Of a stretch of 64,000 bases of DNA, positions 1-64,000 are shown piece by piece. The stretch covers positions 51,001-115,000 of the forward strand of contig JAQGDQ010000462.1 of assembly GCA_030141605.1 (NCBI GenBank). Reading direction: 5' to 3'. The translations under genes and the position numbers were made by a program. The notes under the pieces were generated by a model. The model made no database searches, was not told the origin of the DNA, and saw nothing but the letters and a program-made list of their open reading frames with translations. Every line of letters begins with the position of its first letter. Within the stretch, counting starts at the first letter, position 1. Source of the stretch: Tubiluchus corallicola. Lineage: Eukaryota; Priapulida; Priapulimorpha; Priapulimorphida; Tubiluchidae.

Positions 1-51
1 CCAAACTTAGTACCAAAAAGCAATTACTATGATGAAGATCAGTTCACATCT

Positions 52-1833
52 TTGTACAGTAACACTGATTTCAATACACCACTGTCTATGATCCATGTTA
101 TTATTCGTAGCCTAAAAGCTCATTTTGATTATTTAAATGTATATTTAGAATCATTAACTATAAGTTTTTCAATTATTGCCTTATCAGAAACATGGCTCCA
201 AGATGATTCAGGAGTAACCATTTCCCTGCCTGGATATGAATTTGAATGTATAAATCGTAAACACAAATCTGGTGGTGGAGTCGGCTTGCTTATAAGGAAA
301 GACATACCTTATACAGTGAGAGAAGACCTATGCCACATCAATGATCCAGACATAGAATCACTTTTCATTGAATTAAGCAGCAAGAATAAAAATACAATAA
401 TGGGAGTAATATATAGACCACCTGGTGAAAATCCTAACCATTTTACAGACAAAATACAGAACACTATGGCAATTGTTAATAGACAAAACAAACATATTTT
501 CTTACTAGGGGAATATAATATAAATTTAATAAGCCATGCTTCTCCCAACGAAACCGGACACTTTTTAGACACAATGCTGACCAATTATCTGTTCCCTACT
601 GTTACAAGACCAACAAGAATTATGCCTTATTCAGCAACACTAATTGATAATATATTTACTAATGCACTAGATTATAAGTATAAATCAGGTATTTTTCTAA
701 CAGATATAACAGATCACCTCCCAATTTTTTTAATTATTGATCTCAAAATTGAAACATTCAGCAAGGAATACGTGCACAAACATAGTTATAATGTTCATAT
801 AAAAAACAAAATTATCCAAGTTTTAAATCAATGTGACTGGTCAGATTTATATTCTGCAACTAATACCGAAGATGCATACAATTTATTTCATACTAAGCTT
901 TCTGATATCTACAACAAAAATATTAAACTACAGAAAAATAATAACAATCATAAAGCAGCAAAAACACCTTGGATCACTACAGCAATTTTAGAAAGTGTTA
1001 AACGGAAAAATAGAATGTATCGTTCTCTAGTGAACAAGACAAATAATAACGTATCTGAAGTAGAATACAAACGATATAGAAATGAACTTAATACAGTTAC
1101 AAAAGCATCAAAATGTCAGTATTATAGGGATAGATTAATGACAGTTAAAGATAACGTAAAAAAGACATGGGATACAATGAAAGATATTATGCACAAAGAA
1201 AGACAAAATCGACCCATTACGTTGTTCATAAACAGTACAGCAATTTTAGAAAGTGTTAAACGGAAAAATAGAATGTATCATTCTCTAGTGAACAAGACAA
1301 ATAATAACGTATCTGAAGTAGAATACAAACGACATAGAAATGAACTTAATACAGTTATAAAAGCATCAAAATGTCAGTATTATAGGGATAGATTAATGAC
1401 AGTTAAAGATAACGTAAAAAAGACATGGGATACAATGAAAGATATTATGCACAAAGAAAGACAAAATCGACCCATTACGTTGTTCATAAACAGTACAGCA
1501 ATTTTAGAAAGTGTTAAACGGAAAAATAGAATGTATCATTCTCTAGTGAACAAGACAAATAATAACGTATCTGAAGTAGAATACAAACGACATAGAAATG
1601 AACTTAATACAGTTATAAAAGCATCAAAATGTCAGTATTATAGGGATAGATTAATGACAGTTAAAGATAACGTAAAAAAGACATGGGATACAATGAAAGA
1701 TATTATGCACAAAGAAAGGCAAAATCGACCCATTACGTTGTTCATAAACAGTAAATTAATTAAAAATAATGTAGAGGTGGCAAATGCTTTTGACGATTAC
1801 TTTGCCAATATTGGACCAATATTATCAGAATAA
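52..1833 (+). CDS. LINE endonuclease ORF with three in-frame 86-residue repeats
   Basis: 593 codons, open throughout. Residues ~40-230 carry APE-endonuclease motifs: ALSETWL, GVIYRPPG, LLGEYNINL (normally GDYN, so Asp is replaced by Glu) and DITDHLPIF. Residues ~310-567 consist of three tandem copies of an 86-residue helical linker. The end, FDDYFANIGPILSE, is the usual lead-in to the RT domain, which then continues in another frame. The host gene runs on the opposite strand. Confidence 0.8.
   Translation: MYSNTDFNTPLSMIHVIIRSLKAHFDYLNVYLESLTISFSIIALSETWLQDDSGVTISLPGYEFECINRKHKSGGGVGLLIRKDIPYTVREDLCHINDPDIESLFIELSSKNKNTIMGVIYRPPGENPNHFTDKIQNTMAIVNRQNKHIFLLGEYNINLISHASPNETGHFLDTMLTNYLFPTVTRPTRIMPYSATLIDNIFTNALDYKYKSGIFLTDITDHLPIFLIIDLKIETFSKEYVHKHSYNVHIKNKIIQVLNQCDWSDLYSATNTEDAYNLFHTKLSDIYNKNIKLQKNNNNHKAAKTPWITTAILESVKRKNRMYRSLVNKTNNNVSEVEYKRYRNELNTVTKASKCQYYRDRLMTVKDNVKKTWDTMKDIMHKERQNRPITLFINSTAILESVKRKNRMYHSLVNKTNNNVSEVEYKRHRNELNTVIKASKCQYYRDRLMTVKDNVKKTWDTMKDIMHKERQNRPITLFINSTAILESVKRKNRMYHSLVNKTNNNVSEVEYKRHRNELNTVIKASKCQYYRDRLMTVKDNVKKTWDTMKDIMHKERQNRPITLFINSKLIKNNVEVANAFDDYFANIGPILSE
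979..1752 (+). repeat. 258-bp tandem triplication inside the LINE ORF
   Basis: Copies start at 979, 1237 and 1495, each exactly 258 bp, so the frame is kept. Copies 2 and 3 are nearly identical to each other. Both differ from copy 1 at a few positions, for example CGTTCT versus CATTCT and ACGATATAG versus ACGACATAG. Confidence 0.95.
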
Positions 1834-1905
1834 ACTGAAAACACAAACATAAATCCATGTTTATATCTTAAAGGCACCTACCGACAAAGCTTTTTTATTA
1901 GTACT

Positions 1906-2344
1906 GTTTGGGCTTTACGGAGACAAACAAACAAAGTCATCATTTGCACAGTGTAACTGTTTATTGTTTGTACTATTTTCATGGCACATGCCCCGTAGTC
2001 ATATTTGCTTCATCCCAAAATATTACATTTTATCTGAAATAATATATAAATTTCTTTAATAAACTGATTCATTTTTACCAAAACATCGAATATGATTAAA
2101 TTAATGAGAAGCTTACAGTAAATAAAATAAATGACTAAATAAAATTTACGTACATCGTTGGCATTAATCATGAGTTCACACAGCCACGTCACCACATGTA
2201 CACCTTGAAACCTAAATGACCGGAAACTCTGTAGGAAGCGACTATTGAGGCCAGGTGTCGCCACTTGTAACTTATAGCTATACTAAATTTGACAAACAAA
2301 ATCCTTGACAAGTACAGTAACAGAAAATGATATAATAAATACAT
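1906..2344. other. Segment of unknown origin between two LINE pieces
   Basis: About 440 bp of AT-rich sequence that interrupts the LINE coding potential; LINE sequence resumes near 2345. It shares the short string TACATCGTTGGC with the BEL/Pao LTR at 5735-5959, so it could be an LTR remnant. No gene was recognised. Confidence 0.4.
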
Positions 2345-2814
2345 GTACTTGCAAATAGTTTAATCGGAATAAAGGTCCTGGTAAGAACAAAATGTTACCT
2401 AAAGTCGTAATACACACAATCGATTACATCTCTAAACCTTTGCAATATTTATTTAATTTATCTTTTCTTACAGGTGAAATATAAGTGAAATTGAAAGAAT
2501 CAATTATTGTTCCTTCGTTTAAATCAGATGATCCCATGTCTCTGAACAATTATAGACCAGTGTCCTTATTGCCTTTTATATCAAAAATATTAGAAAAGCT
2601 TTTTACAATCAGTTATCTCATTATTTAATAAAAAAAAAAGAATTCTGAGTAATAAACAATTTGGTTTCAGAAAAGGTAGCTCCACTGAAATAGCCTCAAC
2701 AAAAATTATAGAAAATATCATTAATACTGTTGAAAAAAAGGCACATCCTAGGGAGTATTTTGCGATCTATCAAAAGCATTTGATACAGTAAACCATGACA
2801 CTCTGCTAAATAAG

Positions 2815-3066
2815 TTGTACTATCACGGTATCAGGGGTTTGCCTCACATGTGGCTAAAGAATTATTTAATAGGGTGCACTCAGACAGTAAAATATAATAA
2901 CACTTTTTCAGATGTAGCACTAATCAAATGTGGTGTGCCCCAAGGCTCAGTCCTTGGGCCACTACTTTTTCTAATTTATATTAATGACACCATTTTTTGT
3001 GTTAAAAATTACAATTTATTTCAGTTTGCTGATGATACAAGCATTTTTTTAGCTTTCGTAAAATAG
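2815..3066 (+). pseudogene. LINE reverse transcriptase fragment (palm motifs)
   Basis: Longest intact stretch of the RT here, containing [18 protein letters not shown] and QFADDTS, so the catalytic FADD is retained. It is disrupted upstream and downstream by frameshifts. Confidence 0.75.
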
Positions 3067-3407
3067 AAAACAGTATTGGCTACATAAATACAGTTCTACA
3101 TGATCTAGCTATATGGTTCAAGACAAATAAACTGTAACTAAATTCATCAAAAACAAAATACATTCTGTTTAGATCCCGAAATAAAAAAATTCAAGCGAAC
3201 CACGATTTAATAATAGACAAAAAAGAATTACACGTGTAAAAGAACTGAAATTTCTGGGATTAATCCTGAATGAGCATCTAGACTGGCGACCACATATATT
3301 CATGATCAGATTGAAAATATCAAAAAATACAGGTATTATCTCATATATTAAAAACTTTCTGAACACCGTACACCGAACATCTTCTAACATTATATAACAG
3401 TTTAATA

Positions 3408-3659
3408 TTGTCATATTTAAATTACTGCAGAACATTATGGGGCTTTACTTATACTACAAATTTAGAATGCTTAAGAGTTTTACAACAAAAATTTTTACGT
3501 GTCATCTTCAAACTAGACAAAAGGAGCACAATTACTACTACACATTTTAAGCAATGTCAGATATTACTTCTGGTTGATGTTATTAATTTTAATGGATGCA
3601 TATATATGTATAAAACCAACAACTTATTTCCAACTTTTTTGAAAATTAAGTCAAGATAA
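3408..3659 (+). pseudogene. LINE ORF2 C-terminal fragment
   Basis: Contains YLNYCRTLWGFTY, then a leucine-rich stretch and CIYMYKTNNLFPTF, typical of the thumb and C-terminal tail of CR1/Jockey-group LINEs. A further piece (GPVLWNRLSRN) follows in another frame near 3745. Confidence 0.65.
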
Positions 3660-4305
3660 ATGTAAAAAGATACAATACCAGACATAATAAATATATACCA
3701 AGATGTTGTAGAACAAATATGGCGAAACATTTCATTAGCTATATGGGACCAGTCCTATGGAACAGACTAAGCCGCAATTCAAAATGTAGTCACTTCCTTT
3801 CAACTTTTAAAAAAACCGTCAGAAAAGAAATATTTCAAAAGTATTGAGAGTAACAAGATTTGATAATGGTAATCACCTGCATTCTTTTTCCACAGTAATC
3901 TTAATAAAACGTGACTATGCTCAACAGGTTACCGAACACTTTATAATCATGATCACAGTTTTTCTTAGTTCTCGCTCCATATCATCTTTCATTCACTACT
4001 CCCCCCACACTGTTATGTATATATTATCATTATTTCAATTATTAATCACTTCTTTAAGATTTCCACGTACAGTTTGGCCTGTCAAGCTATGCTTTTAGGC
4101 TCGAACTGTATGCATCAAAATTATTCTGTAATGTAATTTGCACATGTACATGGTGCATTTTGTAATTTCTGGATAATATTGCATTTATATTTATATTTAC
4201 GTCAGTGAAATTATCTATATTTTTATTATATCTGTTAGATGCAGAGTGGAAATAAATAAACTTATAAACTTATTACTCTTATGAACAACAACATAAACAA
4301 AGCAC

Positions 4306-4488
4306 CTGAAAAAGGCAATGTCCAAAGTTCTAGTGCAGACTGGAATGTCCAGTGGTCTGGTGGATATCGTGGATATTTACGATATCGCCACCCTGACCGA
4401 TATGATCTTGTATCTTGACTTGACCAGCTGTAAGCACTCACGCATTTTCGACCGTACGGTTCCAGAAGGTTGTCAACGAAACACAGAT
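4306..4488 (-). CDS. PKD1-like exon 40: polycystin domain, last exon seen
   Basis: 183 bp, phase 1/1. It encodes [20 protein letters not shown] ... [20 protein letters not shown] then ELWTLPFSG. The two Cys and the 'W.f.sa.eL' motif are family-typical. The next motif expected (GGGY...WiD..TR) is absent from 1-4305, so the gene continues beyond the left end. Confidence 0.87.
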
Positions 4489-7400
4489 CTTAATAACGAA
4501 AAAAACGAATTTCAAGTGCAGTGAATGATAATCGTGCTAAATTTAGCCCTGAATTAACAATTAACTAAAATAAGCACGTGCTTAGGGCCTTATAAGAAGA
4601 GGAGCCTGACACAGTTTTTTCCAAATTCAATAATTAGGTGGGAGATCTGCTAAATGGCTTTCCTCTTATAAGAAAATGTATTTTAGATGCCTCGATGTAT
4701 TTTTAATCTAATATCGCTTTTCTAAGCTATTTAACGCTGATGTCTTAGCCTAGCATTTACTTTAAATGAATCTTTCTGCAAGATTTGAAAGACAAAAATT
4801 CATTTTATAGCTTTGTATAGTTTTGTATATGGGAGTACCATAATCTTTGCAGTGCCATATTTAAGGCCTCTAGGGGTGTTGCTCAGACCCTGGTTAAGTT
4901 ATATTAAAAATATGTACAGGAACTATCTGTATTTGTCTTGTGAAATAATGGTTTTAAGCATAGCAGGTTGGAAAGCAGAAAGAATTGTCTAATCATTAGA
5001 AAAAGATCATTCATCATTTAGTGGAGGTGCAAAATTTTTCAAATTTTCTAATTTAGAACTGCCCTCATGCGTTCATAACTTTCCTATTGTTATAGTTCTG
5101 CTTTGATCATCTTTTTTCATCTTGCATTTTTATATATTATTTTGGTAATGAACAAAATTAAATAAGACTTTGTTTTCATTTAACGTACCCGGTGCTTCTC
5201 GCAATTGACGTAGTCTTGCAACTCCGACAAGTCTGCAAACTAAATCCGTTGCATAGCCTGGCTTTATTGGTTTACCGTTGTACATTTTCTCTAAATGTAG
5301 ATTAGGTTGTAATGTGTCGTCAATAAACTCCCACATGTCACTGACATCTTTTATCTATCATAGAAAAAACTCAATTGTATGATTCCTGAAATCAGGAGTT
5401 TAAAGAAGCCAATTTATGTCATGCCTGCTCTGACCAAACTAATCTGTACCCGAACCAGACTTGTACTAATTCAGTATTAGTAACTAAGCAACATTTAAAC
5501 AACATGTTACTGTTAGTCATAGCATTTGTTATGTACAGAAAGCCTTTACTATTTCATTCATGTTGCAAAGTCGTTTATTCTACAGAGAATAATAAAGAGA
5601 AAATTAACAAGTAAGAAAATAAATAAAATGATTAACAGAAACTTAGTAATTATGAAGAAGTCAACGTATTGGTAAAAGTACTTTCTCAAATTTCAAAGAT
5701 CGAATTCATAACTTAATTAAATTATTTAAGTTCATGTAACTTACATCGTTGGCGCTTCGTCAAGATTTAAAATTTCTCAAGGCACAAATTTGGTTATAAC
5801 TAAACGCTGTTATTAACTATAACACAACAACGACAAAAAACATTGCTGTGAATAAAAACACGACCATCATTGTTCTCCTCCTGTCCTTTCCTCTCTGCAC
5901 TGCCCGTAGAGGGCAGCACCTTCCAATAAATAAGTGTCGTTATGCATATTGCAGTTACACTCCCCCTCTAAAATGCGAACTCACAAAGCATTTTACCAAA
6001 AATTTCCAGTAAGCAGTTAGTCGGCACCCTCTAGAAGACAGAGCTTGTGTATGGGGCGCTCTAAAAATCCAGCCTTCACTTAAAGTGTAGCACTTCTTAC
6101 TAACCCGTCTTCGCCTACATGAACTTGCTCCACCTTGCCCAATGGCCACGGATTTCTGGGTGTGGTCTCCTTCACAAGCACCACATCATTGACTTTGAGA
6201 TTTCTTTTTGGCACAGTCCACTTGTTCCGTTGCTGTAAGGATGACAAGTACTCTTTGGTCCACCTACTCCAAAAGCTGACACTAAGTGTTGAATGTGTCG
6301 CCACTTGCGTCTGTATCGATCAGACTCAGAAAATACTCCTTGTGGCAGTGAGGCAGCATTGTGAGCTAAAAGCAGATGATTTGGTGTCAATGGTTCTGCA
6401 TCTTTTGGATCATTTAAAATCCGAGTTAACGGCCTTCCATTAATTATTGCCTCCGTTAAACAGAATACAGTGGATAATCCTTCATCGTCAAGGGTTTGTC
6501 CATCTAAACGGTGAACCAATATCCTTCTGACTGATCTTATCATCCTTTCCCAACAACCTCCCATGTGTGAAGCAGCTCGTGGATTGTACTCCCACTCTAT
6601 GTTACGTTGGTGTAGCTGACTAGTGATGTTCTGATGGTTCCAGCCTAACATAGCTTTTTGAAGCTCCCTGTCTGCTCCAACTAAGTTTGTCCCATGGTAA
6701 GACCTGATCACATTCGGCTTTCCCCTCCTGCTAATAAATCGGAAGAGGGCATTAACAAAGCTATCAGTGGTCATGTCAAAAAAAACTTCTAGATGAATAG
6801 ATCGTACTGTCATGCACGTAAATAAACATCCATATCTCTTAGCAGATGTGCGCCCTCTCTTTACCCAAAAGGGCCCAAAACAATCTACCCCCACTGAGGA
6901 GAACACTGAATCTCTTGAAACCCTGTCGCTGGGTAAGTCAGCCATCTTTTGGCCCAGCGTGGGTGCATACAAATGTCTGCACCTGCGACAGTCCTTTATA
7001 ACCTTTCTTGCGATAGTTCTCAGTCCAATGATCCAGAGCTTGCCTCTGACTACAGACATAGTGTAATTGCATCCAGCATGACAGTTTTCTTCATGGTAGT
7101 GTCGGACAACTAGGTGAGAAAAAACATGGTCTTTTGGCAGTATTATTGGGTGCTTAGCTTGTTTAGCTAAAGGAGCTTTGGCTAGTCTGCCTCCAACTAC
7201 CAATATGCCTCTATCAGATTTCTGAGGGTCCAATTGATACAAATGACTGGTTTTGAATACATTCTGTCCTGTCAGCTCTTCTTTGAAGTGTATGTACTGC
7301 ACATGTCTAATGATTTCTTCCTCAGCCTCCATTAGTTCCTTCAAAGAAAGGGCAGTGTGCTCTGAAATAGCATTGACCCTGTTAAGTACTTTGTCTCTCA

Positions 7401-10400
7401 ACAATCGTTTCAGACGTAGGAGATAAGCTACACATCTTTTTAGCCGATGCAGATTTGAATAATGCTTACACAACATGTCGATGACATTATCATCCTTTTC
7501 TACTGCTTTAGACGTGTAGACCACCATAGGACTTTTCTTTATTTCAGAATCATCTGAGACATCTTTGCCTTTGATACTATCACCGATCTTTGGCCATTGC
7601 TCTCGCTTGCCTTTCAGAAATGTGGGGCCATTTATCCACCTGCTTTCCTTCACCAGATGCATCATCTGCTGGATTGTCTGCTCCTGGTAGGTGATGCCAT
7701 TGTTGTGGTGAAGTTAGTTCCTGAATGACAGCCAAACGATTGGCAACAACTACCTTGCTAATGCAGACACAACACTCTGAATCACTTTGGGCTTCGAGTC
7801 TACTCTATTTTTCCTGAGAAATTCTCATTGTACGATATAACCACTTTTATTTGTCTTTGACAGATCGGTTGTTATTTTCCTGGACTGAGTGGTACAAAGC
7901 TAAATACTTACTTCACTGAATTTTGTGTGACCTTGCTGTTTTGACTTAATAAACATGTCTTCAACCCATTTGGTTACCATGTAGGACCTACAAATAAAAA
8001 ACATTTACGGCTAATAAGATTTTGCCAAAAGCAACAGCCATCCCAGCAATACAAATTTGATGATAATAATAATAATTCCTCCTTTCATTTTTCTATCATT
8101 CAAAGTTAAAAACATTAGTCATACAGCTTATACGCATAACTGAGGATTGCATGACTGAATTTTGAATATTGTGAATTGATGATATTTGGAATTAATTTGT
8201 ATTGATCGATTTTCACGATCTGACTATGCACGTGAACTATTATTAGCATCTAGAGAATTGGGTTTTTTATTATGATGAAATCAATATGCACCTTTTGTCT
8301 CGAAAATTGTAAACAATGTTGGACAGAAGAAGTACAAAAATTCCAAATAAGATAATCTCCTTCAATATCTTATCCATGAATCGGTCATGTAGACGACGTT
8401 TTCTATCAAGTTCTATCAACTTTTGCTCCGGAGGCCGGTATGTTCGTCGCCTCTCTGAGATCCTGAAAAGAAAGTAGTTTAACTTACATCAAATGTCAGA
8501 CCACTCACATAACAACTTACTATCCTGTACACTACGAATGAGAATGTGTTAATTGTATCAGATAACTGAGTGCTTCTGGCACATGGTTGAGCTATACTGG
8601 GTATCAGATAGGGGTGAGATTTCCTTACCATAATGCAAATTCAAATAGAAGTCGAATTTCGAAGATCATGCATATTACGTGATTTTATTCTGCAGCAAAA
8701 GCACTAATAATTTGTATAATAATTAAATTGCAGCTAAGCTTTGCTGATTGTGTGCAGTTTCAAACGTTTTAACGATAAAGAATGTATGTAGTTGATTCGT
8801 AGTGATGAGTTTTTCAAATCTATATTTCTCGATGGAAATCGAATTCGAACAAAAAAGAACTGGATCGAATCAAATACAAAAATTCCTTGCTCACCTCTAG
8901 TATATGTATATATATATACATATATTAAGTGAATTTTCTGTGTGAAATGTTTCTGTGTTTAAAACGCTATTATCATACAACAGAGTAGGTAAAATATGAA
9001 ACAAACTGTTGCAAATTTTCTGATTTTCTTACAGACCTTTCATGCTCTTCTAGCAGTTCTTGTTGCACATACTCTTCGTCTTGCTGTAACGGTACATCAG
9101 TTAGAGCACGTGGCAGTTCATTTGGCTGTTTAAATATAAATGTTAACATCACTGCCATTATTAAAACTTTTATCGGTTGTGAGAGGAAGATGCTTTCTAT
9201 GACGCTGGTCAACATTGAATACAGCCAGGCAACACTTTTTGAATAACCAAACTTTAGACCATAAAGCATCACTAAGTAGCTGCAGACGAGAGACAAACCC
9301 AGGGCAAGTGTCCAACCAATAATGGCACACCATTGTGGTAAATTAAATGCTGGGTTACCATAAACGTCTTTTCCAAAAACCAAAGAGAATGGAAAAGGTA
9401 TGGTTTTTGTTGTAGTTACGTCAAAACTGTAACGTACAGAGAGTTTCCTTGGTATTTCCTCAACGAATATTTCTTTGTCATCACAGGGAACAGTTTCTTC
9501 TTCCACGTCTATGCTAGCAGCTTCTTCCTCTTCCTCTTCATTTTCAACCTCTTTTAATGCTTCCATCCAATGGCGATCGGGCACTATAGAGAATTTAGGT
9601 GCATAAATGCCACTTGCAAAAGCAGCCAGGTGAGTCTCACTCGCACCTGCTTCCTCATGAATTAAACGAAGGTAATGAAGCCAAGTTCTTAAATTGTTCT
9701 TTATTTTTCTAGTTCCATCGTACAGTTCTTTTGAGCATGCTGCCTCTTCCTGCTTGAGGCTCAACCACTCTTTGTGCATTTGTAATACAGACATTCTCCT
9801 TTTCTTCTCCTGAAATAAACGTCACAATCAAAATATTTAATGCAACCATTAGCTGACTAAAACAGATTAACTAACACAGCCTTGTGATGATTGCCATATG
9901 GTAATATACCAATAAGTACAAATGCCTTTGTTAAGCAGATTTTCTAATATTTCTATGTACTAAAAAGTAAAAAAATCGTAATTTTGTTTCGAAAAGTAAC
10001 TGAATCATTAAACTAAATCAACGTAAATTAAGTTTGACACTCGCCAGTGATAAATGTCGACAGGAACAAGAAGTAGAGCACGTTTACTGACTGTACTTGG
10101 TGACGTTGTTACACAAGCTACACCAGAAATGGGAAATGAATATGAAATTAACTCGTACCATGCAGAAGATGAAGACCACTCCCCAGAAAGTGAATGTGGA
10201 ATAGAGGACACAGAGGATTTTGATCTTCAAGCTACTCTCAAAGTGCTAGTAAAGCAAGTTAAAGCAGTTAATCACAAGGTAACCAGAATCGATAAAAAAA
10301 CTGAAGACATAGAAAAATCCCAGCAGTTCATCTCAGATAGCTTTGAGACGATGAAACATGAACTTGCATCAGCACGCCAAGAAATCAATATCTTGAAGAC

Positions 10401-13400
10401 AAAAAATAATGCATTATCAGCTACAGTTGAAAAACTAGAAAAAACTATAAAGGACAAGGATCTGGAAATTGATAGTCTGGACCAATACAGTAGGCGTGAC
10501 TGCGTTGAGATTTCAGGTGTGCCGTTGACTAAGGATGAGAATGTTTCTGATATAGTTCTGTCCATTGCTCTGAACATGGATATCCCACTTGATAGGAACG
10601 ACATTAGTACAGCCCATAGGCTTCCACCGCCTAAGCGAGGAGGAAAAACCAAAGATAGTGGTGAAGTTCACTCGTAGGCTTGTCCGCGATCAGTTTTATG
10701 ACAGCCGGAAAAAAACTGGAAAAACAGGTCATCTTACTAGTGCCAACTACACCATAGACAATCAGATCTACATCAATGAGCTTCTCACGACGAAACGAAG
10801 GTCCCTTTTTCTCAAATGTCTAGAATTCAAGAGAAACCACAACTACAAGTACATTTGGACTAAATATGGTAGAATTTTTATTCGAGCCAGTGACAATAGT
10901 AATACTGTTGAAGTTCAGAGGGAGGACGACTTGAACACCCTAAAATAAAGACTTAGATGAGTAAATCCTGTTAGTTACATTTTATTAGATAGTTATGGTT
11001 TACCCATGCACTTTTTGTCTACACAATTGCAAAAATAATCAATTTAGTATTTTCTGTGACATCTGCAAATGTTGGACGCACTTAAAATGCACAAGCTTAA
11101 CAAGAGAGCAATTTGTGACTTTATCAGAAACTTCTGATGTCTATTACTGTTTAAAATGCATTAATGAAGTTATGCCGTTTCAAAACATAGAAGACGAGGA
11201 TTTGTCAATTAATTTCTCACATTTTGTTAATGTTGAAGATATCGAGCAAATAACTACTGCTTTGGAAGAATATCTTTCTCCAAATCCTAACAAAGCTGAT
11301 TCTTATGATCCTGATCATCATTCGGTTAAGTTCACATGTAATTATTATAAACTTGAATCTCTAAAGAATGACATCAATCTCAATCCAGATAAAATGATTT
11401 TTTGTTAGTCCATATGAATACGAATAGTTTAACCAAAAATTACTCGAGTATGCTCGATGTACTTTGTTATTTTTCACAGGCCCCTGATTTTATCGCCATC
11501 AGTGAAACTCGTATAAAAGCTCATCAACCTTTTTTATGTTCTCTCCCCGGCTACACTTATATTTCGGTAACTAATGCAGGTGGTGTAGCCTTATATATTA
11601 AAACTTCTATAGACTTTCAAATTAAAAGAAATTTGAAAATAGAATGTGATAAGGTGATAAATGATACCTTGCCCCCTGTGCATAGCCATATTCAGGTTGA
11701 ACATCTTTTTGTAGAATTGTCAACAAAATTTTCTAGTAAAAATATTATTTTTGGGGTGATCTATCGCCACCCAAACACTCCACTCAGACATTTTCATGAA
11801 GAGATGGACAATCTTCTGAATAAAATCAGCAAAACAGATAAATTGGCCTATGTGTGCGGAGATATTATTATCGACTTATTAGAGTATGACTCTAAGCAAT
11901 GTGTTCAGGACTATACCAATATGCTTTTTGCCAATTACTTTACACCATTGATTACTAAGCCTACACGTTTTTCTTCTACAGCTAAAACACTTATTGACCA
12001 TATTTACACTCCCCTTCTTCCCCCATTTATGCTGGTGTAGTCCTGAACCAAGTATCAGATCACCTACCTGTTTTTACCATTTGTAAAAATTCTTACTTAT
12101 TGAAAAAACAAGCAAAAATCAGGAAACGAAAGTTGAATAATATTAATTCTGCAAGTTTTTTAAATGACCTAAATCAAGCATTTATGGAAGCAGGAGTTGA
12201 AGACAATAGCGATATAAATCAAGCATTTAACGATTTTTTTCGTCTTTCACGAATGTTCTGGATGCTCATGCACCTATAATTACATTAAGCAGGAAACAAA
12301 CAGTTACATTTCAAAAACCCTGGCTTACATCTGGCATACTTACGTCTATCAAGATACGTAGTCGAATGTTCAAGACACATAAATTATCTAATTCTCTCTA
12401 CAAGCAGCAACTTTATAGGGCCTACTCTAATAAATTAAATCATATAAAAGATTTAGCCAAAAAGAAATATTATGAATACCAGTTTCAAATTAATCAAAAC
12501 AATGTTAAAAAAACCTGGACCATTATTAATAATATAATTGGCAGAAAAAACAAACAAATGCAAATTCCTAAGAAACTAGTGTACAATGGGAATTCCTCAT
12601 CTGATCCTGGAACTATTGCTAACATGTTCAATGAATTTTTCCAATCTGTGGGTAATAAAATGGCAGCTAATATCCCGCTTAATCCTAATGATTTTAGAAC
12701 ATACCTTTCGAATCCAAATTGCAACACCTTCTTTTTAAATCCAGTAGTAGGAATTGAAATAAAAACACTTATTAATAATCTCAGTGATTCAAAAGCAAAT
12801 GGACCTGAAGACATTCCAATAAGAATCTATAAATTGACAAAAGACGTTATTACACCGATACTAGTTACTTTAATTAATAAGTCTTTCACAGTAGGCATAT
12901 TTCCCGAAATTTTGAAAATTTCCAAAATCATTCCTATTTATAAAGCAAGCTCGCCAGATAATCCATCAAACTACCGACCAATTTCATTATTATCTCCTAT
13001 TTCACTACTTTTTGAAAACATTCTTTACAAAAGGTTAATTTTGTTTCTAAACAACTCTAACGTCATAACAAAATACCAGTTTGGTTTTCGGAAAAACCAT
13101 TCGACGGCACTTGCTACAGCCGAAATAATTGATAATCTCCTATTTAATCTTGATAATAATAGAATAACCTGTGGCATCTTTCTCGACTTATCTAAAGCTT
13201 TTGATTGTGTACAACATGACATTCTTTTGACCAAGATACAGCACTATGGCATTAGAGGCACCCCTTTTAATTTAATGAAATCGTATCTCAGTAACAGACA
13301 ACAATTTACAATGGTAGGCAATGCTAAATCCACTCTTCTTAATGTCACGACAGGCGTACCACAAGGTTCTACACTGGGCCCCTTATTCTTTTTACTCTAT

Positions 13401-16400
13401 ATCAACGACCTCCCACAAGCAACTAATTTCACTGCACGTCTTTTCGCCGATGATACAAACCTTTTTTTAACTGGTCGTGAATTGCACTCACTTCAAACTC
13501 AAGTTAATCTTGAATTAAAAAAGGTTGATACCTGGATGCAGACTAATAAGTTGTGGGTTAACTACACGAAGACCAAATATATGCTGATTGCAAAAAACAA
13601 ACAGATACGCATAACAATTTTACAGTAGAAATAAATGATAGGACAATCACACAAACTCACTACATAAAGTACTCAGGACTTCATATTGACAATAAACTCA
13701 CATGGAAGACGCACATACAAACCATTAATCAGAAAATTAGCAAAACATCTGGTATCTTTTTCAAACTCAATTTTCTGAGTACCTACATTCTGAAAATTCT
13801 CTATTATTCCCTTATCTATCCATATCTCTATTATTGTATATTATCCTGGGGAACTGCCAGTGTCTCTTCACTCAAACCTTTGATAGTCGCACAAAATAAA
13901 ATTATCAAATGCATCACACGAGTAAAAAAGTTTGACCATGTCACACCATCTTATGTGCAGTTAAATTTACTCAAACTTAAAGATATTTACCAATTAGAAC
14001 TTTTCAAATTCATGCATAAATACAGTTTTGGTACCTTGCCCGAACTATTTAAAAACTATTTGACCAGAATTGTAGAAATACATCACTATTCAACACGTGC
14101 TGCTGCTAGAGGAGATTTTTGTCAGGACAGATACTTCACTTCTTTTGGGCTAAGCACCTTAAAATATAACGGCACAGTGCTGAGGAATAAACTTCCAAGA
14201 GAATTCACTAGCAATTCCTTCTTTAGATCAGCTACTCGAAAATTTCGTTTACACTTACTTTCGCATTACTGTTCTTCATAAACTTACAGATATTTTTTCT
14301 ATTTTGATAATTTGCAGCATACACAAATATGTGAAAATAGTGCTTTATGATAGGATAAATCTGTCAAAAGTTTATTATCTAGGAAAATATCATATTCGTG
14401 TATTTATTCGGATACGACTGCATGAATTGCAATCACAAATTAGTCAGCAGTATCAATTTTCGGTATATTACTCAAACTTAGCTGATCTTATTTATTTTGC
14501 TTTTGTTTTGTTTATTAATCAGACACATTTGTTATTATTTTAATGCATGCATTTTGCAGTTAGTTAATGCATTTATTTTGCTTTTGTTTTGTTTATTAAT
14601 CAGACACATTTGTTATTATTTTAATGCATGCATTTTGCAGTTAGTTAATGCATTTATTTTGCTTTTGTTTTGTTTATTAATCAGACACATTTGTTATTAT
14701 TTTAATGCATGCATTTTGCAGTTAGGTTCAGTTCACTATTTTGAAAGTTTATTTAAATTTCTGTTTGGCTAGCTTACTTTTCACTTCATTTAATTTGTTT
14801 TTTATTATGTTCATTTAATATTATTGTTATTATTTTGCATGTTTTTCTCATTCTGAGTTATATATCTTATTTTGATAGCTTCAGTGTCATCTCACTAATT
14901 ACATACATCTATTGAAGGGTGGCTTGACTAGTTGACCTTCTTGGTCTTTTGCCATCCTATTTCCATTGTGATAATTAAACACATTTACTTGCTCAATTAT
15001 ATAATGAATATGGAAATAAAATGCACGTTTGAATTTGAATTTGAATTAAGTTTGATAATAATTAAAAAAATGAAGATATACCACTGCAAAAATCCAAAAT
15101 TCGTACCTTTTCATCCAAGTTTGCCATCGATTCTGGATCAATTTTTTCTAATGAGTCTTTTAGCCTGGAAAATATTGTGCAAAACTAAATCATAGTTTTT
15201 ACTGCTAGTAAAACAGATCAAGCACGCATACATAGGAATGAACTCAACTTGAAAATAGTTTTCAACAACAACAAACAATGGCGAAAACATTATTTTGACA
15301 ATCATAAGAAGAACAGCCTAATTTTAATTTTGCTGCAATGGTGGCATTGGTAATGGCGGCAGTTATCATTGTCGTGATGTGTGTCATGAACTGATTCACG
15401 AGTTTGCTTGATGAACTTTATAAACTTTAGGAACATTACAACTTCAGAGTAAGTTAGACTACAGTGAATCATTTTCTAAACTAAATGGTTTCTGATATTC
15501 ATTGCCCGAGGTTAACCAGCTTTAACTGATTTGTCCTTTTTGAAACTAGTTTGAATCTAGTTGTCACAACATAGTGTACAGGAAAGATGGTCAATAATAA
15601 AGTGTCTGTGCCACAAAATGAATTTGGTTTATGTAGCTACATGTATTAACAAAAGCCTCTTTTACAATGTGGGAAGAGGATGTAAGTGCCAGAACACAGA
15701 AAATTATAGACAGAAACCTAAATAGCTTTGCTCGGTACTGTTACGTTATGACGTCATGTTCACGTGACTCCGTAGCTTCATTCTCTTCTGTTCTTGCTGT
15801 TATGTGTTAACATTAATTTTATCTTGTCTCTCATTGAAACAAGGATTTAGAAGTTTATACGAAGTACACACATCAGACTACCTAGTTTGTTACCTGCATT
15901 CATACAAATCGGAAAAGTACACCTCAGTTGGAAGAGTAAAATTTTTGCATACACTTCCAAACTTAATAAATTGCTTACTCTTCAGGCTCCTTTGGACGAC
16001 CAACAGTAGGTAAAAGAACAGTCTCCTCGTCACCTTTTGACATCCGAAATATCTGAATGATCAATATATTTATGGGTAGAACTATTAAACTGCTTTCAAT
16101 ACCTAAAAACAAAATAAAATGATTCTGCAGATTCACGAATTAACTTTGCAGAATGAAATGATGAGAAAGGCATATTGTCTTTTTCTCTTTCTCCTCCCCC
16201 CTTCTCTCTCTCTCTCTCTCTCTCTCTCGCACATAATTTCCATATAATAGTCTGTTTTGTGCCACAACTCATCTGCAAACAATAGTAAATAGTTACTATC
16301 CTTGTTTTATAAACCTAAACATCATTTCGTCACACATTTATGCTCTATCAATTTTCTTAAAGGGGAAGAACAAACTATTTTAAAGGACTTCCCAAGGAAC

Positions 16401-19400
16401 TTTCCACATAAATTTACATTATTTTGCACTATAGCCTGCTCACCTGATAGAAGTTCTGACTATTCATGCCACTTGGTAAAACGACACTGCATTACCATCC
16501 CAGTGTGCATCAGTGGTTCATCAAAACACACATTATTGATGTTGATGTAATTTAAAAGCACGTTACAAATTCTCTGATTATTTTTTCTAATTTAGCGCAA
16601 TATCTAAACTTGATTCAAATGACTTGCTACAACTAACAGTTTTCATTGGAATTCAAATTTACAAGTTTTACATAGTGTTACTGGCAAGCTCTGTATGCAT
16701 TAAGACAGCATGTAAGTGATTCAAAATTTCAAGCTTTACGAAGAGTGATTTCTTGTGATTAAAGGAAAACCGGACGATTGTGTAAACATTAATTAAGAGT
16801 AAACAATGCTCTAAAAGATTGAAATCTACAATAGCTTTTTTTAAATCAAAGCTTAGATTAAATAATAATTAGCTCGGATAAACAAATTTTCTTAAACTTT
16901 CAAAGCTAAGCCTGGCTCAGTGAATCTGCTAAGATTGGCAATGGCGCCTTTTTGTCACATTCCATGGCCGACAACTATCAAGAACTGCAGTGCTAGTTTC
17001 AGATGGTATATGACATAGAGCCCATTTTCGTGATATCATGCGTTCAAGCAGCACTGTAACACTTACGCAAACATGCTTGATGCTCAAATAACATTGTTTT
17101 TTGGCATGAGCAGTAGATATGTTCCGTTGGCTTTAATTAACTTTCAACACAAGATATTCATTATAAGAAAAATTGCTAACTTTTATAGGCCAAACAATTT
17201 ACATATTGGACAGGAAATTAAAATGAGGTTGAGTATAATCAACTGTGCAGTTTTCGTTTAATTGTGAATACAGATCTCTGTTGTTTAAAAATGAAAACGC
17301 AACTCACCGATAATGAGCGACTGCCATGATATCCTCATGCTTCCTATGACAAGCTGCTCTTTCGGATCTATTGGAATACCATAAAACATGATGTTTGCTA
17401 ACATGCCCGTCAACAGCAGCGATAAAACACAAGTTAGTCTCTAGCAAGAAAGAAAAATTTCCAGACTTTATAATTTAGTTAACAAAGTTAGTTAACAAAA
17501 ACTGCAATTTAAAAAACATGTTGCAAACTTAACTGTGATATCTATTGCGGTTAACAAACTAATTTTCTTTATTAGTTAAAGAGAACCATCAATAGCAATC
17601 TCGTCGACATTAACTCGGGTAACTTCCATCTCTTTCAACTGTGTCCTCAAAGTCACAAATTCGAATCGATTTTAAACTGTGTTGTGGTAGACCACATGTC
17701 TACCCATACTTCTGCCTGTATGACTTGTGCAAATGACATTTTATACGATACCACAATTCACTTATAATTATTATTAATGTTATTGTTACTATATTGTTAC
17801 ATTTTGCTATTTAGACGAGAATATACGATCCGTAGCGATGACACGTTACTTGTAAAAAGTAATAAGCAATGTTATAAAAAGACAAATATTTTCATTGAAA
17901 ACCAATGGTCATTCAGAGGAACGGTCAATACAACAGGATCATTTCACTGACCTGGACTCTAGTGAAGTTACTTTGTGCTGGCCTACAGAATATGCTTGCC
18001 CATAAGTGACTATCTCTGAATCCTACAGCAGCTTTTGATGCAAATACATGTGTAAACCCCTAAACCAGAAAAATATATTAATAATTAAAAATAATTAAGG
18101 CTTTAGTTATCCATGGACAGTGTTACTTATTGTTTTATTGACCTGCCAACCATTTGATTTAAAAAAATAGCATGAAATGTAAACTGATTAAAAAATGTTT
18201 GCTTTTTTGGGTATCAAAATCTAATTCTAAAAACATTAGGGGAAGAAATAACTACAAATCAAGCTTTCTTGCAGTTATTGTAGTCGCTTTGCTTTATAAT
18301 GTAAATAACGAAGTTATACTTTTATAATATTCTTTTATAATGCAGAAAAAGTTCAATAACAAAACTGTATTATTGTAGTATTGTATTAATAAAACCCCTT
18401 CAAGGCTGTAAGATTTTGTTGTATTTTGCATCAGGTCACGAAAAACTGTACTTATTAAGCAATGATTACATTATATTTGATTATTTTTGTACGTTTCTGC
18501 TGCTCAAGCAAAAGGCTTTCATACAAAATTGTATATTAAGGACATTTATTTGCCTTAAACAAATTATAAAAAAATTGGCGAAAAAATTGAGAAACGCATT
18601 TCAGTAACTGCAACATTTGCACTGTAACAATGTACAGTATCACTTTTGTGAAATCGACCAATTCAAATAATTTAAACTATCCAGACACAACACACTGGTA
18701 AACTTTGACCTGTGTTCTATTTTGCTTCAAGGAGAAATTCTGGTTAAAAGATGAAACAACCTTAACCTGACTTTGCTTTTTCATTGAACTCTGTTGAGCA
18801 GTCATTTCTTGTGATGAATAAAATAGTGTGTACGATCACGCAAATGTACAAAAAACTAAATTAACTAACAAGTTGGAGTGTTTGAAGAAACGATCATAAG
18901 AAATGATGTAACCCCAAAGCTAATTAAGATGCAGATACATACAAAGTAGTTTAGAATAAATCTGCCATAACTTGGCTACATTAAGAATAAATCTGCCATA
19001 ACATAGTTACATTAAGATTAAAACTGCCATAACTTGGCTACATTAAGAATAAATCTGCCATAACATAGTTACACTACTTATGATAAAATGCATTGCAAAG
19101 TAGCAGTGGACTGGCCAATGTGATCAACACAGACAAAATTAGTGGTAAATAAATCTGAACGCTTACCACAAGCTTCTGCATTTTTGCTGGTCCCAGTGTA
19201 CAATAAATTGTTTGTGGACCTTGATGCACTGCCAACCAATTATTATACAGAAAACACCAAACTTGATTTGTTTGTAAATCTCTTACAACAATCTGATTAA
19301 GATACCTAAAAAGAGAAACTTTTACATATAGCGTGCAGTAGTAACGAAATGTAATAAATGTAGTAACTTGTGCAGCCTCAATAATTAGTTTAGGATAACA

Positions 19401-22400
19401 AATAACTCTGTAATATGTAACTATAGTTTGGGACAACAAATAACTCTGTAATATGTAACTATAGTTTAGGACAACAAATAACTCTGTAATATGTAACTAT
19501 AGTTTAGGATAACAAATAACTCTGTAATATGTAACTATAGTTTAGGACAACAAATAACTCTGTAATATGTAACTATAGTTTAGGACAACAAATAACTCTG
19601 TAATATGTAACTATAGTTTAGGATAACAAATAACTCTGTAATATGTAACTATAGTTTAGGATAACAAATAACTCTGTAATATGTAACTATAGTTTGGGAC
19701 AACAAATAACTCTGTAATATGTAACTATAGTTTAGGACAACAAATAACTCTGTAATATGTAACTATAGTTTAGGACAACAAATAACTCTGTAATATGTAA
19801 CTATAGTTTAGGATAACAAATAACTCTGTAATATGTAACTATAGTTTGGGACAACAAATAACTCTGTAATATGTAACTATAGTTTAGGATAACAAATAAC
19901 TCTGTAATATGTAACTATAGTTTAGGACAACAAATAACTCTGTAATATGTAACTATAGTTTAGGATAACAAATAACTCTGTAATATGTAACTATAGTTTG
20001 GGACAACAAATAACTCTGTAATATGTAACTATAGTTTGGGACAACAAATAACTCTGTAATATGTAACTATAGTTTGGGACAACAAATAACTCTGTAATAT
20101 GTAACTATAGTTTAGGACAACAAATAACTCTGTAATATGTAACTATAGTTTGGGACAACAAATAACTCTGTAATATGTAACTATAGTTTAGGACAACAAA
20201 TAACTCTGTAATATGTAACTATAGTTTGGGACAACAAATAACTCTGTAATATGTAACTATAGTTTGGGACAACAAATAACTCTGTAATATGTAACTAGAT
20301 GAGCCAATGAAACTGTTTGAAAATGAAAAGACATTAGAAATCTTGGACAGCACTATCTTGCAGCAAAATGCTCCGATAACTAAAATATAGTTAAATAAGT
20401 GAATTTTTTAGGTAATTTATAATTGGCCCGATTTTTAGTTACATAATCTGTGAATAACTAAAGCCGGTGAGAAATTGCTAATCAATTAAAATAACATGTG
20501 CATGTACTGTGCCACCAATTCTGCATAATCATGCATTAATAAGATGAAGTAAAACTATTTTTATTACCATTTTGGACTTTCTCCTGTGTTATCATGCCAC
20601 AATTCGATGCTTGAAAGTTCACCAAGTGAGTTCTCAGTTGTCATCACAAACCAATCTTCCGACCCAGCTTCTAATATTGGTCTGTTTTTATCACACAGTT
20701 TAGTAGGTAAACTGTATCCACTTAAACCTGAATGTGTGAACAAATGGGTTGCACAATGCAGAAGTATTGAATACCAATATGTAAAATTGTAACCAATTTA
20801 GAAAATTAGAAATCAAGATTCCTTGTGCAAGACACTTTTATACCATCAAGGTACTCCTACAATTAAAACTGCATTAATATACAATTCATGCTGTATGCAT
20901 AGTCTTCTTTATGTAGCCTTCTAGCAGCATAGTCATGGCTTTTGAGAAACTTCCATTTTGTAAAATGAACAAATGGTACAGAACTCACAATGTGCGTACA
21001 TAAAATAAAAAACGAGAGGAAGAGGCAGAGAATGCAAGCAGGAGGACAGTAAGGATAACGGGCAGGTAAAGGGATAATAAAGGTTTTATATCCTAGACTC
21101 ACACTGTACATTGGTAATCTCTTATAATCTCCTATAATCTCTCATATCACAACACATGCCTATCATTGATTAGCGTAAGGAATATCAGCAGGTATCTTGT
21201 TGGTCACACGACTGCTCATCTGTGCATATTTATTTTCACCTGGGCAAGCTGGCTGGTTTGTCGACATGAACGGGGTTCGCTATGTTAGTAACGATAAAAG
21301 TAGTTTTAACGATGCAGATCATTTGTGTAATTGCTAAATGCTTACCTTCTATAGCAATGGTAACATTAGATGTTGTCCCAGCACCTTTTCTCATTCCAGT
21401 GTAAACGATGATAAGATAAGCATATTTATCAAAAGGATCATTGTCTTCTAAAATTGTAACACCAACCTGTCAACAATTCCGAGGTAACACTTTCTGTAGT
21501 TTGTTATAATAAGTTTTCTGCATTTTGTTAAAATAAGTCAGTGTTATACACTTATGTGTAATAGTGATCACAAACATTGGAACGGCGAGAGAACCTACTG
21601 CAAAATTAAAAGTTTATATTGCCTCAAAGTGAAGTTTTGACCTAGGAGAACGTTTTAGCACAGACAACGTTGCAAGAAAGCCAGCAATATAAAGAGTTAA
21701 TTCCATAGAGAATTGCATAAACTTGTTTCACATTGCTGAAGCAATAGCTACTTTGAATCAAATGCAGTTGCAGTTCAGAGAACAGTTTAAGCTTAAAACA
21801 AACATCTAAACTTGTGAAAACACTTTTAAGTTTATACAACATCACACAAGAAAAAGGTACAACAAATTATATGATGGCTGGAACACCCGATTGATTGTTA
21901 TTAAAGTGAAGACCAAGCCTGCTGGCACAACGATTAAAATGGTTATCGGTTAAAAAAAGCAACACACCATTCACTGCCTTCAAATGTGTAATAAGTTTTT
22001 GCAAAAAAATAAGATAGCTAATTTTGCGATATTTTTGCATAAATATTAAGTAAGCTGCAGAAATTTGAATTAGTTTAAGAAGAGAACTCTTACGGAAAGC
22101 CACAACGTTTTCAAAACGTCACTCAGTCCACCAGTTACCAACAGTTAAACTCATGATTTTTAAGTAAATGGCAGCTACCACTGCACCTAAAAATTTCAAC
22201 ACAGCAGTGGAATTAATTAACTTGATGCTTTATAAACAGTTTTGCAAAATTCTTTGTTATATTTTTATAAGTTTAATTGATAAAATAATAATAAACACTA
22301 ATAAAATACTAATAATAAAAAACAATAAAATAAACACTAAATGCTAAATGAGTTAGGTAATTAATTACATTCAGTGTTGCAGAAGACAGGGCAATAGAAA

Positions 22401-25400
22401 TATACTTATTTCGTATATTGGATTTTACAAAGCCAAGTTATATGTTTGCAAAACCGAGTTATACAAATTTAACGTTATTTATAGGTCATAATGATATCAT
22501 AATGCATAAGTCCGAGTTTTTAAAGAAAGTTATAATTGTAGTTCAACGCTTTCAACTTGTTGATCACCAGAGTGTTTTTCATAGTTTTTCATCCTTGTTT
22601 AGCACTTAAAGTTGTAGCATAATCACTTACTAAATGTCTTAATTCTTAACTTCATTTCATCGTTTCCGCATATTTCAGTATATCACGATATCTGTATTAC
22701 CAGGTCTCATTTGAAAACATCCTATATTATATTCAAGTTGAACAAACTCACACACTAATGCATCAACAATGTTAAGGCTCAAATCCAGGCTTCAAACCTG
22801 GAAAAAGCGGAAATGAAATTACAAACCCTTAAAGCATCTCTCCGGTCATTCCTCCTGGCATACAGAAGCATTATCAGGTAAAGCAACCAGATTAATAACA
22901 CAAACAGGACAACTACTGGGTTATCAAAAAACTCCAAGAAGAGAATGATGTCTTCGAATGGATGAACATAATTCGGCTTTACGACATACTTCCCAGAAAA
23001 TGCGGTCATGTGATAACACTTGCAATGAATCTGTGTCATTGTTGCTCTTGGACCCACCTGAACAGATTACAAACAATCAACATTAAAACACAATCAAGCA
23101 AAAACAATTAAGACTTGATACTGCATTATGATGTTATAGAATTCAGGTCAATTGTTTCCAAAAAATGTACAGAGACTTTTAGTAACGTGTTTTATGTGCA
23201 GTCTTGCAGCAGCACCTGCTCCTCTCAAATACAATGGCAACTGTTACAGTAAAATTGTAATAATAGGTCCAGAACCTCACTTGCTTTCAATGCTTATCCT
23301 CTAAGAAGAAACTCACTACTGAAGGACGTGTCTTGGGCACTTCGCCATGCTAGATGCTCTCATACAGGTAAAAAGCCAGAATCAGTAGATATAGATAAAA
23401 TTTTATCAATAGATAAAAGTTACTATCGAACCCAAGCAATCTTGACGAAAGAGCGTAGACTAGATATTGCTTAGCTTTGTTACATTCAGCAATGTAAATG
23501 TGAAATGTATGCTGACAGAAAGTTAACATAGCAAAAATTAAACGACCACATGTGATAACTAATTTGAAGGTATGAAAGACTTTCTGCATTTCTGCTGGAA
23601 AAACAGCAGGTAAACGAATCGCTTCGTTAAGTCATGTTTCAGTAACAAGAACAATTAAAGGCATCACTGGCACATTGTGATGTATATAATGGTCAAAACA
23701 AGCAACTTTGTTTTTAATATGCCTGATATTGATTAACAAACAAAAAAATTCTGGTGAAGAATCCATTATTTTCGCAATACCAGGATTGATATTATTAGTA
23801 ACTTTGTTTGAAAAAGAAAAATTATTACTGTATGAAAAATACACGGTATGAAATTTTCTGAAACTGTATATTACTGTATGAAACTATATATTACTGTATG
23901 AAACTGTATATTACTGTATGAAACTATATATTACTGTATGAAACTATATATTATTGTATGAAACTGTATATTACTGTATGAAACTGTATATTACTGTATG
24001 AAACTATATATTACTGTATGAAACTGTATATTACTGTATGAAACTATATATTACTGTATGAAACTATATATTACTGTATGAAACTATATATTATTGTATG
24101 AAACTGTATATTACTGTATGAAACTGTATATTACTGTATGAAACTATATATTACTGTATGAAACTGTATATTACTGTATGAAACTGTATATTACTGTATT
24201 AAAGCATGTTTGGAGTTTTAGAGTTTAGCACTTGCAGACTAAGCTAAACTACATCTAAACATTCAACCACTTGCATGCACAAATAAAAACAAAAGTTCCA
24301 TTGTTATCGAGAACCACAGATATCGAATCATATTTCATAATCCAAACCTCACATCCAGCTTGGGACCACTCCTCTAGCATTTCATCCCAGTACAAACATT
24401 GGGAGGAGTAAAAGCTCAGTGAAAAGTTGTATCTGGTTGTTTGTGGAGGAGCTGAAACATTGAAATTGAATTTATTTTGAAATTATAAGCAACCGTTTTG
24501 AACTGTAATTCATTCGTAACTATGCTAATAATTATGCTCATTAAGGCATGAAAAAATAATACTAGGAAAAATCGACTTCGAAATACTTTATACCTGGTGG
24601 TGTATTATTAGCTGCAAGAAAACACGGAATTTTCTGCAAATTAGTGGACGGATCTCCCTCAAGCCACGTCATGCACGGACATGCATATTGCAGATAACTC
24701 ACTCGAATTACAACCTAAACATAAATTTATCATCGTAGGTGAAACAATTCATCATATAGTAGAGAGGTTTTCGTTTGTGGCCACTAAATTATAAAACTAA
24801 TTACCCTTTAAAACAATTTGCTTATTCATACACCAAGACAGATTGCCTATGGGATCTTGTAGAGAAAACTGATGGCATATCAAACTAAAACATGAACACC
24901 AAATTTAATCTGAGAAAACATGCCAAAATGAACGCAGGTAAAAAGGTCTCAGGTAAAAATGCCACAGCTAAAAAGTCACTCACAAAACTGACAGGACAGT
25001 CACATAAAAAATTACAGGAAAGAAGCCACAGTTAAAAACGTCACAGCTAAAAGGTCACATAAAAGGTTACAGGAAAAACAAGTAATGCTAACAATAACCC
25101 AAAGTATTATAAACAAAGCATATTTTTTTCAGATACATGTAATGCCATCATATATAAAATACTGTTGTCAATATGTACAATTCACATATCGCGAGTTAGC
25201 AACTGATTTAATTTTTTCAGTACTTAAATTGTTTATGGTACATAAATAAATTGTGAGTGACCTTAACATTTGATTGATTGTTTGATTGACCGTCTTTCGT
25301 TCTAAGACAAAATTTTGGTTTGTTTCTGCGAATTTGTTACCGACCTAAACGAGTTTACAATGTGGTGTAATTATTGCATTTCCAAGGAAAACAATTATTC

Positions 25401-28400
25401 ATTATCAATCCAAATTTATCACTCACGTTTTGAAGGCAGCATATTGCAAGGTACTTATTGAAAATTAGACTGATTATCTTCAGAAAATGCACCTGCAATA
25501 ACCAGTCTAAACAAATAGACATGATCAACAAACACACCTGCAATAACCATTCTGAACTAATCGACATGATCAACAAACGCACCTGCAATAACCAGGCTGA
25601 ACAAATCGACATGATCAACAAACGCACCTGCAATAACCAGTCTGAACAAATCGACATGATCAACAAACACACCTGCAATAACCATTCTGAACTAATCGAC
25701 ATGATCAACAAACGCACCTGCAATAACCAGGCTGAACAAATCGACATGATCAACAAACACACATGCAATAACCAGTCTGAACAAATCGACATGATCAACA
25801 AACACACATGCAATAACCAGTCTGAACTAATCGACATGATCAACAAACACACCTGCAATAACCAGTCTGAACAAATACACATGATCAACAAACACACCTG
25901 CAATAACCATTCTGAACTAATCGACATGATCAACAAACGCACCTGCAATAACCAGGCTGAACAAATCGACATGATCAACAAACGCACCTGCAATAACCAG
26001 TCTGAACAAATCGACATGATCAACAAACACACCTGCAATAACCATTCTGAACTAATCGACATGATCAACAAACGCACCTGCAATAACCAGGCTGAACAAA
26101 TCGACATGATCAACAAACACACATGCAATAACCAGTCTGAACAAATCGACATGATCAACAAACACACCTGCAATAACCATTCTGAACAAATCGACATGAT
26201 CAACAAACACACATGCAATAACCAGTCTGAACTAATCGACATGATCCACAAACACACATGCAATAACCAGTCTGAACAAATCGACATGATCAACAAACAC
26301 ACCTGCAATAACCAGTCTGAACAAATCGACATGATCAACAAATGCACCTGCAATAACCAGTCTGAACTAATACACATGATCAACAAACATACCTGCAATA
26401 ACCATTCTGAACAATCGACATGATCAACAAACGCACCTGCAATAACCAGTCTGAACAATCGACATGATCAACAAACGCACCTGCAATAACCAGGCTGAAC
26501 AAATCGACATGATCCACAAACACACCTGCAATAACCAGTCTGAACAAATTCACATGATCAACAAACACACATGCAATAACCAGTCTGAACAAATCGACAT
26601 GATCAACAAACACACATGCAATAACCAGTCTGAACAAATCGACATGATCAACAAACACACCTGCAATAACCAGTCTGAACAAATTCACATGATCAACAAA
26701 CGCACCTGCAATAACGAGGCTGAACAAATCGACATGATCAACAAACGCACCTGCAATAACCAGTCTGAACAACTCGACATAATCAACAAACGCACCTGCA
26801 ATAATCAGGCTGAACAAATAGACATGATCAACAAACGCACCTGCAATAACCAGTCTGAACTAATACACATGATCAACAAATGCACCTGCAATAACCAGTC
26901 TGAACAACTCGACATGATCAACAAACGCACCTGCAATAATCAGGCTGAACAAATAGACATGATCAACAAACGCACCTGCAATAATCAGGCTGAACAAATA
27001 GACATGATCAACAAACGCACCTGCAATAACCAGGCTGAACAAATCGACATGATCAACAAACGCACCTGCAATAACCAGTCTGAACTAATAGACATGATCA
27101 ACAAACGCACCTGCAATAACCAGTCTGAACTAATAGACATGATCAACAAACGCACCTGCAATAACCAGTCTGAACAAATAGACATGATCAACAAACGCAC
27201 CTGCAATAATCAGGCTGAACAAATAGACATGATCAACAAACGCACCTGCAATAATCAGGCTGAACAAATAGACATGATCAACAAACGCACCTGCAATAAC
27301 CAGTCTGAACAAATACACATGATCAACAAACGCACCTGCAATAACCAGTCTGAACTAATAGACATGATCAACAAACGCACCTGCAATAACGAGGCTGAAC
27401 AAATCGACATGATCACAAACGCACCTGCAATAACCAGTCTAAACAGTTTGACCTACCTTCTCTAATAGCCAGGCAGGTCCAAAGTATCGATTGTCGTGCC
27501 AAACACTTATGAAATTTAATGTTCCAACAAACACTGTTGATACGTTGAAATCATCAGTTCTGAAAGAGATTGATAGGAGTTCTCTAATCTTTAAAGTTCA
27601 ACTCTATTGAGGACAAAATTAGGTTTATAAATTAGGTTTATAATGTTGCTCTAGCCTTTATATGGTGTAGAAAGACGTTCTTATGACCATTCAAATTTAC
27701 TATTTTTGAAAATTGGATAACAACCATAAATGATTCAGTATCAAGAGTTATCAACAGGTGTGTATACAGTTGTACCTGCCTATTTTCAAATTATGTCAGA
27801 TATTACAATAATATTAAGAACTCCTTACTGTGCACGTCTAAAACTTCCAAAAGAGCTGCCCAAGGTAATTTTATCAGAGTCTTTATGCTTTCCATGCAGC
27901 TGTACTGACACACTTGCTGCTGTACCTGCATATTCCACGTCTGCAGTCAGTATTGAGATCTGATACATCACATTCTCTGCAACTAAACAATTATTTTGAA
28001 TTAATGCTTTAATGATAAGCCAGGGTAGAATGGTGCGTGTGTTCCTGGTTTGATACTATTTATAAAACAAAAATTTAAATCTGAATTCTAGTGAAACTAC
28101 AGTCAAGCCTCTTTATACCCACTTTGGAACTGCAAAAAATGTTGGCATTAAGCGAGTTTGGTGTTATATCACGGTGCATTAAAACATACATGTCATGCAA
28201 ATGCATGTTTGCGAATAAAATTGGCTATATTCGAGCTTGGCATTATAAAGGGGAGAGTGCGTTATAATGGGGTTTCATTTAGTTATTTGTTTTTTATTAA
28301 AAGTACAGAATATTAACACTAAATGTTTACTAACAAATCTAAATTTCACATTTCATTTTCCATGTTATGTAATATAAAATATCTGCATAATGTTCTGCAC

Positions 28401-31400
28401 TCAAAGAGGTTCCCAGTGTATCCTGGAATGTTTTAGTTTGCTCGCCAATACCTGAGGTAATGTTTTCTTCTGGTTCGGTAATGTTTGTAGGCTCGTCTAG
28501 CCAGGTGATATTGGCACATATTTTCTCATAGGCTATGGTTTCCATCCTGCAAAATTCTTTGATAGGTGATTTACAGGACAGCAGTGTCTGGTCACAATGT
28601 GACGTACAATCTTCAACAAGCGCTGAGTCGCAGTTGGGGTGACATTGGTAACACGAACCATTGCATCTGAAGAAATTCTTTTCACAGTCATTTGTGTAGT
28701 TTTTACTGCAATCATGGTAAAAACGTCTACAGATTTCACGGTCAGCTTCAATAGACAATGTTTCCTCACAAGCAGCTTCGGTGTTTCTAATACAATCAGC
28801 TGGAATTTCACAAGAGTTATTAAGCGCCACAAAGCAATTTTCATACATTTTTTGGCAGCGGTTTAAACAAGCATTTTTAGATAATGTACAGTCAGATCGG
28901 CACATTTCGTGGTAGTTGTTACATGTGTCCAGCACAGATCCATAACAAACATTGTATGCATTGTGACAGTTAGTTGATGCTTTCTTACAATATTTTACCC
29001 AGTCTGTATAACAAGGTTCTTTTTCTAGGCACTTATCAACACTGCACAATAAGATTTTATTGTCTGTGCAAATCTGCGAATTCAAACAATTCTTTGTAGC
29101 ATTTTCCGCACATTCTGTAAATTCACCCTTGCATTTCAAAGATGCCTTATAACACGAGGGGGTGTAGAATGAGTCAAATAACAAGCCAACATAATAATCA
29201 GCAGTAATATTATCATCATTATAAAAACTTAGGACATTGTCTGGAGTCTTGCTGGTGTATGCATCAGTTGGAATAACTGGTATGTTATACACGGTATTTG
29301 AGTCTTCCCTAAAATCTCCAATTGTTGGCTTAACATTCTTTTTGAACACCACCTGAAATGAAGCATATAAGCTGTATATTAATTTTCTCTATACATATTA
29401 TCAAGCTGCAAATCCCTTAGCACTTTACAAAAATAATTTTTACCAAATCCCTTCTTTAATGACAGAGAGAAATCAGTAAAAGGTAACTATATTGCACTTA
29501 TTTATCAACTCACAAAATGTAAAACAAGGCTTTAGCAACTCACAGAATGTAAAACAATGTTTTAGTAACTCAAACAATGCAAAACAATGCTTTAGCAACT
29601 TACAGAATGTTAACTGATGCTTTAACAACACACAGAATGTAAAACAATGTTTTAGCAACTCAAACAATGCAAAACAATGCTTTAGCAACTTACAGAATGT
29701 AAACTGATGCTTTAACAACACACAGAATGTAAAACAATGTTTTAGCAACTCAAACAATGCAAAACAATGCTTAAGTAATTCACAGATAGTAAAACCATGC
29801 TTAACTAACTCACAGAATGTAAAAGGTATTTAGATAAAAAAATTGAAGCATCAATCGGAATGTTTGTTGATTCAAATTTTGTGAGCTACTGAAGTTCGGC
29901 GGTTCAATACCATTATCACCATTCCTAATGACATCATTTACCTTAAGCAACACTTCTACTGGTAAATGTTGAAATATCAGTAAAGCATTACTATAAGCAT
30001 CAACTGTGAAAGAATGTACTGTGATGTGTTTGTTGGAGACATTGCCAGTCGTCTGCAAGATGTACGAATCAACGGTGACAACATTTATTCCTAGAAAAAA
30101 ATAAAACTGCTCAACTTACTAGCATCTACAGAATCAGTAACATGCATTACTTGAGGTGATGATAACCGTTAAGAAGGTCAACATTGTTGCTGTTTATAAA
30201 AATAACAAAATCTTTGTTATTATCATCATAGTGGCCATGATGGACGCTACAGAATCAGCTGTAAACAAACATGCATACACATAATACGAAAGGCTAAAAT
30301 ACTCATAACCAAAACGCAAAATTTTATGTCTCAGTCACATTTCAGAATTTTGTACACTCATATCTCGGTTTGCCGGACAAAATCGGGGCGACGTCTAAGC
30401 TTCCCAAATGTCCATGTTTCCGATACTAAAACAATTATTATAGTATTCCTTGCAATAAAGTAATGGTAATTTAGAAGCAATTGCCTTATTGTGTCAAAAA
30501 CGTCTAGTACAGGCTACTCCTATGCAAAAGTATATAAAACTGTCGACAATTGACTCAAATTACACCGCATAACTGACTCTCTACTCTTTTTGCACTTTTA
30601 AGTACAGTCGTTACACGCTTGGTTACACTGATGTATTGATGTAAACAAAGTGACGTCAGGTCAAATAGCAGTCAGCTCGCGAAACAAAGGACTGTGTCCG
30701 TAGTAGTATACTGGTCTTTTTAACAGACCAGACACTGTCCAAATTTTCCACTCTCCGTAAAAGCGATGTCTCGCAAACCGAGATATGAGTGTAAATTGAT
30801 TTACGTTTGATGTACCTGCAACTTTCAGAAAAAATTCCAGCGGTTTTTCAAACTGCCTTTCCACAAATGAAAGATTTTTATGTTCACTGATAGAGATGCT
30901 AGCTATAGGTGTGTCAACCAGAACTGCAGACTCGTTCCAGGCAAATGGATTGTCCTCCATGTAATACAACTGCCAGAAATGTTATTAAGTCAAAAATAAA
31001 GAATTATCATTGCATTAAATTGAGCCTATGAAGTGAAAGAATATCCAGAAGCATTTGAGTTTTAGCAGCTTGCATTGGCACTAAATTGTAAATTAATTAG
31101 CAATTTGTGTAATTAACAACAATGGAGTAACTCGGAGATTATCGTTAATGGCAAGAATAGATACAATTAAAAGATTATTTATTATTTTACAATTATAAAC
31201 ACCTACAGCAGTTAAAAACTTATAGTTACAACACTACAACTTTATTAAAACTTTGAATTTACATAATTAAAAATCATGTCAAAACGTTACGACAATGCTA
31301 CTGCTGTCATCATCAGTGGTAAATTTTTACAAACATACAACCAGTTTATATATATAAGCAGGGCCTAGCATGGCCTACGGTATGCTAAATAATTAATTGG

Positions 31401-34400
31401 GGCATAGTGTTGGATACTGTATCTTCTGCCTATCATTTCTTTTATTTTGTGATAGATTTTAATAAATTACTTAATTACCTCTACACCAAGAGAATGCTGT
31501 TCAGTTGATAGCACATCAGACGGGGGCATTTTAAAATATCCAATGTCTTTCATGCTTTTCTGGGCACCTATAAGAAGTAAAAAATACAGTTACTAATTGC
31601 AAAATGTGCTAAGATTCAAAAATAATACAGCAAAAAGCTGAAAATTGCTAACTGAGTCATACTGAATGTAGCTAATACTTGTAAAACTACCTCCAAGTTC
31701 AGTGACTCTCAGTCGTTCCAGTGAAACCGTCATTAAATCTGTTGTAAACGTAGTTGCCTCTTCATGTACTACCTTGTGTTTAATGATGCTACTGGAAATA
31801 TCATCAACTAATTTCAGTGATTTCAGTGACACATCTCTGGCCTGCAACAAATTAACATGTGCACCTGTAAAAGTCTCCCTTTTTATTGGAGATTGCAGAT
31901 CATTGTGAACAACAGAAAGAACAGCAAACACATCCAAAAATTACCATTACAGGCTTTTACAAATTTATGGTTTTTGTAATTCACCTGGCAGTTATCTCTT
32001 CATCACCTAAACTAAATGAGAACCACTCTTTCTATATCACTATGATAATGCAATGGAATCAGAGCTTAACTGAAGCTATCATTTACCACTGTTGTTGAAA
32101 ATTGAACGTCATTATCAATAGCCAAGGCACGGAATAAATGCACTTATGTTCAATATTGCGCGGACATCCTACATCCACCTACATCCAGCTGTTTTTACTG
32201 AAGCAAAATTACTTGCAGAATACAATGGAATGACGTCACAACAATTGCTTCGCCTCAGTAAAAATCTTCTAAAATGAAATCTCCAATCAACTAGCGCCTG
32301 CTCCTCCTGGTTCAGGCGACCCGAAAAGAGTCCCTCATCTTCATACAGCTCTGTTCCTCCTCTTTACAAGGAGCTATAAATCTCTGTCAAAGAACCCCAT
32401 CAGATGCAGCTAGATCATTTCTCCTACATGGTGTTTAATCAACACACTGAAACCTACTAAAGAGTAAAATCAACTCCTCAGTTCATGCACTACCTGGTAC
32501 TGAATTCCTAAACTTTAACCAGTGAAGATTCGCTCTAACATTTTCAAACTATCAACAAATTAAATAAACTATTATTTTGCCATCATCATCAGCACTAATA
32601 TAAGCTCTGATTTATGACACGTCTATATGAAACCTGGTCACCTTGAATGATTAGTGAAGTGGTATATCTAATTTACTGTGATTATTATGTGACCCTTCGA
32701 TTACTGTTACGTCACTGCATGAAACCTCGTCTAGTAGGTGAAGAGTAACTGTTAGTTACCTTTGTATCAATAAACTTTTATTTACTACATTGACTTTGAG
32801 TTTAATTCTCATATCAATTTGAACACAAGTGTAATGACTTCTTTTTACTGAACAGACTATCAAACCATTACCAGCAGCACTCTCGGCACATTTAAGTTCT
32901 CTAGAAATAAGACGTATAACTTTTCTAGTTATAGCCTCTTAATCTGCACTACACGAGGGTGCAAATCTTTGAAAAAACCGTCAAAAAGGGCCATTTTGGA
33001 GGTTTTTTCGCCGCCCCTCATTTCCACCCAGAGGACCAGATTCAAAAAATGAAACCCCAATGGCAAATCAGTGGGTCCGGAAAATTTATTTGACGTACAG
33101 ATCGCTGAAAATAGTGCTGTCATCAGAGCCGTAGCCTCGTCGGTTACATATATACCACCGGAATTAATATACATGATTATTATTATACTTTGCACATGAT
33201 CCCATATTAAAAATTAATGACATTCAATATCATTGTTTTGGCTTACTAAATTTAATTCGCGTTAACTACAACACATATAATTTACTAAAGCTTTCACAAA
33301 TGTCTAAAGCTATATTACGTACTTGCATGAAGATCTCCTGATTTACAATGTCACTGGACAGACCTGCATCACCCTTGACCACTCTTTTTTTTCGCTTATC
33401 ATTGTTATCAAACTGATCTTTAGAGGCACGAATAATGCTGCCAAAGATGCTTGATATTCCACTTAAAGCAGACCTAGAAAACAAATCTGTTTGCACAAAG
33501 TGAATGGTCCAGCGATTGAGGATGACCGTGGAAAGGTCAAAGGTTAATTGCACCAGACAACACGTCTGTGTACACTTGACAACTCACTTCAGGCCATGCT
33601 ATTGTAATAGTAACAGTTTTAACAGCTAGCTAGAACCTTAGTTCATTTTTTCTTGTTTAACCCTGTTACAAAATCAGTCTACGCACTGACTGATGCATAT
33701 TTACATAAAGTCCACATAAAACAACTAAATTACTGAACTGATGCTGCACACGGTTTTGCCATACCCACATATCAGGTGAATGGTTGTAGTTAAGATGCGT
33801 TGCTGTGCTATATTTAACCTTTAACCTACAGCAACTACACATGCACACAACAGTGAAAAGGCTCATTGAACAATGCAAATATTCTACTAATAGCAACTAG
33901 CAACGAACGGCAGACACCACTGGCTGTAAAGATACACACTCAGGCACTGGTACAGGTACTAGGACAAATTTCAAACAAACGTATAATTAGTGATCAAAAG
34001 ACTGCAAACTTTTCAAGTCTGAGAAAAAAAACAGAGAAGATAAAATGGAGAGTGAACTGCATGCCAAACACTTGTAGTGAACAACTAGATATAATGTCCA
34101 TTTCTCGTGCATCATGGATAGTAACAAACTTGTGCAATGGATTTCTACTAATGTTACTACTTATTCTATAATAAAATTAACTATTTTTTATACTTTTCTA
34201 ATTCGTAACTAATACTGTTTTTAGTAGTCTTGAGAGCAGATTGTACAAAACTTTGCTCTAGCACTCCACAACCAACTCTGCTATCATATCAGCAAAACAC
34301 GATTATTAACACTAATTTTTCTGTGAAATTAATAATTTGCACACAGACTTCTATAATACGTCAAACTAAAACAAATTTGTATTTTCTAGGATGTAATGAT

Positions 34401-37400
34401 ACCGAAATTGTAGCTTTTGTTGGAAAATTTGTGTTCGACTGCATTGACTGTAGAAATATATGACTTAAAGTACTAATAATTGTATCTTTTTACACAAAAT
34501 AATATATTTATAATTACTTATTACCATAAGAAAAGCCTATTATCTATCAACAACAGCAATTGCTTATAGCCAGACTTAAGTTAAATTATTACGTCATCAA
34601 AACCTATTTTAAATTTTGTAACATGTTGAAGTCATTTATTGTAATATATTAATTTGTATTTTTTGTTATGGTCACCTTATCTCAGATGTTTTTATGTTTG
34701 CAGTGGTGAGTTGTCATGTTTTTTGTATGCCAATGAATCTCTAAGTCTCTAACAAAACTTAGTAGAAATCATACAACTGACTGAGCTGGTTGACCAGCTA
34801 GCAAATTGACTAAATAATTACGCATAAATAAACAAATAAATAACAGTAGTTGATTAATAAAAATTTTACTCTGCAAAATATTCCGAATCAGACTGATCAG
34901 CTTGCTGTGTTATCATATTATTCATAAATTCTCCAACTTCATACAGCTTCTCCATTGCAGCCATCTGAAATTTAACAAAAGACATTAATATCTCAAGTAA
35001 CACATAATTTGGTTGATTAAATGTTTATCTAGTTCTAAAATCTGTGAAATGTAATTTAATGCAGTCTGTCAACATATCTGACATCCATACAGAAAGAACA
35101 GAGCATCAACAAAATTATGTGAAAATAGACAAATACTAGACTGGAGTTCATGTGCGATTCTTTCTCGATTGAGAGTGAAAAAATAATTTGAGAAACAATA
35201 GTGAAAAAAATCTCTTTTTAAACTAAAGCTGTGATGAAAAAGAAACAAGTGCTTAATGACAAAATTACCGACTCAAAATACTTGTTTTGGCGAGAAAGTG
35301 AAAAGAACAGTACATCTGAGCACAAAGGCATGAGTAAAAATGTGTGAAATTTTAAGGCCAAGTAAGAAAAAGAGCAAATTCTTGGAATAATTAAAAGAAT
35401 CCAGGCGGACTAGGACATATTAATCAAGCCAAGGGGTCAAATTAATCACAAATTAGCATAACGCTCATGTCACAGAGGTCAGCCTACTCCTTACACGACA
35501 ATCAAAAATTAGCAAGGTGTTGTGGTTTATGACAGCTGGTTCGGGGATGAACACTTTGTAACATTGTTAGCTCAGCACTAGCCCAGCAAACTTGGCAGAT
35601 CTATTCAAGCAGATCATTGCTAATAAAGATTATACATGAAAAGCTTAAAAATTGTTTCCTGTGTAGAAAACAGGAACTGTCTAATAAAACCTTGAGTTGA
35701 ATAAGAACAATATGACTGTTTATGTTTAAAGTAAAAGTCATGTGCCTCATTCGATCCATAATCAACCACTTGAAAAAGGTGGATTGTCTAAAGACATAAA
35801 ATTCGTATACAGTAGGAAAAGAGGATGTTATGCTGGCATTAAACAATGTGATTTAGTAGAAATAAAAAATACTGCGCTATACATTCACCATGTCCTCTGA
35901 AATGATACAAGGCATAGATCTATTAATTAATAACATTAAAGTGATGCAATATACGATTTAATTAACAACACTGTGACGAGGAACTAGATCAATTAATCGA
36001 AAACACTGAGACGATGAACCGGATCAATTAATCGACAACACTGAGACAAGGAACTGAATCTATTAATCATTAATATATTATTGACAATGAGACGTATATG
36101 TAATAAATAATTAATGACAACGAAACAAGGAGCTGCAATAAATAATCAATGACAATGCGACAAGGAGCTGCATTAAATAATTAATGACAATGAGACAAGG
36201 AGCTGCATCAAATATTCAATGACAATGAGACAATGAACTGCAACAAATAATCGATGACAATGCGACAAGGAGCTGCATTAAATAATTAATGACAATGAGA
36301 CAAGGAGCTGCATCAAATAATCAATGACAATGAGACAAGGAGCTGCATCAAATAATCAATGACAAGGAGACAAGGAGCTGCATCAAATAATCAATGACAC
36401 CGGACAAGGAGCTGCATTGAGTAATCAATGACAATGAGACAAGGAGCTGCATCAAATAAACCATGACAATGAGACAAGGAGCTGCATCAAATAATCAATG
36501 ACAATGCGACAAGGAGCTGCATTGAGTAATCAATGACAATGAGACAAGGAGCTGCATCAAATAAACCATGACAATGAGACAAGGAGCTGCATCAAATAAT
36601 CAATGACAATGCGACAAGGAGCTGCATTGAGTAATCAATGACAATGAGACAAGGAGCAGTATGAAATAATCAATGACCCTTACCTTCGTTGTGATAGGAA
36701 CGTCATTATCAGTGGCAAAGATTTCACTGAGCATCTTTGACAACACTTTGGCAGCAAATATATCAGAGATTGAAATTTTTGTTGTCGCACTCACCAGAGC
36801 TGTCCTGATCTGAAAACAGAGAAAACCGGCTTCGTATTGCCTGTACTATTGTCTTGTTAAAGATGCGCAAAACAGTTTAGTTTTGACTATTCCATGATAG
36901 GCAGTGCCGCAATTTTTAACCTTATGCTACTTAAAACTATCTAGTCTTACATTATTTTGACTTTCCAAAGAAATGAAAATTGTCTCGATAGTCGTAAGCT
37001 TATGCACCAGTTGTACAAATATGATAACTATATCTGTACATCAAAATATCACTTAAAAACCAGTAGTTCTTAGTAAAATTTACTAAGACCTGCTAATATA
37101 TTTAAATAAATATTTGTTTAAAAATAACATGTCAAAATATTTCAATAGCAAGTAACGCACAACAATTGTCAAAATTATCAGTACTTAAATGTCAGTCTTA
37201 AACTTAATAGTTTCATTACCTCATTTTTTCTGTTTTCAATTTCAGTCTTCTGTGCTATTTGGCTGTCATCATTTATGTCAATTTCAGATGATATGTTGAT
37301 TGCATTTAGCAAAGCTGAAGCAACAAACACTATCTGTGTTGCACCTAAAACATTTCAACTTTAACTTGTTTACTATCTTCATCAAGAAACGTTGTTTCGG

Positions 37401-38529
37401 TTTATTGCTGTACACTGATTACAGAATAATTTGCTGAGCGCAATACGTGTACCAGCTGAAGCAACTGTGTGCCAAAGCCTGACCTGTACAGTTCACAATG
37501 AGCAGTTAAACCAGTATTGTAATGAAATTGTAAATGAACGTCTTAGCGCTACAAAACGATGTATACCTTTCACTTAGGACATTAAACAAAGTCATATCAT
37601 TACGGGTTGGTATGACTATGTCAAACCAGCCAAGGATAAGGCAATCTTTTGGCATGACCTTTGAGTCTCATGTTATAGTTCCAGAAATGGTGTGATAGCA
37701 GATATAATGAGACGTACTCAGGCTTCTTATTACCATCTTCTTCCTATTACTTATTACACTATCAAAAACATAGAGAGTTAATGGCTGACCATATTGCTAA
37801 CAATAGATGCCACAGAAAATTTAACTTCACCAGATAAGATTTGTCAAAAATTTGCTGATGAAAATGATCACTTATATAATACTGTAAGCTATGATGTCAC
37901 TTGTATGAATAACATTGTAAGTACCATCAATGGTAAACTCATAAATAATGGCATCAATATGACTCAGTATCGTTCAGTATCGATGATGTACATAGCGCAT
38001 CTAAACGTATTAAGATAAATAAAAATGACGGTAGGAATGGTTTTTACCCTGACTGTATCCGTAATGGACATGATTTGCTATGTGTTCACTAGGATTTATT
38101 ATTCAATGCATGGACAAAACCATGGTAATTGTCCTGAACATTTTCTGCTTGTAAATATTTTACAATTCCAAAAGACAAGCAAGGCGACTTATCTAGTATT
38201 ACTAATTATAGAGGTATATCTCCTCTCACTTAAATAAAATTTTAGACTGGCTTATTTTGTGTAAATATTGTGATCACTTGTATACCTCAGATTTGCAGTT
38301 CGGGTTTAAGCCCAATATGATCACAATAATGTGTACATCCGGGCTAAAATAAACTCTTGCTTATTACATGACCAATAATAGTTGTGTTTACATTGTTTTT
38401 AGGTGCTTCAAAGGCTTTCGACAAAGTAAACTTTTGCAAACTATTCAACATTATTTTCAATAGAAATATTCTGTCCATTATCTTACGATTGTTTTATCTC
38501 TCCCCTTTATATTTTTTGCGATTATGTCA

Positions 38530-38586
<57 letters not shown>

Positions 38587-41500
38587 CCTCCCTCTCTGGT
38601 GTTAAAATATAAGAAATAAAGGTTAACCAACATTGCCAAATTTGATCATGTCAGAAGGAAAAAGCAACCTTAATGCATCATAATACGACATGCATGCCAA
38701 TCAAATTCTTCTTTAACACTTGGCAAATTTCCTACACAACAACATACCATGGTTTTCTCCTCTGGTAAGATAACTTTCCAGTGGACTTGGTTCACCAAGA
38801 GTGCTATTTACGAGTGTTAAATTTTCAAGCTCGTTTAAGATACTTATTGCAGATTCAAAGTCGTCTATTTCATCTTTGTTATCAAAATTATAAACCTACA
38901 AACATAGAAAGCAGGTAATCAAATTAAAAGCATTTGGGGATGGGCAGAAAAGGATAATTTGAAAGTGGATATTTGTTGTCAACTTTCCTATGGAAGATAC
39001 ACATTCATATTAGTTAACCCTTTCAGTCCCAAATTTTAAAAAGAAAAAAAAATTGATTTAGTATATTTGTTCAGTATGTCCATCTTGTTTATGCATAATA
39101 ATTATTTTTTTCTACCTGTGCCCGCGTGCTAAATATAGCCTGTATCCCACGGGATACATTGGGATTCAATGGAAGCATAAAATGCTTCATTTTGCAACTG
39201 CTAATATTTTTTAAAGTATTTAAGACATTTACTATGCATGCTATGCTGATCTGTACAAAGTCGTCTCTAAAGTACTGTACCTTGCGCAGTTTTTTATGCT
39301 ATGTAGATTTTCTAGTTTGCCATTTTATCACCATTTTTAGTCTATTGTTATTGGCTTAAATCAAAATAACTATTAACAGATCAAATAACTGTTAAATTTT
39401 ATTAATTTTAAAGACAGAAAATATTTTCGTATCCCACGGGATACAACGGGTATGAAAGGGTTAATTAAAAAAAGTGAGCAAAGCAGGATATTTGTAATAA
39501 GTACAATAACAGATAATCAATATAATTTTAAGTTTCTACTGAATGAGCAATTGTAACATAAGAAAGCAAACGGGGTTTTATCCTCTCAAAATGTTAAACT
39601 CAGAAAACTTCCATGTTTGTACGTATATATCATGTATTAGACGCTATACATAAGATTTTATGTTGACCTGTCAACAACAAAAACTCAACCGAACTACAAC
39701 GTCAAATTCTAATGTTCAGCCAATGTAAATTTCTGATGTTTAATTGATGTTCAATTCACGTCACATATGAGACACTGCAGAAACGTTAGGGAAAAGACAT
39801 CTGTGGATCAATGTTGTGCTGCGCTCTGACATTCTAAAAACTTTCACACTCAACCAAAACCTAATAACTAGCAATGTCGAAACATCAGCATCTACTGTTA
39901 GCTAAATGCCCTCCCAAACCAAAAATGAGACAGCAGGGATAACTGTAAGTTTAATTTGTTTCTGTATCAGCAGACATAAATTCAAAATCTTGCTTGTGAT
40001 TTCTATCTGCTTGTATGTTAAAGTTCTATGCTTTCCTTCCAAATGACAAGAGATGACATACTCACAGTGACATTAAATGTAGCCCATGCAGCTGACATGT
40101 ACGCATCTGATACAGACATTAATATTTGTCCGATGTAGTTATTCTCTGCTAGACCTGGAGACAGAATGGTTGGTGGAAGCTTTGGAGCAAAGCCGCGATA
40201 TAATAAAATGCCTGTAAAGCAAAGTTCATGCTTACTTACAGTATCACAGAAAGTAAACATACTATATTAATTTCCGTGGTATAAGCTAAATACACACAAA
40301 GATATATATATATGTCACGGATTCCCGTGATTGAGTTCTACTCTGCTATTATTATTATTATTATTATTCCAAAGCTATAAATTCCTTCGTCACCTTTGTA
40401 CAGGCGACCATTTAACGTTTGCTTTTCCTACAAGCAGACGTCAAATGGTCCTCCGCCTAATTCGTTAGGCTAATTTTTTTCCCCTTTCTTCAATAGTTTT
40501 TTATGGTTATGTGCTGATGTGTATCTATAATTAGGTTTACTGCTGTTATAAGAAGTAACTATGTAATTGCGACAAATCTTGTGAATTGAATAAATTTTAT
40601 TTGGGTGGCCAGTCCCCTTTAATCCAATGGTTATGCGGTTTTTGTTAAGAGTCAAAATTAGTCTAAATTATATGTTTCAGTAACAGCAAACCATTCTAAT
40701 TATCAACTCGTAGATTTAAGCGTTATGCACCTTTTTCTATAAAAAATATACTAGACTATATACACTTCCACGTATTTGTTTAATTAAGAACCAGGCCGAT
40801 GTCTCTCCCACAAAACTTCTGAAAAAACGAGCATTTTTCACAATATATAAATCGGCTGTAAAATGCCCATTTTTGGAGGTTTTTTGTCCGCTGTTCTTCA
40901 TGGTAGGCCCGATTCGAAAAATAAACCTCCAATGGGGCGACATTAGATTGAGACCTTTCGTTTGATATATAGATTGCCCAGAATGGCGCCGTCGTCGGAG
41001 ATGTAGCCTCAAATCTTATATATATGTCATTTGAGAAAATGAGGTGAAATGGTAGGGTGTGTGGGGTGTTGGTGGAGTGGAGTGAGTAGTGTGGTGGGTG
41101 TGGTTCAGTGTGTTCTGGGTGGTGATGTGTGGTATTGATGATGTGGTGTGTGTAGTGTTGGTGGAGTGGTGTGGGTGGTAGGGTGTGATGTGTGGGTGGC
41201 GTGGTGTGGTGCATTGCGGTGGTATGGTGTCGTGCAGTGTGGTGTGGTGAGGTGGAGTGGTATGGTGTGGGTGGTGTGGTGTGGCTTGTGTTGATTTATG
41301 CGCAAAATTCTTCCTGCGGGGTTTGGCTAATCAATTATGATTGTGATTGCCTGATTTGTTTTAAAACCATTGCATTTTGTTTTGCCAATTATTACTCATT
41401 GCGGGTAATGAGTCGGCAGCACCATGCTATGTGACACTGTAACAGTTGATTCTCATGCACCATTGTAACAGTTGATTCTCATGCACCATTGTAACAGTTG

Positions 41501-44500
41501 ATTCTCATGCACCATTGTAACAGTTGCTTCTCATACAACATTGTAACAGTTAATTTTGTGATTCATTGTAACAGTTAATCTGCATATAACATTGTAACTC
41601 TTACCTTTTTCATTGCTAGAGTTTGCATCGCTTCTATAATAAAATTCATACATAAGCGGTTCATCTTCATCAATGTATGCTCCACTGCACGTTAACGTGA
41701 ATTTCGTCTTCAGCGTCTCTCCTGGGATGTATAAAGTGTAAGTTTTTAACAACAAGAACAATTTTTACTTTTTCACGTATTAGTTATGTAAAATTAGAAC
41801 GTACTTTAAGCAAACAGCTTATTTCAAATATTAGCAGATGGGGAAAACTGCTTGGCACATTTGTTCATGTTCAAAATAAAGAGATGAGCTTGTAATTCAA
41901 TTGTACTTACCTTCATTAGGAGTTAGAGCACAAGGTTCAGCTGACTTCACAGGCATTTCATTAACTACAATCAGGTAAGTAGAAAGTCCAGGAATGCTAA
42001 ACGCAGGCCCACCTGCCAAATTATTTCAAACCGTAATAATATGGTAATAAACTCGAATTGAAAAGAAGTTGAAAGTATATAATTTGTCTTGTCTTTTACA
42101 TATAATTATAATTGCTCAAATATTGACAAGTGTTTACCTTCTACTACGACGGTATAGTTGTTGCCTTCTTTCAACGTGTTTCTATTAATATTTGCCAAGT
42201 CAGTGTCTTTATGAACATTTATATCCGGTTTTCCAGTTGAATTCTCAAACTTCCACTTGTATCTAAGTGTAGACATGCTTTCCTTGTCGCAATTAGTACA
42301 CAAAGCTTGCAACACAATATCTATATGAGAATTCACTTTTGCTCTGCAGTTTTTTAGACATCTAGAAAATATTTCCAAACAAAAACACCTCAAGAAATGG
42401 TTTTCTCACTCAAATAAAAATGTAAAAGATGGTAATCAAAAGTTGAAGTATTTCCTGTTGTGGTAAAACCGAAAATAGACTTTTCCTGCTTTTGTTAATA
42501 ACTAGTTTACAACAGTCTGTCTTATAAACACTAGATATCTGTTTAAGGACTAAATACTTCTTGTTGTTCAACAAACTCCTGAAATGAGAGTCTACATTCC
42601 TAGTTTTAAACTTTGAACAAAATCTTGTCCATTGCACATGCGTACATCCACATTCGTACATACGCGTAAGTACGTACGTTTACATAAAAAGAGTGCATGC
42701 AGTATGCACGTATGCTCAAACGAAAAACATACATGTATGTCATTTGGTGCTTGTTTCTGTAAAAGAACAAATTAGGCCATTACATGTCTGCATATGTGTC
42801 CATTTTTGACTAAAACAAGACACATAATGATATAATACTTGTACCAATATATTAATATTGGGCTACTGTCAATGGTACCTTCAAATCACAGGTATGACCT
42901 CAGACTTCCAACACCAGAGCTTTGGAACAGCTTTGGAGAGATGCAGTTTGAAGCAGCAGAACCGGGTAAAGTATTATTACAAAAATCTTAGATGCTTGGC
43001 TTTCTTTTGTATTGGTCAGAATAACAATTACAAAGCTATAAAATGTTCACAAATTATTAAATAAAATATATCATTCTGTCAGTTAAGCAACTGTAATATC
43101 ATTGATTTGTTACCTTTCCCAGAAACAAACATCAAAAATATTGTGAATCAGTTGAAAGAAAGACACTATCAGACTTGATTAAAACTGGCATGTTATGATA
43201 AACATCCATGCTGCTCTTTGTACTGCACTAATATATCATATAAAAGCTATCAAACACATTATGACAACTTCTTGCATTTATAAGTTAAGAAGTACCAAGC
43301 AATATGTACAGCACTCATACCTTACTTCAATGATGGGAATAGAACCTTCGTCTACCTGTAATACCTGTTGCACATATTGTTGCATCTTATTGGCTTTTTC
43401 AATTTCAAGCCCAATAGTCACATTTTGTAACCATGGTAACGATTTTCCTGGTATTATAAACGAGGACTCTGGAACAAGTAGCAACTTAATAATCAGAGAT
43501 CTCTTAAATAATGTAAATTCTAGGAAATGTAATTTTACCAATTTACTTTAAAGGTCAAACACAGCGTGTTTTGTGAAGTTTCACTTTTACACGAAAACAG
43601 AAAGAAAAAGCTCTGACTAAGATTTTCTGATGCATTGGCTTTTCTGGTTACATAAGAGAAAGTCCGGCATGAAAGTGTCATTTCCGAAGAAGTCTAGAGC
43701 TTGATTTTCATTATTTTCCTTGTTAGATGACTCTAGCAAAATATCAGCCATTAGTTACGGTAGTGTTTGCCTTTCATTATCTCGTGTCACACAGTTTACA
43801 GATTCAGTGTCACAGAAACGGCGTGGGATCCAAGGAAGACATACTACTACGTTTGTTTTGTCTGCGTTTTCCCAAAGTTTCCTGAGCGGAACCAAACAGA
43901 AATATTTTGTGGATAACGGCGTGATTTCGTTAGGACAGAATGCTTGACATTTAATCAAATTAGTGTCAAATTTTATGTTATGATTAGCTCTTTAATTAAA
44001 AAAAAACTTGTTTTTACATTAAATTTGACAAAAGCTTAAACAAAAGCTACACAGAAACATACTTGAAATATTCTTTAACATACCAGAGAAAATCAAACGA
44101 ACTGTATTATTGCTGTAACACCCAGTCTTATCATCATTAGGCCTGATTCCTGTACCATTATAACAATACCAGGTGTACCTGAAACAGTTATGATCATCAT
44201 GTTACACAGAATTTGCAAAAGTCCTACACAAACTTTAGACAGGTTTTGCTTCTTATAATTTATAGGAAGTTACATCATCAGCATTGTATTTTCACAGTAT
44301 TTAAGCAAACTGTCTGCAGCGCAGCTAGCTTAACATTGATGGGTGTGGTGGAACAAAATTCATTTGAAAGATAATCCTGCAAAATCAAACAATTGCTGGT
44401 AATTGTAATGCCAGTTACTTTCATGTGTGCAAGCATGATATACTGCCCGAATCTCCATCAGCAATCTGGCAGATGCTGCCACTATGAATGGAGAATTAAA

Positions 44501-47500
44501 TTTTAGCTGCCACCATCCATTCACATGACTTCAGTGCTTCTTAGCTGTGTTAGTGTTACCTGATTGAGAGCGGAAATGTAACACACCTTCACAATCTGCA
44601 GAAATTCTCTCCCTGCATCTGCTGTTACACTTGCTTTGCACTTATCAGCAATTACATACATTTATACCATTGCTCAGAGCCAGTGTGGATGACGGAATCG
44701 TCTTTTCTTGGTTACGTAACTTGGTTAAGTAGCTAATTATTCAGATATCAGATATCTAACTCAGGAAATGCTTACGCAAAGTCATCTTGGTAGTCATTAT
44801 GGTACTTCTTTAAGAATGGAGTGTCCGGATCATATGATGATGATGCATCAATTGTAACATTGTCCTCCCATCCCACTTTTCTAAACGGTCCACCTTGAAT
44901 GAGAGGTACGATGTCCGAAGCTATGACCATAACAAACCTCTGAACAAAATGCATTATTATTTGTAGACGAACTGTACCATTATACTGTATTAAAACAGGA
45001 TTTGCAATTCCCGCAAACTACTGAATCTATTAATACATGCACATACAAGAAAAGAACAAACGATAAACCATAATAAAACAAAAGCAAATTCTACCAAAAA
45101 CGTAAATCGTGAAAGCATGTGCCATCTCAGGAAGCATGCGATAAATTGGATGAAAGATATGTTCAAGAGAAAAATACAGCTAGGTGATCATTCCCAGTTA
45201 AAACACGTTTAATGAGACAAAAGACAGACAGGCTCAAGAGAAAAATACAGCTAGGTGATCATTCCCAGTTAAATCATGTTTAATGAGACAAAAGACAGAC
45301 AGGCTCAAGAGAAAAATACAGCTAGGTGATCATTCCCAGTTAAAACACGTTTCATGAGACAAAAGACAGGTTCAAGAGAAAAATACAGCTAGGTGATCAT
45401 TCCCAGTTAAAACACGTTTCATGAGACAAAAGACAGGTTCAAGAGAAAAATACAGCTAGTTGATCATTCCCAGTTAAAACAGGTTCATGAGACAAAAGAC
45501 AGACAGGTTCAAGAGAAAAATACAGCTAGGTGATCATTCCCAGTTGAAGCACATGTCATGAGACAAAAGACAACTTCAGGAGAAAAATATTGCTAGGTGA
45601 TCATTCTCAGTTAAAGCACGTTTCATGAGACAAAAGACGGGTTCAAGAGAAAAATACTGCTAGGTGATCATTCCCAGTTAAAGCACGTTTCGTGAGACAA
45701 AAGACGGGTTCAAGAGAAAAATACTGCTAGGTGATCATTCCCAGTTAAAGCACATTTCATGAGACAAAAACAAGTTCAAGAGTAAAGTACGGCTAGGTGA
45801 TCATACCCAGTTAAAACACGTTTCATGAGACAAAAGACGGTTCAAGAGAAAAATACGGCTGTACAAAATAGTAAATTACTATTGAATTTCATTGCTTTTA
45901 AACCATTTGAAAAAGCAGATAAGGATGTACGAAGCAAGTTAGGTGTCAAGTGAACAAATTTTTTTAAGCAACATGTCATAGGACATTGACGTAAAATAAT
46001 ATTAACAATAACAAAAGCAAAATGACTTGAGTACTAAATATTTGAAACAAAATTCACATTCATATCTTACCTAGTCCATTTTCATTCTTATTAAAATACA
46101 GATGTGCTGGAACGTGTCTACTTAGTTTAACATTAAATCCCAGAAATTCTAATTAACACTATCAATATTCCAAATCCCAAGTCAACACAAACGTTTTTAG
46201 TTTTTTTTGAAAAGATTTTGGAAACGTTGCTGTAATTTCTTACATTCACATAAAGACAAAACAAGACCAGATAAACTTTATTTAACGTCAATTATCCAAA
46301 CAATTAACCTGAGAAATTAAAACTTTCTATCAATAATCTTTGGTTTGTCAATTCCACACAGCAGCAAAAATAATAAATTTAGTGCAGTTCTGTACAGCAA
46401 ATAAAGAAAAATAAAAATGAATTTCTAGTCATTAAATTACCTCAGCAGTAACGTTCACAGTGACATTGTCAGTTGCCACAGTTGCAGTAAGTGTAAACTT
46501 GTAAGATCCTGGAAAGAGCAAGCCACCTGGTATTGTGATGTATGTCCTATTAAGTTCCACGTTAGCATCTAGGTTACTAACTTGCACTGTTGAACTGGAG
46601 TTGATTATATGTAACACGTTCCACTTATTTTGCACATGTACTATGTTTGAAGTTTCACACTCAAACCAACATGATACAGTAAACGGCTTCCTCACTCTAT
46701 ATCTAGAAGCTTTTTCGAGACTAATGGCTGCTCCAGAAAACTGTAAGCTACAACCTATTCCTGTAATAATAAAAACTCTGGAATGACGTGTTGATATTTT
46801 GTCAGTAATACAGAATTAATAATAATTGGCATTATAGCTCAGGAGCCAGGAACATTTTAATCGTACGAAGTTTGCCAAATGGCAATTCCAGATTGTCAGG
46901 CAACGATAAAATTAATGAAATTCAAAAACATGTACATAGAATTACACGAAATAATCAACAACAGTAAACTGATCAAGACCATAGACAAAAACAGTGAAGT
47001 TGTCCCTGCACCACTGTTTTGCATCACTGAGTCATCAGAAAGGATATTATTTTCAGGCAGCTCCCTATTACAAATATCATTATCAACTACTTCACTTGAA
47101 ATATTTCATGCTGGAACTTCTGAATCACATGTATTTTCCACACGCATTTCTGCAGAATAATGGAGTACAGTACAACTCAACATTTGTATATTTTCACTAT
47201 GACTGTCACATTTTGATTACTGTTCACCTGCATGAAAACCGAATCAATGCGGTGACATCGACATAGTTGAAAAGACTCAGTGGTATTTCATCCGCACACT
47301 TTTTTACAGAAGCAACGTAAATCATGCAATGACTGTATATTTTAGGACTAAAGGCTCTGGAGCAGATGTAGTCATGTATTACAAAATTGTTCGTATGGGG
47401 GCAATATCTAGATTTTGACAATTTTTTAACAAGGCAATTGTCAATAAAACCAAAAGTAACCATTCGCTCTCGCACACAGCTTGATCTTTCTGATCATGAC

Positions 47501-50500
47501 CTAAACGACCCTAAATCTAATCTCATGGGCAAATAATGATAAAACGCAGGAACTTATTATCACGACATGCAATGCTTCCAAGCACACGTAAGTATACGTC
47601 ACATAGTTTTCAAGCTGTTGTCAGACTAATGATACAAACACTTACTTGACTCACAATTAAGTCCAGTATATCCAGCGGTGCAATTGCAAACATACTTATT
47701 AATTCCGTCTTCGCATGTTCCATTATTCTGACATGGAGTTGATTCACATTCGTTAATATCTGGAAAATGAAAAGTAGAAAAACACAAATCAGCCTAGCTG
47801 GTTCTGACTAAACCGCAAGTGACTTATGGGCAGGGGACATCTGGACACAGGACATTTGGCATTTAGGGTTGGCACACTTAGGGTTCCCACTTTTTAAATT
47901 ATTAATGATACACTATTTTCCTGACTCTCATAATACTTTTTAAAATTACTTTGTTAAATTTAACATATGCAGTAATAAGTGAAGTCACTAAATTTGGTCA
48001 GTTTACTCAGCACCTTCTGGTTATACTTTTTAGTATTAATGTGCTGTTTTAAAAAATGAACTAAGCCTAAAATGACATCTCAATATTGTGGTGGCATATT
48101 CCTGTGGGAATGTTTGCACACCATATGGTGGGAGTACAATTATTTAAATATGTATAATTTAGTCGTATTTCAGAATCACAAGTGCAATAATAACAAATAA
48201 TTGTAGAATTTTCCACCTAAGCCAGTCAGTTAATTAATTAACACAGCATTTAGGAAACACACAATGTCATTATTTGAGAAAACTGGTATTGCAAATTCAC
48301 TTTGACTTGAACAAAATAGTTCTCTATTAGTGTGGTTTTGTTTGTAGTATTATTATGAATATGTTGTTTTTTGTTTCTCTCGGAGGACCCGTAGAGAAAA
48401 CCAGAAAACATTTCATCAAATTAAACTAGTTTATTAAGGAGAATTCTACAACACAAAAGTATGAAGTAATACGAAATGTTTACACTAAACGTGAAAATCT
48501 GGACAACGTTTGTGTGTATCTGAAAATGTAAGTATAGAAGAGTATGTGTAAGTGTCGTCTGGGTTAATCTGTGTGTCTCCCTCAGCGGCCTGGTTTGCCT
48601 TATGTAGTGTGCCCGATAAGCTTCTAAAAGTTCATTTCCAGAATATTCCACACGGTAAGACGATTATTCTAATGGAACATTCTGCAATGTTCTATTTAAT
48701 TCTAATAGATGCCAGCGATCTCCACAACAGAATGCCAATAAATAATCTGTTCTCACAGAAAAGTAGTCATACTAGTGTAGTAGTACATTCATTTAACAGC
48801 TGTAATTTTGTAAAAACACTTATCATTCAATTCGTTTATACGTTTATACAACTTTGACGTTCATCAAGAGATACTACTTTTACATATGGGTCAATGCCAA
48901 AACTGAAATGTGTAATGCTACTGTGAGATTAAATGGAATGCCTGAAACACGACGTAGAGCTTTCCTAACTTCTTTAGCTAAATTGTTAATACTTTTATCA
49001 TATAAAATATAAATAGTGGTGAAATAGAGAATTGTCGGTCCAGTCTTAATTTTAACGTTTATAAATGGCTTGCTAAAGAACACAGGAATGGTACACATTA
49101 AAATGTTTGCAGACGATGTAAAACTTCATCAAAAAATAGAAGTTAGCACCTTGGTGACCCCAATAACATTCAGCCAGCATTAAGCAATTTACTTAAATGG
49201 GCCCAGCGTGGCAGTTTAATATTTCTTTTCTAAAATGTGTTATTCTCCATATTGGTAAATGCAACAGTCATTATCTCGATGGTAACATAATTCCATTCAT
49301 GTAACAACGAGGCACTCCTCGGAGCTATAAAGTTTATGCTAGGCCAATTTTAGAGTACTGTTCACCTGCATGGAATCCGTGTCAATGCGGTGACATTGAC
49401 ATATATAAAAAGATTCAGCAGTATTTCACCCCTAGACTTTTTACACATGCAATATAAATCATGTCAACTCTCTACAATGACTAAATATTTTAGGACTAAA
49501 GGCTCCGGAGCAGATGTAGTCATGTAATACAAAATTGTTCGTATGAGAGCAATATCTAGATTTTGACAATGTTTTAACAAGGCAATTGTCAACAAAACGA
49601 AATGCAACCATTCGCTCCAGCACACAGCTTGATCTTTGTGATCATGACCTAAATGACCCTAAACCTAATTTCATGGGCAAATAAGGATAAAACGCAAGAA
49701 CTTATTATCATGCAATGCTTTCAAGCACACGTAAGATACGTGACATAGTTTTCAAGCTGTTGTCAGACTATTGATACAAACACTTACTTGTCTCACAATT
49801 GAGTCCAGTATATCCAGCGGTGCAATTGCAAACATACTTATTAATTCCGTCTTCGCATGTTCCATTATTCTGACATGGAGTTGATTCACATTCGTTAATA
49901 TCTGGAAAATGAAAAGTAGAAAAACACAAATCAGCCTAGCTGGTTCTGACTAAACCGCAAGTGACTTATGGGCAGGGGACATCTGGACACAGGACATTTG
50001 GCATTTAGGGTTGGCACGCTTAGGCAAGAGATACTAAGACAATAGACAATTGGGTGTGAAACATTGGGGAACCAATATAATTGAATGTCGCAATTTCTCT
50101 ACATTTTTGCTTTTTAAATTATTAATGATACACTATTTTCATGACTCTCATAATACTTTTTAAAATTACTACGTTAAATTTAACATATGCGGTAATAAGT
50201 GAAGTAATTGAATTCAGTCAGTTTACTCAGCACCTTCTGGTTATACTTTTTAGTATTAATGTGCTGCTTACAAAAAAAAACTAAGCATAAAAGGAAACCT
50301 CAATATTGTCGTGGCATATTCCTGTGGGAATGTTTGCACACCATATGGTGGGAGTACAATTATTTACCACGATTAAGTTTGCCAGGTTTTGCTGGTTTAA
50401 GAAGCATGACTTTCTGGCCAACCTTTAGAGTTCGTGCACTAGCCATATTATTAAACCATTTCTCTTGAGCTATTTTAGCATCATGTAAGGCAGAATGGGC

Positions 50501-53500
50501 ATTATCTGTTGCCTCTTGAATTGAGTTTATAATTTTACTAACGTATTCATCAATTGATTCAGTATTGGCAGGAAGTGCAAATCCCTGTGTTTCTCTGTAA
50601 GCAGCAAGGGGACCACGTACTTTGAATCCAAAAACAAGCTCATTTGGTGAATAACCAAGACTTTCTTGCACAACTTCTCTATATGCAAACAACAGCATTG
50701 GAATCATTTCATCCCAATGAATAGGGTGCCTTTCATGCAAGAGTTTCAAGATTGAATGTTTCAAAGTTTGATTATAACGCTCTACCAAACCATTAGCTTG
50801 AGCATGATATGGGCTGGTTGTAATACGTTTGACACCAAGTGTTTTTTCCAGATCTCTAAGCATCTGGGATGTAAATTGGGTACCTTTGTCAGTAATAATC
50901 TGTCTTGGGATACCATACCGACTGATGAACTGAAGTAAAGCTTTTACAACTGTGGTCGTTTCAATATTAGAAAGAGGATAGCAATCCGGATACCTTGTAG
51001 CATGGTCAACAATTACTAATGCATACCGATTGCCACTAGGTGTCTGAGAAGTGCCTAAGGGTCCAATAAGGTCCATACCAATAGTGTGAAATGGAACTGA
51101 AGGGATTGGAAGGGGTCTTAATCTAGCACGTTCAGAAGTTTTTACACGTGAAGACTTTTGACAAGGAAGGCAAGTTTTGCAGTATTGCTGCACAGTGCGC
51201 TTCAGGTGAGGCCAGGTATATTCTGCCAAAATTTGGTGTAAAGTTTTCTTTACTCCCATGTGACCAGCTAATGGATTATCATGGGCCAAGTGCAAAATTT
51301 CACGACGTCTACATTTAGGTACTACCAATAACTCATGTGGTGTATCACCACGTCGCTCACGACCCAAGTAAAATAGCACATCGTCACGTATGTAATAACC
51401 TTTACCAACAGCTTGTGCCTCAGCTTCCGTTCCGTACCGGATATTACGTAAAGATATATCGTCCTTTTGTTCCTGTATGAGTTTTTGCCTATTAGATTCT
51501 AGAAGCTTCTGATAATCCAAAGTGTTCTTTTCTACTTGATGAGAATGGGGTGCAGCATCCATTTGGAGTTTATCTTCAAGCTCCCTTTCACGCCTTGTTT
51601 CAGCTTCTATGCGTGCTATTTGAGACCTTGTTGCAACATAGGTAGGCTGTGGATTTCGGCCCATGGAAACAGACTGCCCAGGATCTGACTCGGATACAGA
51701 TTGATTACAGAGTAGAGCATCAGGCAATTTATTTGAAGAACTAGGAAAAGGTTCATAAGCTGTTTCGATATCATTACCAAGAAGCAAGAATGGGATCGGG
51801 GCAGTGTTAGAAATGCACACAGTTAACCAACCAGAAATACGGTCACTCTCTACAACTACTTTGGCAAGTTGGTAGCTTTTAACATCACCATGTATGCATC
51901 GTATTTTAGCGGAAGCGTCTGGTATTCTTTGTCTTGGATGAACAAACTTGGAATGCAAAATGGACATATGTGCACCACTGTCTCTTTGGCATGTAAGGTC
52001 ATAACCATTGACATGAACAGGGAAACAAAATGGTTTAGTATGTGCAGGTATTTTGTTATCGTCATTTACACATTGATCAGAGGAGCTAATGGAATCAGTA
52101 TTCTTTCTTATACCCACATATTGGCGAGCTGCTCTATCAGGTTGTTCCTCTAATGTAGGTTTGTTTTTAGGATAATTTGTATTCTGAATAGGCTCACTCC
52201 TACTCTGAGGAAACTTTGCATGAGCACAGTCAGCCCTTCTATGGCCCCAAAGGCCACAAGTAAAACAACGAATATTACTTTCGGAACCTTTAATAAAAGT
52301 ATTTGTATTTAGTTTATTGTCACCATTTTTCTCTTGAAATTGCAAGCCTTTGGCTCTATACTGGTTTCTGAAAGAAAATATCTTGTTACTCCTAGCTGTC
52401 AAATAACGGTCAGCACATTCAGCCATATGTTCATAGCTGCCCTGCTCAATAGTACGCAAATGAATGGACATTTCCGGAGGCATAGAATTAAAAATCTGTT
52501 CAAGAGCAATCTGTTGGACAACCAACTTGAGAGTGTTTGCTCCAACAGCAATGAGCCAGTCATGAGCACATTTTTCCACTCTCACAAAGAACTGCCGGTA
52601 AGTTTCATCAGGTTGGCGTTTTAAAGTACGGAATCTTTCTCGGTAAGTGTCACTACTTAAAACATAAGTGTCAATCAAGGCTTTCTTAACAAAACCATAG
52701 TTTCGCATTTCAGACACTGGACATTGCTGATAACATATTGCAGCACGACCTGATAACCTCGGTGCTGGGTTTGCCATATAATCAGCTTCATTAATACCAT
52801 TGCTTATCATAGCTGCTTCAAAATACTCGAGATAAGAATGGATCGAATGTTTTGCTTCAGAAAAATTCCGAATCTTTACACGAGGAGTCTGGAGGACTGT
52901 GCACTATCAAGTACATTAGTGGAAGTAGCAGAAGGACCAAGAGCTGACGACTGGTGGCGTGCTCTTTCACAGTTCAATTGTGCCACAGCGATCCTTTCTT
53001 GTGCCTGCAACAGCTGAATCATAACATCTTTTCTGTCTTTTTCTGGTACCATAAAAACCGCTTAAACTTGGTAACTGAATGGGCGTTGGACCTATTGACG
53101 ACAGTTCTTGGTGTTTGGAAACACCCTGTACATTTTCATGTGATGTGGTCTGGACGAAAGAAGGACCTAGTCCGCCAGCAACATTTGACAACAACGCTGC
53201 TGGGTTAGAAAATTGTGAAGTTGGTATTTTCCATGTCAGTTCAAAGCCAGAGCCCTCAACTTGTTGAGTGACACCCTCCATATCATTAGTGTTCAGAGTT
53301 AAACCTTCTGGTTTCAACACCTTACTGCGAACTGATTGCTCCGATACAACACTAGATTCATCTTTACTCTCTGTTGTAACTTGTTCATCAACATTTAAAG
53401 CTTGGCCAATAGCTGCATTGTTAGGTAAAGCATCACCATTATTCATATTCTCTGTGGTTTGATGTCCTAAAACTCTATGTATCATGTCATCTTTTAATGT

Positions 53501-56500
53501 GGAAGTTGGAACTTTGTCCCCATATTCCTTTAATATTTCTTGTAATTCAGATTTTGTAAAACTAGACAATTCTTCCAATGTATATTGTTTGATTTTCCCT
53601 GACATATTCATACTTGTACCATAGATTCAATATTTCAAATTGAAAAGAAAATTGCAAAAATTTTTGTAATTTTTTTCCCACCTTGTACAAGTTTAAATTT
53701 ATGTAAGTAAATTTTCGAGCCACCCTGTACAACGATAATTAAAGTCGTACATTTGTTTATATATCGAGTTTGTGGACCACCCCGTACAAATCTATTACTG
53801 ATAAAATGTGATCACCCTGTAAAGTTTGCTAGCAGGCAAATGTGGGCCACCCTGTATAAATTTATTATATTTAAAATGTGACCACCCTGTAAACGTTTTA
53901 GCAGGTGAAGCAACTGTACTAGTTTACACTTGATTTGTGTTCAGGGTAATTTGCTTTAAGCAGCTGTGTAAAGCTCTACATAAACCAAAACATTTTTAAC
54001 CATTATTGCACAGGGTTATCAGTCTACACAAGAGCTCCGTTATTTCTCAGCAAAGTCTAAAGTCAAGGTTAACGGCTGTGAAATTATTCTGAGAATAAGT
54101 ATTCTATCCTACAACGCATAGCGTATAACGTACAACGCTGTTGAATAAAAAGCTTCAGTCTGTAGGAAAAAAATTTCCACTCTTGAGTTTAAACTGTATG
54201 CATACAGGTATTGGCAACTACCAGAAAATCAAAGCTAATATTAACGTGAAAACACCCCTATAAAAATATTACAGCTCAAACTAGCTGTTGAATTACTGTG
54301 TGCTCTCCATGTCTACGAAAATAGGTCAAGACAGGTAGAAGTCTGCTTACGAACGGCCAACAAAATTTAAATAAATTGGCTTCTTTACACCAAACAGAAA
54401 GTATCACGTTAAGGGAAATAATTATCTGACGAACAAATTAGCAACATGAAGTGTTTACACTAAACACTTAAAAAAACTAGTGAGCAGATTTCTCCTAAAA
54501 CGCTGCCACCATTGTAACGTGCCGAGGGTTATTTGGTTTAAAACAAAATAACTACTGCCACTATTGTAACGTTTTGTAACCTATAACGCTATTATATCCT
54601 AATTTTTATATAACGATCAGGAAAATATACTACATGTATTTTCACGGGTTCGTCTGCTGTTTTTTAAGGCTGTTTAGCTAAAAACAAAACAAGATGAAAC
54701 ATAAATTTTAAAGCTATAATTATTACAAAAGAAGAGTACAACAACAAGTCAACAATAAGAGCTCAAAAATTACTATTAGTGGCTTGCTGTGAAAACCCCC
54801 AAGGAAAAATGAGGATAGGAAAATGAATGCGCATAACTTATCTGAATGTTCATGGCGATGTTGTGCACAACTTGACGATCCTCCCACAATGACAACGCTG
54901 ACGCCGGCAACATGACAATCCTCCATGAGCCATAACAATGCTGATGACGACAGCTAATCAACAGCTTCCAGCAACCATCTTGTAGTCTACAACACCAACG
55001 TACCAACAGCTGACTGGAATGGAATAACATCACACCTCTGTGGCTTGACCAGCTCTTCAAACCATGCAACAGCAACGAGACTGAGAAAGACAGGCTATAC
55101 AACAGGAACACTGTCCTTTTGGCCAAAACAACACTTAGCTCAGCTCTCCATGGTAAAGAAGTTACATCACAGATTGTGTACCAGCCTTTCCAGACGAATA
55201 CGTAAACTACAGGTATCCTGGAACATGCCCACTGGTCAGACCAACAATGAACGTCTGTACCAGTAAAAAGTATCAACTCAACTGTCCAGAACAGGTATTC
55301 CTTTTTCTGCATAAGCAAACGAAGTACTCCAACAGGTAAGTACAAACCATTTTAACTGACAGGGGTGAGGAGATGATGAAATGAAAGAACACATACAGCA
55401 ATGCAAGCCAAGCAAGCCATTTACTATCAAAATTAACAACATGCACCTCACAAATGTGCTGTTTTAAAAATGAACTAAGTATAAAAGGAAACCTCAATAT
55501 TGTCGTGGCATATTCCTGTGGTAATGTTTGCACACACAAATGGTGGGAGTACATTTATTTAAATATATATAATTTAGTCGTATTTCAGAATCACAAATGC
55601 AATAATAACAAATAATTGTAGAATTTTCCACCTAAGCTAGTCAGTTAATTAATTAACACAGCATTTAGGAAACACACAATGTCATTATTTGAGAAAACTG
55701 GTATCGCATTTTCGCTTTGACTTGAACAAAATGGTTCTCTCGTTGGCGTGGTTTTGTTTGTAGTGTTATTATAAACATGTTGTGTTTTTTTTCTCTCGGA
55801 AGACTCGTAGAGAAAACCAGATGTGACGATGTAGTCTAAGTTCCGTTATTGTAAATATGTGGTTTGTGACTTAAGTGTAACCCTTAGGTAAAGAATAAAA
55901 CACTTAGTCGAAAACACTGAGAAGAAACCACTGAATTAATAAAATAATATAACAATTTAATGAATGTTTCAAAACACATTACGAGACAACTGTTAATAAT
56001 AAAGACTAAGCCGGCTAAGAAGAGAAAGAACAACGTAATGTTTTTCACCAGTGCAGTCTTTGCATCATCAAGCGACCATTCTCCCGCTAACCTTCCGCGC
56101 CATCTCACCACCAGGGGCCCGATCGAGGGATGGTGCACCACAGAACGGCCGACCACACCACCTCTTGATGGATCTGACCACGTGGACGACGATGTCTCCA
56201 AACCCCGACGACTCCCTATGCACACGCCTCCACTTACACGATGCCAAAACAGGGTTGCATCCAAGCTCCCGCACTCGCCGCAAGGCAAGGACCACCAATT
56301 CCGCAATCACAGCATGGAAGCACCAACGACAGTATCATCAAAATCAGGTAAATACTGGTAAGTGTCATCAGCAGCAGATATCATCGACAACTGGTAAGTG
56401 ATGTGTCATCAGCGTCAGGAAAATATAATCAGCAACAGGTAAGTATCATCGCTAGAATGCAACTATCGTCTCTGACGTAACCAGGTAGACAGATCGCTTT

Positions 56501-59500
56501 CTACAAGCAAGCACTATTACTACTAAACCATCATTTTATGACATGTGAACGTCCGCTTAACTCGCCAACTTAAAGCGGAATCCCAGGGCGAACTGAACAG
56601 CCAAAATTTCGTCTACGTGACTTCAATCACATGATATAGTAGTAATGCATAAACAGTATCACTGAATGTACAGGTGAAATCTGATTTCAGAACAGGTTGG
56701 CTTCTGTCGTTATAGCGTTAAACATCTTAACTAAACTTCTTTTATAAATGGTAGAATTATAACAGTAGGAACTAGTTACATAACCTGGCCTAAAATAAGC
56801 CTGAGCGTCACACCAGAAAACGCTTCGTCAAATCAAACTAGTTTATTAAGCGAGAATTCTACAACACAAAAGTATGAAGTAACACAAAAAGATTACTCTA
56901 AACGTGAAAATCTGGAGAATGTTTGTGTGCATCTAAAAATTTAAGTATAGAAGAGAATGTGTAAGTGGCATACGTATGAATCTGTGTGTCTCACTCAGCG
57001 GCCTGGTTCGCCTTATATAGGGTGCCCTAGATACTTCTAGAAGTTTTGTTCCAGAACATTCTACACAGTAAGACGATTATTCTAATGGAACAATCTACAA
57101 TGTTCTATTTAATTCTAATAGATGCCAGCGATCTCCACAACAGAATGCCAATAAATAATCTGTTCTCACAGAAAAGTAGTCATACTAGTGTAGTAGTACA
57201 TTCATTTAACAGCTGTAATTTTGTAAAAACACTTTTATCGTTCAATTCGTTTATACGTTTATACAACTTTGACGTTCATCAAGAGATACTACTTTTACAT
57301 ATGGGTCAATGCCAAAACTGAAATGTGTAATGCTACTGTGAGATTAAATGGAATGCCTGAAACACGACGTAGAGCTTTCCTAACTTCTTCAGCTAAATTG
57401 TTAATACTTTTATCATATAAAATATAAATAGTGGTGAAATAGAGAATTATCGTTCCAGTCTTAATTTTAACGTTTATAAATGGCTTGCTAAAGAAGACAG
57501 GAACGGTACACATTAAAATGTTTGCAGACGATGTAAAACTTCATCAAAAAATAGAAGTTAGCACCTTGGTGACCCCAATAACATTCAGCCAGCATTAAGC
57601 AATTTACTTAAATGGGCCCAGCGTGGCAGTTTAATATTTCTTTTCTAAAATGTGTTATTCTCCATATTGGTAAATGCAACAGTCATTATCTCGATGGTAA
57701 CATAATTCCATTCATGTAACAACGAGGCACTCCTCGGAGCTATGAAGTTTATGCTAGGCCAATTTTAGAGTACTGTTCACCTGCATGGAATCCGTGTCAA
57801 TGCGGTGACATTGACATATATGAAAAGATTCAGCAGTATTTCACCCCTAGACTTTTTACATATGCAATATAAATCATGTCAACTCTCTACAATGACTAAA
57901 TATTTTAGGACTAAAGGCTCCGGAGCAGATGTAGTCATGTAATACAAAATTGTTCGTATGAGAGCAATATCTAGATTTTGACAATTTTTTAACAAGGCAA
58001 TTTTCAATAAAACGAAATGTAACCATTCGCTCGGGCCCACAGCTTGATCTTTGTGATCATGACCTAAACGACCCTAAATCTATTCTCATGGGCAAATAAG
58101 GATAAAACGCAGGAACTTATTATCACGACATGCAATGCTTCTAAGCACACGTAAGATACGTCACATAGTTTTCAAGCTGTTGTCAGACTATTGATACAAA
58201 CACTTACTTGTCTCACAATTAAGTCCATTATATCCAGCGGTGCAATTGCAAACATACGTATTAATTCCGTCTTCGCATGTTCCATTATTCTGACATGGAG
58301 TTGATTCACATTCGTTAATATCTGGAAAATGAAAAGTAGAAAAACGCAAATCAGCATATTTGTTTCTGACTAAACCGCAAGTGACTTATGGGCAGGGGAC
58401 ATTTGGACACGGGACATTTGGCATTTAGGGTTGGCACACTTGGGCAAGAGATACTAAGACACTGGACAATTGGGTGTGAAACATTGGGGAACCAATATAA
58501 TTGAATGTCGCAGGATCACAATTTCTCTACATTTTTGCTTTTTAAATTATTAATGATACACTATTTTCCTGACTCTCATAGCATAAAAGGACACCTCAAT
58601 ATTGTGGTGGCATATTCCTGTGGGAATGTTTGCACACCATATGGTGGGAGTACAATTATTTAAATGTATATAATCACAAATACAATAATAACAAATAATT
58701 GTAGAATTTTCCATCTAAGCTAGTCAGTTAATTAATTATTTTGGAAACACACAATGTCATTATTTGAGAAAACTGGTATTGCATATTCGTTTTGACTTGA
58801 ACAAAATAGTTCTCTATTAGTGTGGTTTTGTTTGTAGTGTTATTATGAATATGTTGTGTTTTGTTTCTCTCGGAAGACTCGTAGAGAAAATCAGAAAACA
58901 CTTCGTCAAATTAAACTAGTATTTATTTATTTATTTATTATTATTTATTATTATTATCACATTCAGTACAATATAAAGCACACAGTGACATCAAAATTAT
59001 TACATCTATTATATTAAATTGTTATGTTTCATACACTGTTGTTATCATAAAAGAATAATTGTATTGCAGTGGGCTAGAGAAGCAAAGGCTTGTATAATCC
59101 CACTGTCATGTGAACCTGATAAAAAAATGGATGAGTGAACAAAAAAAAAGAACTGGGAGAAAGGTTAGATCACACAGGAAGGATAGAAGGATGTGTTAGT
59201 GGAACTGGTAGGAAGAAAGATAATAGATTGCGCTTTGTTGACATCAGCTCTAAAGATTTATCAATGACGCCTTGTTTTGCATAATCTGTACCAGGATTGT
59301 GGTATGACTGCTGCAGTAGGTGTAGGAAATTAGGAAGTGTTGTACTTGTTGAGAACCATTGCTCTGTATTTCTTTTTAAATTTTTGAATTGGCTGAACAG
59401 TTTTTAATTCATCATTTATGTCATTCCAAAGCCTTGGACCAACATTTGTAATGAATTGCCATGCCACGTCTGTTCTACAGAAATTTACGACAAACTTATT

Positions 59501-62500
59501 CATTCAGGTTGCGTACCGCCGATTATTTGGTTGGACTGGATTATCAAAGAACGTTGGAAAGAGATTATATTTAGTTTTATACATGTATGTGGCTGTATTC
59601 ATGTGTATTAAATCGTCAACAGTTAAAATTTTATTTGTTTTAAAACATGTTATGGACTATCAGAAACAGATTTAGACTATCTAAAGAATATTTTATGTCA
59701 TTTATATATATTAAAAATAGCAGTGGACCTAAGGTTGAGCCTTGTAGTACCCCATGGGTTATAGAAGCTTCATTTGAAATTACCTTATTATGTCGAACCA
59801 CTTGTGTTCTCCCATGAAGATAGCTAGATATCCATGCGTTTGCTACCCCTCTAAGACTGTAATGATGTAGTTTTGCAAGAAGTATTTTATGATTAACTGT
59901 GTCAAATGCCTTAGAGAGGTCACAAAATATCCCTACTGCTACTTTATTTTGTTCAATGCATTTAGTTATACTCTCTACAATGTTTATCAAAGCCAATTCG
60001 GTTGAACTGTTTTTCCGAAAACCAAACTGCTTATTGTTTATTATGTTTTGATGATCCAAATACGATAATATTTTATTGTAAACAACTTTTTCCAAAATTT
60101 TTGAGAAAAACGGTAACAGCGAGATAGGTCTATAATTATTTACGTCCAGAGAATCCTTGGATTTGAAGATTGGGATAATAATTGATTGTTTTAATTTAGA
60201 AGGAACAGTGCTGTTTTAAGTGAATTATTAATTATGTGTGTCAAAGGGGTAATGATACTTTCAATTACATCTACAGTAACTTTGGGGCGCAAATTATCCC
60301 TGCCAGCTCCTTTATTTCGATCAAATGACTTGCAATTACTTACAATACCAGATTCCATGACTGGTGTAAAGAAAAAAGTAGAAGGATAATTTCCTCTTAA
60401 ATAAGTTTCATAGTTGATATTAACATTTTCTATATCATCAGCTAATTTTTGTCCTATCTGCGAAAAATGGTCATTAAAATGATTTACTATAGATTGAGGG
60501 TCTGTGATTAATTTATTATTAACTTTTAAACGAATTAAGGACTGTTCGCACCTGGAATGCCATAATTCTTTCATAATTCTCCATGTTTTCTATAAATTGG
60601 CTTATCATTATTTAATTTATTGCGATATTGTTTATAGTCAGTCCCAGCTGCGTCTGAGGTTTATTTGTTTAATGAATTATACATTTTAATTTTGCGCCTG
60701 ATACTGGTTAATATGGCTGGAGTTATCCAAAGATTTTTAATGACATTAGTTTTTTTTGGAAGCATCAGTAGTTTCTATATTTTTAAAGTTGACTTCGTTA
60801 AATTTATCCAGAAATAGATTGTAAGCTGCTTCAGGATCTGGAATACTATACAATTCCTTCCAGTTGACTGCTTCTACATCACTTATTAATTTATTTTTTA
60901 CATGATTATTGTATATTACTTTGTCGATATTATTAGTTTGAGAAATTGCTATGTTTAAGTCAATGATTAAGAAGATTGGTATGTGATCGGTGACATCTAC
61001 TAAAAGAATGCCAGCTCTATACTGATGCTGTGTAACATTTGTCAGAATATTATCAATTAATGTAGAGCTGTATGCTGTGATTCGAGTAGGACAAGCAATA
61101 ACTGGAAAGACATAGTAATAATATTTTCAAGAAACTCTGCCGTGTCTTGATTTGAAGAGTGATTTAAAGTTCAAATTGTAGTCCCCTAACAAAAATAACT
61201 GCTTATTTTGTTTATTTATTATTGATAGTTTAGTAGTTAACTGTTCAATAAGTGTTTGTGGGTTAATACTTTTATCATATAAAATATAAATAGTGGTGAA
61301 ATAGAGAATTATCGTTCCAGTCTTAATTTTAACGTTTATAAATGGCTTGCTAAAGAAGACAGGAACGGTCCACATTAAAATGTTTGCAGACGATGTAAAA
61401 TTTTATCAAAAAATAGAAGTTAGCACCTTGGTGACTCCGATAACATTCAGCCAGCATTAATCAATTTACTTTAATGGGCCAAGCGTGGCAGCATAATATT
61501 TCTTTTCTAAAATGTGATATTCTCCATATTGGTAAATGCAACAGTCATTATCTCGATGGTAACATAATTCCATTCATGTAACAACGAGGCACTCCTCGGA
61601 GCTATGAAGTTTATGCTAGGCCAATTTTAGAGTACTGTTCACCTGCATGGAATCCGTGTCAATGCGGTGACATTGACATATATGAAAAGATTCAGCAGTA
61701 TTTCACCCCTAAACTTTTTACACATGCAATATAAATCATGTCAACTCTCTACAATGACTAACTATTTTAGGACTTAAGTCTCTTGAGCAGATGTAGTCAT
61801 GTATTACAAAATTGTTTGTATGAGAGCAATATCTAGATTTTGACAATTTTTTAACAAGGCAATTGTCAACAAAACGAAATGTAACCATTCGCTCTGGCAC
61901 ACAGCTTGATCTTTGTGATCATGACCTAAATGACCCTAAATCTAATCTCATGGGCAAATAAGGATAAAACGCAAGAACTTATTATCATGCAATGCTTCCA
62001 AGCACACATAAGATACGTCACACAGTTTTCAAGCTGTTGTCAGACTATTGATACAAACACTTACTTGTCTCGCAATTAAGTCCAGTATATCCAGCGGTAC
62101 AATTGCAAACATACTTATTAATTCCGTCTTCGCATGTTCCATTATTCTGACATGTAGTTGATTCACATTCGTTAATATCTGGAAAATGAAAAATAGAAAA
62201 CGCAAATCAGCCTAGCTGGTTCTGTGGTTCTGACTAAGCCGCAAGTGACTTATGGGCAGGGGACATTTGGACATAAATGAAAGGTCTTGATGAGTAGAAT
62301 GGAATAGAAAAGAGTTATACCCAGATTGGCTGCCCTTGATCTCACTAGAGGGCAGATAAATGCTTGAAGTGTCAAACAGCAACAGCCTGTAGGAAGTAAA
62401 ATGAAAGGTTTCAATGGGATTAATTGACTGGTGTGTGAGTCACGTCCACGTTGGTTGATTTTGGCCCAAGAGGACACAGGTTAAAATGACAAGTTCCCAT

Positions 62501-63407
62501 TTTAAGGCAGTATCATGTACTAAATCAAATATCAGGTCCGAATTAAATAGTATAGCCTAAGCCTAAATTGCTCAACAACTGACCACACTAGTGGGAAATT
62601 AAATTGAAATTTCGGTTTATGAACCATAAAAGCGGAGGGAGAAAAATACAATCTAAATTTAAATAATATTTTGGAGTTTCGTAATATCAACACTTTAACC
62701 TGTAGAAATTTTTTTAGCGATATTTTTAATTTATTTATGTAAGTTACGATTGAGTTAGCCAAAATTTTATCACTAAATTGTTTACCTGGTTATTAATACC
62801 ATTTTGGATGTTCTTATGCTAGTTTGCACTATACTTTAGCAAAATTTGTAAACTAATATTTGTGTCGTTTGTAACATTGCGTAACACATATCATTATTGT
62901 AATTGTACTACGTCAAATGATAGACCTCGATGAGGGAATTTGAATGGTGTATTTGACTAGTATTTGATTGACACTTGACCCACGAGTCACGAACAAAAAG
63001 TGACAAGCTTAGGTTTTCACTAAAATTTTCAATGTCAAGCATGACCATACATACATACAGAGTGTTAATTATTTAATAAATAACTTTGTTCGTAAATACA
63101 AAGCAAACGCTGTCACACAAAGCAATTTCTGTCACAGAAGCAGAGTCTTACCTCAGTTTTTGACAGACACAGTGGCACTAATTATTATCATCGCTTTACC
63201 AATCTTTTCCTGCATTCGATGATTTTCGAATCCAATAACGTCATTGCTATGTTAAAATTTATTTTGAACTCTTGCAATACAAACCTTCATCACAACTTTC
63301 TCCCGTGTAACCAGGTGTGCAGTTGCAGTAAACAGGCCAATCCGAGTCTCCATCATATTTACAACTTCCATGAATGCATGAATAGTCAATTGGACACTTT
63401 ACAATCT
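4306..63407 (-). CDS. Polycystin-1 (PKD1)-like receptor gene, partial at both ends, 40 exons
   Basis: Large multi-exon gene read right to left. The 40 exons listed separately join without a phase conflict into about 2303 residues. Domain order: EGF, four cbEGF, REJ, GAIN-like region with cysteine-rich and PLAT insertions, GPS, TM1, cytosolic PLAT, a TM bundle, then the start of the polycystin domain. Family diagnostics seen: REJ motifs such as [12 protein letters not shown]-like and YTWYC; GPS motif [11 protein letters not shown]...GC...[13 protein letters not shown] motif [17 protein letters not shown]...RP..SNFTRVQ before TM2; and [11 protein letters not shown] in the polycystin domain. In known family members these proteins are large membrane receptors or co-receptors that associate with TRPP (PKD2-type) channels, often on cilia or sperm; that role is inferred here. 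The start codon lies beyond the right end and the last TM helices and stop beyond the left end. PKDREJ and PKD1L subfamilies share this core, so no orthologue symbol is given. Confidence 0.93.
4489..5188 (-). other. Intron 39, nothing recognised
   Basis: About 700 bp of AT-rich intron between exons 39 and 40. I see no repeat, RNA gene or coding signal beyond the splice sites. Confidence 0.6.
5189..5354 (-). CDS. PKD1-like exon 39: polycystin domain
   Basis: 166 bp, phase 0 to 1. It encodes [19 protein letters not shown] and [18 protein letters not shown], the conserved 'W.wl...l.p.l' and 'lGv.RLRQLR' motifs of the polycystin (TOP/PKD) domain. The acceptor at 5355 is chosen because it keeps phase 0. 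Confidence 0.9.
5735..5959 (-). repeat. BEL/Pao 3' LTR (225 bp)
   Basis: Read on the minus strand it begins TGTAACTGC and ends GTAAGTTACA, giving short inverted termini TGTAACT/AGTTACA. It directly follows a purine tract. No second LTR copy was found in the window. Confidence 0.7.
6172..7665 (-). pseudogene. BEL/Pao pol fragment: integrase
   Basis: 497-codon open stretch covering the end of RNase H and the integrase. The zinc-binding HHCC part ends [10 protein letters not shown]. The core has VDCFGPFW (first Asp) and [11 protein letters not shown] (Glu). The second Asp is lost: [10 protein letters not shown] stands where the family has RSDNGTN. The C-terminal part ([19 protein letters not shown]) continues in another frame at 6304-6080, so there is a frameshift near 6300. 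Confidence 0.88.
7912..7987 (-). CDS. PKD1-like exon 38: start of polycystin extracellular domain
   Basis: 76 bp, phase 2 to 0. It encodes [20 protein letters not shown] then TKFSE. Short, but it fits by phase on both sides and by position between the TM helix and the polycystin domain. A BEL/Pao remnant lies in the following intron. Confidence 0.78.
7988..8291 (-). other. Intron 37, nothing recognised
   Basis: Short AT-rich intron between exons 37 and 38 without visible repeats or genes. Confidence 0.6.
8292..8462 (-). CDS. PKD1-like exon 37: RRRTYRPPE loop and next TM helix
   Basis: 171 bp, phase 2/2. It encodes [20 protein letters not shown] and [20 protein letters not shown], then NFRDK. 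It matches 'R.Rp...e.l..ar..R.....m..i..ei..y..F' preceding the polycystin domain. Confidence 0.91.
8463..9036 (-). other. Intron 36 with a short (TA)n palindrome
   Basis: AT-rich intron. The only structure seen is a self-complementary ATATGTATATATATATACAT stretch around 8903-8925. Confidence 0.55.
9037..9809 (-). CDS. PKD1-like exon 36: cytosolic loop and two TM helices
   Basis: 773 bp, phase 0 to 2. It begins [16 protein letters not shown] coiled or acidic loop with a run of glutamates is followed by a helix [20 protein letters not shown] and the signature [20 protein letters not shown], then [14 protein letters not shown]. This is the TM4-TM5 block of polycystin-1-like proteins. The donor GAAAG|gtctgt is chosen by phase; the open frame itself runs on to 8973. 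Confidence 0.93.
10054..10948 (+). pseudogene. LINE ORF1 (coiled coil, nucleic-acid-binding type), frameshifted
   Basis: First part 10054-10677: acidic N-terminus, then a long heptad-rich coiled coil (residues ~65-145), then [15 protein letters not shown], typical of LINE ORF1 proteins (RRM-like start). A frameshift near 10650 moves the C-terminal part ([19 protein letters not shown] ... [12 protein letters not shown]) to the frame of 10589-10948. ORF1 proteins bind element RNA in the retrotransposition particle. Confidence 0.82.
10995..11408 (+). pseudogene. LINE ORF2 N-terminus: PHD-type zinc finger
   Basis: 137 codons. Cys/His spacing CTFC ... CDIC ... H..C ... CLKC fits a C4HC3 PHD finger. 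A one-base change in a T-run near 11400 separates it from the endonuclease frame, so PHD and endonuclease were originally one ORF2 protein. Confidence 0.75.
11402..12095 (+). pseudogene. LINE ORF2: APE-type endonuclease
   Basis: Motifs: [38 protein letters not shown] (normally GDFNIDLL; the catalytic-site Asn is replaced) and TLIDHIYT. The SDHLPVF end lies in another frame after about 12035. Probably inactive. Confidence 0.82.
12366..13628 (+). pseudogene. LINE ORF2: reverse transcriptase
   Basis: 420 codons. RT blocks: [80 protein letters not shown] and the catalytic [11 protein letters not shown]. The palm is intact over this stretch; a frameshift and stop end it at 13628. Confidence 0.9.
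13880..14281 (+). pseudogene. LINE ORF2 C-terminal domain
   Basis: 133 codons continuing the thumb and C-terminal region ([19 protein letters not shown] ... [11 protein letters not shown]), the usual tail of CR1/L2 group ORF2. It ends at the natural ORF2 stop. Confidence 0.78.
14491..14733 (+). repeat. 81-bp tandem triplication in the LINE 3' UTR
   Basis: Units start at 14491, 14572 and 14653 with the same 81-bp period and almost no differences. They stay open in one frame by chance (27 codons each); no function is claimed. Confidence 0.92.
15107..15164 (-). CDS. PKD1-like exon 35: short cytosolic linker
   Basis: 58 bp, phase 2 to 0. It encodes [19 protein letters not shown]. Small exon supported by acceptor ttttccag, donor AAG|gtacga and matching phases. 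A 5-kb LINE sits in the following intron with its tail about 57 bp from this donor. Confidence 0.76.
15165..15978 (-). other. Intron 34, nothing recognised
   Basis: About 810 bp without recognisable repeats, RNA genes or coding signal. Confidence 0.55.
15979..16102 (-). CDS. PKD1-like exon 34: TM3
   Basis: 124 bp, phase 1 to 2. It encodes [20 protein letters not shown], matching the family's 'i.sslIv.P.N.LI...FR' helix, then a charged cytosolic stretch. Confidence 0.92.
16103..17307 (-). other. Intron 33 with a (CT)n microsatellite
   Basis: A pyrimidine-rich stretch including (TC)n lies at about 16178-16230. The remaining ~1 kb shows no gene or repeat I can identify. Confidence 0.6.
17308..17440 (-). 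CDS. PKD1-like exon 33: TM2
   Basis: 133 bp, phase 0 to 1. It encodes a membrane helix [20 protein letters not shown] followed by a short polar loop, as in the family's 'R.sC.lsLL...ML.n.M.Y' segment. Confidence 0.92.
17441..17951 (-). other. Intron 32, nothing recognised
   Basis: About 510 bp of AT-rich intron with no visible feature. Confidence 0.55.
17952..18059 (-). CDS. PKD1-like exon 32: pre-TM2 segment
   Basis: 108 bp, phase 0/0. It encodes [20 protein letters not shown], the invariant cytosolic segment between PLAT and TM2 in PKD1-like proteins. Confidence 0.92.
18950..19075. repeat. 31-bp minisatellite, about 4 copies (intron 31)
   Basis: The CTGCCATAAC core recurs every 31 bp, near 18962, 18993, 19024 and 19055. 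Two sub-variants (ACTTGGCTAC and ACATAGTTAC) alternate. The array ends about 90 bp from the exon 31 donor. Confidence 0.9.
19167..19305 (-). CDS. PKD1-like exon 31: PLAT2 end
   Basis: 139 bp, phase 2 to 0. It encodes [20 protein letters not shown] then [13 protein letters not shown], the PLAT C-terminal strands ('v.v.D..t...y.F....WLa'). A 31-bp minisatellite lies about 90 bp past the donor. Confidence 0.91.
19385..20297. repeat. 38-bp minisatellite, about 24 copies (intron 30)
   Basis: Very homogeneous direct repeat of GGACAACAAATAACTCTGTA followed by an 18-bp remainder. Variants are mostly TTTAGGA, TTTGGGA and GATAAC/GACAAC alternations. No spacers, so not CRISPR-like. It lies between exons 30 and 31. 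Confidence 0.97.
20568..20727 (-). CDS. PKD1-like exon 30: PLAT2 middle part
   Basis: 160 bp, phase 1 to 2. It encodes [20 protein letters not shown] followed by [14 protein letters not shown]. The WHDNTG..P.W block is the PLAT core; the last Trp codon is split by the next intron. Confidence 0.92.
20728..21345 (-). other. Intron 29, nothing recognised
   Basis: About 620 bp; no repeats or genes seen beyond short AT-rich stretches. Confidence 0.55.
21346..21466 (-). CDS. PKD1-like exon 29: PLAT2 (cytosolic) first part
   Basis: 121 bp, phase 0 to 1. It encodes [20 protein letters not shown] and [19 protein letters not shown], the hallmark start of the polycystin-1 family PLAT domain directly after TM1. 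Confidence 0.93.
21467..22826 (-). other. Intron 28, nothing recognised
   Basis: About 1.36 kb of AT-rich intron with an A/T-simple stretch at 22275-22340. No gene or mobile element was identified. Confidence 0.55.
22827..23057 (-). CDS. PKD1-like exon 28: GPS cleavage site and TM1
   Basis: 231 bp, phase 0/0. It begins [20 protein letters not shown], completing the GPS. By family precedent, autocleavage would fall between Met and Thr of HMT. Next comes a hydrophobic helix ([19 protein letters not shown]) followed by RRNDRRD, a positive-inside flank consistent with a cytosolic C-terminal side. Confidence 0.93.
23862..24200. repeat. 20-bp minisatellite, about 17 copies (intron 27)
   Basis: Unit TGTATGAAACTATATATTAC with an A/G variant (ACTATATA or ACTGTATA) distributed irregularly. 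It ends about 150 bp from the exon 27 donor. Confidence 0.96.
24348..24451 (-). CDS. PKD1-like exon 27: GPS first half
   Basis: 104 bp, phase 1 to 0. It encodes [20 protein letters not shown] then EEWSQAGCE: the GPS 'C.YWD....W...GC' half with its conserved Cys and Trp residues. Confidence 0.92.
24594..24714 (-). CDS. PKD1-like exon 26: PLAT1 end
   Basis: 121 bp, phase 0 to 1. It encodes [20 protein letters not shown] ... KIPCF, the last PLAT strands ('v.v.d.......F.c..WL'). Joined to exon 25 it gives WLLEKVVIRV, as in other PLAT domains. Three cysteines may add disulfides, which fits an extracellular location. Confidence 0.83.
24901..25090. repeat. Short imperfect repeat of AAAAGGTCACAG-type motifs
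   Basis: Irregular repeats of strings such as GGTAAAAAGGTCTCAG, CAGCTAAAAAGTCACT and CACATAAAAGGTTACAGG within intron 25. Degenerate; probably an old minisatellite. Confidence 0.5.
25480..27450. repeat. 45-bp minisatellite, about 44 copies, open in three frames (intron 25)
   Basis: The unit (core ATGATCAACAAACGCACCTG followed by CAATAACCAGTCTGAACAAA) repeats every 45 bp with about eight variable sites. The period is a multiple of three and the unit lacks stops in one plus and two minus frames, so it makes long spurious ORFs (321, 333 and 367 codons). It splits the PLAT1 exons 25 and 26 and ends within about 15 bp of the exon 25 donor. I take it as intronic because PLAT1 joins across it in frame. 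Confidence 0.93.
27457..27559 (-). CDS. PKD1-like exon 25: PLAT1 middle part
   Basis: 103 bp, phase 2 to 0. It encodes [16 protein letters not shown] and [13 protein letters not shown]...PAW.L is the most conserved PLAT block. A 45-bp minisatellite ends within about 15 bp of its donor (GAGAAG|gtaggt). Confidence 0.87.
27829..27982 (-). CDS. PKD1-like exon 24: PLAT1 (extracellular) first part
   Basis: 154 bp, phase 1 to 2. It encodes [20 protein letters not shown], then [14 protein letters not shown], the first strands of a PLAT/LH2 domain ('Y.v.v.T.d...AGT.a.V...l.G'). It lies upstream of the GPS, so it is predicted extracellular. Confidence 0.86.
28097..28281. mobile_element. Possible pogo/mariner-type MITE remnant (intron 23)
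   Basis: Starts CAGTCAAGCCTCTTTATA and ends GCGTTATAATGGGGTTTCAT. Both ends resemble pogo/Tigger-type inverted termini, but the inverted match is imperfect and no clear target duplication is seen. Confidence 0.35.
28452..29352 (-). CDS. PKD1-like exon 23: 300-residue cysteine-rich insertion in one exon
   Basis: 901 bp, phase 0 to 1, about ten times the typical exon here. The first ~60 residues ([11 protein letters not shown] ... YYVGLLF) continue the GAIN-like strands. About 32 cysteines follow in roughly 190 residues, spaced mostly 3-6 residues apart with charged residues between, such as [16 protein letters not shown]. The final ~35 residues are acidic with N-x-S/T sites. I do not recognise the cysteine-rich fold; it is not EGF, WSC, LDL-A or kringle by spacing. 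The donor CTCAG|gtattg is chosen because its phase fits the next exon. Without splicing the frame would run on to a stop at 28339. Confidence 0.85.
29510..29825. repeat. 30-bp minisatellite with about 90-bp higher-order period (intron 22)
   Basis: Monomers like CAACTCACAGAATGTAAAAC and AATGCTTTAGCAACT recur every ~30 bp, and variants recur about every 90 bp. It ends about 115 bp from the exon 22 donor. Confidence 0.9.
29942..30090 (-). CDS. PKD1-like exon 22: GAIN core beta strands
   Basis: 149 bp, phase 1 to 0, donor AAG|gtaaat. It encodes beta-rich sequence ending [15 protein letters not shown], similar to the 'h.f.v....l.i.i.p....l.v' strands that precede the GPS in polycystin-1-like proteins. 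Confidence 0.82.
30355..30791. mobile_element. TA-target MITE, 437 bp, with 19-bp terminal inverted repeats (intron 21)
   Basis: Begins CACTCATATCTCGGTTTGC and ends with the exact reverse complement, flanked by TA on both sides (30353-30354 and 30792-30793). No transposase, so a Tc1/mariner-superfamily-type non-autonomous element is inferred. Its end lies 24 bp from the exon 21 donor. Confidence 0.85.
30816..30969 (-). CDS. PKD1-like exon 21: GAIN core (NPFAW motif)
   Basis: 154 bp, phase 0 to 1. It encodes [20 protein letters not shown], then ASISIS and [10 protein letters not shown]. The pattern 'NPF.W ... V.sl.i ... l..Pi.f.l' is typical of the PKD1-family segment leading to the GPS. A TA-flanked MITE lies 24 bp after its donor. 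Confidence 0.86.
30970..31478 (-). other. Intron 20, nothing recognised
   Basis: About 510 bp, AT-rich, no identified feature. Confidence 0.5.
31479..31567 (-). CDS. PKD1-like exon 20: GAIN-like region
   Basis: 89 bp, phase 1 to 0, donor GAG|gtaatt. It encodes [20 protein letters not shown] and a short tail. Small exon supported by clean splice sites and phase agreement with both neighbours. Confidence 0.76.
31691..31841 (-). CDS. PKD1-like exon 19: GAIN-like helical part
   Basis: 151 bp, phase 0 to 1. It encodes [20 protein letters not shown] and [14 protein letters not shown], amphipathic helices expected for GAIN subdomain A. Acceptor gttgcag, donor GGAG|gtagtt. Confidence 0.8.
32100..32800. 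other. Possible old retroelement remnant in intron 18
   Basis: Less AT-rich than its surroundings, with ATGTGACCCTTCGATTACTG near 32690 and an AATAAACTTTTATTTA polyadenylation-like string near 32770, reminiscent of an LTR end. No coding match or paired terminus was found. Confidence 0.25.
32937..33170. repeat. Dispersed repeat, copy 1 (intron 18)
   Basis: Shares with 40795-41025 the blocks CCATTTTGGAGGTTTTTT, GATTCAAAAAATGAAACCCC, an ACAGATCGC-like string and GTCATCAGAGCCGTAGCCTC in the same order and spacing. Non-coding; class unknown (SINE or MITE-like). Confidence 0.7.
33323..33473 (-). CDS. PKD1-like exon 18: GAIN-like region with basic cluster
   Basis: 151 bp, phase 2 to 0, donor CAA|gtacgt. 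It encodes [18 protein letters not shown], then a basic stretch DKRKKRVV, then [12 protein letters not shown]. The basic stretch contains R-K-K-R, a furin-type consensus, in a predicted extracellular position. Confidence 0.8.
33474..34869 (-). other. Intron 17, nothing recognised
   Basis: About 1.4 kb; no repeat, RNA gene or mobile element identified. Confidence 0.5.
34870..34964 (-). CDS. PKD1-like exon 17: GAIN-like helical part
   Basis: 95 bp, phase 0 to 2, donor GCAGA|gtaaaa. It encodes a short helical, acidic segment ([16 protein letters not shown]...) with no known motif. Support is the frame, splice sites and phase match with the next exon. Confidence 0.72.
35965..36682. repeat. 35-bp minisatellite, about 20 copies (intron 16)
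   Basis: Unit GACAATGAGACAAGGAGCTG followed by CATCAAATAATCAAT. Copies from about 36100 on are regular; those before are diverged (AACACTGAGACGATGAACCG type). The last copy runs to the exon 16 donor, with the donor GTAAGG at 36678-36683. Confidence 0.94.
36684..36809 (-). CDS. PKD1-like exon 16: linker / start of GAIN-like helical part
   Basis: 126 bp, phase 0/0. It encodes [18 protein letters not shown] ... SKMLSEIFA, an amphipathic helical region. A 35-bp minisatellite runs up to the donor (ACGAAG|gtaagg). Confidence 0.8.
36810..37219 (-). other. Intron 15, nothing recognised
   Basis: About 410 bp of AT-rich intron without visible features. Confidence 0.5.
37220..37344 (-). CDS. PKD1-like exon 15: REJ-to-GAIN helical linker
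   Basis: 125 bp, phase 1 to 0. It encodes [19 protein letters not shown] and a charged tail EIENRKNE. It resembles the helical 'l..l...LN' segments that follow REJ in PKD1-family proteins. Acceptor gttttag, donor GAG|gtaatg. Confidence 0.8.
37540..38510 (+). mobile_element. Degenerate LINE reverse transcriptase fragment (intron 14)
   Basis: Broken frames with Jockey/CR1-type RT strings: [46 protein letters not shown] and [17 protein letters not shown]. It differs from the two better preserved LINE families in this window. It ends just before a CT microsatellite. Confidence 0.7.
38521..38596. repeat. (CT)n microsatellite
   Basis: About 75 bp of CT repeats with CCCT interruptions at both ends. 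Confidence 0.97.
38748..38895 (-). CDS. PKD1-like exon 14: REJ C-terminal part / linker
   Basis: 148 bp, phase 0 to 1. It encodes a predicted helical, acidic stretch ([18 protein letters not shown]...) ending in ENHG. It links the REJ core to the GAIN-like region and has no signature motif of its own. Support is the open frame, splice sites and compatible phases. Confidence 0.8.
39018..39460. mobile_element. piggyBac-type MITE, 443 bp, TTAA target duplication (intron 13)
   Basis: Begins CCCTTTCAGTCCC and ends GGGTATGAAAGGG, flanked on both sides by TTAA (39014-39017 and 39461-39464). Each half also contains GTATCCCACGGGATAC, a near-palindrome. TTAA duplication and CCCT ends are piggyBac traits; no transposase is present. 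Confidence 0.82.
40066..40211 (-). CDS. PKD1-like exon 13: REJ module
   Basis: 146 bp, phase 1 to 0, donor ACT|gtgagt. It encodes [18 protein letters not shown] and [16 protein letters not shown], matching the 'L..G..p...LP.G......v.v.D..G' end of the REJ core. Confidence 0.87.
40344..40370. repeat. (ATT)n microsatellite
   Basis: Eight or so ATT repeats. Confidence 0.9.
40402..40458. other. Long imperfect hairpin (intron 12)
   Basis: AGGCGACCATTTAACGTTTG pairs with the reverse complement of the right arm (AAGCAGACGTCAAATGGTCC...GCCT) around a loop TTCCTAC. Stem of about 22 bp with two mismatches and a small bulge. Element or RNA role unknown. Confidence 0.65.
40795..41025. repeat. Dispersed repeat, copy 2 (intron 12)
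   Basis: Diverged relative of 32937-33170, same strand and block order: CCATTTTTGGAGGTTTTTTG, GATTCGAAAAATAAACCTCC, ATAGATTGCC and GTCGTCGGAGATGTAGCCTC. Confidence 0.7.
41040..41290. repeat. GTGG-rich low-complexity tract
   Basis: About 250 bp of G/T-rich irregular repeats (GTGGTGTGGTGGAGTGG type) with marked strand asymmetry. Open frames on it (His/Thr/Pro-rich on the minus strand) are compositional artefacts. Confidence 0.9.
41430..41598. repeat. 26-bp minisatellite, about 6 copies (intron 12)
   Basis: Unit CATTGTAACAGTTGATTCTC followed by ATGCAC; later copies diverge. The array runs to the exon 12 donor (GTAAGA at 41599-41604). Confidence 0.92.
41605..41721 (-). CDS. PKD1-like exon 12: REJ module
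   Basis: 117 bp, phase 1/1. It encodes [19 protein letters not shown] and [10 protein letters not shown], the conserved REJ 'T.f.l.C.g..D.d.Pl.Y.f.Y' block. A 26-bp minisatellite ends within a few bases of its donor. Confidence 0.9.
41911..42012 (-). CDS. PKD1-like exon 11: REJ module
   Basis: 102 bp, phase 1/1. It encodes [20 protein letters not shown] and a C-A-L-T-P end, a REJ segment between exons 10 and 12. Acceptor ttggcag, donor GAAG|gtaagt. Confidence 0.84.
42138..42361 (-). CDS. PKD1-like exon 10: REJ module
   Basis: 224 bp, phase 2 to 1. It encodes [11 protein letters not shown], then ALCTNC and YKWKF, matching the REJ pattern 'C..nC...vn......a.C..C...l.Y.W'. Confidence 0.88.
42362..43320 (-). 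other. Intron 9, nothing recognised
   Basis: About 960 bp; no feature apart from AT-rich stretches and an alternating TACGTA-rich piece near 42655-42690. Confidence 0.5.
43321..43468 (-). CDS. PKD1-like exon 9: REJ module
   Basis: 148 bp, phase 1 to 2. It encodes [10 protein letters not shown] ... [11 protein letters not shown] ... IPIIEVR. Two donors are possible (GAA|gtaagg or GTAAG|gtatg). Only the second fits the phase of the next exon and rebuilds the REJ motif IPIIEVRCLKNC. Confidence 0.86.
43469..44083 (-). other. Intron 8, nothing recognised
   Basis: About 615 bp without recognisable repeat or gene. Confidence 0.5.
44084..44178 (-). CDS. PKD1-like exon 8: REJ module
   Basis: 95 bp, phase 2 to 1. 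It encodes AYTWYCYNG and ends in the LIFSG strand. It continues the 'Y.W.C' strand that follows the DPD motif in REJ domains. Confidence 0.88.
44179..44775 (-). other. Intron 7, nothing recognised
   Basis: About 600 bp without recognisable repeat or gene. Confidence 0.5.
44776..44939 (-). CDS. PKD1-like exon 7: REJ module
   Basis: 164 bp, phase 0 to 2. It encodes [13 protein letters not shown] followed by DASSSYDPD. This is the conserved REJ 'vA.I.gG ... l.ldgs.S.DPD' element. The donor is GC|gtaagc. Confidence 0.9.
45161..45862. repeat. 61-71-bp minisatellite, about 11 copies (intron 6)
   Basis: Unit TTCAAGAGAAAAATACAGCT, AGGTGATCATTCCCAGTTAA, then a CATGAGACAAAAGACAG tail. Length varies because the AGACAGACAGG end is expanded in some copies. 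Confidence 0.93.
46441..46760 (-). CDS. PKD1-like exon 6: start of REJ module
   Basis: 320 bp, entered in phase 1 and leaving in phase 0 (GAG|gtaatt). It encodes a cysteine-containing Ig-like stretch ending [19 protein letters not shown], the typical 'pp..L..G.Y.F.L' strand of REJ modules in PKD1, PKDREJ and sea urchin REJ proteins. Several N-x-S/T sites are consistent with an extracellular, glycosylated region. Confidence 0.88.
47190..47420 (+). mobile_element. LINE RT C-terminal remnant, unit copy 1
   Basis: Encodes a degraded [13 protein letters not shown]...YF-like string (47215-47300), the 'YCSPaW.P....di...EkiQ..FT.r' motif of LINE C-termini. It is carried within the tandem unit. Confidence 0.6.
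47646..47759 (-). CDS. PKD1-like exon 5: cbEGF copy (fourth)
   Basis: 114 bp, phase 1/1, donor TCA A|gtaagt. Same cbEGF as exons 2-4 but ending NCES where the others end NCET. It splices in phase 1 to the REJ-encoding exon at 46441-46760. Confidence 0.88.
49100..49460 (+). mobile_element. LINE RT remnant, unit copy 2
   Basis: [18 protein letters not shown] (RT catalytic motif, near 49101) followed after a gap by [20 protein letters not shown] (near 49350). Same remnant as in the other units, so it was present before the duplications. Confidence 0.75.
49788..49901 (-). CDS. PKD1-like exon 4: cbEGF copy (third)
   Basis: 114 bp, phase 1/1. It encodes [16 protein letters not shown] ... GYTGLNCET. 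Flanking intron sequence on both sides is nearly the same as around exon 5, showing that a genomic unit was duplicated rather than only the exon. Confidence 0.88.
50259..50365. repeat. Direct repeat, left flank of the Gmr1-like insertion
   Basis: Starts ATGTGCTG and runs to GGGAGTACAATTATTT. It shares the variants AAAAGGAAACCTC and TTGTCGTGG with 55454-55561, while other unit copies (48050-48155, 58580-58665) have different bases there. Confidence 0.85.
50366..52810 (-). pseudogene. Gmr1-like gag-protease-integrase polyprotein fragment
   Basis: About 815 codons open. Residues ~50-150: gag core resembling a SCAN domain ([19 protein letters not shown] ... [15 protein letters not shown]). Residues ~183-196: zinc knuckle [14 protein letters not shown]. 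Residues ~265-290: protease-like [11 protein letters not shown]. Residues ~500-560: integrase zinc domain [10 protein letters not shown] ... CKTCLPCQK. Residues ~575-700: DDE core with [17 protein letters not shown] and [12 protein letters not shown]. The frame ends with [13 protein letters not shown] at the truncation. No RT or RNase H. Confidence 0.88.
52967..53611 (-). pseudogene. Gmr1-like gag N-terminus, frameshifted
   Basis: 214 codons beginning [18 protein letters not shown] with a SAP-like start ([14 protein letters not shown]). A frameshift near 53050 separates it from the following gag region, where [20 protein letters not shown] is readable in another frame up to about 52830. Confidence 0.72.
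53675..53900. repeat. Six spaced copies of a CCACCCTGTA-type motif in the element leader
   Basis: CCACCTTGTACAA, GCCACCCTGTACAA, ACCACCCCGTACAA, ATCACCCTGTAAA, GCCACCCTGTATAA and ACCACCCTGTAAA recur at roughly 35-55-bp spacing just upstream of gag (minus strand). Could be leader repeats of the retroelement; function unknown. Confidence 0.7.
53901..55453. other. Non-coding part of the Gmr1-like insertion
   Basis: About 1.5 kb between the leader motif array and the flanking direct repeat. It probably contains the 5' LTR, but I could not identify a paired LTR or its ends. ORFs of up to 189 codons here show no family resemblance. Confidence 0.4.
55454..55561. repeat. Direct repeat, right flank of the Gmr1-like insertion
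   Basis: Counterpart of 50259-50365, after which the unit sequence continues normally (AAATATATATAATTTAGTCG). Confidence 0.85.
55822..56812. mobile_element. Solo LTR, 991 bp, with CCAGA target duplication
   Basis: Begins TGTGACG and ends CGTCACA (inverted termini, TG..CA) and is flanked by CCAGA at 55817-55821 and 56813-56817. It interrupts a tandem unit that is continuous elsewhere (compare 48405-48425). Internal ORFs (133-140 codons) show no retroelement domain. No internal region is present, so a solo LTR from LTR-LTR recombination is the simplest reading; a large TIR element is the alternative. Confidence 0.84.
57515..57870 (+). mobile_element. LINE RT remnant, unit copy 3
   Basis: [15 protein letters not shown] and [20 protein letters not shown], nearly the same nucleotide sequence as 49100-49460. 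Confidence 0.75.
58208..58321 (-). CDS. PKD1-like exon 3: cbEGF copy (second)
   Basis: 114 bp, phase 1/1. Near-identical to exons 2, 4 and 5. Differences seen: INTYVC in place of INKYVC and GYNGLNC in place of GYTGLNC. All six EGF cysteines and the DINEC start are kept, so the copy looks functional. Confidence 0.88.
59650..60095 (-). pseudogene. LINE reverse transcriptase fragment
   Basis: Contains [39 protein letters not shown] and [19 protein letters not shown] (usual VPQGS is VLQGS). The catalytic FADD is missing: coding jumps from the NLFLI region to C-terminal sequence near 59645, an internal deletion of roughly 200 or more codons. Confidence 0.82.
60191..60574 (-). pseudogene. LINE pre-RT / early RT fragment
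   Basis: 127 codons with [28 protein letters not shown] and [11 protein letters not shown], typical of the lead-in to RT in this LINE family. Separated by a frame break from 59650-60095. Confidence 0.78.
61375..61730 (+). mobile_element. LINE RT remnant, unit copy 4
   Basis: [15 protein letters not shown] and [20 protein letters not shown], with a few substitutions relative to copies 2 and 3. Confidence 0.75.
62065..62178 (-). CDS. PKD1-like exon 2: cbEGF copy (first of four in the protein)
   Basis: 114 bp, phase 1/1, donor ACA A|gtaagt. It begins [16 protein letters not shown] and contains [12 protein letters not shown], matching the calcium-binding EGF consensus and the Asn/Asp hydroxylation pattern C-x-D-x4-Y-x-C-x-C. 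It differs from the other copies at STTC instead of STPC. It belongs to the most distal copy of the tandem unit. Confidence 0.88.
62281..63284 (-). other. Intron 1 beyond the tandem unit, nothing recognised
   Basis: About 1 kb without recognisable gene or repeat; the last trace of the tandem unit (GGCAGGGGACATTTGGACAT) ends near 62275. Confidence 0.5.
63285..63407 (-). CDS. PKD1-like exon 1 in window: EGF domain
   Basis: 123 bp, phase 1/1, acceptor ttctgcag and donor GAAG|gtttgt. It encodes an EGF module with six cysteines ending [15 protein letters not shown]. It differs from the four downstream cbEGF copies and lacks their DINEC calcium-binding start. Earlier exons lie outside the window or were not recognised in 63408-64000. 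Confidence 0.85.
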
Positions 63408-64000
63408 CTGCAGAAAAACAAACACCTTGAACAAACAACTTAGTCATTCGGAAAAATATGCAGGTTTGTCAAATTGCTAACACTGCGACACGTAAAACTG
63501 TTTTATGTCAGATCATATTGACATCCGTAATGACAACAAGAATTATTGGACGTTATTTATTTACTTAATCATTGTATGAAAGTCTTCTAGACGTTAATTA
63601 TGTACGTTCATGCTGAAGAATATATTAAATCACTTAAAAAATGTAGAGCAAACTGGGAAGTTCAGACACTATAATGGAGAAAATCGAGCGGCCACTGGGG
63701 AATTATCAAAAGGATAATGAGGGTTTACCTCAAAGCTATCCACTAAAGATGAAACTTTAGGTGTTTAAAATAGGAGAATAACGTTTTTTAGTGTTTTTGC
63801 ATCCGTAAGATGTGCAAATGTCAAGCAATGAGGCGTGACTAAGAAAGACACATCTCTGGGCTTAGGCCAAAGATGTTTAAGCTACCAGATATTATATTGG
63901 GAATGACAGTGGCAACGATTAGTAGTAAGCATGAAAATTAAATTGGAATAATCTGCATTATTTAATACGAAATCCAAAAGTATATTCTTGAAAGTGTGAA
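63408..64000. other. Sequence upstream of the first exon seen, nothing recognised
   Basis: About 590 bp, presumably an intron because exon 1 starts in phase 1 after an acceptor. No further exon was identified. Confidence 0.5.

Follow-up and report, generated by a model that had tools for sequence, protein, structure and literature searches.

A polycystin-1-like gene of Tubiluchus corallicola with a second PLAT domain ahead of the GPS

The minus strand of the analysed stretch of Tubiluchus corallicola DNA (64,000 nucleotides, hereafter the window) carries a polycystin-1-like gene, of which 14 exons were joined from 33473 to 19167 (Table 1). All 13 introns among the joined exons are GT-AG, and their phases chain without a stop. 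A Pfam search of the joined protein returned PLAT, GPS and PLAT in that order, all above the cut-off: the two PLAT domains scored 59.9 and 71.1 bits (cut-off 23) and the GPS between them 33.6 bits (cut-off 22.5). Residues 8-111 of the first PLAT (PLAT1) align to positions 1-110 of the 117 of the PLAT/LH2 model, i.e., the domain is full-length. A first-pass annotation had read a full PLAT on three exons before the GPS exons, which Pfam, the GT-AG borders and the phase chain bear out. The order is Cys-rich exon, PLAT1, GPS, TM1 and PLAT2, and the interval opening with the Cys-rich exon and closing with the TM1 exon is 22827-29352. When pieces of the window were joined, Pfam also gave REJ at 99 bits (four pieces) and Polycystin_dom at 50.7 bits (two pieces). 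Because protein matches place Polycystin-domain exons at 5354-4304 on the minus strand, and a further match lies on the same strand just beyond the window (C982:49907-50161), the gene appears to continue past the window edge.

Table 1. Features of the polycystin-1-like gene in the window
Feature	Position	Strand	Evidence
REJ-domain exons	41603..44930	-	extent by protein matches, splice sites approximate
Exon preceding the GAIN region (inferred label: possibly subdomain A helices)	33323..33473	-	GT-AG, phase chain
GAIN region exon	31691..31841	-	phase chain; matches L001 ORF 889-965
GAIN region exon	31479..31567	-	phase chain
GAIN region exon	30816..30969	-	phase chain; identical splice sites in both C2275 copies
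GAIN region exon	29942..30090	-	phase chain; identical splice sites in both C2275 copies
GAIN strand YYVGLLF, then Cys-rich segment (~230 aa)	28452..29352	-	phase chain; Cys conservation; 37 loci
PLAT1 exon 1	27829..27982	-	phase chain, Pfam, kept in relatives
PLAT1 exon 2 (VWHDN...AWLLEK)	27457..27559	-	phase chain, Pfam, kept in relatives
PLAT1 exon 3 (CPCMTWLEG)	24594..24714	-	phase chain, Pfam, kept in relatives
Final GAIN strand leading to the GPS cysteine, then GPS, first half (...GCE)	24348..24451	-	Pfam GPS; profile match to adhesion-GPCR structures
GPS, second half (holds the cleavage triad HMT), followed by TM1	22827..23057	-	Pfam, hydropathy, triad alignment
PLAT2 exon 1 (usual cytosolic PLAT)	21346..21466	-	phase chain, Pfam
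PLAT2 exon 2	20568..20727	-	phase chain, Pfam
PLAT2 exon 3	19167..19305	-	phase chain, Pfam; best PDB match polycystin-1
Later transmembrane and Polycystin-domain exons	4304..18056	-	extent by protein matches, splice sites approximate

The same domain order is found elsewhere in the genome. Five intronless copies, perhaps representing four loci, hold the Cys-rich segment, PLAT, GPS, TM1 and PLAT within single open frames of 2,437-2,748 codons. Since these copies read the same order in one frame, the exon joins in the window gene are real. The second PLAT ahead of the GPS that had been proposed is thus present both in the window protein according to Pfam and in the uninterrupted protein of the intronless copies, and we regard the two-PLAT architecture (PLAT1, GPS, TM1, PLAT2) as virtually certain. 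Two intronless copies, L001 and L002, were scanned end to end and contain, besides two PLATs, REJ (153.5 bits in L001), Polycystin_dom and PKD_channel. The Pfam GPS model was not reported for either at E up to 1; the GPS residues of L001 nevertheless align, the HMT triad included. An NCBIfam search with L001 gave no match.

The Cys-rich exon was detected at 37 loci, some of which may be haplotypes or fragments, and PLAT1 exons match in 35 of these; at C1835, C2164 and C1882:394394 PLAT1 matches were present and a Cys-rich match was not found. Among the intron-bearing relatives fetched, which were picked because an earlier genome search matched there, the exon order recurs in 11 out of 11, with PLAT1 exons 2 and 3 kept in all and exon 1 in 10. 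Both copies on C2275 keep all splice sites over the eight exons compared with the window gene. The recurrence of the exon order in the 11 relatives, together with the open frame in five intronless copies, excludes chance, and an assembly or annotation artefact was rejected because the architecture recurs at many loci. No confirmed relative was found in viral contigs (128 pattern stretches) or prokaryotic genome contigs (39), a result that has no bearing on other animals. The gene is a member of an expanded polycystin-1 (PKD1/REJ) receptor-channel subfamily with dozens of loci in this genome. Among marker genes of the assembly, let-7 and mir-1 exceeded their gathering scores, a mir-10 match next to let-7 and a bantam match (55.9 of 61 bits) stayed under theirs, and COX1 had no match; with bantam as a protostome marker, the set indicates a bilaterian and probably a protostome.

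Single-PLAT relatives indicate where the additional part was placed. Four more distant polycystin loci gave no PLAT1-exon match at E up to 1 within 10 kb each, with the qualification that the same profiles missed PLAT2 exon 1 of L004, L005 and L007, which tblastn recognised, and a strongly diverged PLAT could escape. In three of these four loci a strand matching YYVGLLF is followed by a short linker and then the GPS. Because the single-PLAT loci run in this way, the comparison, made among loci of this genome only, supports an insertion in the GAIN region: the cassette of a disulfide-rich segment and a PLAT would lie ahead of the GPS, in the loop that joins the final two strands of GAIN. This agrees with the placement suggested at first pass, in which the insert follows YYVGLLF and precedes the strand that leads to CLYWDE.

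The Cys-rich segment matches no Pfam family. Its alignment of 19 rows has 29 Cys columns with conservation of 90% or more, and AlphaFold on the single sequence of the exon reached a pLDDT of 37.4. Invariant residues of PLAT1 include W-H-x-N, WLLEK and C-x-C..WLEG, and the positions between them differ among relatives. In PLAT1 exon 3, 13/13 rows carry the C-x-C together with one more Cys, which fits the expectation for an outside domain. The GPS triad, H-(M/L)-(T/S), is present in all seven aligned rows. A simple hydropathy scan of L001 found 11 hydrophobic segments, none ahead of PLAT1; the first strong one is TM1 (1594-1612), with PLAT1 (~1390) and the GPS triad (~1560) upstream. The extracellular side claimed earlier for PLAT1 is probable, as we infer from this order.

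PLAT1 had been argued not to be a recent tandem duplicate of PLAT2. Exon borders confirm the differing intron phases on which this was based (1-2-0-1 in PLAT1, 0-1-2-0 in PLAT2), the intron positions differ as well, and in a tree with 12 PLAT1 rows (L014, L016 and L017, being incomplete or near-copies, were excluded) the two groups separate in 200 of 200 bootstrap trees, with a branch support of 88/97 that falls under the star threshold of the tool. A recent duplication was rejected on these grounds. The PLAT1 exons sum to 378 nt from phase 1 to phase 1 and form a symmetric cassette; a 2 kb minisatellite sits in one of its introns. PLAT2 has polycystin-1 as best PDB match (2.6e-18). For PLAT1 of the window alone the best match is a coral allene oxide synthase-lipoxygenase (9.1e-10), whereas a seven-row family profile favours polycystin-1 (1.2e-13) over lipoxygenase (3.8e-11). 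A lipoxygenase is a candidate donor of PLAT1 by the single sequence and the less favoured one by the family profile.

Among the window gene and the two C2275 copies, the dN/dS of PLAT1 is 0.34, 0.18 and 0.45 (15-25 changes each). Constraint is not apparent in the comparison of the window gene with C1491 (0.61; two exons, 6 changes) or among intronless copies (0.66, 1.11 and 0.40; 7-8 changes per pair). The possibility that PLAT1 evolves faster than its neighbours, hinted at by tblastn identities, was dropped, as PLAT1 proved well conserved in the C2275 copies once exact exon borders were applied.

The traits of the PKD1 family are found here: REJ, a GPS before TM1, and a PLAT directly after TM1. 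The Polycystin (TOP) domain is present in the window gene, L001 and L002; the PKD cation channel was read in L001 and L002, since the channel exons of the window gene itself would lie outside the window. The 11 segments of L001 correspond to the 11 transmembrane segments of the family. Only the single PLAT, which is usual in PKD1 architecture and not strictly defining, is replaced by two in the window gene, L001 and L002. Compared with human PKD1, PKD1L1-3 and PKDREJ, which share REJ, GPS, TM1, PLAT after TM1, Polycystin domain and PKD channel, the subfamily adds the second PLAT and the Cys-rich segment of ~230 residues before the GPS. The sea urchin SpREJ proteins, a lineage-specific set of 10 genes, have the order REJ-GPS-TM-PLAT, with PLAT immediately after TM1 in most according to the legend of Fig. 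1, and the available text describes no PLAT before the GPS (PMC1934368). For a coral PC1-like protein sharing REJ, PLAT and GPS one PLAT is described, and for the Nematostella protein, sharing REJ, PLAT and 11 TM, a single PLAT called intracellular, in the sections available (PMC4890752, PMC8846589).

Adhesion GPCRs share the cleavable H-L-T type GPS, and the GPS part of our profile matches ADGRG6, F1 and L3 chains, while the PLAT part matches polycystin-1 and lipoxygenase structures. Unlike these receptors with their seven-transmembrane core, L001 has 11 hydrophobic segments and PKD_channel; the word PLAT is absent from the accessible part of an aGPCR review (PMC13197933). PLAT1 resembles the lipoxygenase PLAT/LH2, and L001 and L002 have no lipoxygenase domain among their Pfam matches. 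In the accessible portions of the literature searched, no PLAT before a GPS was found described. What had been called a new receptor design is an added cassette in a polycystin-1 family member; the cassette stands, and the design wording was too strong.

Our best explanation, to which we assign a probability of about 0.6, is an expanded polycystin-1 subfamily with a cassette of the Cys-rich segment and PLAT1 in the GAIN region, which may serve as a handle acting on the channel. The more specific proposal that PLAT1 acts as a ligand or force handle on a cleavable GAIN is tentative, at somewhat less than even odds. The protein would be cleaved at HM^T, as predicted from the motif, with the outer fragment remaining attached through the GAIN fold, from which PLAT1 and the Cys-rich segment would protrude. 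PLAT1 may bind a putative outside ligand (a lipid surface, lipoprotein, glycan or protein), and either this binding or pulling on the ligand once bound would detach the outer fragment or weaken its hold. The tethered peptide that begins at the Thr of HMT would then be freed, which could alter how the 11-TM polycystin channel complex gates. PLAT2 would retain its usual inner-leaflet role. That such proteins form a separate receptor-channel class, in which an outside PLAT is built into GAIN, binding acts on the cleavage-held joint to switch the channel, and diversified copies provide a recognition repertoire, seems improbable.

The cassette might instead bind nothing and serve as a spacer or folding module that stabilises or blocks GAIN, for example by keeping the receptor uncleaved or protease-resistant outside. 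The nearly constant association of PLAT1 with the Cys-rich segment and the invariant residues of PLAT1 are consistent with such a role, but PLAT domains elsewhere are binding modules, and the variable positions between the invariant ones would suit recognition better than a pure scaffold; we consider a spacer rather unlikely. A function in recognising gametes or egg coats, like the one suggested for the REJ proteins of sea urchins and for mammalian PKDREJ, with PLAT1 and the fast-evolving N terminus as recognition parts, is similarly doubtful. Inheritance of intronless copies would require germ-line transcription, and the first ~600 residues of these copies have dN/dS values of 0.96, 1.17 and 0.61. 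Human PKDREJ is likewise described as intronless and testis-expressed in the text available (PMC1934368). Retrocopies, however, also arise from genes that are not gamete-specific, and no fast evolution of PLAT1 is seen when the window gene is compared with the C2275 copies. It is very improbable that the PLAT1 exons are absent from the mature protein, as skipped exons or a nested gene: loss of the symmetric cassette would keep the frame, so isoforms lacking PLAT1 are possible, and the minisatellite lies within it, but PLAT1 is in frame in five intronless copies, which means that a spliced message with PLAT1 once existed.

Among the open problems of the field is how a signal travels from outside to the tethered agonist that the GAIN of polycystin-1 holds, and a likely binding domain within the GAIN region is natural material for testing this route: PLAT1 could be bound, pulled or, as a frame-neutral cassette, deleted while cleavage and gating are read. 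If the handle reading is true, the PLAT fold, known as cytosolic in the polycystin family, would be used on the outer side as well, in a genome where polycystin-1-type genes have multiplied to dozens of loci, some of them intronless and with full-length frames.

The window gene was assembled from 14 joined exons on the minus strand (33473 to 19167). Each of the 13 introns has GT-AG borders, and the phases fit from one exon to the next, leaving the reading frame open throughout. In the joined protein, Pfam found PLAT twice (59.9 and 71.1 bits) with a single GPS between the two matches, which is the PLAT-GPS-PLAT order that the first-pass annotation had claimed; no family was matched by Pfam in the cysteine-rich segment upstream of PLAT1, the extra PLAT before the GPS. 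The intron phases proposed there, 1-2-0-1 in PLAT1 and 0-1-2-0 in PLAT2, the usual PLAT after TM1, were likewise borne out by the joined exons. Since the three PLAT1 exons begin and end in phase 1 and total 378 nt, they form a symmetric cassette.

Several other elements were seen in the window. Introns of the gene hold three minisatellites, and the 45-bp array seems, from translations, to come after the same PLAT1 exon in both close copies of the gene on contig C2275. Four very similar EGF-like exons lie upstream, with neighbouring sequence that is alike too; the first was recognised by Pfam (EGF, 32.6 bits) and the other three by eye. They are possibly tandem-duplicated ectodomain exons of the window gene.

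Features of the window and of related loci in the same genome
Feature	Location	Strand	Basis or remark
PLAT1 exons	window 27982-27829, 27559-27457, 24714-24594	minus	joined exons and Pfam
EGF-like exons	window 62206-62048, 58385-58191, 49935-49771, 47793-47629		upstream of PLAT1
Minisatellite, 45-bp unit x 43.6	window 25485-27445		intron
Minisatellite, 38-bp unit x 24	window 19386-20297		intron
Minisatellite, 20-bp unit x 17.2	window 23859-24203		intron
RVT_1 frame	window 60215-59643		retrotransposon piece
Integrase, SCAN and weak gag matches, one frame	window 52903-50363		retrotransposon piece
Integrase zinc-binding match just under cut-off	window 7713-6175		retrotransposon piece, between window gene exons
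Intronless copies	L001 (C1882), L002 (C1923), L003 (C2172), C198, C1930		single open frames
Partial PLAT1-GPS-TM1 match	C1882:394394-395002		one piece, internal stop, 44% identity
Repeated GPS-exon piece	L018 (C1210) 5867-6488		steps of ~87 bases
PLAT cluster	C2184 ~25996-76966	one strand	eight matches, best 90 bits

The place of the insertion was examined in four polycystin loci that are more distant (L004-L007), over 10 kb of each; they were picked for weak TM1 matches, other weak ones such as C1831:920760 being left out. At E up to 1, the PLAT1 exon profiles matched none of these stretches. Two of the three profiles did detect the diverged PLAT2 of the relative L009, but the first PLAT2 exon of L004, L005 and L007 went undetected, so that a strongly diverged PLAT could escape them. 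By inspection, L004, L005 and L006 have a strand equivalent to YYVGLLF (TGRIIVGIVQC in L005), then one intron, then the strand into the GPS cysteine (FTYHYTYTFTTVSC). That intron has phase 2 on both sides in these three loci; the acceptor side in L007 is phase 1. Roughly 30-45 residues stand there in L004-L006, versus about 375 for the cysteine-rich segment and PLAT1 in the window protein. This strand order and short spacer indicate that the two elements occupy that place in the window protein, so that sequence comparison supports the proposed insertion between the YYVGLLF strand and the strand leading to the GPS.

The arrangement recurs widely in the animal's own genome (343.5 Mb, 2,344 contigs). 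In this assembly no COX1 match was found; matches to let-7 and mir-1, together with mir-10 and bantam matches that stay under their thresholds, indicate a bilaterian and probably a protostome, bantam being a protostome marker. A 239-residue PLAT1-GPS-TM1 query, searched at E up to 1, gave at least 150 matches (150 of 206 candidates scored). The cysteine-rich exon gave 41 matches, grouped by eye into 37 loci; some of these may be uncollapsed haplotypes or fragments, and 37 is no gene count. Among the matches listed at E up to 1, 35 of the 37 shared contig and strand with one or more matches to PLAT1 exons, the two others being on C2061 and C2114; PLAT1 matches without a cysteine-rich match were on C1835, C2164 and the broken stretch C1882:394394. 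Across 19 aligned rows of the cysteine-rich segment, 29 columns have cysteine in at least 90%, many of them seven residues apart. A single-sequence AlphaFold model of its exon was unusable (pLDDT 37.4).

Eleven intron-bearing relatives (L008-L018) were chosen because the PLAT1-GPS-TM1 search matched them. With tblastn and profiles, PLAT1 exons 2 and 3 were found in all 11 and exon 1 in 10, the independent evidence being tblastn, as most of the sequence behind the profiles came from the 11 loci themselves. In a scripted search most exons were recovered with splice sites at or within 9 bases of the expected borders. Exon 2 of L008 was longer than expected; that of L016 was missed by the script, yet was located at the expected borders in a separate step, and for exon 3 of L016 the script's score gave a larger offset. 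Both C2275 copies kept every splice site of the eight exons compared. The repeated GPS-exon piece in L018 looks like a tandem array built from part of a coding exon. Elsewhere, the C2184 cluster may be a LOXHD1-like gene with multiple PLATs, or else lipoxygenases. The loci on C1787, C2138 and C2264 score equally; in each, one frame of 670 codons contains a GPS and another, of 1,019 codons and ~10 kb off, a Polycystin domain. They are polycystin genes with few introns and perhaps uncollapsed haplotypes.

The five best PLAT1-GPS-TM1 matches are single unbroken stretches (47-48% identity) within open frames of 2,437-2,748 codons that also hold PLAT2, the cysteine-rich segment and the Polycystin domain. 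C198 and C1930 score identically and are possibly a single locus; the sequence was read for the other three. L001 (2,712 residues) and L002 (2,715) have no stop, and each contains REJ, two PLATs, Polycystin_dom and PKD_channel in the Pfam scan, which covered these two; L003 is open over 2,721 residues. Pfam reported no GPS model in L001 or L002 at E up to 1, but the GPS residues of L001, HMT included, do align. A hydropathy scan of L001 gave 11 hydrophobic segments, and both PLAT1, beginning near 1390, and the GPS triad, near 1560, precede the first (1594-1612). PLAT1 would be in frame in an intronless copy only if the spliced message carried it. About 375 bases ahead of the start codon are common to all five copies, the outermost ~165 matching a high-copy dispersed repeat (at least 43 matches; 40 of 1,883 candidates scored). 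Further out the flanks of L001, L002 and L003 differ, so that these are three separate insertions. The partial match on L001's contig is perhaps a decayed intronless copy.

PLAT2 matched polycystin-1 at 2.6e-18. The window PLAT1 alone placed coral AOS-lipoxygenase (9.1e-10) ahead of polycystin-1 (7.8e-7); with a seven-row PLAT1 profile this order was reversed (polycystin-1 1.2e-13 versus 11R-lipoxygenase 3.8e-11). A tree was built from 19 PLAT rows; in 200 of 200 bootstrap trees a single branch separated 12 PLAT1 rows from 5 PLAT2 rows (branch support 88/97). A single acquisition of PLAT1, before the family expanded, fits best.

In most SpREJ proteins, according to a figure legend, PLAT lies directly after TM1 (PMC1934368, Fig. 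1), whereas the window gene has a further PLAT before the GPS. Polycystins of coral, Nematostella, zebrafish and other fish, and planarian have one PLAT each in the descriptions available, as against two here. The available text of the Nematostella and planarian papers names this PLAT intracellular; the fish paper counts it as an N-terminal domain in its introduction and sets it after the GPS in a table. A search for the word PLAT found nothing in the body of a Platynereis polycystin paper (PMC6294549), in a choanoflagellate GPCR paper (PMC12716839) or in the searched portion of an aGPCR review (PMC13197933). Among the matches listed in searches of open-access literature, no PLAT preceding a GPS came up.

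For PLAT1, dN/dS was 0.34 and 0.18 when the window gene was compared with the C2275 copies, and 0.45 between those copies; the comparison with C1491 gave 0.61, from two exons and 6 changes. Values among the intronless copies (0.66, 1.11, 0.40) come from 7-8 changes per pair, too few to judge. As a rival reading, a role of the family in gamete recognition is suggested by the existence of intronless copies, human PKDREJ being described as likewise intronless and expressed in testis (PMC1934368), and by their fast-changing N terminus: the first ~600 residues of L001-L003 have pairwise dN/dS of 0.96, 1.17 and 0.61, unlike the GPS-TM1 and PLAT2 parts (0.09-0.29). In another rival reading, PLAT1 and the cysteine-rich segment would be a mere structural insert. 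Polycystin-1 is described as having a self-cleaving GAIN domain whose stalk is a tethered agonist (PMC11458180). By analogy, in the reading preferred over these rivals, the joint of the GAIN domain would carry PLAT1 and the cysteine-rich segment as a handle, on which a ligand or force would act to free the tethered peptide and so alter the channel.
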